In this document: positions 1 to 64,000 of the stretch, one piece after another | Layout of the letters: every line of letters begins with the position of its first letter | How positions within the stretch are numbered: position 1 is the stretch's first letter | Source of the DNA: Sipunculus nudus | Taxonomy: Eukaryota; Annelida; Sipuncula; Golfingiida; Sipunculidae | Assembly (NCBI GenBank): GCA_026874595.1 | Contig: CM049317.1 | Location: forward strand, 50,184,401-50,248,400 | Reading direction: 5' to 3' | Length of the DNA: 64,000 nucleotides | Notes under the pieces: model-generated | The model's database searches: none | Seen by the model: the letters and a program-made list of their open reading frames with translations, nothing else | Told to the model about the DNA's origin: nothing | Made by a program: the position numbers and the translations under genes

Positions 1-986
1 TGCATCCGTACCCCACCCCTCCTTACGAAGTCACAGTCCTTCACACATTTTCCTACTATTCACAGGATAATTATTGTCAAAGAAAAAGATTTGATTTTTA
101 ATTTTTACCATGTAAAACAGTGAATTCCACTTTTTAAGGTGAGAAGGGGTTAAAATTCAGATACTCTACCGAAAGACCATGAATATGGCCGAAATCATTG
201 TGTAAAAAACCTAACATCTGTAACCCACAACGAATTTCTTGTCTCTCAATTCATGGCTGTTTATGCATGTAGTTTCGATATTCCGAATTCGGTGGTTGCT
301 TTCGCTAACGTTTGTCCAATACTCTCGTTTTTATGACGATAAATTAAGAAAAAACATTTTTATAAAACATTAAAACAGCTATTATGTGAAAGTCAGGGAT
401 AGTTATAACATTTTCATATGTACGGGCAGCCATTGCTTAAAGCAACATCATATATCCATGGTTCGAAATGTGTCATTCTTATAAACACCCATGTGTATCA
501 TCAGAAAATGACAAATATACCAATAACGGAAACTAAGGTCCTTTTCGGACGCAATATATCTGTTATGCAATGTTCTTGCGAATTAATTTAATGGAAAATC
601 GCACCACTGTACGTAAAGCTGCCAGATAACATCCCGCGAGTAGGCAAGGTCACGAGGCTATGAAGCTTACAATTGTGAGTAGCCATAGTATTCATGAGGA
701 CACGAGGGATATTGCTATTAAAGGATATGCAACGTTTACTGTATATAATTACTTCTCTGATTAAGCTTATTCTCTAGTGGGTCCTTTTCAGCAGGTTAAT
801 CAATGTAGACAGTCATGAGGACAAATAAAGATACAAAATACAACTTCATTTAATCGAATTTTATCGATTTATTTTGAGGTAGATTAATATTTGTATTTGT
901 CTTGATGTACAATCATTCAAACAGCATTAATAACACGGTGTTAATAATATAATGATCAGGTTCTGGTAACTCTTTCCTTTCACCAG
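1..986. other. No gene recognised (left flank, probably intron of copy A)
   Basis: AT-rich sequence with no convincing exon. By comparison with copy B, the first-half CTLD exon that should precede the exon at 987 was not found here, so it probably lies beyond the left edge. The bases just before 987 form a pyrimidine-rich acceptor ending in CACCAG. Confidence 0.5.
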
Positions 987-1121
987 GTACAACAGCCATG
1001 AAGACTGTGTTCTGGAAAAAGCAAGTTGAAAATAACCATATCTGTGCTGTCTTGAATCGTAGTAATGAAATGTGGACGCCTTCAAGCTGTGACGCCCGTC
1101 ATCCGTACATATGTCAAATAT
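987..1121 (+). pseudogene. C-type lectin-like domain, C-terminal exon (copy A)
   Basis: This 135-nt exon encodes the C-terminal part of a C-type lectin-like domain. The frame entered after the acceptor at 985-986 reads TTAMKTVFW, then a cysteine, then NEMWTPSSC and HPYICQI. That spacing matches the last three conserved CTLD cysteines and the closing Y-I-C. Copy B holds a homologous exon at 31617-31740, and the lengths agree exactly once an 11-nt deletion in B is allowed for (124+11=135). Copy B has the donor GTAAGTC directly after CAAATAT. Here the same place reads GAAAGTC, which removes the GT and creates an in-frame TGA at 1121-1123. Either this is a pseudogene exon, the protein ends here, or a rare GA donor is used. 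The residues that bind calcium and sugar in classical lectins (WND) are absent. Confidence 0.75.
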
Positions 1122-1964
1122 GAAAGTCTTGTTTACAAGACTACAATACACACTAGGAAATCATCCCAGTAAACGTTTACTTTATTCAACCTTTTGGAAA
1201 TAAATACATCACTTTATTAGGAGAAAGCTGCACTATTCATTATTTGGATTTACATGTTTACAATTTTCAATATTTGCGACCGAAAGAAAGCCACAAACAA
1301 CACAAAACCAGGCTAAGTAATATGATTGCAGCATTTGAACACAGAATTGATATACAACAAGTGTTCAATGAAAAAGAATGAATGAATTACTAATGATGGC
1401 GTTCATTGAATAACGAGTCTATCTGAGATAGGGTTATTAAGTATTGTCTGAACAAAATTGGGAAAATGGGGCTGAAAAAGAAATTTGCAAAAAAGGCAAA
1501 AACTGCACATTAGAGTAAATTTTGACCTATGTTTGTCCAGTAGTAAAACTGAATGTGTGCAGTTATAAAGATCTTCAAAGTTTTGTTCTGGTTTTAGACA
1601 GAAACCCCACGAGTAAATTACAAAAAAAAATATCGTTCACTTATTGGTCATTTTTATTATATAAATATTATCAATTAAAACAGGGCATAATCTTTAGCTT
1701 TTTTCGGTTTTCTTGGTTTGAAATTAGACTTTATTCAATGAAAACATGAAATCCTGCTATTTTTAGGATTTGGGCGTGGTCTAGCGTTTCTCTGCTCTAA
1801 ACATTGTCGATACACATCCCCTTTGTAACCATTGTTGTCGTGTATCTCTTGACGCCCCTTATACAACCCCGACAGTTCTTTTCTCACAGTTACCCGAAAC
1901 CGCCAAAGCGAGCTCACATTTTGCGTACAAATAAAAACCCGGATGTGAGTACACCATATAATTT

Positions 1965-2074
1965 GGCTTTGCTTCACCTATGGCACTTACAAATTAACTC
2001 GAACGAGAATACTGTACACGGCTTTGCTTCACCTATGGCACTTACAAATTAACTCGAACGAGAATACTGTACAT
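1965..2074. repeat. 55-bp tandem duplication
   Basis: Two adjacent 55-bp copies beginning GGCTTTGCTTCACC differ only at the last base (1965-2019 and 2020-2074). The near-identity in otherwise diverged DNA suggests a recent event. Confidence 0.95.
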
Positions 2075-2521
2075 GGATAAGCGGGCTCTCCGGCTCTGAA
2101 AGATATACTCAGCTAACGCTTTGTAAACCTATTTCTGACCATGCAGAATGTTGCAAACTTTCTAAAAAAAGCGCATCATACAGCAGTTTATTATCTAGGA
2201 TGCGATTTACGATATCTGGAAAGTCATATGCGCGACCATGGTGTAAAGCATGACATAAGAAATGTTAGAATCCCAAAGAGACATCTAATGATGGTAACAA
2301 CATCCATAAATGCAGATTTATTTTCAGAGATGATTGAATGCAAAGATGGAATATGTACCTAATATCTGACCTACGATGAGTTTAAAACGCTAATTGATTT
2401 AATATCTACTGACTGTAATAAGTATAAACTGAACGTTTTTTCCTTCCCTTCTGTATAATTTCATTCATTTCAAATTTCCATTCATTTCATATTATACTGT
2501 ACTCCATTGAACGAATAAAGA

Positions 2522-2549
<28 letters not shown>
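2522..2549. repeat. (TA)n microsatellite
   Basis: Uninterrupted TA dinucleotides over about 28 bp. Confidence 0.97.
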
Positions 2550-2552
<3 letters not shown>

Positions 2553-3129
2553 TCTTTTCATTCATTATTCATTCGTAGTATTCAATTTATAAATAAGTTC
2601 TATATGTATAAACTTGAGATCAGCCGGTATATTGGTTCAAGCCTAAAATTAAAAGGCCTCTGTCTCTGATTACCCTTGGCATTGGCCCTGGCCTTCAAAA
2701 CTGTTTTACCTTGGCTCTACATACTTCAGAGGAAACTCTTGGTTATAATCTTTTGATGAAATAAAATTTCATGAAAAAATCAAACCTGGTGCATATTGCA
2801 ATTTTCTTTAAAAGCCTAAAAACAGATGTGGACATTTTGATGTGTCCAGAATTTTTATATATGAGTGTTTGCCGAAACGTCTAGTACAAACTGTCGGTTG
2901 CTCCGCCTCATAAAGTCGTGAAATGATCATATATAAAACCGGGTTGTTTGGTTTTGCATGAATAACTTATGACATACGGAACACCTAATCACCATCCATA
3001 AACACAACTATTAAGTAAAATATATTCAAACGAATGAGATACGATACATGCAAAGGAAATCGGTTGCAGGTTTATTTTTTTTTTTGGAAAAATGTTTTAT
3101 TTATACCCAAACTTGTATTTCTCTCAAAG

Positions 3130-3234
3130 ACAAAACCGGAGTCGCCATCACACTAATGGGTCAGCCGACATGGAGCCCAAAAAGTGAAACTCCCTATAAA
3201 TCCGCAAGTGATGTACCGGAAAGCGAAGATGATG
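3130..3234 (+). CDS. Linker/juxtamembrane exon of lectin receptor, copy A
   Basis: A 105-nt exon bounded by an acceptor (CTCTCAAAG) and a perfect donor (GATG|GTAAGT). It begins and ends in phase 1, so it could be skipped without changing frame. It reads KTGVAITL, then SPKSETPYKSASD, then PESEDDG: polar, rich in serine and acidic residues, with no hydrophobic stretch. Copy B has the counterpart at 32258-32362 with the same length, phase, splice sites and pattern (SPRSPSSESDYT, then ENEDNG-like end). Conservation of exon length and splice sites between diverged copies supports real coding. The polar composition suits an intracellular or stalk segment. No known domain recognised. Confidence 0.7.
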
Positions 3235-3864
3235 GTAAGTAACTTGATCCAGATCCTAAAAATCATTAACATTATGATGAAACTCCGATTAAAATGGGTA
3301 CAAATTTATTTTTCTGCAGATCTGATATATTGAGATGGATCTTCTTTGTTCCTGGGGCTCGTTTTTCATTCGATTCTAATGTGCTACTTCCAACCAAACA
3401 CAGCTCCAGTAGAATATGACCTACTTCCATTACACCAGGGTTTAAGTTCACTCCAAAAAAAAAACAAACAATGTTTTTCCCCGGATACGCCGATGCCATT
3501 AAGCCTGGGAAACTTTTCCCCTATGTCCTAAGTGTGTGGGCATGATTATCATGCATATCGGCAAAATTATCATACGATGCTGTGAGTTCATATTTCTAAG
3601 CTCGGTTTATTTTATGTTTATATGTGGCGAGTCCGGGATGGTAGCCTCCGTCCCTGAACCCCGTGCATGTATGCCTGACGGGCATGCGAGTACGTTCATG
3701 AAAAATAACAGCAAACGATCACCATGGACGAGGCAATAGTACAATAGTGCAATCAAGGAATATTGTATGATATTGCAAACTTTATTTCATGTTTAAAATT
3801 GGTTGAAAATATTATCAAAGAGCCTCTCACTTGCAACTGGGTCAGATATTCATTTTGTTTGCAG

Positions 3865-4368
3865 CAGTGTAAGACCTGAAGACGATCCTACATATTACGT
3901 AGAAACTAAAGATGATGCGTTTTGTGGCCATGATTGCAACCAGAGGTCGGAGCCCAGGTTTGATAAGGTGGGAAAGTTTTTTTTACAGATGGCTCCCAAG
4001 TTCCTAAGGACGGAACTCAGAAACATTTGTTCGAAGAAGTTATGGACGAGAACCGATCAACAGGCGTGGAAATCGAAATCCTGCCAGTCGATATTGACTT
4101 TACACAAAATCAAAAGTTATCACAAAGTCATAAATGTAAGGATAATTGTAAATCAAATACTAGCAATGCAGAACGCGTATACCATGTCGGAGAATGTAAG
4201 TACTGCTTGCAGATGAATATCAGTAGAACCGTACCAGGATTTAAAGGCCAGATATTTGATGTTGAAGCTGCTAAGGAGACTGGACCTGCCATACAGGAGG
4301 AAATGGTTAATCTTAATGATGATATCACAAGCATGATACCGAACCATGTGTATGTGTCAGCAAAGTAA
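3865..4368 (+). pseudogene. Cytoplasmic-tail-like terminal exon, copy A (one frameshift)
   Basis: Terminal exon after a TTTGCAG acceptor. The first frame reads SVRPEDDPTYYVETKDD and HDCNQRSEPRFDKVG. After a run of eight T (3977-3984) the homologous reading moves to another frame: DGSQVPKDGTQKHLFEEV, then a long hydrophilic tail with cysteines (KCKDNC, GECKYC), ending EEMVNLNDDITSM and NHVYVSAK with stop at 4366-4368. Copy B keeps the whole first part in one frame (37137-37404), so A has gained one base, most simply in the T8 run. Either a real frameshift or a homopolymer sequencing error fits. The product is acidic, lacks a membrane segment and resembles an intracellular tail with tyrosine motifs. 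The exon starts with one leading base, which does not match the phase-1 end of the 3130-3234 exon, so an exon in between is missing from this annotation. Confidence 0.7.
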
Positions 4369-5130
4369 TAAACAAAAGGAAGAAAAAGCGACTGTTTTTA
4401 ACTTGCCACGCATGTTATCACACAAACAAACAAACAGCCCCTGGAATACGTAATACGGCATTCATTCGAGGTTCATATCAATGAACGCTGGTGATAGGGC
4501 TTATACATTGATTTAACATAGTTGGTTCATATCAGCCCATAACTGCGTGTACTTTATGACCCAACGACCCCAAATGAAATCGAGAAACATCACGATTTGC
4601 GTTATGTCACTGTCATCAGATCATGGAACCACCCGCTTATGAAACTGGCAAAATGTAGTAATCTGAATGTGTGAAGCTGCCAGCGTGTGTGGGTTTCTTA
4701 AAATGTCTTATTTAAGAACTTTTTGATGATAATAAAAATAGAATAACAGTCCACGGTTGATTGTGTAGATTACCTTTGTGGTTGTATAATGAAAATCGGT
4801 CGGATATTTGTCATATTGGCAGCTGGATTGTCCCTCGGCCCTACTTGACTCTAACCGATATGCCTCCCTCAGGCCAATATGAAGGCAACATGGCATGGGA
4901 CAGTTTATTACACCAGGAAGGCGGTCTTTCCTATAGGGTAGACTGGTCAAACTTATGTTAAATTTGCTAGGCTAAAAGGATCAGTATTTCAAGAAAATAT
5001 GTTGCAAATAGGAGTCGATTTATAGATAAAAAAATGATTACTTCATGTGTTTCTCGATGTAGAACAACAAAATATAATTTTATTTGTAGAATAATAAACA
5101 AACATTAAAACTTTAATATTTTTTATTCCT
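4369..5130. other. 3' flank of copy A, nothing recognised
   Basis: The exon stop is followed by a CAAA-repeat-bearing AT-rich stretch. No further exon, RNA gene or repeat was recognised up to the satellite array. Confidence 0.4.
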
Positions 5131-6400
5131 TTTATTTACCTTTTATTAACCGGTCGTCCGTTAACAGGGCACAAATCGTATCTGTTGACGATTTTCTAAA
5201 TTGACATCCTGGGAGGTCCTCGAACAAAATCTCACTAGACATTTGAAATTAGGTTACTCCGACCTATATTCTGTGAGTTATTGGGCCTGTGTGTGCACTA
5301 CAGAAATTAAAAAAAAAGCTCCAGTATTTGTATAACTAATGTATCAATTGCATTATTCTTTCCATGTATATGGATCATGGAGAGTTTTGTCCGTTCCTGA
5401 AGACTGGTTTCGCCACTTTTATTCTTTATGCATAATTTCTCTAATGTTGGGACTTCAAATGTAGCAGTCGGGCCATTAGCAGGGCATCAATCATAACCGT
5501 TGGTCAAAGAAACTTCTGACTGTACATCCAGAAAGGTGATAGGGAAATTTCCTTAGAACCCTGCATTGGGTCCCTGTGACCTAAAATCTGCTAGCTATAG
5601 GTTAAAAAACATTATTTGAGCACTATGTATGTTACATAGGCACGAATTTTATTTGCTGGCCAAGAATCTTCTAACGCAATATCCAGGCAGTTTCTAGACA
5701 AATCTCGTTGGAACTCTAAAACAAGGTCATGATGACCTATATTATACGAACTTTAGGCCAGAAACATGATTTTAAGTACCGAATCAATCAGGACTAAGCA
5801 CACATTGTATCTAGAATCTTAAAACATATTATCTGTGGAGGTCCTGTTAGGTCATTGTGACCTATTTTTTTGCGAGCTACAGTCCAAAACACAAACATTT
5901 TTAGCACCCAGAGATTCATATAAAACATTAGTTGTACCCGTTAGACCAAGAATCTCCAAACACAAAATCCATGGAGGTTCCTGGAAAACCTCCGTGGAAC
6001 TAGAAAATTGGTTATGGTGACCTATATTCTGCGTGCTACTGATTAAAACCATGATCTTCAGCACCAATTTTGCGTAATTGCATTTGTTTTTCTAGAATTT
6101 TCTAAAATAACATCCAGGGATGTTATTGACAAAGTTTCTCGGAATCATGAAATTACGTCATAGTTACCTATATATTGTGCCAAATATGGGCCAATAGCAT
6201 AATTTGATCATACTGAACATCAGGCTTTTGGCTCAGCTGACCGTAAGTCATCTGAGCTATAGCGATCACTCTTTGTCCGTCCGGCCGTTTGGTCTTTAAC
6301 AGGGCACTAATCGTAACCGTTAGACCTAGAATATTCTAACTTAATATCTAAAGAGGACTTTGAATCACAGGTTACAGTTAAACATAGACCTGGCCATGGC
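5131..6400 (+). repeat. Satellite-like array with nuclear-receptor-type palindromes, locus 1
   Basis: Diverged tandem monomers of roughly 125-165 bp. Each reads approximately: CAAATCGTATCTGTT, then TCTTCTAACGCAATATCCAGG, then a variant of AAATTAGGTCACTGTGACCT, then TATATTCTGCGAGCTA, then an A-rich end. Two monomers contain perfect AGGTCAnnnTGACCT palindromes (5724-5738 and 5849-5863). The array ends near 6224 in a GGCTCAGCTGA...GTCCGTCCG segment, which recurs at 32600 and, inverted, near 40430. The same family occurs at 32.6-33.8, 35.1-36.1, 46.9-47.7 and, inverted, 63.2-64.0 kb. Short open frames here are chance. Confidence 0.85.
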
Positions 6401-9400
6401 TTGTAATAGCCAGATCAAATATTCGTGGAAACGGTCTATAGCGGGATTTGGATAAATGGGAAATAACGGAGGGTTTAATCAGTTTGTAATGATTTGATTT
6501 ATATTAGAATTCAGATTTCATATGTAAGGAGAACGGTACGAAAATAACAGGATCAACACTTTCCATAGTTTTACCCTTCTCTCTCAAACCGTTTAGTTTT
6601 GCAAATCTTCATACAGGAATTCGTACAGATCATTCGGTACGTATTTTTGCCCAAATTTGAAAATGTCCTTTCGTAGGATAACAACAAAAAGGGTCAGTCA
6701 AAAAACAGCAGCTAAAGATACTATGTGGTATCAAGGCCTTTACTTGAAGCCACATAATATATTTCGCCATGGTGAGCTTGTACACCCTATCCTTATCCAG
6801 TTTCTAATGATAGACCAGCTGCTGAAAAACGGCGTCGTTCAGGGATCTGTTCTTGAACCTTGCTAGAACGATATAATGAAACTCATAGCTTGCTTAATCC
6901 TCCTGTTCCCGTCGGAAACAACAATTTCTTCTCCGGAATTCAACCATCCAAGGACCTACGGGATAAACATTGTAGAAGATTATTTCAAAACGCTTTATAA
7001 ACACACACCCTGCTGCATGATATCCTGGTCATGGAGGAAGCCACAAGTAGGGTAGCTTAAGAGAACCCCTGATCTCATTCCTGGAGAACCTGGAAACAGT
7101 ACGTGGGCATTACCAGTGGTGCGTGATTCGCTCAAACCATATATAAAAGCTTTGTCTACTCGTCTTCCCATTGTCCTGGGCACAGTTTAACACGCACCTG
7201 TCCGGGACTGGCAGCGTTGCAGATGAGGCATCACAGACACAGGCCCTTATCCGTGTGGCACATATATGACCTAACGGATTGGTGTATGACATGCCCTTCC
7301 TGTTGACAACCAACCACTTGTGACCTTAGTCATCAACTTCTAATTAAATTTTGACTGCAATCAAAGTTGACGTTCTAGATATGAAACTTAAAAACCATAC
7401 CATATGAAGTTAATAATTACTAGGAATATCCATAGCTATATAATCTGACTTAAGGATGGTTTTCTGCACAATAACAGACCACTGAGCAGCTCTACATTTC
7501 ATGACTTTTGTTTAATTTGATGTAAAATTTCAATTTATTTACTGGCCTTTCTGTTAGCTGCAAGTTTAACAGCAACGGAAGTCATGTCATACTTTATACT
7601 CTCCTAAGGCTGTCGCTGAAATTTTACATCGCAGGTTTAGCACCCTGGAGCGTTAAACCAGTTAATTTTTACTGTTTGATATAGTGATTGCGTTCAAATA
7701 TGTAGCTTTTCTTGTTTACCTAGCTTTAATAATTTCATGTATTTCCCAAGTTTTCTCACAAACATGAAAGTAAGTTGAGCAAATACAGAGACGTAACGTC
7801 TGCGAGTACCTAAGATATCATGAACTATAATCTTTCATTTCAATAATTTAACATGAATCCTGATTATTCGTCAAATGTTATATAAGCTGTGGCAGATTAT
7901 TCAACCAAACTCGTATACCACTGTCGGAGACAAATATCAGGACAAATATCTGGACATAAACAAAACATCAACCTGTTGAACAGCTTGCAGCTGGAGCGTT
8001 ATCGCCTATTGTATATTGAGCCCACAGATTAAATTTGTTTGAGACCAAGAAAAAACATTGACAGGCTCTACATTAGATTCCAAAGTACAACCATGTATGG
8101 GACATACAGTTGAAAATACCAACAACGTCTCTTTGAATATATAAAACTGTCAGACGTGCTTGATAATACATTCTGGTGTGATGTATGTGCAGATCCGGCG
8201 GTTTGTGTACACAGGAATTGTGGTATTCATGAAGTTAATTGAATACAACATAAATAACCTTCATTTGTACAGAAATAACAGGAAACCTCCATTTTTCTCT
8301 GGATAGTGGTCTTTATAAATATAGCTGGTCACAATTGCAGCCTTCGTGACACATGATAGATTTTTTATTGAAAGTGTATAAAACAACATTCACGTAATGT
8401 ATTGTTAACTTCAGAGTAGCCGAAATTACATTGCTGTTTCATTTACATTGTTAGGTCACACAAACATGACAGTACAATTATATTCTTCTTTGTCAAACAA
8501 AATTGGGTCTTTAAAGCGGTCTTATTGCCAGACTTATTATATCTCGAAATCAAATGTTAGATTCCTGATCTCGGAATCTCCAGCCTTATCTAGCCTTGAT
8601 CTTGGAGTTCACTAATAATTAATTTCCGATGAACCCTTATTTAGAAAGTAAGCAGACAACCACACATGCTTCAATAAAATCATGAGAGAGGCGAATGGAA
8701 AATGACTGGTTTAAGGATAAAGGCTTTTACTTCTAAGACCTTGCCATGAAATGTGTCTCATGAACATATTTATCGAAGTATGGGTGGTAAAAGGCTGCTA
8801 TACATTATTAAATATTCACCACATAATTTTAAAAAAAAAGGAACGACATAGCCTGTGCAGTATAATGTAAAAAGCAGAGCAAACATTGACCCTAAGAGTT
8901 GCCAAAGAAATTTTAACAGAAATGCAACTGGTCCGCTGGTATCAGCAGGACATTATCTACAACTAGAAAGTAGGCAGAGACAAAATCATCCGTCATGATC
9001 TTCCTCACTTTGCTGTGTGCACTGTATCCCATAGCCACTAAACATTATGACTAGATCACTGATCCGCTATAAAACGAAGGCGTTCCTGGAATATGCATGG
9101 CCTTTGTCACTGGGAGAATTATAGTACGAACTGACTGTAGGAAATACATCTGACCGCTTACCTGTCTGTCATCATAGCTAAATGTTTTAAGACACCTTTT
9201 TTCTTATAATTTTGTTTATGTCAACAATTTTCAGAATGCACTGCACAAAATACACAGAGACATTCTTTCATCAAAAAATTTAATCAAGAGGGTGTCCATT
9301 CTCATTTGCATTGGAACACCCTGATGTAAGGCAGGATTATATCATGGGTTAGGAGAGGGAAGCCATTTTAAAAATGAAGAAAATTATGGTGGGAAAGTGT

Positions 9401-9986
9401 CTTCTCTATGTCACAATATTCTAAAATCAATGTATTTGTCATCTCTCTGTGTCATTTTTTAAATGCATCGTGTTATTCTGCACTAGTTGGGTCAATATTT
9501 TAGAAATATCAGAGATAATTAGCTATTTATTAAATGCCAAAAGCCGACAGCAGGACTTTTTAACAATTATATTTGGACTAATAAAATCCCTAGAGGGAGA
9601 CCCTTAATCTTGGGTGCAAGGAACTTTGGCTGCCAGACTATAAGGTCATTGCTTTTTTATCTATGATTAAACGAATAATCAACCACAATGTTAAATGGGT
9701 TTATACAAGCTTCAGGTTTTATTGATAGCGGGTTAATTGAAACATGCGATGAATACTTTTATACATTGGTATGTCATAGTATTTGCCATGCTAAATTGTT
9801 GAAACTACAGGTTTTTTAAAGACGGCATTGACATCGTCATATCGACAATAAAATGAATCATAATTCAATTGTAATACAAGATGCCATTATCAGCATTATT
9901 AAGGTGGACAGGATAATACAAGAATTAGAGCAACATCAGGACGTTTAATTAATTTACCGATTGTTTAATTGCAGCAGATGTATCGA
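6401..9986. other. No gene recognised
   Basis: Unique-looking AT-rich DNA. A locally GC-richer patch at about 7060-7320 has overlapping open frames on the - strand (about 62 and 67 codons) that I could not relate to any family. Nothing else stands out. Confidence 0.35.
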
Positions 9987-10115
9987 TCACTTCGGATTAT
10001 ATTTCATGTCATTACTTCTTTTGTGTTCCAGGGATTTCTCCATTTCGCTTATTTCCTTCTTCATCCCGCGTACCTCACCACTTAATGAATCCATATTATC
10101 CGCAAGAGTCTCCAT
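9987..10115 (-). pseudogene. Coiled-coil protein fragment, copy A
   Basis: A minus-strand frame of 42 codons plus stop. It contains SGEVRGMKKEISEMEKSLEHKR split over a heptad-like helix and ends NDMKYNPK. The counterpart at 41629-41844 reads DMSGVKKEISEMKKSQEQKR and ends near KYNRI. DNA similarity continues past the stop codon (CGAAGTGATCGATACA versus GGATCTGATCGAAATA), so the two are duplicates, not chance helices. Only the C-terminal part is open here; upstream bases carry stops, so this copy looks decayed or the remainder lies in an exon I could not see. It lies about 5.6 kb downstream of lectin copy A in opposite orientation, the same arrangement as in copy B. Function unknown. Confidence 0.6.
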
Positions 10116-10381
10116 TTATTCATTAATTAATACAAACAAGATTACTCTGAATATGTTAGACGCTTGTTGAGATTGTGGACCACCTGATGCTGCTCACCAG
10201 AAAACGGCTTCAAAGCAATATAACCAATTACAATAATTTCAGTCTTAGCAGACACCAGTTTTCATTTAATGTGAATCAGACACGGTCGTCTTACGGTATT
10301 TTCGATGGCCCCTGTTGACAAGTGGCTATTCATGTTATTGTGATACCGCACAACGGTGTTAAAATTGCTAAGGGGACATAA

Positions 10382-10385
<4 letters not shown>

Positions 10386-10421
<36 letters not shown>
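10386..10421. repeat. (AT)n microsatellite
   Basis: About 36 bp of TA dinucleotides. It generates a false minus-strand frame rich in Ile and Tyr. Confidence 0.97.
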
Positions 10422-10428
<7 letters not shown>

Positions 10429-11824
10429 CAAGAATATGTATATGGTTCACTGACATTGATATGTATGAATGTCACCTGAAATGCAAGTAGTTTGAATGAT
10501 AGAAAAGTATTTTATAATATTCGTCTAATATTCATAATATCCAATTTTTATTCCATTTATGTATATACTTGTGCGTATCTAAATTTTACATTGGTTTGAT
10601 ATACTTTAAAACACTCAGTTTAATAGACTTGTACTTGTGCGTATGGAGGAATGAAATTACATATCCTTTTTAAATACGTTTATGCCTAAGATCCACCGTT
10701 CTATGATATAAACATGAAAACAACACAAATATACGTTGGACTAGGCTCTAATTATGCTAGAAATTCTATAGAACAAATTATATTACGCTTAATAGATACT
10801 ATATATGCATATTTCAGTTGAAATATCTGGAGACGATCTGAGCTACAGAGATATAGCTTTTCGGCGTCCGTCTGTTCATCCGTTTCTTCCACTGACCATT
10901 CGAAGATGTTGTATTGTAAGTAATATTTAACAATATATGCACTGTGAAACCTAGAGGCAAGGTGCTCTGTTTAAACTAAACTATGTAGAACTTGATACTA
11001 ATGGTACCAAATTATTTAAACTTGGTACACATGGATCCTCATATAAAGGGATAGCCGGGATGGTAAATGTAGTGTCCGAGATAAAAAGACCTAGTATAAT
11101 TTGATTATTACTTCTGTTTGTATGTATGCGTCTTTGCGTGCGCGTGCATTCGTGTGTGGATGATGCGGCGTATTATGTTCCCTCATGCGTCATATATCAC
11201 TACAAACTAGGAAACGAATCTGAATCTAATCAGATAATATACCCCTGGTATAAGTTATACGAATCAACAATTAACGTTAGGGTACTGTTGTGTTCCACGA
11301 GGAATGGAGGGAGAATAACAATCCACAACAGATTACCATGAACTATACATGAGACAACATATAATAGTCCTGTCTCCATTGTGTGCTCATTTATGTTTCT
11401 TTCAGATCTACCCGCTTGCAAACTCCGCCATTGTCAAAAGTTTGACAAGTTCTCTGAAATTGGCTGAACATGTCTCAGAAAATGATTAAACAGTGCCAAA
11501 TAACTTTTTTTGACTGACTGCCTACATGCAATGTATGCCAAGTCCTAGAACAACCGTGATCCCATAAAAAGTAACCGCAGACACAATAGTGAGATCAACT
11601 TCCAAAAGTATGTTTGAACGTTTTATATTTAAATGTTTGACATTCCCTTTCACGGTTTGAGACCTATTTTTCATATTTTGTAGAATTTTAAAAAGCACTA
11701 TTTTTAACGCTTTAGTCTCATTTTTCATGATATGTCTTGATTTACGTTTTGCAGCCAAACAACCCGCTGTAAGATTAAGCATAAGCGTATCAACCGGTAA
11801 CATCAATATTATAACAACCAACAC
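10422..11824. other. No gene recognised
   Basis: AT-rich spacer. At 10814-10905 there is a piece of a dispersed family (CTGAGCTACAGAGATATAGC, then GTCCGTCTGTTCATCCG) resembling the boundary segment of the satellite arrays. A minus-strand frame at 11522-11824 (100 codons) is lysine-rich with no recognisable domain and is probably chance. Confidence 0.35.
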
Positions 11825-12500
11825 TATAACAGTGTAAGAGCTGACAGCAGGTATCGCAACAGTTTAAACACTGTGAGATTATTCATACAAAAGGTGCTAG
11901 GGCTATAAGCAGCACTACATCATACCTAGTTATATTAAGGGGTTACCTGTGCTAAACCCAGCACTATATTGCAAATACAACCAACGCCATGTTGGTGGAA
12001 CAACGATCTAATTCGATGGAGATTAATCATGGACAAGAAAACAGGTTACTGGTGCTAAACTCATATGAGTGTACCAGCAATCCAGCTCTTAGTCAACATC
12101 CTAACTAACACCATACCGATGTAAAAGTAAACTAATACCTGTGAAATTAATCATGAGCTCGCTAACAAGTCACATTTGCTAAACCTAGCAAACTATTGTA
12201 ACCAACCTTAAACCAGTGTAACAGCAATCTACCTGTCTTGTTGTGATAAAATCAACAACACATGAAAACCAATACCATACTGGTGTAACAGCAATCTAAC
12301 CCGATATAGACTAAGCATAGATAAGCCAACAGTTTACATGTGTTATAACTAATACAGACCAGTACAACATCATTACTTGTGTTAAAGCCATCTGACTCCA
12401 TTGGGATTAATAATGGACACGACAACTGGTTACAATCTGGTTATAACCAGCACAGCAACGTAAGCAACACTGGACGTCAGTAATATAATATGTGAAGGTA
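11825..12500. repeat. Eroded tandem repeat
   Basis: Recurring modules of the type GTGTAACAGCAATCT, GATTAATCATGGACA, AACAGGTTAC and GTGCTAAACCCAGCA return at irregular intervals of roughly 50-95 bp. This looks like an old minisatellite now interrupted by indels. Confidence 0.55.
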
Positions 12501-14356
12501 ATATGCAAGCATGTGCTGTTACAAGCATAATCACATGTCAATATACGCTACACTAGCGTAGCAACCGTCTTTCCTCAGTGAGATTAACAAAAACCATAAG
12601 TATACATATAAAAAAACAGAACGTAAAAGCATAGACCCAGATTGACATGTTGTTTGCATTGTACAGCCTGTCGGAAAAAAGGGTGGGCACCACCACTTAG
12701 CGGAGACTTCATAAAAAAACCTTTCGGCAGGCCCACCGGAAAAAAAAATTGCTGTCCTTTTAATTTCCTATCCCTCCACGTGTCAACAGCAGTTAGCACA
12801 TGGACCTCTAAAGCGTACCGAATAGCTTGCCAAGGTATTGAAGTTCAAACCTAGTATTGGAAATAGTATTGCACCTATTAATAATCACGTTTTGTATAAT
12901 TATGAAAAAGAAGACGTTAGTTAACACCTCCATTGTCGTATAGTTCTATGTGAGAGAACGATTAGGTTCCAGTACGACGCAGACCGATACGACGCATGTG
13001 TTTTCAGAACACCCTCAGAGACGCAGCTCAATTAGACGCGGTTCATTGCTCATGCATAGAACGTACTCAGAGACGTAGCCCAAGTACGACGCGGCTCAGT
13101 GCTTATGGTTGTGTAAGCGCACCACGAAGCGCGTCGGGCAAGCTATATCCTGCTCTTGATTTACTCAAGTTATACTAGCTGTTCGTTAGTTAATAGAATA
13201 TAACACTGTGGTTTATTAACTTGCATAATTTATTCATGTTTGACTTGAAATTAACTGGGGTTTTTTAAATATCCCCAGAAAACGGGTATTATCGTTTATG
13301 GAATTAATATAATGAAGGCATAATACTCCATGCAACGGATATAAAAGATGCTGTTTCTAGATAAGTAACATGGACACCTAAATTCAGAAAGAATTAAAAT
13401 TGATGCAAAACGTGTTGAAACATGTGGACCGGAATCTGGGAATCTGAAAATACAGAGACAATTACGAGAGAGATGCAATTAAACTGAACGACTTAGGTGT
13501 GGACGACTTCGGCCGGGACGACATTCCGAATGGAAGACATTTTGAATGGATGACAATTTACCCGAGTATTTAATAAGGATTTGAAGTGTATGTGATTGGC
13601 CAACTACCATTAAGTGAAAATGTTTCATATTTTTGTGTGTGTGCTAAATTCCAGTTATTTTCAAACACGTTTGAGTATGGTTATGGTCGGCCTCTGACTC
13701 ACAGCCGACCTTGTGGGATGACGCGACTGATGGATGGCTTGCTTTTGATCAGACGTATTGCCGCGGTGGATGACGGAATAGATATAAATTGTACCAATAA
13801 AGATTCTACCACAATTGTATGTGTTTTTTTTGTGCATGTGTATGTTTGTGTGTTTAAACTGCCGGTCGATGCATTGTACTTAATAGTTAATGGCGACAAA
13901 TTTCCGTTTCTGGAAGACACATTTACTTTTACTTTGTATATTTAAAAAGGGAATGTATACCGACAAAATTAGTATTGGTATACACTTTACATATTTAAGT
14001 CCTTGATTTCATGCATAATTTGTTTAAAAAATAATTCCTTGTTGCAGTAGATATTTTCATGAAGCGAAATTTAATATAGTGAAATAAAAATGAACCATTA
14101 TACCATAAGAACATACCAATGTTCATATGTGTTAAGAGGGACAATATGAACCGTTCATGCTTAAAATTTTTAATATTAATTAAATATGAAACAATATCAC
14201 TGGTAGTGTCACCATTCCCTTTTGTTCGTGATCAAAGACTAATTGTCTACTTGATGAGAATAATGTGGTATTAACAATAACTATTGACTTCCCAGTCGCT
14301 AGGTCTCCGCTAATTAAGCAGATACATAATCAACCCACCGTAAAGCTAACATAAAG
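12501..14356. other. No gene recognised; small CpG-rich repeat
   Basis: AT-rich apart from about 12970-13140. That patch is CpG-rich and holds two ~57-bp units around CTCAGAGACG and GACGCGG (from about 13011 and 13068). Open frames at 12642-12854 and 13586-13945 show no family features or splice-bounded structure. Confidence 0.35.
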
Positions 14357-14730
14357 TCAGACAGAAGGGTTGGCAGAAAGAATGAGAGAAAAGGAAAACA
14401 AGAATAAGGAATGATAGTTAGAACGAAAGAAGGAAAATGATAAATTATGGATATAGGCAAACTTAAAGGAGAGATTGACTTGGAAAGAAAGAGAAAAGGA
14501 GAAAGAACGGGAGATAGATGGATAGACAAAAAAAGAGAAGGGCAAAATGGAAAAAGGGGAGAAAAGGAGCGAGAAAGAAAGAAGGATGAAATGAAAGAGT
14601 AAGAATAGTTAAAAACACAGAAAAAAATATGAATAAGGAAAAAGAGTAAGAACAGTAAAATATATATAAAGATGGACAAACAAGAAATAAATGGGGAAAA
14701 ATTCCATTTAAAAGAGAAAGAAAGAAACAA
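14357..14730. repeat. Purine-rich (GA/GAAA) tract
   Basis: About 370 bp in which the + strand is almost entirely A and G with GAAAGA, GAGAAAAGG and GGAGAAAG modules. The 138-codon minus-strand frame here (Ser/Phe/Leu-rich) is a by-product of the pyrimidine composition. Confidence 0.85.
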
Positions 14731-16380
14731 TTAAGAAAATATGTCGTGCGTGGTCATCCAAGGGAGAGTGAGAGAGAAAAATTAATATGGAAAGTGAATG
14801 ATTTATCGGACTGAAAGAGAAAATTACACTATAATAATAATGAAAATGCAACAATATATGTTCGAATGGCTATATGTCTTATTTCACTGGACATATTGGA
14901 CCAACCGATCTAGATATATCATTGACCGATGTTCTATTCCATCATTACATTTTCGAAGAACGACACCGGTAAATTAAAATGGACAGAATGGAGACGTATT
15001 AGTGACAATTTATGTCTAATTTTTTGTCTTTTAGAAATGCTGGTAATTTTTCTACAAAACCTATGCTAGACTTGGATGGAAATCAGCTGCCATATTCGGT
15101 TTCATTTTTGCGGAGAGTGTGTATACCATATAATACAGCATAAATTTGAAGTAAAAAATGAAAATGATTATACATATTCATTAATTATATAATAATTTTT
15201 TTTTTTGCGTTCTGCAAATGTTAACGGGGTTGCTTTCATCACAGGGCATCACGTTAAGCTGGGGGAAATCCCGCTTTTGTGATATAATTAAGCTGTTTCG
15301 TGCAGCCGAAAACCGCTCTACCGCGAAGGGTTCTCTTAAAATGTTATACAAACATTAATCCACCCCTATTATGTAACCTTTGATATGATTATTAAGGCAC
15401 GTGCAACCATAACTATATAAATAAACAGTGCAACATCCTCATTGTCCATGATTATTTTACGCATTTTTTTATTTAAAGTGGCAATAAAATGACTCCTCCT
15501 TGGTCAAGACTGAATATTCTCATTCTTGAACCACGCTTTCTCAAATTTACATGTAAGAGGATAATTTGATGTTTGCTTAATTTATTTTTAAATTTGAATA
15601 AATGACCTTGATAGTGTACTGGTTCCACAGAATACGGCATAATATAGGTAATAATACCTTAACCACATGGTGTATATATCCGATTAATGATCTCTGTTTC
15701 ATTTTATTGATTATAACATTAACATTTTACTGCTCAGATCAGCATGCACTTCTGCTCTTTCGCGGAATTTATTTGACTTTAAATATGAATGAAATTTGTA
15801 TAATTATAGCAAATGTAAATAAGCTTAGTCACATAGTTATTTATTTTTATATATTAGCATTTAAGTGATACTTTTAAATGCCTCTGATATTTGAAATGGT
15901 AAAATACAATATGCACATTGTTAAATAAAACAGGGCCTTGAATGCTCATTATAATTGTAAAAATTATTGATCAGTCCAGAGTAAAAAGGTTATAATAATA
16001 TCTACCATTATAATAACATGGATAAGTCCAATAAATTTTGCCATGCACAGCAAAAACCGGGACGATTCATGCTTTTGTATATGAGACCTATGTGCTACGA
16101 CAAACCTAAAAAATAGCTCTGAATGATACCGGTTACGGAAAAATTCCAAAATTTAGTTTCAGAAATTTTTTACCGTGTTTGGTTCAAAATTATCTTAAAC
16201 ACTATGAGGGAATCACATTAAACTGTCTCTCAAGATGTCTTTGAAGTATTTCTTTTTTTTTTAACTGATGAATACTTCTCTGGTTATCTTTTAGAAATGT
16301 ACTTTTTTCCTCTCTTAATCAAGGTTTGTTAATGATTTACTAAAATATTACATTCTTGTTTCATTTATAAATTTTTCCTT
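14731..16380. other. No gene recognised
   Basis: AT-rich spacer with homopolymer runs. The open frames at 15602-15868 and 15964-16149 have no recognisable features. Confidence 0.35.
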
Positions 16381-16381
16381 C

Positions 16382-16471
16382 TCCTTCACTCTCTGTCTGT
16401 CTTTCTCTCTCTCTGTCTCTCTGCCTCTCCCTGTCTCTCCCTGTCTCTCTCTCTCTCTCTCTCTTTCTCTC
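16382..16471. repeat. CT-rich microsatellite
   Basis: TCTCTGTCTCT-type imperfect repeat ending in a (CT)n run. Confidence 0.95.
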
Positions 16472-17296
16472 AATAAATAAATCAATCATTTTTATGGATC
16501 TGCTCAGTTAGCACAAGCAGCGAATACACCATGCAATTCAAGTCATTGTTATTGCAGGACTTATCTCATAAATGGTCTAACAAAGACCGTAGGGGGCCTT
16601 CGATCCTGAGTAAATCAGTGGTAATTTTGTAGAATAAGTCAGGTTTTATAGTGTTTATAAATCTAAAAAAAGTCCACTCGTGTCTTTTTTTTTCACGTTA
16701 TATTTTTCATTTTAGGAAACAAATTAACAATTATATGTGCACCCCCCCCCCCCCCCGAAAATAACAGACATACGTTTTAAAGTATAAAATAGTTTAATGT
16801 GTATTTTCCTAGCTTGTTTTTTTTTTGCCAAGGCTCAAGTACAAAGATCTGTTAAATCTATACACAATCAGTGATCAATTAATCACACACCTGTATCTTC
16901 ACGAACGTATATGTGAAACATCGTCAAGCCGAAACGTCGTCAAACCCGAAATCATCCAGTTCGAATTTAATCCTGTCATAATCAGGCATGTCAGTTTTAG
17001 GCAAAATCAAATATACTTCGTTTGTTTGGCATATTTAGGTGATTAATTTATAAAACTTAAAATATTCCCCTATACGTGGATATATTGTATGACCGCGCGT
17101 ACATGTTTGAAATAGCGGGTCAATGATGCATTTCTATCAGAAGCTATTGTAATACTGATATGAAAACATCGGTATCCGGACTGTTTTTGGGCCTTTTATC
17201 ATACATTTCATACATCTACAAGTTGTAAAGGATTGTTAAATCATAGTTTTACAAAAGTTTATACTATTGAATTGAACCTTTGTATCTTCCTAATGG
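16472..17296. other. No gene recognised
   Basis: AT-rich DNA with a poly-C run at about 16742-16756. Nothing coding recognised. Confidence 0.35.
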
Positions 17297-17480
17297 ACAG
17301 GCGATACACGCCCTGCCCGGGTTACGTCAAGCCGGGCTACGTCTTAACGGGCGCCGCCGTGGTTTTCTGGGCGGCGCTTCTCAGCGAGCCGCGTCATAAC
17401 GAGCAGTGACAACAGCCATACGTCCTATCGAGATGCATCGCACTGAGACGACACGGAGAGAACAGCTCCGCTGGCTCTTA
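17297..17480. other. CpG-rich patch with strong hairpin
   Basis: A short GC- and CpG-dense island in AT-rich surroundings. It includes GCGCCGCC and, 11 bases later, GGCGGCGC, a perfect 8-bp inverted pair at about 17349-17375, plus CCCGGGTTACGTC and CCGGGCTACGTC near-repeats. No frame or tRNA-like boxes were identified. It could be a small repeat element or a regulatory patch. Confidence 0.4.
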
Positions 17481-18389
17481 CACAGGCGACCTGTTGGATG
17501 TGTAAATTACTGAGATATACATATCAGTGCGTCGCAAGGGGCTAGCGAATCCTTTTCATTTTGCATATTAACACGATGAGCTGCATTTTTATTAAATACT
17601 GACTTAAAAAGAGAGATGCCTAATTCTAGGAAGAGTTTACACCCATTGGTCCATAAATATCAGACTCTCAATCTATTATATGCAATCAAGGTTAATCCAC
17701 AAAATGAGCTAATACGGTGCGTTGAAGTATATTTTTCTGAAGTGGTTGCCGTGACCTGACATCCCGACTCAACGACTAAATCCCACTCCTTCAAAAGCGG
17801 TTCACTCATTGTGACATTATACGTATCACCAACTCCCTCAGCATGCTACTCTTTGTTGGCCGATAAAGCTTGCGCTGCCTGTCTTAGGAAACAACATTTT
17901 ATGGCCCCTAGGGTATTTATATAAAGTGAAAACTGGTCTAACGGACACCTCACTTAGGCGGACAACTGGCTATAACGGACAAGATAGTTAAATCCCTTCA
18001 AAATTCCTATATGTTATGTATAAGCGGAACCTCTATAAGGCAGACACTTACTACTGCGGACAGCGGACAGCAGATTTCAACTCAGACCAACACTAGGATT
18101 AAATGAACCTGACAAATACAGACACGATACGCCATCTCCGGCGGACACTAATCGCTCGCCGGGGGAACATCAAAGGTCACCGGTACTGTTGTTGTTCCCA
18201 ATGCTGGAACAAAAAGGATTATGCAATCCCCAGTTGTTACCTTATTGCTTGTATGTGCTCATGTCACGGTGTGATGTGCTCATAAGATAAACACAGCAAG
18301 GGTGATGCGGTAAACATCATGTCACTTTATTTCTCGGTTGACCATTCACACGTTTCGAAGCGGCATATTATTTGCTACACTCTAAAAAC

Positions 18390-19110
18390 TGAGGACATGT
18401 TTCACGTTTCTTTTTAAAACACCATTCTGTCCCATTTTTCGAAACATGTTTCTAGCATGTTTCATGACTCACTAATGTTTCAACTGCGAAAACATGTTTT
18501 TAATCCTCTTGAAACATGTTTTTATATAACACATGTTTCACACACAGAGAAAATTTCATGGACAGTAAGATAAAACATGTCTCTGTGTTACATGTTTTTA
18601 TATGAAATATGTCGCATATAAGACATGTCTTAAGACATGTCTCATTTTTCATAAAACATGTAACTATTTAAAACGTTTGTTTAGCCTAAAACATGTAGTT
18701 GTCCCATTTTTCGAAACATGTTTTCTCCTAAGAAACATGTTTTAAACTTAGAGTTAAACATGTCTCAGTGTTACATGTCTTTATATGAAATATGTCACAT
18801 ATAAGACATGTTTTAAGACATGTTTCACTTTCATAAAACATGTAACATTTCAAAACGTCTGTTCAGCCTAAAACGTGTATTTGTCCCATTTTTCGAAACG
18901 TGTTTTTAAAGAAACATGTTTTTTACTTAGAGTAAAACATGTCACTGTGTTTCATGTTTTTATATGAAATATGTTTCAAAAGAAAGTATCGTTTTCCTAG
19001 AAAAAAATAACATTTGCCCATCGAAGACATATTTGCATTTTAATCATGTCTCAAAAATGTCTACAAAATAGAACATGTTTTGAAAAATATTTAAAGTCGC
19101 AGAAAATGTT
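18390..19110. repeat. Left subterminal ACATGT array
   Basis: Dozens of AAACATGT, ACATGTTT and GACATGTC modules. A longer period is visible: GTCCCATTTTTCGAAAC starts at 18429, 18701 and 18883, the last two 182 bp apart. Between them, modules such as TATATGAAATATGT and CATATAAGACATGT recur in order. Because ACATGT is self-complementary, the array can pair with itself and with the right-hand array. Confidence 0.85.
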
Positions 19111-21167
19111 CTTTGTTGTTTCTCTTTGTCGTTTTATGTCCACTGCAACCATCATGAAAACCTGAGGAGGTGCTTCTGATGAAACAACTCATAAATTTAC
19201 TGGAAAGATAACATTTATTCCTTAGACAATGCTTTCTAATTTGGAGGATGCACTGAACAGGAAACGTTTTCAGTATGGGTTATCTGTTATAGGTTATTAT
19301 ATAAAGCTACCAGGAACCTTCATTAATTGATTGTCTCCTTAAATTTTCCAGATCAAATACATTACAGCCAGGTGCTGAAGACGAAATCTTATCTATCATA
19401 ATAATAGAAACATATATCAAAACAGAATTTCTTATTGTGGGTATAAAACATATTAAAGTGATTTAAAATCCCATGTATAAGTCTAAGACTCATAACTGGT
19501 CCCATATCATTATAAAAGGCAGGAACTCTTATCTCAAAAGATGAAAAAAGAATATTTTATATATCAGTATATTTAAAATGGGCAATGCTGATAGGCTGAT
19601 AGTCTGACGGCAGTTCATGGCTTCTAAAAAAATTTTCGTTGGTTTAAAAATGCTTGGCATAAAATGTGGAATACATAATGCAGATCTATATCAAAAATGG
19701 CCATGTATATTATATTTGAAATACACAGTTTTCTGTAAGTGTTCTTTTACAATAGATGCAGTCATGCACATTCCCAGCAATAAGATAAGGTTCATTTAGT
19801 GTCTACTTAAATATCTGTTGTCTGCATGTATTCATTTATCATATCAATACTGAATGTACCAGTACTAATACAATTTTGTCTTCCCCATAGCTGTATACAC
19901 AAATATTATTAACTATGAATTACAATAATAATTAAACCTAGCAAACCTAATCTGATCTGCTGCACGATGAATAACAAGGAACTTGTTGGTCATGACGCTC
20001 AGCTGGAATTGGTAACGAGAAAATTTGTATAAAAAAATAGTAGTAAATGGAAATGAGGCAATATTTTATTTTTTATTAATATTTTAAAAATGTTCAGCAT
20101 ATAAATATACACATAATATGCTCTACCGAGTTGTATTACTTACACATTTGGCGTGTTTGGTGTGGACTTTACAATTTTATGGACAACCTGAAAGATGCTG
20201 GAGCCTCTCATGATTACACATTTGTATAATTAAAGATTTCATATTCTGACTGTAACATGCATGCAATAAATACCCACTTGGACTGTGTGAAACCCTTTTA
20301 AATATACAATAAGGAAGAAAGTGGAGGTGAGCTACAGTATAATAATACACATTTAATTTAATAATTGCAATAAGGAAAAATATTGGTAATGAAAGAATCC
20401 ATTTGATTAAGAAAATTCTTAATTATTATTTCTAAAATCTGGTTTAACATACTGCCAGGTTAGCTAAAAATGAAATTAAATGAACGTTTACTCAATATAC
20501 GTGACTGCAAGCATCAGTGTTATGCTCAATAATGCCCAGCCAGCTTAAGAGATTTGAATGAAATGCTATAACGTATACACCAATTTGCAAGTTTTATTTC
20601 AATATTTAATTTCAGAAATTAAATTTAATTTAAAAAATCAACTAAGTTGACAATTCAAGAGAAAACAGATTTAAACATTTAAATAATGGCTAAAAGTAGC
20701 TGCTTTCATAGCTTTAATATATAATAAATAAGTTTAACCCTATTACAATTTACAACTGAAAATTTAAAATACAGCTTGCATTCTAAACACTTAAAAGCCA
20801 AAGAGTCTTAGTCAGCGAGCTAAAACTCTAAAAGTTGAATAATTATTTGATAAAAACCTCTTATAAAGTTGCTCTTGAATTTTCTAATAACTGTAAATTA
20901 AATGTCCCAATACTTTAAATTTTTGCATGCACTGTGTGTAACAACTGCAAGTATCGCAATTATATAAAACTGACTGTATAATATTTATATGTTTTAAAAG
21001 GTAGCAACACTAATCTCAGATCATGAATGAGCATTTACATAATTCAGACATGCCAATATATTTACTTTCAGTGTTTCTGGCTTCAATCTGACTACAGCCA
21101 ATTTTTTATAGCCAGAAAGGGTAAAAGAAAATACAGAAAAGGCTGGCATCAACAAAGTCTCCCATGA

Positions 21168-21266
21168 CTAAAGATTTCTCAGCAATTCAGCATAGTTGAG
21201 AGGCACATCAGCTGCTATTCTGATAAGTGTATTAAAAGAATCTATCAGAGCAATACTGAAAGCACC
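21168..21266 (-). other. Exon-like segment inside the 6.4-kb element
   Basis: Reading the minus strand from an AATTAG acceptor, a 33-codon frame runs GAFSIALIDSFNTLIR, then IAADVPLNYAELLRNL, and stops. Codons and residue mix look protein-like (amphipathic helix) in DNA that is otherwise stop-rich. It could be the last exon of an unrecognised gene captured by or encoded in the element. Family unknown. No second copy was available to confirm it. Confidence 0.3.
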
Positions 21267-21723
21267 CTAATTAAACATCTTATATTTTCATAATACCGAA
21301 TCCTTGGTTTGTATTACTTTAATATAAATTTGAAATTAGAATCCTAAAACAAAGCCTCCATCTGTAAATACTTGAAGCTTTACAAGGTAACATTTATGCA
21401 ATCAATCATGACAATTAATTACTACAAATTACACATTTGCCAAATATAGCCTGTACCATCACATTTGGAATTTTAACATAAATACAAGTTTGGTGCAAAT
21501 GAAGCCTCATACAAATAATGAAATACATGATAAATCAGCCAGATTGTACAAGAATAAGTATCTGCTGTACGTTCACAGTGATTCATCAAACATTTCTAAG
21601 AGTTGGAAAAATCCAATTACCATAAAAAAGAGTGAAACATTTTATATATGTGAATAGTAAAATTCATAAAAGATTTCTTAGAAAATATGTAGAATACTTA
21701 GGATGTAACAAAAGAATCAAATA

Positions 21724-22027
21724 CTAAATAATTTTAATGCAGCCACAAACTGTGGAAGAAGTTGACTTGTCCTTATTGGGAACTTTATTTTCAAGACACT
21801 CTTCCTGAAGTTGGTTAAGAAGTTGCATGTATTGTGCTGGGTTAGTTATATTAAGAATAAAGTGTGAAGTAGGTACGAGGTTTTCCATACTGAACCATTC
21901 TCAAATAAACATTTCTTCATGGAGTTACTCAATATAGCACCTGACCTCATTTCTCCATTGTCTATGATAAAACAGGTGTTGGTTCTGTACCCTCTTGTGT
22001 ACAAAATGAATCTTCTTTGACATCTTT
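21724..22027 (-). other. Exon-like segments inside the 6.4-kb element, two frames
   Basis: Downstream of a good minus-strand acceptor (CTACACCTTTTTCAG), one frame (22027-21846, 59 codons) reads RRFILYTRGYRTNTCFI, IDNGEMRSGAILSNSMKK and SVWKTSYLLH. An overlapping frame (21888-21724, 54 codons) begins MENLVPTSHFILNITNP and ends STSSTVCGCIKII. The two together could be one coding sequence broken by a frameshift, or two exons. I do not recognise the family. The segment at 21168-21266 on the same strand would be downstream. Confidence 0.3.
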
Positions 22028-22479
22028 CTGAAAAAGGTGTAGCAATTTATCAGTAGCTAAATTGTGTTATTTCCATAGTCAGTTTGGAGGAAAAGATGAA
22101 ATATTATTAACTGGTAACATAATGATGATATATAAGAACAAGGCCTCTAAAAGTTATACCTCTTTAATGGAATAATATGAATGCCTACAACAATTGAATC
22201 AAAGACCCCTAAGGAATTTAAAGCTGCTGGTTAGCAAAATATGTTGCAAGCATCTGTCATTTAATAATTCAGTGGCATTAATAACAAAATAAAACATCAC
22301 ATGTACTTTATATTTAATCAAGGATTAAAAATATATTACCTGCAAATATGTTCAACTAGAAAACTTCAACTATTACCAAAAAATTATACAAGAGGGAAAA
22401 ATTTGCATACTTGTGTAATAATAAAAAAATTGGATAAAGTGAAGCAAGAATTACTAAATTAAATATTCATTCTCTCCCC

Positions 22480-23325
22480 AAATTCACTCTAGGGTAAACT
22501 GGAACCACTATACCACCATTACCACCAATATACCCACATCCAGCCTTGGTACCCTGGAAACCATCCCACCACCAATATTTACCCATCCAGCCTGGGTATC
22601 CAAAGCAGTCCCACCACCAACACCCATGTACACACATCCAGCCTTGGTACCCTGGACTCGATTCTACCAACACCCATGTACACACATCCAACCTTGAAAC
22701 CCTTGACCCCATTCCAGCAACCTCATGTACACATATCCAACCTTTGTACCCTGGACCACATTCCACAAACATCCATGATCACACCTCCAGCCTTTGTACC
22801 CTGGACTCCAGTCCATTACCAGTCATGTAATCACACATCCAGCCTTAGTACCCTAGACCCAGTTCCATCAACACCGTGTGCACACAACCAGCCTTGGCAC
22901 CACCACCAGTCATGTTTTCACACATCCAGACCTGGAATCCTGAACCCTATTCCACAAGCACCACCCATATGCATGCATCCAGCACTTGTACCTTGGACCC
23001 TATTCCCCCAACACTACAAATGTGCACACATCCATTCTTGGTACCCTGAACCCCATTCCACCAACACCCATGTACATTCATCCAGCCTTGGTACCCTGGA
23101 CCTAAGTTCACCACCAGTCATGTATTCACACATCCAGACTTGGTACTCTGAACCCAGTTCCACCAACACCCATGTACACACACCCAGCCATGGTACCCTT
23201 GACCAAAATCCACAAGCACCACACATCAAGCACTGGTACCCTGTACTCCATTCACACATCCAGCCTTGTTACTGTGGAACCTATTCCACCATCACCACCC
23301 AGGTACACACATTCAGCATTGATAA
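22480..23325. repeat. ~50-bp minisatellite
   Basis: About 17 diverged units of the pattern ACACATCCAGCCTTGGTACC, then CTGGACCCATTCCACCAACA, then CCCATGTAC. Successive ACACATCCA motifs are 48-51 bp apart (for example 22631 and 22681). Stop codons are rare in the unit, so long frames arise on both strands (225 codons at 22676-23353 on +; 101 and 81 codons on -). The unit length is not a fixed multiple of three and the frame drifts, so I treat these as non-coding. Confidence 0.85.
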
Positions 23326-23869
23326 GATGCATAAATTACCATTTTGTTTATGATGTGCTCATGAGGTAATTTTTTAACATGCTGCAGATTTCAATCTACA
23401 CAAATATGATATTGTACATAATTACAGGTTTTGATTTGCTCATTTTATCATTCTGATCACAAATTACTTATGTCTTCCTTATACATCTTCAAATTCAAGG
23501 TTTCAGTAAAACTGCCTTGAAAAATATAACAAAATTATCTTTGCACAGCCTACTTCTTGAAACAGCAAAATTTTCATCATGCATCACATTTGATAAATAA
23601 ATATGTTACCAACTCAGCAGCCTATATGTATACTTCGGTCCACAATGCACCCAAAGAGGGGTTATGGTTATGCCAAACCAAATTGAATTTTGTACAGTAG
23701 TTTCTTATAAAAAGCTGCTAATGACAACTTGTTTTACTTTAAAAAATATAAAAACAACATGTCTATTTTAAAGCAATTTTTTTAAATATAAAACACTCCA
23801 AATGTCAAAGACTGCTACAGTCATTAACATTCCTGCTTGCTTGATTGCCCCCTCTTACATGTACTTACT

Positions 23870-24170
23870 TGCAGGGGCATCAATATTGAGGGGGGGGGGG
23901 TCAACCTCCCCCCCCCCCCGAAGATAAATTTACGCTACTACTTACTTGTGTTCTGGACTCACATGGAATAAGTGCACTGGAAAGTCTTATATTCAGGGGT
24001 GTGGCATTGTGGGGTTGGGGGTTCCAAGGGGTCAAGAAAGCACCCCCCTTTACCATGACAACCAGTGAATTATTTGCCCTTCAGAGGGCTGTATCCCATC
24101 AGCTTTTGAAAAGTAAGGACTTTTATTTTGGAGATCCCCCCCCCAATCTTTCCAAAATCCTGTACATACC
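23870..24170. repeat. Poly-G/poly-C rich remnant inside the 6.4-kb element
   Basis: Runs of G and C (about 23890-23922) and CAGGGGCATCAATATTGAGG- and CAGGGGTGTGGC-type starts resemble fragments of hAT-like termini. Too degraded to define an element. Confidence 0.3.
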
Positions 24171-24604
24171 CTTGTATATGAATTGTCTCATAAGTGACAT
24201 TACTGTATTTGAATGGTGATTTGTACTTTACATTGCATATTAATTCTTGTGAAGGTAAAATGTCGTTGTAATTTATATAAAGCATGAATATTTGTATCTA
24301 TATGAGCGATATTATGAATATATATATATATACTGTTCACAAACTAAACGTTTGACTCACCTTTTAATTTCTGGCAAATTATATTTTGGGTTGCTACAGG
24401 AAACCTTCTCTGCGCCCAAGACTGAACATCATCCAAGGTGGACCTGGTAATTGCTCAAAATCACGTTCCGTTTTCTCGGAAGTTTTCATCTTTCCCGCGA
24501 TCACTGGCAATCAGTTTATCATATGAATGGGGAGAATATCCGGTCATGTGATGAGTGGCAAAACATAACGGCGGTTAAAACAAGTAAAATGTAATTTCCC
24601 GCGC

Positions 24605-24780
24605 GAGACATGTCTTAAAACATGTATTAGACATGTTTCACACATGTAACGACATAGCATGATGTTTCAATGGACCCAATTTTGAAACAAACGGTGAAAC
24701 ATGTTTTGAAACATGTTTAAAATTGAAACCTTTTTGCATACAAAACATTATAAACATCATGTAAAACATCTGTGAAACGT
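24605..24780. repeat. Right subterminal ACATGT array
   Basis: GACATGTC, AAACATGT, ACATGTTTCACACATGT and GAAACATGTTTTGAAACATG modules, mirroring the left array just inside the right terminus. Confidence 0.8.
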
Positions 24781-25210
24781 CATTTTTTAGAGTGTAGACC
24801 TTGGGGTCATTAAATTGATTAAATGGCTGCGTCGCTGATCTCACCACGCAATATCTAACTGTAAACTAAGCCACGTTAACAGCAGGCTGTTTGATATTAA
24901 TTAATTAGTTTTGCTTTATATATGCCAAACTGATCTGCTCAGTGTCAAACGTGCTAGCTCCGTAGTTGTTTGTACTGTGCCGCCGTGTACAAGCTCCTCA
25001 GGGTTGGTTTAATCTCGGGTGCCTTCAACATTAAAGCAAATCAAACCATACAGCCATCATCAAAGAAAGTTAATTTAAGGCTAATGCTACATTCACTTAT
25101 TAAAACGAATGTTCCAAGGTTCTTCGCCATTACAATCTTCGGATTATCAACGTCGTCATTATATTTAAGATTATAGCATTGGGACAGATGAACCAGGATT
25201 GTTTTAGATA

Positions 25211-25378
25211 ATGCCACCAGGTGGCACCACGCGTATTCCAAGGCGAGTTCTTTCGCTATCTGAAAAAGCCAAGCTTATTTGACTGAGCGAATCAGCGAAA
25301 AGAGCGTACGCGCGATTGCAGAAGAATTTAAGTGTGGCAAGACAGAGGTTGCGTCAGTTCCTAAACGTAAAAAAATAA
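25211..25378 (+). pseudogene. Tigger-type transposase N-terminus (CENP-B-like HTH) remnant
   Basis: The frame from ATG 25211 reads MPPGGTTRIPRRVLSLSEKA then KLI and hits TGA. One base out, the reading continues ERISEKSVRAIAEEFKCGKT then EVASVPKRKK. The order basic start, SLSEKAKLI, ERI..GESVRAIAEEF-like helix and GKTEV is the pattern of CENP-B/pogo N-terminal DNA-binding domains. One frameshift separates the two halves, and nothing of the DDE catalytic core follows. It sits 120-230 bp from the Tigger-like right terminus (25500-25603), indicating an internally deleted element. Confidence 0.65.
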
Positions 25379-25799
25379 TCACAGTTGTATATGACTATTG
25401 AATGCATGATGTGTTTATGAATATGGTGTACATGTACATGAATTCTGATATACCGTAATACAATAAACACGTTCTTGCAGCTGTTCGTTGTCTTTTTTTA
25501 TAATGTTATCAACCAAGGTAACCCTGCCTAATAAGAACATCCCATTATTAAGGACAAAATGACTGAGTCCCTTGACTGTCCGCTTTAGACAGGTTTCACT
25601 GTATATATGTGAATGTCTGTACAAAAATAAACACACTAGGTTACCGTCTTGTTCAAATGGTTACCGTTGCTATTCCGATGGGGTAATCGGGGGCTGGGGG
25701 TGAAATTCCGGGAAAGGCCTCCATAACTGATCGCGTCATGGGAAAGGACCGTATAGGTTGAACGAGGCACTTTCGGCTATAAGAGCATTGAATATATAG

Positions 25800-26330
25800 T
25801 AAGCAATAGCTCCGCGTACAATGATCTAGGACTGTAAGTATAACCCGTCAAAGCTGTTAACAGAGTGAGCTCGGAGTGCGAATGATGCTAGATCATTTAG
25901 CCAGCGCTGCAAGTAGAGTGAGTTAATTTCAGATACGAGTACAGGCTTCTTTGAATGATATTAGCGAATTAGTACTCGGAGTACAGTGAATACAGAAATA
26001 TTGGACTGCGTGCTATGACTGTGAGTTGAGTGCGTTCAGGCTATGCAGCAGAGAGTGTACTGATAGCGTTGTCAGTTGAATAGGTTAAGGTTGTGAGTAC
26101 ATAAAGCCAGGGCTGTGAGCAGAGGGAATTATTTTTTAGCACAGTGAATACAATATGCAAAGCATAGTGTGTAAATCTGTGGATACACAGGGTAAAAACT
26201 TTGTGGACAGAAAATGGCGTTCTTGAGGAGGTTCTGAGTACAATGACTAAGGGTTATAGGCACAGTGTATACTGAGAGGGTAGTGCGCAAGAAACGGAGG
26301 ATATGACGATATGACGAAACAAAAGATAAA
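25800..26330. repeat. Eroded tandem repeat
   Basis: Irregular recurrence of GAGTACAGTGAATAC, GCTGTGAGTACA, CAGAGTGAG and AGTGTATACTGA modules suggests an old, diverged tandem array. Confidence 0.4.
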
Positions 26331-26878
26331 GGGCCATAGTATGGTGGGTCATATACTGTTTTATCTATTTCACTTTAATCTACTTCAACTTAATAACCTT
26401 TTGTAAACCATGCTGGCTGGCCTAATTAGCTTGCTATTTGTGTGTAAGTAATGAATGTTATCCGAAGGTTCGCTTAGTGCACACGGATACACATGTGGTT
26501 ACACAAACCAACCTATAACATAAAATAACCACCGTTTGTACCCGTGCCATGTTGTTTTTAGGTAGACATTGATTAGCTTTGGGAAATTTGTTATTATTAA
26601 TTGGATCATGATCACAAATAAAATTTAGAAAAGGTTATTTGAGGATATGGTAGAAACGCGCACCTCCCTCCTGTACCAACTTGCGAGGACTGATTCGAGG
26701 ATATTGTGAACTCAGAGCTGTATCTTAAAACCACTTTGCTGTTTTTATATACCCTTCCAAATTTGACAGTACAATGCGGTACCACGAAAAGCTGTCGCGT
26801 CTATATCGGCATGTATCCTGGATTGGTGTCGTGACTTTCTTTACTGAAATGTAATTTTTGAGAGTTTTGGTGTTTCAG

Positions 26879-26962
26879 CTTTGAAGATTCACATTACAAT
26901 TATGTTGCATATACTAATAATCTGGATTCTGTACCAGGCGATATCGGCTTAGCATATAAGAA
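26879..26962 (+). other. Candidate exon, unassigned
   Basis: An 84-nt segment between a good acceptor (TTGGTGTTTCAG) and a strong donor (GAA|GTGAGTAC). One frame reads FEDSHYNYVAYTNNLD, then SVPGDIGLAYK; a second frame contains the hydrophobic MLHILIIWILYQAISA before a stop. It could be a tail exon of a neighbouring receptor or chance. There is no second copy to test it. Confidence 0.25.
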
Positions 26963-28587
26963 GTGAGTACGCAAACATTTATATCTTCTTTGTACATCCT
27001 TGTTTAGATTTTCTATATGAACCATAATTCAAAGAAGGATTAAGCACTGGAGGGGTGATCTTGTTGAATGGAATTCCCCGTTAGGCCAAGTTGTGCCTCG
27101 TGTAGCAAAGTTCACTGATCATATACAGACACAAATAAAACAAACCAGAGTCTGTTTTGACGCTCGCCCAACGCAAATGAAAATTCCCCCCTCCCCCAAA
27201 TATTGGCGGGAAGATTTAACTTTGCACCCCATGGTCTATCTCAGTATACAAGTTAAAATTTTAGAATTAAAAAATATGGATTTATATTTCACTAAACTGA
27301 ATCTCAGTTTTACAGAGATATTTTGCACAATTAATGTGTTTGCTGAGTAACCTAACAAATCAAAATTATCTAAGTCAATACCATTACCCCGTAATAATTA
27401 TGACAAAGTATCTGACATGTCTTACCAGATATTGTCTTCGTTTATTGTGGATTTACTTTGTTAGAGCGTATAAAGAAACAAATTTCGAGAACCACTTCAG
27501 TTTTAGTGAGAACCAATGATGATTTTTTTTACTTTACTGATCCTTCGGGTGAGTGTTATTTCTGCTTATGTCGATTCCGGAAGAAATGTTGAAATATATT
27601 GTTATTAAATTAACCAGTAGGTGTTTTATCCCATCCAAGGAGTTAAATAGCTGACAGACAAAACCACACAGATAACCTTATCCGAACAAAAATATAAGCA
27701 CTGGATTCACTCAGCGGACGGACATTAATAATGCACTGATGCGCGCGAGGTTTAATCTTAATAACACTCCAATATGTAGATAATACAGGGATTTGCTTTT
27801 TGTCTTTGTTGTTTAATGAATCAGAATTAAATTGTTTATCATATCCTTACTCTTCTAAAACAAAAGAACTAAAAAGAGGAGAACACGACCACTTAACAGT
27901 ATATTATGGCTCAATCCACAAACACTTACAACAGGATAAGTCACATTTACTCAAAACACAGCTTAACAACGGAATACATCACAGTATATCTTAAAGTTAA
28001 AGCTGTTTCTATATGTTAGACTCAATCCTACCAACAAGAAACAACAATAATTTTTTTCTGCGATACTGGGATACAGAAGAAATAAAGACCAATGACTGTA
28101 TTACAATATCAGAATTAACTGAAAGAACTCATAATCGACATAAAATACAATAGCGCCAAGACTTCTTGATTAAATTGAAAGCGGACAAGTGTTCCGGGTA
28201 TAGGTATGTTGTTATTCTTTAAAATCGAAACATCTAATAATAATAATACAAGCGCTGGACTTTATTTGACATGCAAAATAATTCACAGCATTTAGCTATT
28301 AAAATATCGTACTTTCTTTTTTCCTCTCAGGTTTAAAATTGTGCCTGACGAGCAAACATTCTCTTTTCTACTGCTTTATTCGCTTCTGAAGGAAGGATCA
28401 GGAGGTTTCCACGACTACAGCGCTCAAGCGCAATGATCTTCGTTCTTTGTCTTTTAGACCACGTATATAAATAAGACATGTAATAACTAATCACTGTATC
28501 TTATAGTGATATTTGAAACCATTAACTCTGTTACCGATTTCACATAAACTATGGTCACCTTTGTCTGTTTTTTTTTTAACATTACAG
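26963..28587. other. 5' region of lectin copy B, start not resolved
   Basis: The first coding exon was not identified. A candidate secretion signal begins at ATG 27516 (MMIFFTLLILRVSVISA), with a possible donor G|GTGAGT at 27549, but the phase (0) does not match the phase-1 start of the exon at 28588. A second splice-bounded open stretch follows a TTTTTTCCTCTCAG acceptor near 28330. Neither is secure. Confidence 0.3.
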
Positions 28588-28824
28588 ACTGTAGTGATCG
28601 CACTGACTCGGACAAATATTGTTTTGTTCCCGCAAGTGCCAATTGGACACAGGCTCAAGAGCAATGTAACATCAACGGAATCGATACAAGTCTTCCCCAT
28701 GACCGTTCAGAAGTAGAGCATCAGCGTATACTAAAAATCATGCAGCAGTTGAGATTGGAGACTGCGTGGATATCACTTACAAAGAAGAAACTGAGCAACT
28801 GGAAATGGATAAACGATGGCTCCG
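28588..28824 (+). CDS. C-type lectin-like domain 1, N-terminal exon (copy B)
   Basis: A 237-nt exon after a polypyrimidine acceptor (TTTTAACATTACAG), phase 1, ending CTCCG|GTTAAT. It encodes a long-form CTLD start: paired N-terminal cysteines (CSDRTDSDKYC), the helix NWTQAQEQC, the core strand AWISL (the family's WIGL) and WKWINDGS. Glycan-binding CTLDs continue with EPN or QPD and later WND; those are absent here and in the following exon, so calcium-dependent sugar binding is doubtful. Secreted or surface recognition of a protein or glycan ligand would be typical of the family. It pairs with 28956-29084 to complete a domain of normal length. Sequence is intact. Confidence 0.85.
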
Positions 28825-28955
28825 GTTAATGTCCAGGGATTCTATGTATTTGTCTTTATCGTGCTTTGTTATGACGAGCCTTTTTTTCGGTGATATGAAA
28901 AATCAATATTTACATGAATATATTATAATGTTAATACCTTTGATTTTTTTTTCAG

Positions 28956-29084
28956 ACCGTAGCCCTAAAAGAGGACCAAAGGATGGCCAGTGCGGGATAT
29001 ATAGCTTAGAAGATAACGTTTTGGAAGTGGACAGAACGCTCTGCTTTTCAAGCGTGCCCTCAAAATATCTGTGTGAACACAATA
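28956..29084 (+). CDS. C-type lectin-like domain 1, C-terminal exon (copy B)
   Basis: This exon follows a TTTTTTTTCAG acceptor 131 nt after the previous exon and is phase-compatible. It reads DRSPKRGPKDGQCGIYS, then NVLEVDRTLCFSS and SKYLCEHN. These supply the three closing cysteines of the CTLD, giving six cysteines in all. By alignment with 31617-31740 the exon should end after AATA at 29084, but the next bases are GAAAGTC, not GTAAGTC. Without splicing the frame runs on as RKSLIFSLSPSAH to a stop at 29123-29125. So the product may end here as a single-domain protein, or a non-canonical donor joins it to the second CTLD at 29642. The position of WND is occupied by unrelated residues (VDRTLC). 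Confidence 0.8.
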
Positions 29085-29641
29085 GAAAGTCTCTTATTTT
29101 CTCATTATCTCCGTCAGCTCACTGAAAGGCAGTACAAAAGCACATACATAACATATTTTTTTTTTAAAACAAAGATAAAGTCTCAGATAAACGGCATAAA
29201 AATTTTGATTTAAGATGCAACAATTATATTTTTTCAATGATTAATGATTAAAGCATGATCTAAATTAAAAAAGAGTTACAACTATTAAAATGTAGATGCA
29301 AAACGATCGGTAAAACCGGTTGAATTTTATTTGTCACTAATAAGCCTCTTTAAACACTGATAACAGTCACAGCAATTTATTCTGAAAATGAAGGTTGACA
29401 TATTGACCTTTATACCTTTTAATTTTACTTTTCATGTGTGCCCACGTCTTTATTAGGGTGTTTAATTTACAAATGGTTGTGTAGTGATGTTAGAAATTTC
29501 CTACACTAAAAATGTAATATGTTCTTTAACAACACATAGACGTACTGAAGGAATGAAGGATAAGTCTAGAATTGTTTATCCAATCTAATTATTAATTGCG
29601 ACGTATCATTAATTCGAAGAAGATATAACTAATGCTTTTAG

Positions 29642-29887
29642 GTTCGACCTGTCCATCCGTCGCCGCAAGATATAACTGCATCATTATTGAAGGTAAAGCG
29701 GTGACGTTGCATGAAGGAGTGTACAACTGGCTCACGGCCAGGGCTATGTGTAGAATCATGGGTTCCGAATTGATTCACATGGACAAAAGTGGTCTAAAAA
29801 AAGAATTAGAGAAAATTATGGAGCTCAAGGAAGGGGTTTATGTAGGACTGCAACGTGAAGACTGGACCTTTAAGCGACCTATGGAAG
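29642..29887 (+). CDS. C-type lectin-like domain 2, N-terminal exon (copy B)
   Basis: A 246-nt exon between a CTTTTAG acceptor and a consensus donor (GAAG|GTGAGT), phase 1 at both ends. It reads STCPSVAARYNCIII (paired N-terminal cysteines), YNWLTARAMCRIMGSEL (first helix and cysteine) and KEGVYVGLQREDW (the WIGL-like core). The matching second-half exon is at 31617-31740, with an RT fragment and other repeats in the 1.7-kb intron. The first CTLD half of copy A, expected to resemble this, was not found in the window. Frame intact, so this exon itself could still be used. Confidence 0.8.
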
Positions 29888-30397
29888 GTGAGTCGATATT
29901 CATGTTGCTTATCCGCCCCAATACAACCCGGCTGCAGGCTCCTACTATTACCAGGATAAATTGCTTTTGTTTAAGGAATTTTATATTGAAACATTTTATG
30001 ACACATTATCGTAATTTTTATTATTATCTTTCTCAACAAATCCCTCCGTACATATATTTTAAACAATGGATTAGATTGTACCAGTAATTTGAAGTCAAGC
30101 CGGCTTTGACTGGGCAATCAATGTAAGCACTTCTGAACAGGAGTGACCATGACATCATTTTCTGGTGACGACCGGACTTGCATATAACAAGTGTGTTTGA
30201 CAATCCCCGTAGAAGCACGTTTTAATAATCTACTTTGGATGTTAGGAGTCTGTTTACCAAGGCGTCCGAACTTATGGCAGCATCAGTAACAACTTATCTG
30301 TACATGTTGTTAACATGTCATTCCCTAGTCATCACCGAGTCATATGTCATTGCAATTTCGTATGATGTTGCTTCGACAACTCCCTATTTCGATCGAA

Positions 30398-30678
30398 AAG
30401 TTTCAAATTCTGTTCTGGTCGTTAGATGGTCAGATGCAAAGTGCATATGCAATATCTCTCTTCGAGCTATTTAGATTGATTATTCCTTGTAATCAATGAC
30501 AAAATGTCTACTGGCCTAAACTGTATACTACTTGTCCTCTATACTGAGTTTTAAATTCTATTCTGGTCGTTATATGGTCAGATGCAAAGTGCATATGTAA
30601 TCTCTCTCCTCGAGCTCTTTAGATTGATTATTCCTTGTAATCAAAGACAAAATGTCTATTGGCCTGAACTCTATACTG
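30398..30678. repeat. ~148-bp tandem duplication
   Basis: Two copies of a segment containing GTTCTGGTCGTTAGATGGTC, GATGCAAAGTGCATATG and CTTGTAATCAATGACAAAAT begin near 30398 and 30545 with scattered substitutions. Confidence 0.85.
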
Positions 30679-30854
30679 GTATCCATGGGGTTGAAAGACA
30701 AGTTCACCTGAAAGAAGTCAGCACTTCTGAGAAGTGATGAGAAAATGTAAAAATGTCACCGATTTTTTTGGTGTACATCACCGTCGCACTCAATACTGTT
30801 ATAAAACCTATTTAGTCAGCTCGACGTGATTACTCAACCAGAATTACACCTATG

Positions 30855-31205
30855 TTTGCGCTTTTCGGTTTATGTACTTAAATGATGCTCAAAACAATCC
30901 AACAGTGCCTGGTTGTCTATCATATCGAATGCGGATGTCATATCCAGCATGACCAGCGTGCGGCCACGAACCAGCATCCAAAGTATGAAGTCATTTCATG
31001 CTTTGAACAGGGCTGATTCTGTTGAATACACTTCATTTACGCGGAATATGATGCCCCGTGGAGAATGTTTTTTTAAGCAAGTGATGATCGAGACGTGCAT
31101 ATAACCACCATCTCCAAAACTTCTGAAAAAACTGAAGGTTGGATACCAGTCTGTAGTTCTAAACGTGGTCTAGATCAAAGCCCGGTCTTCACGAGTGGTT
31201 TGTCT
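30855..31205 (-). pseudogene. Non-LTR reverse transcriptase fragment
   Basis: Minus-strand peptides spread over several frames match the conserved order of LINE reverse transcriptases of the CR1/L2/Jockey type: NYRLVSNLQF (the NYRPVSNL block), STESALFKA (the HSTETALLK block) and GRTLVMLDMTSAFDMIDN, the catalytic palm motif with its aspartates. Frameshifts and in-frame stops separate them, and the YADD box is missing. This is a short 3'-truncated relic lying in the intron between the two halves of CTLD 2 in copy B, opposite in orientation. It differs from the LINE at 44-52 kb (palm motif LMDLSKAFDFVP). Confidence 0.75.
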
Positions 31206-31616
31206 AAAAGTCTTTGGCAAACATCATGTTTCCTAGGAGCTGTTTTAATGGTTGTATTTTATAGGCAATATTACATTTGGTACTGATGCAGTGGTATCTT
31301 TTTAAATTACGACGTCAAATTGCATGGAATATGCAGGAACAAAGTAAGACGCACTAAAACGACATATTATATGTTACTCCTACGTGCATTGACATAAGGT
31401 TTATTTTCTCATTCTCTTTCAAATATCTCTAAGCTATGCCCTCGTTAGCAGCTATGTAAAGAAGTGCATCCAGGATTAACCGTAAACTGAATTTGAGAAG
31501 TGCTTAATAGAAATTTATCTCTAAATTCTCATCGTTTACACTCAGCTAAAGCTATTTGAAAGTAAGATGGTCATATGAAGAATTTTATTTATTCTGAAAA
31601 TTCCTCACACCTAAAG

Positions 31617-31740
31617 ATGAAGCAGATATGGGAACTGTGTTTTGGGAAAAGCAAGTAAAAAATAACTGTCTTTAATAGCAGCAATGAAATGTGGACCTCT
31701 TTAAGCTGTGACGCCCAACATCCGTTTATCTGTCAAATAT
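31617..31740 (+). pseudogene. C-type lectin-like domain 2, C-terminal exon with 11-nt deletion (copy B)
   Basis: Starts after a CCTAAAG acceptor, reads DEADMGTVFWEKQVKNN, then meets TAA and TAG. Compared with copy A (987-1121), 11 nt are missing right after the AATAAC at about 31665, removing the expected first cysteine and shifting frame. Beyond the deletion the homologous reading continues NEMWTSLSCDAQHPFICQI in another frame, up to the donor CAAATAT|GTAAGTC at 31741. Exon lengths differ by exactly 11 (135 versus 124). As it stands copy B cannot make a complete second CTLD unless the exon is skipped; the phase-1 borders would permit that. Confidence 0.75.
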
Positions 31741-32257
31741 GTAAGTCCTCTTTGAAAAAACTAACCTTACAAGACTAAAATCATTATATTTCATATATAG
31801 TGTTACCTGCTTAATATTTCGAGTATACACCAAGAATGTATTCAGTGTATTTGAAAATAGGATTTTCTATTTACATCCAAATCTGCATTGCTCTTTATCT
31901 AGTATTGTGAGCTATGTGCCTGCGATAAAACTGGTGTACGAAAACAAAAAAAAACTGGAATCTTTGGTTAGTGATATGGTTGGTGTTTCGTAGACTGGCC
32001 TTATATATACAATAGCTATACAATATCAATTTAATTAAAAATGTATGAATAACTAGTATTGCATTTATTTACGAGCCTACCTAAATTTATACTAGCCTGA
32101 CAGACACAGTCAATATGGAAATATTGGCGTTTACATAACAATGGGGAATATAAAATTTCACTGAAAGCCTCTATTATTATATGCATAAACGGGCTAAAAT
32201 TAACACTGGCTATATAATAATGCTTTTTTATATTCTCGAAATGGTATTTTCCAAAAG

Positions 32258-32362
32258 ACAAGACCTCAGTTGACAACACACAAAGCAAGCAGTCTCCTCG
32301 GAGCCCATCAAGTGAATCTGACTATACACGTGCAGGTGAAGTATTGAAAAATGAAGATAATG
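32258..32362 (+). CDS. Linker/juxtamembrane exon of lectin receptor, copy B
   Basis: A 105-nt exon, acceptor TTTTCCAAAAG, donor AATG|GTAAGT, phase 1 to phase 1. It reads KTSVDNTQSKQSPRSPSSES, then DYTRAGEVLKNEDN. It aligns without gaps to 3130-3234 of copy A. Serine-rich and polar with no membrane segment. The intron to the next recognised exon is 4.8 kb and filled largely by satellite DNA; the phase of the next exon shows that at least one exon in between is unidentified. Confidence 0.7.
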
Positions 32363-32599
32363 GTAAGTTAATTTTTAATCAGTATCATTTTAAAAAGTCC
32401 AGTATTACGTGACTAGTGGAATCAGATCATGTGGATGCTATCCTATAATATATATTGCTTTTAACGTAAATGACTGTAATATTAGGTTCAAAGTTCCATA
32501 TAATCATGGAATATCACTTTTCAAATCTTAATTTGGTTTGGTCTTATATCAGTAGATCTGACAAATTGAGAAAGGCCTTAGATTTTCCAGGGACTCTTT

Positions 32600-33850
32600 T
32601 CAAGTCAGCTGACTGAAAGTCATATGAGCTTTAGCAATTACTCTTTGACCGTCGTCCGTCTGTACGTCAATCCGTTAACACTAACCTTAACCGCTGGACC
32701 TAGAAATCTCTAACTGAAAACCATGGAGGTCCATAAAAAAAACCTCTGGAAACCTCAACTTAGGTCACTGAGACCTAAATCATCTGAGCTAAGGCGCTCA
32801 TAATTACCCCCCCCCCCCCTCCCGGAATAATTAAAAATATGATATAAAAGCTCCAATATTTGAATAAATAATGCACTGATTGCCATGGTTACTGTGGTTG
32901 GCTTCATATTCGCGAGGCTGAAATTTCGCAATTTTTCAATTTTTAATGTTTCGCGAGGGTTTCATTTTCGCGATCTCACCAGAACCCAAATATTTTGTAA
33001 AGCCATATCTATGTGTGTTATAAAATGAGAATAAGTCATGAGTTTGTGATATTTCTCATATAACGATGGGCCCGAACACAAAGCACAGGTAGTTAAGTTC
33101 AAATTAAGGGGAACGTTTTCCCTATACCTGCATACCTTATTATAACAATTCTCATTGTTCTAATCTATTCCCATACAAATATTGGCTACATTCAATAAGA
33201 AGGACGTAATCCATTGGCCAATTATTCCCGAGGGCGAACAAAAAGGCAACCACAGTATTTCCATTGATCAAATAGTGTTTTAAATTGCTCAAATGGTTTT
33301 TCACCAATTCCTGAAGACTGGTGGCGCCTCCTGTATTTACTCTGATTTTTACGCATTGATTCTCAAATTTTAAGACCTTCAAATGAAGCAGTCTGGACGT
33401 TAATACGGCACAAACCGCCACCAGGAGGCACTAGGAAAATCTATGTTTTGCAATCTACGGGATCAAAAGATGAATCTGAACACCCAGTGGGTCCGACAGT
33501 GCACAAATTGTAAATGCTGGACTCAAAAGCTTCTTTCTGAATACTCATAAGGGTACATTTAAAATCTCCTTAGAAACCTCAAATTAGGTCACTTTGGCTT
33601 AGAGAAGATCTATGGGGCTCAAAAATCCCCCCCCCCACAGAATAATTAAAGATTTAATACAAAAGCTCTAGTATCTAAATAACCAAGGCACTCATTGCCA
33701 TGATTATTTCCATACGTATTGATCATGGAGTGTTTCGTCCTTCCTGAAGACTGGTGGCGCCTTAATGTACATTTTAGGCACTTTTTTCTCTATTTTGAGA
33801 CCTTCAAATGAAGCAGTCCGGACGATAACATGGCACTTTCACACCACTGA
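32600..33850 (+). repeat. Satellite-like array with nuclear-receptor-type palindromes, locus 2
   Basis: Same family as 5131-6400, beginning with the boundary segment CAGCTGACTGAAAGTCATAT and GTCGTCCGTC. It contains AGGTCACTGAGACCT (32762-32776), poly-C runs (32807-32820, 33628-33637) and two longer subunits with CCTGAAGACTGGTGGCGCC (33311-33332 region and 33744-33763 region), as in 5390-5470. It lies inside an intron of lectin copy B. A patch at about 32900-32990 repeats TTCGCGA and TTCGCAA motifs. Confidence 0.8.
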
Positions 33851-35060
33851 AGATGTGAACTTCCCGGTTGTTTTCAGTCAGTCAAAACAACAGGCAGACC
33901 AAACATAAAAACACTCAATGAAAAACTCTTAGACAGTTGTAAGATAACCAAAAAATATAATAAACAATAAATTGGTTACTTACAGATCTCTGGTGGGGAT
34001 GTCATCAGCACAAATATCACACTAATTCCACTGCCGTACGGAGTCCATAATCTGATCCACATTGACAAAGTTAAAATGCTCCAGATCACATGACCTTCGC
34101 TTTCAGGTGACTCTAGACGTTCTGGTGGTCCCTGGCGTAATCCATGTGCACCCGGAGCATAATCCAATCCGAGCGTAATACAGATGGTCACAACAACACA
34201 CAACTGGTTCTTACTGCGGTATAACTGTTAATCTTCCGTAAAACACAATTCGCGTGCCGCACATCGAATGTTCTATGATAGCCCTGAATCAACGGCTCTG
34301 TCAGCTGGTCTACTGTAGCCCTCCAGTTAGCGGATACCGAAGAAACGCACTCTCTAGCGAAATTCAGTACAACACTTTCGCGTCAAGAAAAAGTCCACTC
34401 GACTGTTCCTGGGAGCCCACCATCACAAGATGCCTGTCCTTAGGAATACAATATCACTGTCTCTAAAGTACTTAACATATCTAGTATCAACAAGGTGGCC
34501 TCCCTCAGACGTAGACTGTCAATAACGGCTGACGCGATCGCCCATCTAGACACACAGAAGTCAGCAAACCAACCAGTTTGACCGCTGTAGCACGCTCAGA
34601 TGAACGCTACATTAACGAAGCGCTCCGGCTCTGTCAAGATTACTGGAATTCTCCCCTTATATGAGATCCCTGACGTCACAACTCCAGCTAGACTTCTCCG
34701 CCTATCAGCACTTCCCTCCACGATGTCTCTTGTCAACACAGATTAAATTTAACGCAGACAAGCCCCCAGGGATGATTTCGTGAGAAAACTAACCTAAACA
34801 AATTCGGAGACAAGACGTCGCCTACCAGACACAGTTACTGTGGAGACTGCAATACAAGATTGGGTCTCACGAGTCTATGCTACATTGGAAGGAAGATCAA
34901 ATGATGCAGGTGACACCTACTGATTACTAAACTGCTTTGAAATTTACATTTAATGAAACACGTGTTCTTCCTAACTAGGTTTCTCACGCTAATGGCTAAA
35001 CATGATACTTTATTAAATTAACAAAACTTGCAAAACAATTATTTGGTCATACTGCCTATA
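33851..35060. other. No gene recognised (intron of copy B)
   Basis: Less AT-rich than its surroundings. A minus-strand frame at 33976-34203 (75 codons, with GHVIWSILTLSMWIRLW) and a plus frame at 34254-34466 have no recognised family; the first has a hydrophobic segment but no supporting splice structure. Confidence 0.3.
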
Positions 35061-36110
35061 CCTTAATATACAAAGCCACAGTCATCTGGTGACAGGCACA
35101 AACCATAATCTTTGAACTTTTAAATGAACATCAAGGGAACATTAAGGGAACTCCTAGGCAAATCTTCTCAGAAACCTGAAATTTGGTAATGGTGAACTAT
35201 ATTCTGCTGACAAAAACATGAATGTGAGCACTCAAAGAATCGGACAGGGCACAAATTGTATCCATTTAGCCTGCCATCTTCTATTGGGGCATTCAGGGAG
35301 TTCCTGGGTAAATATCCTTAGAAACAAGAAATTAGGTCACACTGATCTTTATTCAGCGAGCTGTATGAAAAAAAAATAATTTAAGTCAAGATGGGCTCAA
35401 ATTGTATCCGTTAGGCCTAGAATCTTCTAACGCAACATCCAGGGAGTTTCTGGGCACATTTTCTCACAAACCTTAAACAAGGTCGTGATGACCTATATTC
35501 TGCGAGTAACTGGCCAAAAAAATGACTCTGAGCACCACGACAGTTAAAAAGGCAAACATTGTCTCCGTTAGACCTGGAAACTTCCAACCGTACATCAAGA
35601 GAGATCCATGGCAAATCTACTCAGAAGCATGTAATCAGGTCATGTGACCTATTTTCTGCAAGCAACTGGCCAAGAAAATGCTTATGAGCACTAAGACAGT
35701 CAGTCATGGCACCAAACTTTGCTTTTGGACCTAGGACCTTCTAATGGTCCTTGGCAAGTCTCCTTTGAAACTGGCATTTATCCAGCAATCCACAAGTCGT
35801 AACTGTTGGGTATACTAATGTCTTAATTAATTTAGAAGGAGGCCATTCTTATGTCTCCTTTGACCTACAAAATAAGGTCACTGTGAGCTATATTCTATGA
35901 GCTGTGTAAAACAACATGATTTGAGTACGCTATAAGTCAGATGTACACAAGTCATAACAGTTTAACCTAGAAACTTAAAACTTCGTATAGGGAGTTCCCA
36001 GTAAAATCGTCTTGCTGTCACCTATTTAACATCTAAGGACTTTGGGAAAAAAAACATGAATTTGAGCACACTGGAAGTTATCCTACCCATTGTTCAAGGT
36101 TCCTTAACAC
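35061..36110 (+). repeat. Satellite-like array with nuclear-receptor-type palindromes, locus 3
   Basis: Seven or so monomers of the same family, including AGGTCGTGATGACCT (35480-35494) and a shorter-spaced AGGTCATGTGACCT near 35637. Monomers follow the order GGCACAAA, TCCGTTAGACCTGGAA, CTTCTAACGCAACATCCAGG and CTATATTCTGCGAG. Confidence 0.85.
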
Positions 36111-37136
36111 ATACATTTTTACCAGATCATAACACCAATAATTAATACATGCATCACCTGTATACATATCAAATTCAGCTGAGCGTCGTGACTCAAAGGT
36201 CACATGTCTAGTCGAGTCTAATTTGCTACATCCAGTTTAGAAAAAAATGTTCATTTATAACATCTGAAAACATATTCTATGGAACTAATATCTACCTGTT
36301 CTTTTGTTTTAATTTCCAGTGAGTACTACATATCTATTGTTGTGTGTGGAAAAAAATGCATTTTATTAAGATACTATTTATGACTTGTATTTTACAGTCA
36401 ATTGTGAAAAGAAGGCATGTCTGCATTTGCATAATCATAAGGCAAATATGGCTAAACAGCGATGGCAGAGCCATGAAATAAGAATTTAGCTTAGATATTT
36501 TTTTATGTTTGGGTTTTGTTTTATGTATTCTGTAACTGTACAGCAGTTGCGGCCACATATGCACATTAGAGAGCATGACTAAAGAAGCGTTGCTTCCTTT
36601 GTTACACAATAAGATTATGAGAATCGTCTGCTGATTAAATACATTTTGTTTTATCAGTTCCTTCAGGAATCCCACTACTTCTCCTGGTGTCTTTTATCTT
36701 TTTTTGGCGCACTGATAACATCTGTCGTATTAAGCTTCCTGGCGGGGCGTAAATGTGGCATTAGGAACAGGTGACTAAACCTAGCTTAGGGTGTAGAACA
36801 ATTTAAACAGTAGGAATCTAATCCCCGTGGCTTTCGTTTAGTAAAAATAACTCATTCGACAATGGAACATGAAAATATGCTAATAATCTCTTCCCTAAAG
36901 CCACAAAAGGAAGTGATTTGTATCAATACATATAGCTCTATCCGCTCTATTATCTTTAATGTGTCTCACATTCGCCTTAACTTACGAAAACTAACAGCAA
37001 ACGACCAGCATGCACGCCGCAATACATGAAGTGGCCTTTTGTGTGTGATCCCAATTTTCAATTAAAGATGAAAATGCAGTGTTTATAACAGTATAAAATA
37101 ATTATGGCTTGTGTCAAATATTCCTTGCCTTTCCAG
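36111..37136. other. No gene recognised (intron of copy B)
   Basis: AT-rich. A minus-strand frame at 36334-36675 (113 codons) is low-complexity hydrophobic and has no domain; I regard it as chance. Confidence 0.35.
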
Positions 37137-37404
37137 AACCATAAGACATGAAGATGATACTACATATTACGCAGAAATTAAAGACAGTGAGCTTTTGGAC
37201 CATGAGTGCAAACAAAGGTCAAAGCAGAGAGCTCTCCAGGAAGGAGAATTAATCTCAGACGATTCCCCAGTTTCCTCCGACAGAACGAGGAAACATTTGT
37301 ACGAAGAGGTTCTAAACGAAAGCCAATCGCCAGGTAAAGAATGGGTAAGAGATACTAAAGTATTAGATCCAGAAAATTTCCGGTTCCATGAATGTAAAGG
37401 TTAA
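37137..37404 (+). CDS. Cytoplasmic-tail-like exon, copy B (early stop)
   Basis: Starts after a TTGCCTTTCCAG acceptor with one leading base. It reads TIRHEDDTTYYAEIKDSELL, DHECKQRSKQRALQEGELIS and RKHLYEEVLNESQSPGKEW, ending FHECKG and TAA (37402-37404). It is continuously open where copy A is frameshifted, so it shows the original frame. Copy A continues (KCKDNCKSN...) where B stops, and B's bases beyond the TAA still resemble A (CNQTND, then ECKYE), so the stop is secondary. T-Y-Y-A-E-I fits the immunoreceptor switch pattern TxYxx(V/I), with the equivalent in A changed to T-Y-Y-V-E-T. No membrane segment lies in this exon. Confidence 0.7.
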
Positions 37405-37858
37405 TGTAATCAAACCAATGACAACACAAAATGTCCCTTCCATGCCTCGGAATGTAAATATGAGATAAGATAAATTTAATGAGCCAATAAAACATACAGG
37501 AATTCGTTTTTACGTTGACGAAATACATGTAGATTAAATATACACAAACGCCTAAAATTACCATAACGCAATATACTAAGACTAAATTCTCATGACTCAA
37601 ACATGTTTTAATGACTAGACAATGAATATACAAATGTATTTGAATTAATGACGCACTGACATTCATGAGATCCGCATAGCACGACAATATGGAAGGTGCC
37701 ACAATGCAGGTGGAATGCCTGCTTTGCAGTTTGCCTGTTTGCGTCCTAAGACTCTTGCCAGATTGCAGCAGCTTATATTCACATTCAATGGATTACTGGC
37801 AACACTTACAATGTTTTTACTTTAGAAAATACTATCTTCCTAAAAATATTGCTTCCAG

Positions 37859-38053
37859 ATTGATTTCGCCTGATCAATACCAGGAGCCTAAAGCAAAACA
37901 TCTGATGAAGGATTTGTTAAGGCGGGGCATGCCGGGCAATTGGATGAATGCAATAAGTGTCCAAGGGTTCAAGAGAAACCGCCTGAAATGTTTAATCTGT
38001 GTTATGATATCACAACCATGGGGCCGAACCCCGTTCATGAGTCGGCAATGTAA
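37859..38053 (+). pseudogene. Decayed 3' end of the tail, copy B
   Basis: After about 420 bp of unrelated sequence, similarity to the end of copy A resumes. ATACCAGGAGCCTAAAGC parallels GTACCAGGATTTAAAGGC, and the last codons read EMFNLCYDITTMGPNPVHES followed by AM and a stop at 38051-38053, against EMVNLNDDITSMIPNHVYVSAK in copy A. Upstream in this frame are TGA and TAA, so a frame break exists. A TTGCTTCCAG at 37849-37858 could act as acceptor, which would make the intervening 420 bp an intron absent from copy A. Otherwise it is an insertion. Confidence 0.6.
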
Positions 38054-39084
38054 TTAACTGAGGGAGGAAGGACTAATCATTATTACACAAAGAGGGGGAT
38101 AGTGGTGTTGAGTTGTCAACATTGTGTTTAATTCGCTGACCTATATTAGCCAAATACTTATAAAATGGATAGAAAATGGCAGTCAAATGATAATTTAAAT
38201 GTAGTAAGGTATAACTTTATACAAGCTTGTAACTGCATATTAAAACCCATTGTTGTAATAATGATTAATTTCGGGTTGACATGGACCAGTAATATGGTTA
38301 TAATTTACTTGTAGTATACCGTAACTTAAATGATTTGTTTCCTTATCTCTTTTATATGAATTATTGTACATAAAACTTTCATAATAAAAGTCATTCGTTA
38401 AACATTTACGTCTCGTTTATATACCTTATATACTGAAGCGTAATAAGGCGCGTTCGATATTTTCATTATTGGGAATATACCTTTGACACCCTGACAGGAA
38501 AGAGAGACGCGCACGCAGGACTGTGGCGGTACATATCTTCGCTCTAATATGCTGAAACAAATCGGTTGCGACATGCCGAGATATATACGAACCGATTTTC
38601 AAACGAACATGAAAGAATGTGTTTTATGACTTGATAGGAAATATCTTTTTGGGTTCACGATTACTTTGTTTTAGGTATATTATATATTATGAGATGGAAG
38701 TTACTTCTAAGGCTTGTTGATTCGTGTAGAATTAATACATTGATTGTTTTCCAGATAATGTTGTAACGTTGTAGAAACTTAATATCAGATATATGTTCAA
38801 TCAGTCCCATTACATTAAATGAACCCTCGTCGCAAAAGGTGGTTTCAAAATTTTAATTAAACATTTATTTTGATCCGTTTCGTTTGACGCTAAATTTATA
38901 TTGCGCGAAGGTAACCATAAAAATATCGATCTAGTTAATAGCGATGATGAATAAGAATTAATGACACCGGAGTTATCTACTGTTTTTAAATCTTTTACGT
39001 ATTTATATTCCCCATTTATGTCTCCCCTACCCTCGTTCGTAGTCGTCGTCTGTGTCGAACCACTCAATATTGTTTTCATGAAAT
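38054..39084. other. No gene recognised
   Basis: AT-rich 3' flank of copy B. A polyadenylation-like AATAAA occurs near 38383, which could serve a transcript, but nothing proves it. The minus frame at 38810-39103 is unrecognised. Confidence 0.35.
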
Positions 39085-39720
39085 TTGAAACTGTGTCTAC
39101 CAATATATCGGATGAGTTCGAAGAACAGTGAGCTTGACCTTCACATCCAAGGTCAATTATGCCGAAATTGACATTGTTTTTCAGTCCTCATAACTTTTAA
39201 GTAGTGCATTATTATTCTCAAGTTTCATGCACAAGTTGTTTCCACCAAGAACTTGGATGAGTTAGGAAACTGTTGACCTTGATCTGTACCTTCAAAATCA
39301 AATCAGAGGACTTATTGCTCATCGTTTCTTTGATTTCCTGTGAATGTGGTATTTTTTTCTTCTAAGTGAAATCACTCAAAAAAGAAAGAGCCTGTGAATA
39401 CTACAACTTATTAACCACTTCTTATATTTTCATAAAATTTTAACCTTGTTTTATTTTTTTACCAAAGTCTCGGATGTGTTTGAAAACCGCTCACCTGACC
39501 TTCACCATCAAGGTCAAATTATCGAAATTTGAGGACCCAATACCTTAAACTGTATTATATTTTGTCCTCAAGTTTGTAGTTGAATTAAAAAATAACCTTG
39601 ACCTGGATCTTCAAGGTCAAATGAGCGGACATTTTGCTTATTTGCTTATTGTCACTACGTATTCCTGGAAGGCACTTACTTTTGAAGCACTGTAAATTCT
39701 TTCCTAAAATTTGATACACA
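39085..39720. repeat. Tandem repeat with TGACCT/AAGGTCA pairs
   Basis: Units of about 180-200 bp contain GCTTGACCTTCACATCCAAG followed by GTCA (about 39130), CTGACCTTCACCATCAAGGT followed by CA (about 39495), and CTTGACCTGGATCTTCAAGG followed by TCA (about 39597), with a weaker unit near 39265. Each pairs TGACC and GGTCA half-sites across 8-10 bases. Confidence 0.7.
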
Positions 39721-40705
39721 AGTTGTTTTAAACAACCTCTTTTATTCACCTGAATACATATACATAACAAAGGAGGAAATCTTAAAACAGGAAAGTTTGT
39801 CGTCATCCTTACGACACCTGTTAGCAACGACTGACTCTAAGTGTCTTTTATATCGAAGAAGAAGATAATATTTGTAATATATGGTTTTACTATCATATCT
39901 TTAACCTCGAAGTTCCTATAGGATCTGCTTGTGTCCATCTTGTTTCATTTAGAAATCCCTAGAGTGCCAGCCTGGAGGACCGTACACGATTGACGAACGA
40001 TACGCTTTATGCGCCTGATCATGGAGGTTTATTCTGACATATCCTTAGTGGAGTTGATTCGTTGTGAAATGACTGAGAAATGACACACAACGATACCACT
40101 TTTTCGAAGAATAATGGTCGTTATTGACATAACGTTGGCCTTGCCACAAACAGCGTAGGTCTGAATAAACTTATATAAGTGACATACCGACAATGCATGT
40201 ATTTCTTATTGATGTTATAATCTGGTGACAAATATTTGTTGTGAACGATGAACAATGAATGCAGTGATTTCCAGAGTGCTTAAATCATGCGTTACCCCAT
40301 AGTCCTAAGGAATATTTTACATCAACCTGATTAGAGATTACTGCAACTGCCTGTACGACAAATTGGATGGTAAAATCATGTTCTCTTACATATCTGAATC
40401 ATATCTATATGATTTGTTCCGTGTTAACGGACAAACGGCCGGACAACAGAGAAAGGCTGATGACTATAGCTCAGATGACTAACAGTTATGTCAGCTAGAA
40501 ACACTATTTACATGAACAATGTATTTTTTACTATTAAGAATGGAATATTGACCTTAAACTCTTTTTATTCATTTACCTCCGAGAATGTTGCATCCTTTAA
40601 AGTAAGTCGCAAATGGTCCATATAGGGTATGATATACGAATGATCGGTCCCTTTTACCCACAAATCATTGATAAAAAATGAATGTCACCGTAAAGTACGA
40701 TATTA

Positions 40706-40710
<5 letters not shown>
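39721..40710. other. No gene recognised
   Basis: AT-rich spacer. At about 40415-40500 an inverted copy of the boundary segment (GGACAAACGGCCGGACAA, then ATAGCTCAGATGACTAACAG) of the satellite family occurs alone. Confidence 0.4.
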
Positions 40711-40792
<82 letters not shown>

Positions 40793-40809
40793 TGTGTGTG
40801 TGTGTGTGT
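40711..40809. repeat. Compound microsatellite (AT)n(AG)n(TG)n
   Basis: Three dinucleotide runs follow directly: AT to about 40754, AG to about 40790, TG to about 40809. Confidence 0.97.
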
Positions 40810-41628
40810 TTGTTTAGTGTTCTACAATAATTATAATAGGCAAAAATGAAAAATATAATTCTAAAGTTAGTCAGGTTTAGATTTTGCTAACAAATAATAA
40901 TTACGTACATTATCTTCAGGTGCTTGAGGCAAATCTAATAGAAATAGCAGGTGTAAATTTCAGAATGTAACTCAAAATGATGTTCAAGAACAAACCTAAA
41001 ATATGACTGAATAGTAATATGTGGCTAGTACGGCAACTAAATTTATAAAGATATTCAAATAAACAAAAATTATGTTCCACATGTCTATATTTTAAGCCTA
41101 AAGCGTTAATATTTGGCTTATTTGCAGTTATTTGAACTTCACATGAATGACAATATATTATGTAATAAAGCTCTGAACTACCCTTACTACATCACTGAAG
41201 CTCTGAGCTTTCCTGTTTACTACATTTATTGCAAAAGCATTGTGTCATCTTAGAGATTAAGCGTTCAGGTCGCAACTTTTAACTGTCGATAAAAATATGG
41301 CCCTTTGGGTTTTTTTTATATAAACACTTGCCGTGTTACTAAACTACACTCCTAACCCTAGTACCCTTAATTTATTACACGGATTACAATATGTATGCTA
41401 CATGATCTAATACTAAATATAGAGTAGGTCATATCAAATTTAGAATGGCAAGAGAATGAATAAACTCCAAAACAAATACATATATCTTCAACGTAGAACT
41501 TTAAAATTTACGGAAATTCTGTATTGGTTCTAAAGCCAAATCAATGCGGAGAGGGACGCAACGTATCAGCTGCAACATTGTTATTTTTCAAATAAGAAGA
41601 AATACTTCTACATGCTTCAGTATTTCGA
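40810..41628. other. No gene recognised
   Basis: AT-rich 3' flank of the coiled-coil gene on the opposite strand. Nothing recognised. Confidence 0.4.
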
Positions 41629-42157
41629 TCAGATCCGATTATATTTCGAGCTAAAATCATTGGTTCTGAAGCGCTGATGGCGGTTTTGCAATCTTTTTTG
41701 TTCCTGTGATTTCTTCATTTCGCTAATCTCCTTCTTTACTCCACTCATGTCACTTCTTAAAGCATTAAGCTCACTTCTGATTTCATCCATCTTTCCCTCG
41801 ACTTCTTCTTCTCTTAGTATGCCTGAGTTGATCACGTTCTTCAACCAATCTGCGATTTTCTTCCACCATCATTTCCACTTGAGTTCGATACTTCATGATT
41901 TCTATGAACTGTTCATGAACAAGCCGATCTTTGTCTGTCATTTTCATATTTATTTCGTCGAGCTCTTTCTGTAACTGTGCGATGGTTTTGCAACGTTCTG
42001 CTAAGGCGCCTCTCGTTATGTCTAGCTTTCCTCGAAGCTCCCTGTTCTCTCGCTGAAGGGTTACTACAGTTCTCAAAATGATGTCACCGTAACGGGTAAG
42101 CTTCCTCAAAGGAGTATCATTGGATGGTCCATCTTCTTGAATGGATAGTTCTTCCAT
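41629..42157 (-). pseudogene. Coiled-coil protein, copy B (one frameshift)
   Basis: A minus-strand gene without visible introns. From ATG at 42155-42157 the frame reads MEELSIQEDGPSND, LRKLTRYGDIILRTVVTLQR and ENRELRGKLDITRG, then a long heptad-rich helix to EENRRLVEERDQL. It is then derailed at the AGAGAAGAAGAAG stretch near 41815, ending RRRSRGKDG. In the next frame the helix goes on: EEEVEGKMDEIRSELNALRS, GVKKEISEMKKSQEQKR, and ends KYNRI at 41629. The joined protein would be about 175 residues and mostly coiled coil, with no signal peptide or membrane segment: a cytoplasmic scaffold or adaptor-like shape, family unknown. The frameshift lies in a repetitive purine run, so a sequencing error is possible. 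A partial duplicate lies at 9987-10115, and both sit downstream of and opposite to a lectin copy. Confidence 0.65.
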
Positions 42158-44149
42158 CTTATCCTTGGTTCTGCTCGTAAAATCAGAAACTTCTTCCTGC
42201 TTCTGAAAAATGCGCCGACTTTTTTTGTATAAATAGCTATGCGACCTACATAGTAGCTCAAGTTAACGCATTTTGTGTGTATCTTCACCGCTACAATAAA
42301 ATGTCTACGCTGAAACCCTTTTAAAGATATCAGGATCACAAATTTAAAAAAAACGGCGGGACGGATTGAAATGCGTGAATGACGATAATAGCCGCCAGCC
42401 AAAATAGCCTGAAGAAAAATTAATTCATGCACTTTTTCTTGAAATCAGTTATAATTTGTAAGGTTATTGTCTATCCTGGATCCATTGTGAGTTCGATGCT
42501 TTTGTTATGACACATCAAACTCCAGCTGGATCGAAGATAGCACGAATGTATATTATAATACTAGTACTGATTTGTGTTCAAACTGCAACACAAATTCCAT
42601 CATTTCTTACTTAAAACTGCATCCAAGTTGTAAAAAGTTCAGTTATAAGAAAACTAACCCTGTGAAATTATATTCCTCTCAGCAGAACCAATCCAATTTT
42701 TAAATTGCTTCCAAGCCGAAAGTTTACCAAGCAGAGAATGACCCAGAATACTTCATTTCCACAGATACCTGGCCTGCTGCCAAATGGGACATGTCAGACG
42801 TATGGCACGTTGACAGACATAAAGGTCTGATCACCATTGGTCTAAATAGTCCGCTTAACATGCAAAGATATCAATGATATGTCCCATACAATTAAGCTTT
42901 TCTAAGAATCAGTGCCCTAGAGAGTAAACATAAACACATAAAAAAGAAATTCCACAGACCACAGCAACCACAATATACACTTGCCTTTCAAGACACACTT
43001 GACTGTGAATAAAGCATCATTAACGCCCTTTTTTGTTCGTGAGCAATATATTTTATATGTATACGCACCTGCTGTACACAGGATTTACGTTCTGACTGTA
43101 ACAGTGAATGTTTTGGCAGGAACTCTTCCCTCTAAAGAATTATGGTTACTGCATGACAAAAGTGTGAGGTCGTTCCTATTTTAACGAGAAAGTGCAGCAC
43201 TATAATGGGAAGTGATATAGACTAATTATCTTCTTTACAGGTATGGTTGCTGATATGAGGTGATAGTGATGATCAAATAGAAATGTAGTAATAATATCAT
43301 ATGAACTGGGATATGTATTATTTTATAACAGTTATTTATCTATCTAATTATTTTTATTTTCATTACTTTTATAGATTTTAATATAGGTCTACTCGGTATG
43401 TGTAATTCGAGAGCATTCATAATTCAACAAATTAAATCCAAGGCCACCGCCGCCAAAAAGACCAAGGGACCACCTGAAATGTATCACACGTGTATACATA
43501 AGATAAGGCATTCAAGAAATAAATCATACTGGGCTGTTGTTATAACAAACAGATTCTAAGGGCCCACACAAGAATGTTTGCATAAGCTATCGTATATAAA
43601 AGATCACATTGAGTGTGTAGTGAGAATTGATATACAGTAGTCATACATGCCCCTTCGTCGTATCTTGGCACTGTTGAGTTCTCTTGTTAGACAAGGATGT
43701 TTGGATATCAGGCGGGCATTCCAAGTAGGGTCAATAAAATGTTTAGTGAGAAATAGTTATTCAGATACGGCCGTGCATGTTTATCTAGTTATCGCACTGG
43801 TTTATAAATTAGCGCTTATGGCGACTGTCTTTATAATAGTGTGTTTGGCATTAATATCGCTAATATCGTAAAAACATATTTAGTATGTTCAATATATATT
43901 TATAATTTAAAATCCAACAAGTGGCACATGAGCCATGCCGCTCAGCTGAATTGAAGAAACCTTGAACAATCACAGGGTAACATGACTCCCAGAGTGCTCA
44001 AAATCATGCATTCTGCCAATAAATATTAGATATAGATTACAGGGACTTTATTCTACATGCATCTGATACCATGTGTGCCAACCTGACTAACAGAATGTTG
44101 AAATAACGTTCTTTCACATAGCTTTCAAAATATGTCTAATGTGAGTGAT
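42158..44149. other. No gene recognised
   Basis: AT-rich. A minus frame continuing above the coiled-coil start (42106-42432) has no domain. A plus frame at 43647-43871 (74 codons, MPLRRILALLSSL then a hydrophobic end VYKLALMATVFIIVCLALIS) could encode one membrane helix, but nothing else supports it. Confidence 0.3.
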
Positions 44150-44308
44150 ACACGACTGTGGGGCACAGCCTTCCCATAAAGCCTGCAGAGCGTTCACTCT
44201 GGGTGGGGGCCGACCGTGAAAAGTCTCACCGCCTTGGCTGAGATTGGAAACAACAGTCTCCCGGTTTTAAGTCCTGCGCTCTACCCCTAAGCCACAGAAG
44301 CCGGCTTA
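44150..44308 (-). mobile_element. tRNA-derived SINE-like sequence
   Basis: Minus-strand reading gives TGGCTTAGGGGTAGAGCGC (polymerase III box A type, 44276-44294) and, about 45 nt on, GTTTCCAATCTCAGCC (degenerate box B, 44236-44251), then a non-tRNA body with TTTATGGGAAGGCTGTGCCC. It abuts the truncated 5' end of the LINE at 44309. Family not identified. Confidence 0.5.
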
Positions 44309-44586
44309 ATTGGAAAGGTTTGTGCTGTGACGATTGTGATGTGTGGTCACATCTGAAATGCCTACCTGACGTGACACTTGATCGCTACTGTGAACTACAG
44401 GAATATGATGAGTATTTGGTATGTCACAAACGCATTTTGCCAAATTTTAATGACTCATGTTTTAAAACTGACAGTAAAGCAGTTGAACCCGATCTTGAGC
44501 TGTCATTCAACCATATCACGTCCTGTGTGGAGGAACAAAGTTGTGATGATGGGAACCTGACTCTCAAAGATGTCAGACTAAAGTAT
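44309..44586 (+). pseudogene. LINE open reading frame, PHD-finger and linker part
   Basis: The frame reads KGLCCDDCDVWSHLKCL, the C-x2-C...H-x2-C part of a PHD-type zinc finger found ahead of the endonuclease in many molluscan CR1/Jockey-like LINEs. A linker follows, then SLKDVRLKY. The first cysteine pair of the finger is missing because the element is cut at the SINE border. The reading meets TAG at 44587, where the 4-kb inverted-repeat element is inserted. The LINE resumes at 48631 with PNNFVAGYLNINGLRN. In related LINEs the sequence RLKYPNN...LNIN is continuous, which supports the junction. Confidence 0.75.
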
Positions 44587-44699
44587 TAGTCCTGGGGCTG
44601 AGGGGGGTCCTGTGTGCAATCATATGTCCCCTAAATTTGACTTCTGATCCAGGTAGGACACCCTTATCGGAGTAAAAAAAACTTGGGTAGACATCCTGG

Positions 44700-45990
44700 A
44701 TCGTGGGCAGAAAGGGTGGAATTCAAGATGGCGTCCAAGATGGTCGTAGAACCATTGAATCATATATACTCGAAAAGTAATTGAGGTAGGGGAATGATTT
44801 TGGTGTCTTTTCCTATGTTTTCAGGTCAAAGAATCTATTGAAACCATTTCCATGACAATAACGTATTTGGTTTCGGTGGTATTCAATATGGCTGCCAATA
44901 TTGCCGCCGTACCATAAAATCATACATAACTCAAAAAGAAGTTGAGGTAGGGGAATGATTCTGGTGTCTTTGCCTATGTTTTCAATGTCAAGGAATCTAT
45001 TGAAACCATTTCCAAGACAATACCATTTTTGATTACGGTTAAATTCAATATGGCTGCCAATATGGCCGCCGTACCATAAAATCATACATAACTCAAAAAG
45101 CAATTGAAGTAAGGGAATGATTTTGGTGTCTTTGCCTATGTTTTCAAGGTCAAAGAATCTATTGAACCCATTTCCGAGACAATACCGTGCTTGTTTACAC
45201 TAGATTCAATATCGCTGTCAATATGGCCGCCGTACCATAAAATCATACATAATTCAAAAAGTAATTGAGGTAAGGGAATGATTGGCTTTGCCTTTGTCTC
45301 AATATGGCTGCCAAAATGGCCGCTGTACCATTGAATTGCATAAGACAAGCCAAGGAATCAAGGTAGGGGGTATATGTTGGTATTATCGTCTATGTTTTAG
45401 GGCCCAGGAGTCTCTTTTAATTATTTCAAAACTATACTGTTATTGGTTAAGGGGATATTTAATATGGCTGCAAAGAGAGCAACCAATGAACCATTGGATC
45501 ATGTATAACAATCCAAGGAATTAAAGTAGGGGTTGATATTTTAATGTCTTTAACTATGTTTACAGGGTCAAATAATCTATTTAAACCCTTTTTCAAGACA
45601 GTACTGGATTTGGTTATCGTGATATTCATTATGGCTGCCATTACAGCCACTGTACCATTGCACCATGTCTGACTATCCAAGGAATTAAGGTAGGGGATGA
45701 TATTTCGATGTCTTGCCTATGTTTTAAGGGTTAAAGGATCTATTGAAACTATTTTAAAGAATATACGGTATTGGGTTATGGTAAAACTCAACATGATTAT
45801 CATTATGGCTACCAATATAGCAGCTGCACAATTGAATCATGAGTAACTCACTAAAGAATCGAGAAAAGAATGATTTTGTTGTCTTTTGTTAAATTTTCAA
45901 TGGTAAAAAACGACCATTATCATCATCAGGCCGGTATCTTTTCAGGCTAAAGTGGAATTCAATATGGCTCCGGCCATGTCATTGAATCAT
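44700..45990 (+). repeat. Left-arm ~160-bp tandem units
   Basis: The motif ATGGCTGCCAATATGGCCGC or a variant starts at 44888, 45050, 45211, 45303, 45463, 45631, 45805 and about 45963, mostly 158-174 bp apart. Each unit continues with ACCATAAAATCATACATAAC, GAGGTAGGGGAATGATT and TTTTCAAGGTCAAAGAATCT. The first motif is degenerate (AAGATGGCGTCCAAGATGG near 44727). Confidence 0.9.
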
Positions 45991-46039
45991 CCAAAATTCA
46001 CCAAGGAATGCAGCTTGGTGATTGATTTGGGGGTCTACA

Positions 46040-46425
46040 AGGTCAAGTTATCTCTTGAAATTATTTGGTCGATAAAGTATATTGTAGACAATTGCTTTAT
46101 TGTTGTTGCTTTGGTACAGTGGTCCAAATTCGCTAGTAACGCCATTTCCAGTCAAGACATGAATGGCTGGAAGAACATAAATATAAGCTGGCCGACTCTT
46201 CTGTCGGATCATGAATTGGAATATACCTCGTTTTTGTCTCCAGTTCTCCCTCTGAGCCACAGTTCATTAAGTCCACTTGACACAAACAGATGTGAAAAGC
46301 ACAATACAAGTACAATCACATCTGTTTTACCAGCTATGATAAGGATCTGTTTCAGCTCATTTCCTACCCCAAAAGAGGACAAGAGGAATGATTGGGACAT
46401 CCGCCTCTTCATGATCAGAGACTAA
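46040..46425 (-). pseudogene. Mobile-element-type protein remnant in the 4-kb element core
   Basis: Minus-strand peptides in three frames line up in order: HEEADVPII, then GKTDVIVLVLCFSHLF and GLNELWLR, then GDKTRYIPIHD (junction of two frames), then YVLPAIHVLTGNGVTSEFG. From memory, widespread unnamed proteins of cnidarians, molluscs and fish carry the series EEADT, DTDVxVL, LW..TG, RYIPxH and LPAxHALTGCDTTS in this spacing. Catalytic function is not known to me, and I do not assign one. At least two frameshifts and several stops make this copy dead. The 157-codon plus-strand frame over the same DNA (45952-46425) is a shadow. Confidence 0.55.
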
Positions 46426-46859
46426 TGCAGGATGATGTGTGAGCGATCCATATTCTGACCGACTTTGTCTTAAGGGAAATATTAACCAACCTGCACTATT
46501 CTAGTGTAAAAAATATTTCACAGTTTAATTTTATTATTTGATGATGGAGAGAAACTGTCCAGATCCATTACTTGTTTGGTGTCCAGAGAAATATTGCTAA
46601 CAAAAACAGGAGTTTTCAATGTTGTTGTTCAAAATGAAACTTATACGTTGTGCAATTTGACACATATCCGAGCACAAAGCCCAGGAACTGTTCTAATAGT
46701 TCCCTAAAGATGGTAACACTGATTTTTTATTAATAATGTCATGACACCAACAACCCAGCCTGTTGGCATATGCGATTGTTCCACTGGCAGAACATCTTTT
46801 GCTCTGGATTTGTCACAAGTTCTGTCATTTTTCATGTTTGTTGTTCTTTTAGCTCAGCA

Positions 46860-47660
46860 GACTGTACGTCATTTGCCTAGGCAATTGACCTTAAAAACAA
46901 GAAATTAGGACACTGTGATTTATATTCTACCGGCTATAGGAACAACAAAAAAAGTTATTTGTGCACCCTGAATGTCAGATTGGCACTTATAGTATCTAAT
47001 AGGCCCAGAATCCTCTAATGCAACATGGGAGCTTCTGGAAAAATCTTCACGGAAATCTAAAGTTAATTCATCGTGACATATATTCTGCAAGCTACATGGC
47101 TAAAAGATGATCTTGAACACCCAGACAGTCTGACTGGGTTCAAATTGTGTCTGTAAACCCTAGAATATTTTAACCTGACATCCAGGGAAGTTCTGGGCAA
47201 ATCTCCTTTGAAACCTGAAATTAGGTTCTGATATAACATCCATGTCGAATCCCTTAACTAGATCACTGTAATCTTAATGGTGTGAGCTAAAGGAAACGCA
47301 TGAGTTTTACAGTGAAAGTCAGATTGGTACAAATAATTACAGTTTGACCTAGAATCTTCTCACATAAAATTTTAGGTCCACCCTAAATCCCCATCAACAA
47401 TTGAAACTGGGTCATGGTGATCTGTATTTTGTGAGCTACAAGCAGCAAATCTAATTTTGAGCACCCAGCAAGTCAGACAGGGCATATGTTTGATATGAAA
47501 AAAATGTCTTAGCTAAAGTAAAGGGAGGTCATTGTAATGTCTCCTTGTACATAAAAAAATAAAGTCAATGGGACATATGTTCTCCAAGACTTGTGAAAGA
47601 ACATGATTTGAGCACACAATATGTTAGATGTACATGAGTTTTAGCAGTTATCAAAGAAAC
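46860..47660 (+). repeat. Satellite-like array with nuclear-receptor-type motifs, locus 4
   Basis: Same family as 5131-6400 (boundary TTAGCTCAGCAGACTG, then monomers with CTCTAATGCAACATGG, AAATTAGG, ATATTCTGCAAGCTA and CAGTCTGACTGGG). Palindromes are degraded here, for example AGGACACTGTGATTT. It lies in the core of the 4-kb transposon, so the family travels at least partly within mobile DNA. Confidence 0.8.
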
Positions 47661-47699
47661 TTATATTGGCAGCTAATGTAAACTAACACCAAAACCAAA

Positions 47700-48540
47700 A
47701 AAAAAAAAATTTCTTGAAAATAATTTTCAAGAATCCAGGACATTGAAAACATACGCAACGATACCAAACTGAATCCCCAACCTTAATTCCTTGGCTTATC
47801 AGACATGACTCAACTGTTAAGAAGCCATAATTGCAGCAATATTGAACACACCATAACCAAATACTGTATTGTCTTGGAGTTGGTTTCAGTATATTCTTTG
47901 ACCCTGACAACAGGGAAAAAGATACCAAAATCAAACCCCTACCTCTATTCCATGGAGTGTCATACATGTTCAAATGTACAATGGCCATATTGACAGCCAT
48001 ATTAAATATCCCCAGAATCAAAACAGTATAGTATTGAAGATAATTTAAATAGTCTCCTGGGCCCTGAAAAACATAGACGATAACACCAAAATCAACCCCC
48101 TGCCTTGATTCCTTGGCTTGTCATTTGCGTTTCAATGGAACAGCGGCCATATTGGCAGCCATATTGAATATCACCGTAACCAAATACCGTACTGTCTTGG
48201 AAATGTTTTCAATAGATTTCTTGACCCTTAAAAGATAGGCAAAGACACCAAAATCATTCCTCTACCTCAGATACTTTTCGGGTTCGGTATGATTTTATGG
48301 TACGGCGGCCATATTGGCAGCCATATTGAATATCTTCGAAACCAAATACTGTATTGTCTTGTAAATGGTTTCAATAGATTCCTTGACCCTGAAAATATAG
48401 GCAAAGACACCAGAATCAATCCCCTATCCCAATAACTTTCCGAGTTATGTATGATTCAATGGTTCGGCGGCCATCTTGAACGCCATCTTGAATTTCACCC
48501 TTTTTGCCCGCGATCCAGGATGTCTACCCAAGTTTTTTTT
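47700..48540 (-). repeat. Right-arm ~160-bp tandem units (inverted)
   Basis: GCGGCCATATTGGCAGCCAT and variants near 47983, 48143, 48304 and 48466 form the mirror image of the left-arm units, with TAGGCAAAGACACCAAAATC and GAATCAATCCCCTA blocks between. Confidence 0.9.
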
Positions 48541-48627
48541 TACTACTCTAAAGGTGTCCTACCTGGATCAGAAGTCAAAATTAGGGGACATACGATTGCA
48601 CACAGGACCCCCTCAGCCCCCGGACTA

Positions 48628-50117
48628 TATCCTAACAATTTCGTAGCTGGATATCTGAACATAAATGGTCTTAGGAATATAATTAATTCACTGACAGATA
48701 TACTATCGCCCTGTAATCTGGATCTGCTATGTATAGCTGAAACAAAATTAGATGCATCGTTCAATCTGCTTGGGCATAGACTCTTCAGGAGAGACAACTC
48801 AAGCAATGTTGGTGGACTACTGCTTTATGTAAGGAGTGATCTGCCGTGTAGGGTGCTTACAGACTTAACTTTTAACCACATTGAAAGTATACCATTTGAG
48901 CTTACAATACAAAAGAGGAAATCGACCATCCTGTGTAGCTACTAATCACCAAGTGTGTCACAACGAAACTTTTTTTGATGATCTTACATTTATTTTAGAC
49001 AGACTATTTCTAATACTTGAACATGTACTAGAAATTGGTGTCTTGAATTTTAATCTTTCACAAGGGAATGGTAAGACTGCATTACATGATTTATGTGATG
49101 TTTATGCTTTAACAAATTTAGTTGATTAACCAATGTTTTATCATAAAACATTACTCGCTTGTTGATGTGATACTTACGAATCATAAATCCAGTTTTCTTC
49201 ATCCTGGAACCATGAATACTCATATCAGTGATGGGCACATGGTGGCGTATACTGCGATGAGATACCAGCAAAGACTGACTTCTATTGCAGTTTAAACTTT
49301 TAATGGAAGAGACTTTCTTGTAGATCTACAACATGCACCCATGCGTGTATCAGAAGTGTTCACTGATGTTGACGATAGCTTCTGGGTGATATCTCAGCCA
49401 CTACATTTGGATACCCATGCACCCATTAAGAAAGCCATGAAGGTTAAACATAAGCCTTTTATGAACAGTACTCTTAGGAAAACCATACTTAACAAGAGGC
49501 GACTCTGGAAGCGCTACAAGAAATATCTATCTCCCAATACTTGGAAGCGTACAGTTCTTAGTGACTATACGAAAATACTCTATTAAAGATTATTTTAAGG
49601 GTTAAAAGAGAAATTGGGCCCCAAAAAGTAGAATTCTGACCTACAATCAAACTTTTATGACAAACAAAGGAGCTTAAAATGGATTAAAATGTTCCTACTG
49701 TTGTGACTAACCCTAAAAACGTATCTGACATTATGAACAATTTTTACATAAATATAGCTGCCCACATTGGAGCAGATTTAGTGTACTTGAATATGATTAT
49801 TATGTCAAAGGTTTTTTAGATCAGTCAATCTCACATATTAGTAACTACCTGAGCATAGATGTGAGTGAAATGACGTTATGGTCTCATATATCACACATAA
49901 TGACGTGTTTGGAGCTATTAACAACCTAGATTCTAAGAAAGCCACCGGTTATGATGGCCTGTCTGCTAAGGTTCTTAAGACTGCCAATCCTATTGTGCAT
50001 ATTCCACTTACTATTTTGTCAAATGACTGCATTAGAAGTTGTGTCTTTCCTAATTTGATGAAATATGCAAATGTCACACCGGTTTTTAAAAAGGATAAGA
50101 CTCTTATAAAGTACTAG
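48628..50117 (+). pseudogene. LINE endonuclease and N-terminal RT part
   Basis: Continues the LINE after the 4-kb insertion. PNNFVAGYLNINGLRN, LDLLCIAETKLDASF and RRDNSSNVGGLLLYVRSDLP are the apurinic-type endonuclease start (N-I-N, AETKL, GG..LYVR). The homologous frame then shifts several times and loses much of the catalytic end. A linker follows (49341-49586: HAPIKKAMKVKHKPFMNSTL, then KRRLWKRYKK). The first RT block is at 49878-50117 (INNLDSKKATGYDGLSAKVL and ANVTPVFKKDK). In-frame stops and missing pieces show it cannot be translated intact. An insertion interrupts it at about 50117. Confidence 0.8.
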
Positions 50118-51293
50118 CTGATAGACATGGTACACCGGGCTTATTACCGGGGTTTGGGAGATTTATTAACTGAGATGTGAAATGTTGGCTCATTTTTTTT
50201 TTCATTCTTTAAGTTAACAGAAAATATAGGTTTTCAGTGGGAAACTGTCTCCATAAGATATGTATAAACATTTTGGCACGACTGCAGAATAACGCACGAA
50301 CCTCTCTGAGGCACAACACTCCTGTGAACAGAAAACGTTTCTATGTACAGCTGTTTGTATCTTAATTTTGCCACTTACTTTTAAATTACATGAATCCTTA
50401 ACATCATACTGTCCGTCCGTATAAACTCATAATCTGGTGGAGACAGTGCGTGAGTGATCCTGCAGTCGCACCAATATTTTAAACAATTATTTTGTGGTTC
50501 TGTCCTCGTTGCAAGAAATTTATACCCCGGTATGTTTACCTCGATGACCTGGCCAGTGATGGTGTTGACATTGCGAACCGGAATGAGACGCGGGGGCATT
50601 CAGGTTTTCGATGATATATGAATGGATTCTATCGGTGGACGTATAATGATTAGGTTGATGTGAGGAACACATGGAAGATTTATTAAATGTACCTTGCAAG
50701 GAAACTGTTCCTGAAGAAAGAAACAGAAATATGAATACCTCGTAAGTAGCAGTAGCGGACCCAACGGGACTCAATGCAGAGGGTCCGTATTCATTTTCAA
50801 CCGCCGCAATGTTTTTTTTTTCATCGTATCAGACAAATTTTGAGGCCTGAAACCCCAGACACCTCTCCACCCACCCAACCCCACACATGTTCCTGAAATT
50901 GGGACCTTGAAATAGGTTTTGTCATTAATCCTCCTGGGTTGAACTCTCTATTTCATAAAGCGAGCAACATGTGTTTTTCTCTTATATACTGACCACGCAC
51001 GTGGGTCAAATCCCTCATTGAAAGCAAGCGTTATTCATATGAACAATAGTCCTGATAGTGTTAGGGGTTAAGTGACCACAATGCACGCATTCCGGTGATT
51101 GCCGAAGGCAGTTCGGCTGTGCTCGGTAAAATAACGGGAAAATCACTCAAAATTATATGTATATTAAAAATTATTTATTTTCATATCGCCTATGTCACTG
51201 CGGGGATAATAACCTTTAAAATGATGTATGGCACAATATTGTACACAGCGCGGTTTTAGAGAACATTGCGAACAAACGTGAACTGAGTTCCTT
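50118..51293. mobile_element. ~1.18-kb insertion inside the LINE RT
   Basis: Separates FKKDKTLIKY from the continuing NYRPVSILT-type block. It is flanked by similar 13-14 bp sequences, TTATAAAGTACTAG (50104-50117) and TTATAAGTATTAG (51294-51306), which I take as a diverged target duplication. No inverted ends were seen, so a retroposed sequence is more likely than a cut-and-paste element. Minus-strand frames at 50381-50599 (RLIPVRNVNTITGQVIEVNI, then PGYKFLATRTEPQ) and 50520-50774 are unrecognised. Confidence 0.5.
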
Positions 51294-52460
51294 TTATAAG
51301 TATTAGATAAAGAAAAACTGAAGTCCGGTCAGTATCTTGACTTCTATTTCAAAGGTTTGTGAAAAACTGATAGGAAATCAGCTGGAAACATTTCACAATC
51401 AAATATTCCCCCCATTTATTTCTGCATTCAGAAAGAAACATTGTTGCAAGTCTGTCCTCCTGCGACTTACGGAGGAGTGGTGACAGGCACTTGACAGAGG
51501 CAGTTACATCGGCACTGTACTGATGGACTTGTCAAAGGCGTTTGACTTTGTGCCTTTTTCACTTCTAATTGGAAAGCTAAATGCATATGGTATGCACTAC
51601 AGTGCTATACAGATATTAGGAAGGACGTTCCTAAGGGCCCAGTTCTAGGGCCAGCCCAATTTAACATTTTTATAAATAACATATATGGTTTCATTAAACT
51701 TGCTGATTTGGCAAATTATGCCGATGATAATACTATTTCTTTCATTGATCACAGCATAGCAAAAGTCCGACAATACTCACTTATGAATGTAAAATAGCTA
51801 TAGAATGGTTCCAGATCAATTTAATGGAAGCTAATCCTGATATATTCTAGGTAATGCTTCTTTCTAAATCCAAGTATCCAGTGATTTCAGTATCAACATT
51901 AACAATGCCACCTTTAACAGTGAGGCTTGTGTTAAACTACTTGGTATTAACAAAGATAAAAATATGAATTTTAAATTTCATGTAATTCATTTTTGTATAA
52001 AGATTGCAAGGCAACTTGGTACTTTATACAGAATACATCGCATCCTAGATGGAAATGCTAAACTAAGAATTGTACGGTCTTTTATACAATCAAAGTTTAA
52101 TTATTGCTCAATCAATTGGCATTTCGTTGGACAGAAACTTACATTCAAGATGGAGCGCATCTTAAAACGGGCAGTACGCCTGATTGACGGAGACTTGAAT
52201 ACTGACTCCTCTGAGCTCTCTCATAAATACAATTTTGATAACATAGAACTACAAAGACTTAAGACTATAGTAATTCGAACATGAAAATATAATCTTTCCC
52301 TAGTATATCTTCGAAACTTTTACCAAGAAGTGTCTACACCATACAACACTCGACAAAATCAGATCATAAATTATCTCTAGTGAAAACTACAAATTATGGT
52401 CTAAATTCATTTAAACACTTCTCTAGTCAAATTTGGAACTGTCTTTCGTCTTAATACCAT
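51294..52460 (+). pseudogene. LINE reverse transcriptase and C-terminal part
   Basis: Reads SPVSILTSISKVCEKLIGNQ, FPPFISAFRKKHCCKSVLLR, GTVLMDLSKAFDFVP (palm motif with its Asp), LGPAQFNIFINNIYGF and NYADDNTISF (the YxDD box, near 51717-51728). The thumb-like frame at 51964-52284 follows (ARQLGTLYRIHRILDGNAKL, SKFNYCSINWHF, ERILKRAVRLI), and the C-terminal block TTNYGLNSFKHFSSQIWNCL ends near 52455. These are hallmarks of CR1/Jockey-group LINEs. Several stops and frameshifts are present. A poly-A or microsatellite tail was not obvious. Confidence 0.8.
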
Positions 52461-53062
52461 CAATAAACACTACAAATGTAATAAAAATATTCTGCTGATA
52501 CGAAAGCATATGAAAGCTGCAAAGAATGCAAGAAAAGAAATGTGAGTATTTCATTCGCTGAAGGAACGACTAATATACTGACTTGAAGAAATATAAATAC
52601 TGAGGATGACATAATGTTAACCCCCGTGTTGGACCAAATATCCAAAAATCCTTTAAGAGAATAATAGTTGTGGAACAGAAAATCACATCTTTTTGGCACG
52701 GTATCACAAGATGTCCTCTTTATATCTAAAAACTATCTCCCTATACGGCGGGGGACAACCTCTCCCATACCCTGCCCGATGTACAATTAAAAGAAAAAAA
52801 CCTGGCTCTATATTTTATTCCTTGGCGATTGGCGGCCCCCCCCCCCCCCCCCCCCCCACTGTTCTCAAATATCTGGATCCGCCAAGGACGGCACCTCGTC
52901 TACACAAATAATTTATAATATATTGGCATTTATAGCACCATTTACCTGATCAACCTGCTAAGTAATTATATTTTTTTTTTATTATTTTGTGCTAGATCTC
53001 CAATAGAGCTGTCGTCTGAAACCGACCTTTGGGCAAATTGTTAGCAATAGGTGGCAGATTTG
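52461..53062. other. No gene; hAT-like terminal scrap and poly-C
   Basis: Contains a 21-24 base poly-C run near 52835-52858 followed by TCTGGATCCGCC, which inverted resembles the GGCGGATCCAG start of hAT-type ends. Nothing coding. Confidence 0.4.
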
Positions 53063-54462
53063 CAGGGGCGTACTCATAGGGGAGCACAAAGGGGAGCGCG
53101 CCCCCCTAAAATTCTGCTAACACTTATACCAGTCAACTACTGGCAAGTGTTATGTTTGCTAACTCAAATTTATTTTATTTTTATGTTATTTATTTGAGTA
53201 TGCACACTGACACATAGATATAAAATGTGGCGTTTTAGGAAAAAGGATATTTTCATGTTTCTCTATGCGCGGTTATGGTAATGTTATCCCCATATGGAAA
53301 AGAAAGAAGAAAACAAGAAAGATCTCTTCTGTAATGCAAATATAGATATATATATCTCATATTATAATGGATATTTATTATAAGGTCTAAAGGTTACTAT
53401 TGACCTAAAGAAAAACTACTTTAGTTGTATTTGTTGAAATTTTGTGAAGAAAGAACAAAAGCTTAGCAAGATATTAATCGTAATATAAATGTAAAGAGTG
53501 TTAGACTAAACAGTAAAGGGATTATATACTTACACATCTCTCTCATGCTTTTTACTGCATCTCTTTTCTATTTTGTTTGTGAGCAGAAGTGAAGTCTCCA
53601 AACCTTGTGATTGTCCTGTAACATGATGGTGGATGGCCAAAAACTGTTAAATAAGCCATGCAAGCTATTTGTACTTTCACTAGACGCTTGCTATGCGTCA
53701 TTAAAAATTACCCTGGAATCCACCATGAGATTATATGAAAGCTTCCGGTTTTTTTTATTCATGGGTAATTAAAATCACCTCTAAATACCCAGCTACTGTC
53801 ACTGGAGCTAGATGGTCAGGCTTTATGTCAGAAAGCTGCATTTTCAATAATAAGATAAACCTGAAAATGGTATGCAAATAAAAGTCAATGATTATTTTTT
53901 ACTTCTAATATTTCTTGTGTTTATGTATTTTAATTACCTCAGGTCAAACTATCTTTATTTCTTTTTAACTCCAACTGGCTATAAGTTCGAACTTAATTTC
54001 TGCAAAAAAAAAAAAAAAAATACGAAAACCTATATAATGGAATTCATTATCAGAAGTTCTACATGAAAAATAGATGTAGTATACTTTGACAGAATCAGAG
54101 ACATATAACAGTTAATCCATTTCAGTTTTTTTTACGTGTGTGCTGACGATCTTATACTTAAAAGTTACAATTAAGTTACCACACTACACTTATTAATGCA
54201 TGTATTTTTCTGTTGTTCAAATAATGCATTATATATATTATATATAGATGAGGTTCCCACGGTTAACAAAATAAACAATTTGAACTAGATACCTTACAAA
54301 ATTACATATTATAATCATAATATATATGCACGAACTAACAATATTTAATATGTTTAGTAGGAGACAATTTAACAGCCACCCAGTGTGTTCAAACAAGTTT
54401 AAATATGCTTGCTTCTTACTAATAGGGCTTTGTGGAATATCAATATAATTTAAAAAAAGATT

Positions 54463-54513
<51 letters not shown>

Positions 54514-54596
54514 CATGTCTTAAAGACGCAGAACAGCCCCCTTTCCCGACTTTAAGGCTGCGCCCCCTCTATTTTCAAATCCTGGATACGCCACTG
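53063..54596. mobile_element. hAT-like non-autonomous element
   Basis: Left end CAGGGGCGTACTCATAGGGG; right end inverted reads CAGTGGCGTATCCAGG, followed in each case by a G/C-rich segment. The flanks share ATTTG (53058-53062 and 54597-54601). hAT elements normally make 8-bp duplications, so only five matching bases means either decay or a different family. The 1.5-kb interior is AT-rich with poly-A (about 54003-54020) and an (AT)n run, and has no transposase. Confidence 0.5.
54468..54511. repeat. (AT)n microsatellite
   Basis: About 44 bp of TA dinucleotides near the right end of the hAT-like element. Confidence 0.97.
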
Positions 54597-54601
54597 ATTT
54601 G

Positions 54602-55869
54602 TACCATTTTTTTTATTTTATACCTTTACCTTATTCCCAAGGTTATCACACTATAGTATCCCCATTATCGGTCGGATGCGCTAGAGCTACAAATTGGCTG
54701 ATTTTAATACTGACCTTCGAGCAAAGCGTTAGTTATAGGCCAGAGATATGTACCTGATATTTTTTTTTACATTGACGTTTCTTTTGAGGATGTACACTCC
54801 ATGGCAAATTCCTCATTATTACTTGTTTTATTATTTTCCTTGTAGGAGGTAATGGCATCCATGTTTTTTTATATGCTAGCTTAACTAGGTATATGCACAT
54901 ATGCAGATTTCCATTCCTATTTCGTTTTACGTGACATAGCAGTTTCACATGCTTCCTCTAATTTATATCCTGGTGTTAACTAGGCCCGGTTTTTTTGCGA
55001 CGGTTTTTTTTTCATCTAATATTCCACTGCAAACTATGAGTGCTTCAGGCCAATCTAAATTATTAAGGAGCTGTGTGTTATTGTAGATACATAAATATAA
55101 TAATTCGACATTTCCTGTAAATTGTTTGGTATTTTTCACTTGAGTTGCCACAAAATATATGATTGAACCTTAATAGTTTCAAACCAGACGGTTTCTTGCT
55201 GTTTGCGCTAGCTCTCCAAAATGACTGGTTTTACTAACTAATCTTTGGTCCGAGTAATAGCTGCAGGAAATAGATCTGCAAGTGATATTTAAAGTGGACC
55301 TTAAGCGTAATTAAAGCTACGTAGCCTAATCGTGGGGGCCGGAGAATCACTTGACGACTGCAGACATCTGGTTATGACATGAAATTTTATTATGTATGAT
55401 TTTAATGAAATATCTATGATATTCTATTTTAATTATTAATTTATGGTTATAATTATATGAAAATGGACATGTTTTTTTTAAATTCATTAATGATCATTGT
55501 ACTTTAACACATTATATACAACGAAAAGATTCTTCATAATTTCAAAATATGAGATCTAAGGGATGTATAATTGCTGAAAGTTGCATAACCGCGAAAGGAA
55601 AGTATGCAGTTTTACGCCTTACCAGGTCCTGGCGGTTCAGTCGAGTCTTCATTGTTTCATAAGACCATATGGCTGAGGCGAGTGCTTGGTATACCGAGGT
55701 CGCAAGGGTTTCGAAATCTTTTAGCCATTTCCTAGATTCCTGTACCTGCGGAATTCTTCCTGTCGCTCTTACTGGTAACAGTGCCAGAAGAAAAGGACTA
55801 GCGGCCATAGCAGATCAATAGCATATAAGTCTGGTTGCATCGATTCACACAATTTGAACTACTAGGATT
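54602..55869. other. No gene recognised
   Basis: AT-rich spacer. The minus frame at 55542-55808 (88 codons) overlaps the start of the satellite region and shows no domain. Confidence 0.35.
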
Positions 55870-57140
55870 TATTCCGTTCATTTTAGTTATCAGAAAGGGT
55901 ACACTTTCATCAAGATCCCTAACGCCCCCTTTTTGGGCGGATAATTTGACAAAAGTTGTCTTTGAGAATCTAGAAAGAAAATCAGCGATCAGGCTGTGGC
56001 GGCCATATTGGAATTCAGACAGGTCTGTTATTAATAGGTCTAGAGCCCTCATAGGTACCAATCATCCCTGTGAATTTGGAAAAGCTGAAGTAAGTTGTTG
56101 TTGAGTTATCGCACGCAAAATAAAATTAGCGATATTGCTGTGGCGGCCATATTGGAATTTCGACAGGTCTGCAATTCAAAAGGTCTGGAGCCCTCATTGG
56201 TACCAACCACCCCTGTGAATTTGGGAAAGCTGCAGTATGTTATTGTTGAGTTATCACGCGCGAAAGGAAATCAGGGATTGGGCTGTGGAGGCCTTATGGT
56301 TTTCCAACAAGCCTGTATTTCGATAGGTCTGGAGCTGTCCTAGGGTACCAAACACCCTTGTGAAATTGGGAAAGCTGCAGTATGTTGTTGTTGAGTTATT
56401 GCGTGCGAAAGAAAATCGGCGATTGGGCTATGGCGGCCATACTGGAATTCCGACAGGTCTGCAATTCACAAGGTCTGGAGCCCTCATTGGTACCGACCAC
56501 CCATGTGAATTTGGGAAAGCTGCAGTATGTTGTTGTTGAGTTATTGCGTGCGAAAGAAAATCGGCGATTGGGCTATGGCGGCCATACTGGAATTCCGACA
56601 GGTCTGCAATTCAAAAGGTCTGGAGCCCTCATTGGTACCAACCACCCCTGTCAATTTGGGAAAGCTGCAGTATGTTATTGTTGAATTATTACGCGCGAAA
56701 GGAAATCAGGGATTGGGCTGTGGAGGCCTTATGGTTTTCCAACAAGCCTGTATTTCGATAGGTCTGGAGCTGTCCTAGGGTACCAAACACCCTTGTGAAA
56801 TTGGGAAAGCTGCAGTATGTTGTTGTTGAGTTATTGCGTGCGAAAGAAAATCGGCGATTGGGCTGTGGCGGCCATATTGGAATTCCAACATGTTTGAAAT
56901 TCGATAGATCTGGAGCCGACATAGGTACCAATCATCCCTGTGTATTTGGGAAAACTGCAGTATGTTGTTGTGGAGTTATTGCGTGCGAAAGAAAATCAGC
57001 GATTGGGCTGTGGCGGCCATACTGAAATTCCGACATGTCTGTTATTCGAAAGGTCTGGAGCCCTCATAGGTACCAATCATCCCTGTGAATTTTGGAAAGC
57101 TGCAGTATGTTTTTGTTCAGTTATCGCGCGCGAAAGAGTG
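55870..57140 (+). repeat. 145-bp satellite array
   Basis: The anchor AAAGCTG(C/A)AG starts at 56081, 56226, 56371, 56516, 56661, 56806, 56951 and 57096: exactly 145 bp each time. Units read GGTACCAACCACCCCTGTGA, ATTTGGGAAAGCTGCAGTAT, GTTGTTGTTGAGTTATTGCG, then GGCGGCCATATTGGAATTCC. A variant unit (GGAGGCCTTATGGTTTTCC) precedes the anchors at 56371 and 56806, giving a three-unit (435-bp) super-repeat that is nearly identical. Open frames of 70-100 codons follow the array and are not genes. Confidence 0.95.
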
Positions 57141-58054
57141 TATCAATGACGGAAGGACGGAAGTGCGGAAGGACGGACACGTTGATCACTATAGGGCACC
57201 GCTTGACAAGCGGGGCCCTAATTACATGTACACGTCATTGTGTCTTACCCATGGCAACTCTAAGTTTCACGCAAGAGGGTATAATAGCTGTGTTTACTCT
57301 TTGGCGATGATCAGGCGACTGGGACTCTTATCTTTATCCTAAATGAATTAAAATTTTTTTCTCTAAGGTTTATTTCCTTTTATGTTCCCATTCATAGAAA
57401 ATAACCGGGATAAATTTACTGGATAAAGTTAGATCGTAAGATGTTTTCGAGAAAAATGGGTAAAATAATGATAAAATAATAATTAAATTATATACTTATG
57501 ACGTATGTTAATAATCCCCCCCCCCCAAAAAAAAAAAAAAGAAATGTGTTTTTTATTGTGTGCATAGGATATGTCGAATAAATACATATCATTATTTGCA
57601 AATTCGAATTAATTATTTATTATAAATTAATTTAACAAGGCCTACAGGCCTAATGCGAACCTGTTCAAAGTTAGGGAGTATGAATGGAGGATTATTTTTA
57701 AAATTTAATATTGATCCTCTTATGTCCTGCATATCTACCTTAGAATTATGATTTCAACATAATGGATGTTTCGGACCTGCAAGTTTCGGACTAGGATATT
57801 TTAAAACTAGAACACGGGAAGTCGACAAGCGACTACGTCTCCGCCGAAATCAGAGTGGGACGGGCGAACTGAGTCATGGATTGAGTGGAAAGGGGAAATA
57901 GAGTGAGGAGTGTTGCATATCAGCATGGATGTCTGCAGCCGAAATGTGTATGTAGGTTGCGCCACCTACCACAAAATCAGAAAGCTGTCCAAGTTGTATA
58001 CATATGCATAATTTTAGGCAAATAAGTCAAACCACTACTTGTATATGAGTGATT
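57141..58054. other. Array boundary and unassigned DNA
   Basis: The 145-bp array ends in GACGGAAGGACGGAAGTGCG, GATCACTATAGGGCACCGC and GCGGGGCCC, a boundary type often seen beside such satellites. Poly-C/poly-A runs at about 57517-57541. Nothing coding. Confidence 0.4.
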
Positions 58055-59390
58055 TTACCCACAGCAGACAAACAGAAGGACGCTGTGCAAAAATGTTGGC
58101 AGGTGGTGCCACCATTTTTGTATATGATTATGAGCTATATGTGATCTATACATATACAAAACTTCAGGGGGATATGTCAACCAGTCCAGAGATATAAGCC
58201 TGAATGTCTGCAGTGAAAACATAAAAATAGGTAGCGCCACCTGCCACATAATCGAGAAAGCTATCCAAGGTGTATAAACATGCAACATTTCAGGCAGATA
58301 TGTCAAACCACTGCCGACATATGGGTGACTTTATCCCACGGCAGACAAACAGATGGACGCTGTACAAAAATGATTGAAGGTGGCGCCACCAGTTTTGCGT
58401 ATGATAAAGAGCTATGTGAGATATATACACTTGCAAAACTTTGGCCAAATCGGTCAAACGGTTTCCGAGATATGAGCTTGGATGTCTGCAGCGTAAACGT
58501 GAATGTAGGTGGCGCCACCTGTCATAAAATCAAGAAAGCTGTCCAGGATGTATAAACCTGCAAAATTTTAGGCAGATATGTCTAACCACTGCCGAGATAT
58601 GAGTAATTTTATCCAATAGCAGACAAACAGACGGACGCTGTGCAAAATTGTTGGCAGGTGGCGCCACCAGTTTTGCATATGATAAGGAGCTATGTGAGAT
58701 CTATACACTTGAAAAACTTTGGCCCAATCGGTCGAACAGTTCCCTAGATATGAGTTTTGATGTCTGCAGCGTAACCGTGAATGAAGGTGGCGCCATCTGT
58801 CCTAAAATCAAGAAAGCTGTTTAGGATGTATAAACCTGCAAAATTGCAGGTGGATAAGTCAAACCACTGCCGAAATATGAGGGATTTTATCCCAAGGCAG
58901 ATGGAGAGATGGATGCTGTGAAAAAAATGGTTTCAGGTGGCGCCACCAGTTTTGCCTATGATAAAGAGCTTTGTGAGATCTATTAACATGCAAAATTTTG
59001 GCCAAATCGGTCAAACGGTTTCCTAGATATGAGCTTGGATGTCTACAGCGTAAACATGAATGAAGATGGCGCCACCTGTCATACAATCAAGAAAGCTATC
59101 TAGGATGTATAAACCTGCAAAATTGCAGGTGGATAAGTCCAACCATTGCCGAGATATGAGTGATTTTATCCCAAGGCAGATAAACAGATGGACGCTGTGC
59201 TGAAATGGTTGCAGGTGGCGCCACCTTTTATAGTGTATGTTATAAAGCTATCCAAGGGCTACATTTTTAGCCTGATTGGTCAAACGGTTCCCGAGATATG
59301 TTGGTTTATGTGTGGAAATAAACGCACAAATGGACGCTGGGCAGAGAGGACAGTACAGAGGTCAACCAAAAATGAGGGCGCAGCAGTTCA
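58055..59390 (+). repeat. Dimeric ~278-bp satellite with GGTGGCGCCACC palindromes
   Basis: Palindromes (perfect or one or two bases off) start at 58102, 58230, 58379, 58508, 58657, 58786, 58936, 59065 and 59214. Spacings alternate 128, 149, 129, 149, 129, 150, 129, 149. Half-units read TTTTGCGTATGATAAAGAGC, CCGAGATATGAGCTTGGATG and CTGCAGCGTAAACGTGAATG, alternating with AATCAAGAAAGCTGTCCAGG, CAGATATGTCAAACCACTGC and ACGGCAGACAAACAGATGGA. Frames across it are not genes. Confidence 0.95.
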
Positions 59391-60199
59391 CATGTGACCT
59401 CATCATAATTCCGAATTTTAAAAAAAATTCTGCCCAGTGGTTATGGAGGAGTTCTCCGGAAACTTTAGCGGCGGCAGCGTCCGACAGAAAACATAGTATC
59501 CGCAAAACTCTGTTTCTGCGGATACAACGAGGATGTATCAGTCAGGATATTTCGGATATGTTCTTTTTACCAGGGAGGATTACTGGAATAGATGAACCGA
59601 CTATATGGCAGCATAGTTTCGGGGAAGAACATTTTTTAATCTTGTTAAGCTTCTTCCCTATAAAATCTAAGAAAATGCAGTTGTCCAAGAAATAAGTAAA
59701 ATCCGATAAAATTTTTTAGATGACAAGTTTTTTGCAAAAAAATTTGGTGATGCTAGCTCCTGCCCTTAATGAGATAGCTATGACGCATGATGGACGACGG
59801 ACGAAGCCACACCATTGCATAAGCTCACAGATTAACTAAAAATGCAAACCAAGTTTTTTCAAACAGTTGATAGATATAGTTTCAATAATTCTTATCCGGG
59901 CATTTTGCGTCTAGACGTCTCATTTAAAAGAAAGGAAAGCATGTCAAACATCACAAATTAAGTACTATATACACAAAACAAGGTACCCAGGAAGATCAGG
60001 GCTAAGCTTGGAAAACCATTTAAGAATTAACAAATAACTCTTACATGTACAAAATCAACTGAGAAGCATCTGTGAAAAGTGCGAACACGGGTTTTTATTC
60101 ATAACACCTGTTATTACTATAGTAAATAATAATGTCAATATCTACATTGATTTAAAACCAAGTTAAAACATATCAAACATCAACATACCGATTGCACTA
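59391..60199. other. Unassigned DNA with a hairpin
   Basis: The plus frame reaching 59695 starts inside the satellite, so only its end (about 100 codons) is unique; no domain was recognised. GTATCCGCA and TGCGGATAC (59496-59504 and 59517-59525) form a perfect 9-bp stem with a 12-base loop. A dispersed mollusc-like segment (ATGGACGACGGACGAAGCC, then CATTGCATAAGCTCAC) lies near 59788-59830. Confidence 0.4.
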
Positions 60200-61165
60200 G
60201 ATACATGATACAAGGCCCCCATCTGAAATATGCCAAAGCTTGTTATAGAATGTCATAAACCCTGCACCGTTGGGCTATCTCCTCATTATTCGATTTAACC
60301 TTTTTAATGCAGAGTGCAACTTATAAATTTCATATATGTATACGTGTATTTATGTATGTTTGAAAGTATGAATGGATGAATGAATGGAATTATGCATGCG
60401 TTTGTGGATGTATTTTTTTTGTGTATTTTATTATTTGTATGTACATATGCAGAAAAACATAAAGGTAATCAATAAAGTACTCTTTTTATGAGTACTTACA
60501 TGGTATTTGAGTTCTAGTAGGAATACTCAAGATATTTTAAAGAAAGTACTCGAGTATGAGTACACATGCGTACGGGTCCTTCGAGTACAAGTACTTTTGG
60601 ACCAAAATCTGATATCAGCTTTTCCCGTCTACCACGTCTCATGCAGGCCACTGTCAACAAGACGAAACTGTGATCGGTTACTACGATAACTAAATTATAC
60701 ATTGTTGGGTATATCTCAGTCCGTTACACATGAATAATGCAAGCTTGTTCAAACATTTTAATACGACCATTTCCTTAAAAGACTAATGTGCGTCTTGCTC
60801 ATTCGTATAAGTGTATCTTTCTACTGTTATCAAGGTCGGAATCTTGGCCACAGTAGGACCTCTCCCCTGATCTGCATTAAGCGCTAAATGATTTCTGAAC
60901 AATGTTACATTACATTATGGTGAGTAACATGATACAAGGCAGCCATCAAGAATATGCCAAAACTTGTCATTGAATGTCAGAAACCCTGCAGCGGTGAGCT
61001 ATCACCCTAAACGTAACCTCTTACTTAACCTTTTTATGCGGACTGCAACTGGTTTAATTATTTTTTTTTTAAATTACATATATGAATACATGTATGTTTG
61101 TACGTTTTAATATATGGATTGATAGATGAATGCAATTATGAATGCGTTTATGTATGTATATTTGT
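60200..61165. repeat. ~735-bp-spaced duplicated segment
   Basis: The segments from about 60205 and 60935 share ATGCCAAA(G/A)CTTGT, GAATGTCA, AAACCCTGCA, TTTAACCTTTTTAATGC (versus CTTAACCTTTTTATGC) and a TATG/AATG-rich end. Between them, at about 60480-60600, is a run of AGTACT/GAGTAC motifs (AAAGTACTCGAGTATGAGTA), typical of hAT subterminal DNA. Confidence 0.6.
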
Positions 61166-61414
61166 GTATTAATATATATAAACTATATATATATACATTA
61201 TGGTGAGTTGTTGTGTTTGTTTTACCACATATGCATTTACATGTTATATAGAACAGAACATGATGGGTTGATGTTTTTTGTATCATATCTTATGTGTTTA
61301 TCTGTGTCTTTTATATATATGCAATGTATATATCAATCGGTCATGGGATGTCCTTTCGTGTGATACCGGTACTAATATTCACTAAATATGATAGAGATAA
61401 ATACAGCACAGAAT

Positions 61415-61885
61415 GATCTTGTCCGTGTATGCTACCTGAGGTATATAACAAAGCCCCCTGCAAAGTGTAAGCTGTATCATTTATGTGTCATACATGATCA
61501 CCATATATTGGTTTGAATATCTGTTGTAGACGGAATTCCAGTGTTGGTTAAAGTGTGTACATGTAATGATAGCTTGCGGTGATGTGTTTTGATACCTTTT
61601 GTGTTCTCTATGACGTGTGCACAGGTTGAACCATTTATATCAACCGGTTTTGTTTATCTGCAGCGCTTGGTATTAAACAAAGCATTCATTCTAAATGTAA
61701 GCCACATGAGGTGTCATTTTATATTCATTTACACCAGGTTTGCTTTAACACAAGGTTCAGCTGTTCCTTTGTACAAAATAAATACAAAATAGAATGACCT
61801 AGCCCGTGTATGCTGCTTGAAGTTTTTAACAAAGCCCCCTGCAAAGTGTAAGTTGTTTCATTTTTGTGTCATACATGACCGCCAT
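61415..61885. repeat. ~370-bp tandem duplication
   Basis: CCGTGTATGCT, AACAAAGCCCCCTGCAAAGT, then TGTCATACATGA occurs near 61423-61500 and again near 61803-61882. Confidence 0.8.
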
Positions 61886-61889
61886 GTAT

Positions 61890-63189
61890 GAGATGTGGTC
61901 AGTATATCAATGTCTCTTACAATTTAGCCAGGAATGAATTGTTTTTTTATGGCGGATTGGCAGTAGTTGTTGTGCCTCTTAATAACAATGCCCTGCACAG
62001 TATAGCCACATGTAGTACATGACACAATTGTATATCAATGTTCAATACACGATATGAATGTTATACATTTAGAATTATAATATGTCATGTTATATGGATA
62101 TTATGCAAAAAGCATTTTAACAATATGTACAAATTAAAGAGTTTTCTTGTTGTACGAGGTTTACGTTCGATATTCGATGTTTTACATAGGTAAGATTCAT
62201 TGCGTGATATTTTGCGACCTATCCCTCACAAGTATTGCGTTTCACACATTCGAGCTCAAGCCATTGAGGATTTCCTTTATATATGTCAGAAACATGAGAT
62301 ATTGTAACAGCGTGAGGCTGGAAAAATGTCTCCTTCCGATTGTTATTTTCTAATAATAGTGGCAATATATAATACTGTGGAATAAATACATTTCAATCAT
62401 ATATGAGTCAAACATTTTGAGTTGTTTCGTTCGTCTGTCCAATAAGATGATGTCCCTGGTATGGATCAGATCTAAAACAGAACAACCTATATAATATAAA
62501 ATACAATTAATGCTAACTACAATACTAAAGTGTATATTATTTTCATATATTAGCAATGTGTCTCATGTTTTGGGACTTAGGTTTGACTGCAGGCAGTATG
62601 CAATACAGTATTTGTTATCGTTTAGTAATACATACAATACTTCTTTATGGAAATATTAGAATCTAAACATCCAATGATGAAAAATAACTGTGATATTAAC
62701 AGAGGCTGACAAAAGCCATCAGTTGAAATAACAGTGTGTATTGGTAGAAACTATTAACAAGTATGAAAAATCTGTCCTCACGCAGATGTATATTCGTATA
62801 TATGTCTCTACTTCAATTTATAAATTTGAACTAGATATGTAGTACTTTTGCAAGTCTGGAAAAAGAAGTGGTATAGATCTGTATGACGATAACTACACTG
62901 TAGAGCATTACCTTTGAAATAAGTCTTTTTCCAACACTAGGGGTAAAAAAATGACATCTTTAAAATTGACCAAGAATTTATTGTTATTTGTTCTTCCCTG
63001 AGGAAATGAAGTACTTATGTTTATTTTTTCTTTAAATGTCCCGCTCATAGGGCAAATACTTAAAAGAATGCAATAAAATCTCATAAAAAATAAGATACTG
63101 TAAGTGGCACCACTAAATTGATGCAGCAGTTGCAATGTACTAAGGCCAACAATACATCATTTTTTTCACAACAATCTACCCAGTGGTTC
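61890..63189. other. No gene recognised
   Basis: AT-rich spacer. Short open frames (62147-62353, 62350-62556, 62908-63135) have no features. Confidence 0.35.
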
Positions 63190-64000
63190 TTGAGAAATAA
63201 GCTCATTTATCATAAAAGCTCTGTGCCCACTGTGCCTTCAGAAGTTGAAGGAGTTTTGCCCAAGACCTCCTTGAATTTTAAGTAGGAAGGTTCCAGGTTC
63301 AACCGTTATGATTTGTGCCCCTTTGACTTTCACAGTACTAAAATCATGTTTTTTTTCCTATAGCTCACAGAATATTTGTTACATTACACCTTATTTCAAG
63401 ATCAAATGAGACTTGCCAAGGATCTCCCTGAATTTTACATTAGAAAGTTCTAGATCCAACAGTTAAGTTTTGTACCTTTTGCCACTCTCTGGCTACTTAG
63501 AATCATATTGTTTGCCAGTAGCTCATAGATTATGACCTAATTTCAGATCTCCAAGGATAATTTTCAAAGATTTCCCTGAAAATATATGGTAGATGATTCT
63601 AAGGAAAATTAATACACTTTGTAACCTTTCTGTCGAGTGCTAAAAATAATGTTTTTGGTCCGATGCACGCAGAATATAGGCCACAATGAACTAATGCCAG
63701 GTTTCCAAGGAGATTAAACTAGAAACTCCCTTGATGTTGAATTTGAGCACTTAGATTCTAGGCCTAACGTATACCTTTATACCCATCTGACATTCAGAGT
63801 ACTCATATGACATCTTTTCCTATTTGTCATAGAATGTTAAGTGAAAAGATTCTAGGCCTAGCGGATACACGTCTACTGTCTAGCTGCTCCAAATCATGTT
63901 TTCGACCCGTAGGTCGCAGAATATAGGTCAGAATGATCTCATTTCAGGTTTCCACGGAGATTTTGCCAGAACCTCTCTGGATTCAGCGACATTAGATTCT
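63190..64000 (-). repeat. Satellite-like array with nuclear-receptor-type motifs, locus 5 (inverted)
   Basis: Reverse-strand monomers of the family at 5131-6400: here CCTCCTTGAATTTTAAGTAG, AGGTTCCAGGTTCAACCGTT, TAGCTCACAGAATATTTGTT and GATCTCATTTCAGGTTTCCA. It runs off the right edge, so its length is unknown. Confidence 0.85.

Follow-up and report, generated by a model that had tools for sequence, protein, structure and literature searches.

The question raised by this locus is what interrupts a LINE in the window, i.e. the whole stretch of 64,000 nucleotides analysed here, and where exactly the interruption begins and ends. A preliminary description had proposed a 4,041 bp inverted-repeat element, accompanied by a duplicated TAT, that splits the LINE frame after K-Y and lets it resume with Y-P-N-N. 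Direct reading and an empty site on C13 bear this out: the insert is a mobile inverted-repeat DNA element, confirmed to the base (Table 1). The LINE frames are open on both sides, and the junctions (element edges marked by hyphens) read ...AAG TAT-TAGTCCTGGGG...CCCCCGGACTA-TAT CCT AAC AAT... Two details need correction. The interval originally given, 44584..48634, holds the correct element length, but also spans both TATs and four more LINE bases. The ends TAGTCC...GGACTA, described as exact inverses, are exact inverse complements over the outermost 6 bp only, but differ at base 7 (T vs G).

Table 1. Features of the element, its target site and the host LINE, in window coordinates.
Feature	Position	Strand	Remarks
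Whole element	44587..48627	+ (orientation arbitrary)	4041 bp, TAGTCC...GGACTA, sequence read directly
Left target-site duplication, TAT	44584..44586	+	direct reading; single TAT in the empty site L036
Right target-site duplication, TAT	48628..48630	+	direct reading
Left arm, outer non-array domain of terminal inverted repeat	44587..44719	+	in-register blocks 92% complementary to right end
Left arm, array of 162-bp direct repeats	44720..45283	+	3.5 copies by TRF
Non-coding interior	45284..47743	+	common to other family copies
Interior part related to a ~150-bp dispersed repeat	46889..47663	+	repeat also elsewhere in window and genome
Right arm, array of 162-bp direct repeats	47744..48499	-	4.2 copies by TRF
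Right arm, outer non-array domain of terminal inverted repeat	48500..48627	-	
Host LINE, 5' side of insertion	44242..44586	+	open frame ending ...LKDVRLKY; PHD-like finger
Host LINE, 3' side of insertion	48631..48942	+	open frame starting PNNFVAGYLNINGLRN; endonuclease-like
Host LINE, reverse-transcriptase remnants and C-terminal part	51322..52281	+	frames broken

Counted from the tips, the terminal inverted repeat is imperfect and extends over 494 bp (88%, gapped alignment), while an ungapped comparison of the two ends yields in-register blocks of 79 and 95 bp (92%). Both arms possess arrays of 162-bp direct repeats, and the marker of this repeat has six forward matches in the window element, degenerate copies included. 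The window copy does not possess a fragment of ~540 bp that is present in L010 and others at element position ~1480.

The empty site is found in a LINE relative of the same genome (C13:69365584.., where L033 and L036 are one place). Aligned with the window, it runs straight across the junction (142 bases, 84%); it contains a single TAT and lacks the insert, and the protein at the junction reads LKDVRLKY-LKYFRAGYLNINGLRN, compared with LKDVRLKY-PNNFVAGYLNINGLRN in the window LINE. Among the LINE copies seen, just one other holds the segment; it is located 106.6 kb away, in a duplicate of this C12 region with 99.55% identity, and thus represents the same insertion event. The matches that identify the parts of the host LINE all remain below the Pfam curated cut-offs: a weak PHD-finger match in the left piece (E 0.011), an Exo_endo_phos match in the right piece (E 4.6e-5) and three RVT_1 fragments (51322-51480, 51484-51645 and 51546-51794; E 0.035 to 0.00036). 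The frame 51868-52281 has no Pfam match and was placed in the LINE by eye.

The first 31 bases of the left arm have 138 matches in the 1.43-Gb genome, the reversed control none, and the family comprises at least dozens of copies. Ends of the type TAGTCC...GGACTA, with point changes, are present at the element copies read. Of the 33 copies checked at both ends, 31 lie between identical 3-bp duplications whose sequence varies among copies; these and the empty LINE site independently establish both boundaries proposed in the preliminary description. The duplication occurs at all 18 copies of the two-ended set, two of which share TAC, and at 11 of another 13 pairs of ends; a 4-bp duplication is found neither in the 18 copies nor in the 13 pairs, the fourth base never matching. 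By eye, duplications of TTA and ATG were read at a 10-kb copy (C1:12964264-12974316) and a short copy (C3:60290326-60290678), respectively. The two imperfect cases are C6:69011568 (TTA/ACT, with the last base changed, GGACTG) and C8:18117957 (TAA/TAC). Twenty places were extracted; those outside the 18 are the copy in the C12 duplicate described above as well as L012 and L017, both with one end in the slice. The 18 copies lie 3.6-5.6% away from their own consensus. Twelve additional termini, drawn from 41 matches in slices of up to 2.5 kb and therefore containing partial elements, all run into the same family, eleven into the interior, whereas L052 is a short copy of terminal sequence.

None of the copies read possesses a frame of transposase length. 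Unspliced open frames above 193 aa are absent from the 18 two-ended copies, and the longest in the 10-kb C1 copy is 149 aa. The consensus of the 18 copies likewise stays at or below 193 aa; the two longest of its frames cross the arrays, and the next, of 140 aa, is interior. The longest frame of the window element's interior, 172 aa at 45907-46425, has only a DurN match in Pfam (E 0.085), which was taken as chance. Neither a transposase with TAGTCC ends nor an autonomous copy was found among the Zator-type, XPG and Harbinger-type candidates examined.

The family is in all likelihood a non-autonomous DNA transposon of the terminal-inverted-repeat type, presumably mobilised in trans by a transposase with a 3-bp stagger. 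Because neither transposase nor autonomous copy was found, we infer its cut-and-paste chemistry, presumably of DDE type, and its mobilisation in trans from the anatomy. The transposase would recognise the TAGTCCnGGGGCTGA-GGGG termini and perhaps also sites repeated in the 162-bp arrays, which may act as additional binding sites; it would excise the element and join it to nearly any target across a cut staggered by 3 bp, and gap repair would then produce the duplication. At the window locus the target was a TAT within an old LINE, and the empty allele predicted for the C12 locus is AAGTATCCTAAC.

The segment is almost certainly neither an artefact of chimeric assembly nor a regular component of the LINE: its restriction to the C12 duplicate among LINE copies seen offers no argument against such readings, but the empty LINE site and the presence of the element at many unrelated places, each with its own 3-bp duplication, refute them. 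Rolling-circle transposition of the Helitron type is ruled out by the inverted ends together with the 3-bp duplications, and retroposition by the inverted ends alone. CACTA/EnSpm elements terminate in CACTA/CACTG, not in TAGTCC. Descent from PIF/Harbinger would agree with the 3-bp duplications and with 150 scored DDE_Tnp_4 matches (among 701 first-look candidates) in the genome. However, Harbinger elements duplicate TWA and end in GGG/GAG; the family lacks such ends, TAA or TTA accounts for just 2 of 29 tallied duplications, or 3 of 31 once the 10-kb copy is counted, and at least 41 kb separates every one of the 150 scored places from the 100 termini, out of 138, that were compared by position, which leaves this descent very unlikely.

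The nuclease of AcademX is presumably XPG-type, and XPG_I, used as its proxy, has five matches in the genome, none of them beside family ends; the ~1.5 kb on each side of these loci contain no convincing family match (best 17 bases, E 0.012, L084). Membership in this lineage of Academ is doubtful: its duplications of 3 or 4 bp, according to PMC10045372, include the length observed here, but the XPG_I loci and the exclusively 3-bp, never 4-bp, duplications seen in the family tend to speak against it, and the amplification of Academ in bivalves, as described in PMC10294476, would add weight only if the host were a bivalve. Also rather unlikely is an origin from a transposon of the Zator superfamily, of which the family would be a non-coding derivative produced by deletion. 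Zator makes 3-bp duplications as well (PMC10045372), and the genome contains a single ISAzo13/Zator-type match with an open 261-aa frame, enclosed by a 35-bp inverted repeat with apparent TAA flanks. This match, however, lies between ends other than those of the family, GGCCATCC..., and family sequence within ~9 kb of it does not exceed chance level (E 0.67). The TA...TA termini recall IS3EU and GingerRoot, whose duplications, by PMC10045372, are 6 bp long vs 3 bp in the family. None of the known groups compared combines foldback-style arms built of 162-bp repeats with TA...TA ends and a stagger of 3 bp. A transposase superfamily not yet described, with these features and almost no target preference, of which the family would be the visible part, is improbable. 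The family was not recognised in titles and abstract openings of the open-access literature on foldback elements with 3-bp duplications in molluscs, superfamilies with 3-bp duplications, 162-bp repeats with inverted ends in bivalves and Academ, nor does the string TAGTCC occur in the ten best-matching of 611 entries of the open-access transposon literature.

With the foldback-like elements FB, Tetris and Galileo the non-autonomous family shares variable tandem repeats in long terminal repeats, but their duplications measure 7-10 bp vs 3 bp in the family, and the target-site duplication of FB falls within this range. Tetris, a foldback element of Drosophila virilis assigned to Mutator by its authors, resembles the family in being non-coding, with no autonomous partner found according to PMC4079207; it differs in its duplications of 8-10 bp, a distinction drawn from its description and not from its sequence. 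Galileo, placed in the P superfamily by its known transposase sequence, also possesses long terminal repeats with unequal numbers of internal direct repeats between the arms of one copy, as stated in PMC3573991. It differs by its 7-bp duplications and by this transposase, none being linked to the family.

The combination of foldback-type arms with a 3-bp duplication in one family fits the idea that unrelated superfamilies have repeatedly evolved tandem repeats in their arms. The locus itself represents a clean nested insertion, resolved to the base and with an independent empty site, and the family now has fixed ends, a fixed duplication length and known copy sites that can be used for finding its transposase. 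Apart from the nested insertion and the arm architecture this is ordinary transposon biology, and with many same-ended relatives across the genome the family is well proven yet fairly ordinary.

Copies differ in the number of 162-bp repeats, with 3-13 forward and 2-10 reverse matches of the repeat marker per copy, and the extra length of L028 consists of an expansion of this repeat. Other long copies contain additional DNA (L011 ~2.7 kb, L020 ~1.6 kb, the 10-kb C1 copy ~4.9 kb) without any frame above 160 aa; this DNA resembles insertions of other repeats into the element. In the slice of L046 the family match ends after 1,329 bases, and a 176-aa frame beyond it, the longest in the twelve slices, was identified by eye as reverse-transcriptase-like.

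The window corresponds to C12:50184401-50248400 in an assembly of 1.43 Gb in 153 contigs. Direct reading confirms the preliminary description, which had a 4041-bp inverted-repeat element splitting a LINE with a TAT duplication: the bases are present as claimed.

Element and target-site duplications in the host LINE (window positions)
Feature	Position	Basis
Left target-site duplication TAT	44584-44586	read directly in sequence
Element, 4041 bp	44587-48627	read directly in sequence
Right target-site duplication TAT	48628-48630	read directly in sequence

The right LINE flank (48631-49230) as a query for empty sites yields 9 matches from 8 scored candidates. Two are the window itself and its C12 duplicate, five have their first aligned base no earlier than query position 207 and are uninformative on the junction, and the remaining two rows belong to a single place on C13 (69365584 onwards) that covers it. 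Here the LINE continues through the junction with one TAT and no insert (84% identity across a 142-base stretch spanning the junction). The interpretation of an inverted-repeat element inserted into a LINE is supported. The same LINE is apparently interrupted again at window 50115-51322, a gap of about 1.2 kb without obvious inverted repeat at its ends; its reverse-transcriptase frame ends ...VFKKDKTLIKY near 50114 and picks up as SPVSILTSISKVCEKL at 51322.

Further LINE copies containing the element had been named as evidence against an insertion. One such copy exists, but it lies in the C12 duplicate and has the same insertion. This sole other carrier found is located 106.6 kb upstream of the window locus; its slice (C12:50118000-50127500) is 99.55% identical to window 40210-49712 over the whole 9.5 kb, with the element at the identical TAT site. 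It is the window locus in duplicate, or else a haplotype retained twice by the assembly, and no second insertion. Window 35139-35540 also matches C12:50112919 and C12:50340917, the latter being a third copy of this piece, 121.4 kb downstream. The repeated C12 stretch represents either a segmental duplication or haplotypes retained twice in the assembly.

Element copies with the same ends (the family) occur throughout the genome: the full-length query has at least 274 matches (39 of 3483 candidates scored), and the outermost 31 bases, allowing 2 mismatches at most, occur 138 times (66 in forward and 72 in reverse orientation, against 0 and 0 for the control). The 20 places cut out comprise the C12 duplicate, two that show a single end (L012, L017) and 17 two-ended copies. 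The latter and the window copy form a set of 18, all of which (18/18) possess a perfect 3-bp duplication, as do 11/13 further end pairs; the exceptions are C8:18117957 (TAA/TAC, one base different) and C6:69011568 (TTA/ACT, terminal base changed). By eye, a 10-kb C1 copy with one end mutated to CAATCC is flanked by TTA/TTA, and a short copy with mutated ends (L052, C3:60290326-60290678) by ATG/ATG. Overall, 31/33 copies have matching duplications, with a chance expectation of about 1 in 64. The 29 tallied duplications (18 + 11) comprise 17 of 32 possible strand-collapsed triplets, TAA/TTA only twice, and the flanks lean weakly and symmetrically, by tally of this small sample, towards C immediately outside left, G outside right and T/A further out. 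Twelve previously unseen termini, drawn from 41 matches in slices of up to 2.5 kb, run into the family's interior in 11 cases; the twelfth is L052, about 0.3 kb of almost solely terminal sequence and a MITE-like derivative of the family. In slice L046 the family match ends after 1329 bases, followed by a 176-aa reverse-transcriptase-like frame (by eye); the slice stops short of that element's end.

In each arm, an outer domain some 130 bp long is followed by 162-bp direct repeats. In the 18 copies, a 19-base marker with at most 4 mismatches matches these repeats 3-13 times forward and 2-10 times reverse per copy, mostly unequally within a copy, and alignment starting at the tips gives an inverted repeat of 180 to 985 bp. 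The interior is common to the copies, with deletions and insertions; about 540 bp present in L010, another copy (position 1480-2020), are missing from the window copy. No transposase-length frame is found in the interior of the copies read. The 18 copies diverge by 3.6-5.6% from their own majority consensus (K2P 0.037-0.058), values slightly low because the consensus was built from the same copies; this divergence suggests one main period of spread.

Among superfamilies, Zator is reported to duplicate 3 bp, the length seen in this family, and AcademX 3-4 bp, a range that includes it; IS3EU, with TA...TA ends, usually duplicates 6 bp (PMC10045372). A Zator-type transposase is not found between the family's ends. 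The single ISAzo13/Zator-type match in the genome (C7:75738369-75738902; L038, wider stretch L039, L040) has its own, different ends: an open 261-aa frame lies inside a 35-bp inverted repeat whose GGCCATCC ends are separated by about 7.5 kb, and TAA apparently borders it at both sides. The AcademX marker XPG_I has 5 genome matches, none with convincing family sequence nearby; the best family match (17 bases, E 0.012, in L084) is taken as chance. For the PIF/Harbinger marker DDE_Tnp_4, the scored places (150 of 701 candidates) are all 41 kb or more away from the compared termini (100 of 138). The anatomy is foldback-like, but the duplication length differs from that of described foldback families, and on this ground the family is not a member of them. 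It adds a further member to an already known kind of transposon.

DDE-type transposases join transposon ends across a staggered target cut. Fixed inverted ends, the constant 3-bp duplication and the clean empty site fit a model in which such an enzyme would join both element ends across a 3-bp stagger; it would act in trans, since there are no coding copies among those read. The 162-bp repeats may hold additional putative transposase-binding sites, by analogy with Galileo and Tetris, for which PMC3573991 and PMC4079207, respectively, propose this role for arm repeats.

The interior part 46889-47663 is similar to a diverged repeat, about 150 bp in length, that abounds in the genome (402-base probe: 3476 first-look candidates, 40 scored) and is also present at window 5540-5705, 33442-35977 and 63274-63982. 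The window contains three more tandem arrays: 55973-57137 (period 145 bp), 57917-59225 (278 bp) and 22513-23353 (about 50 bp). Within the 145-bp unit is GGCGGCCATA, a string resembling, as a string alone, part of the element's 162-bp unit.
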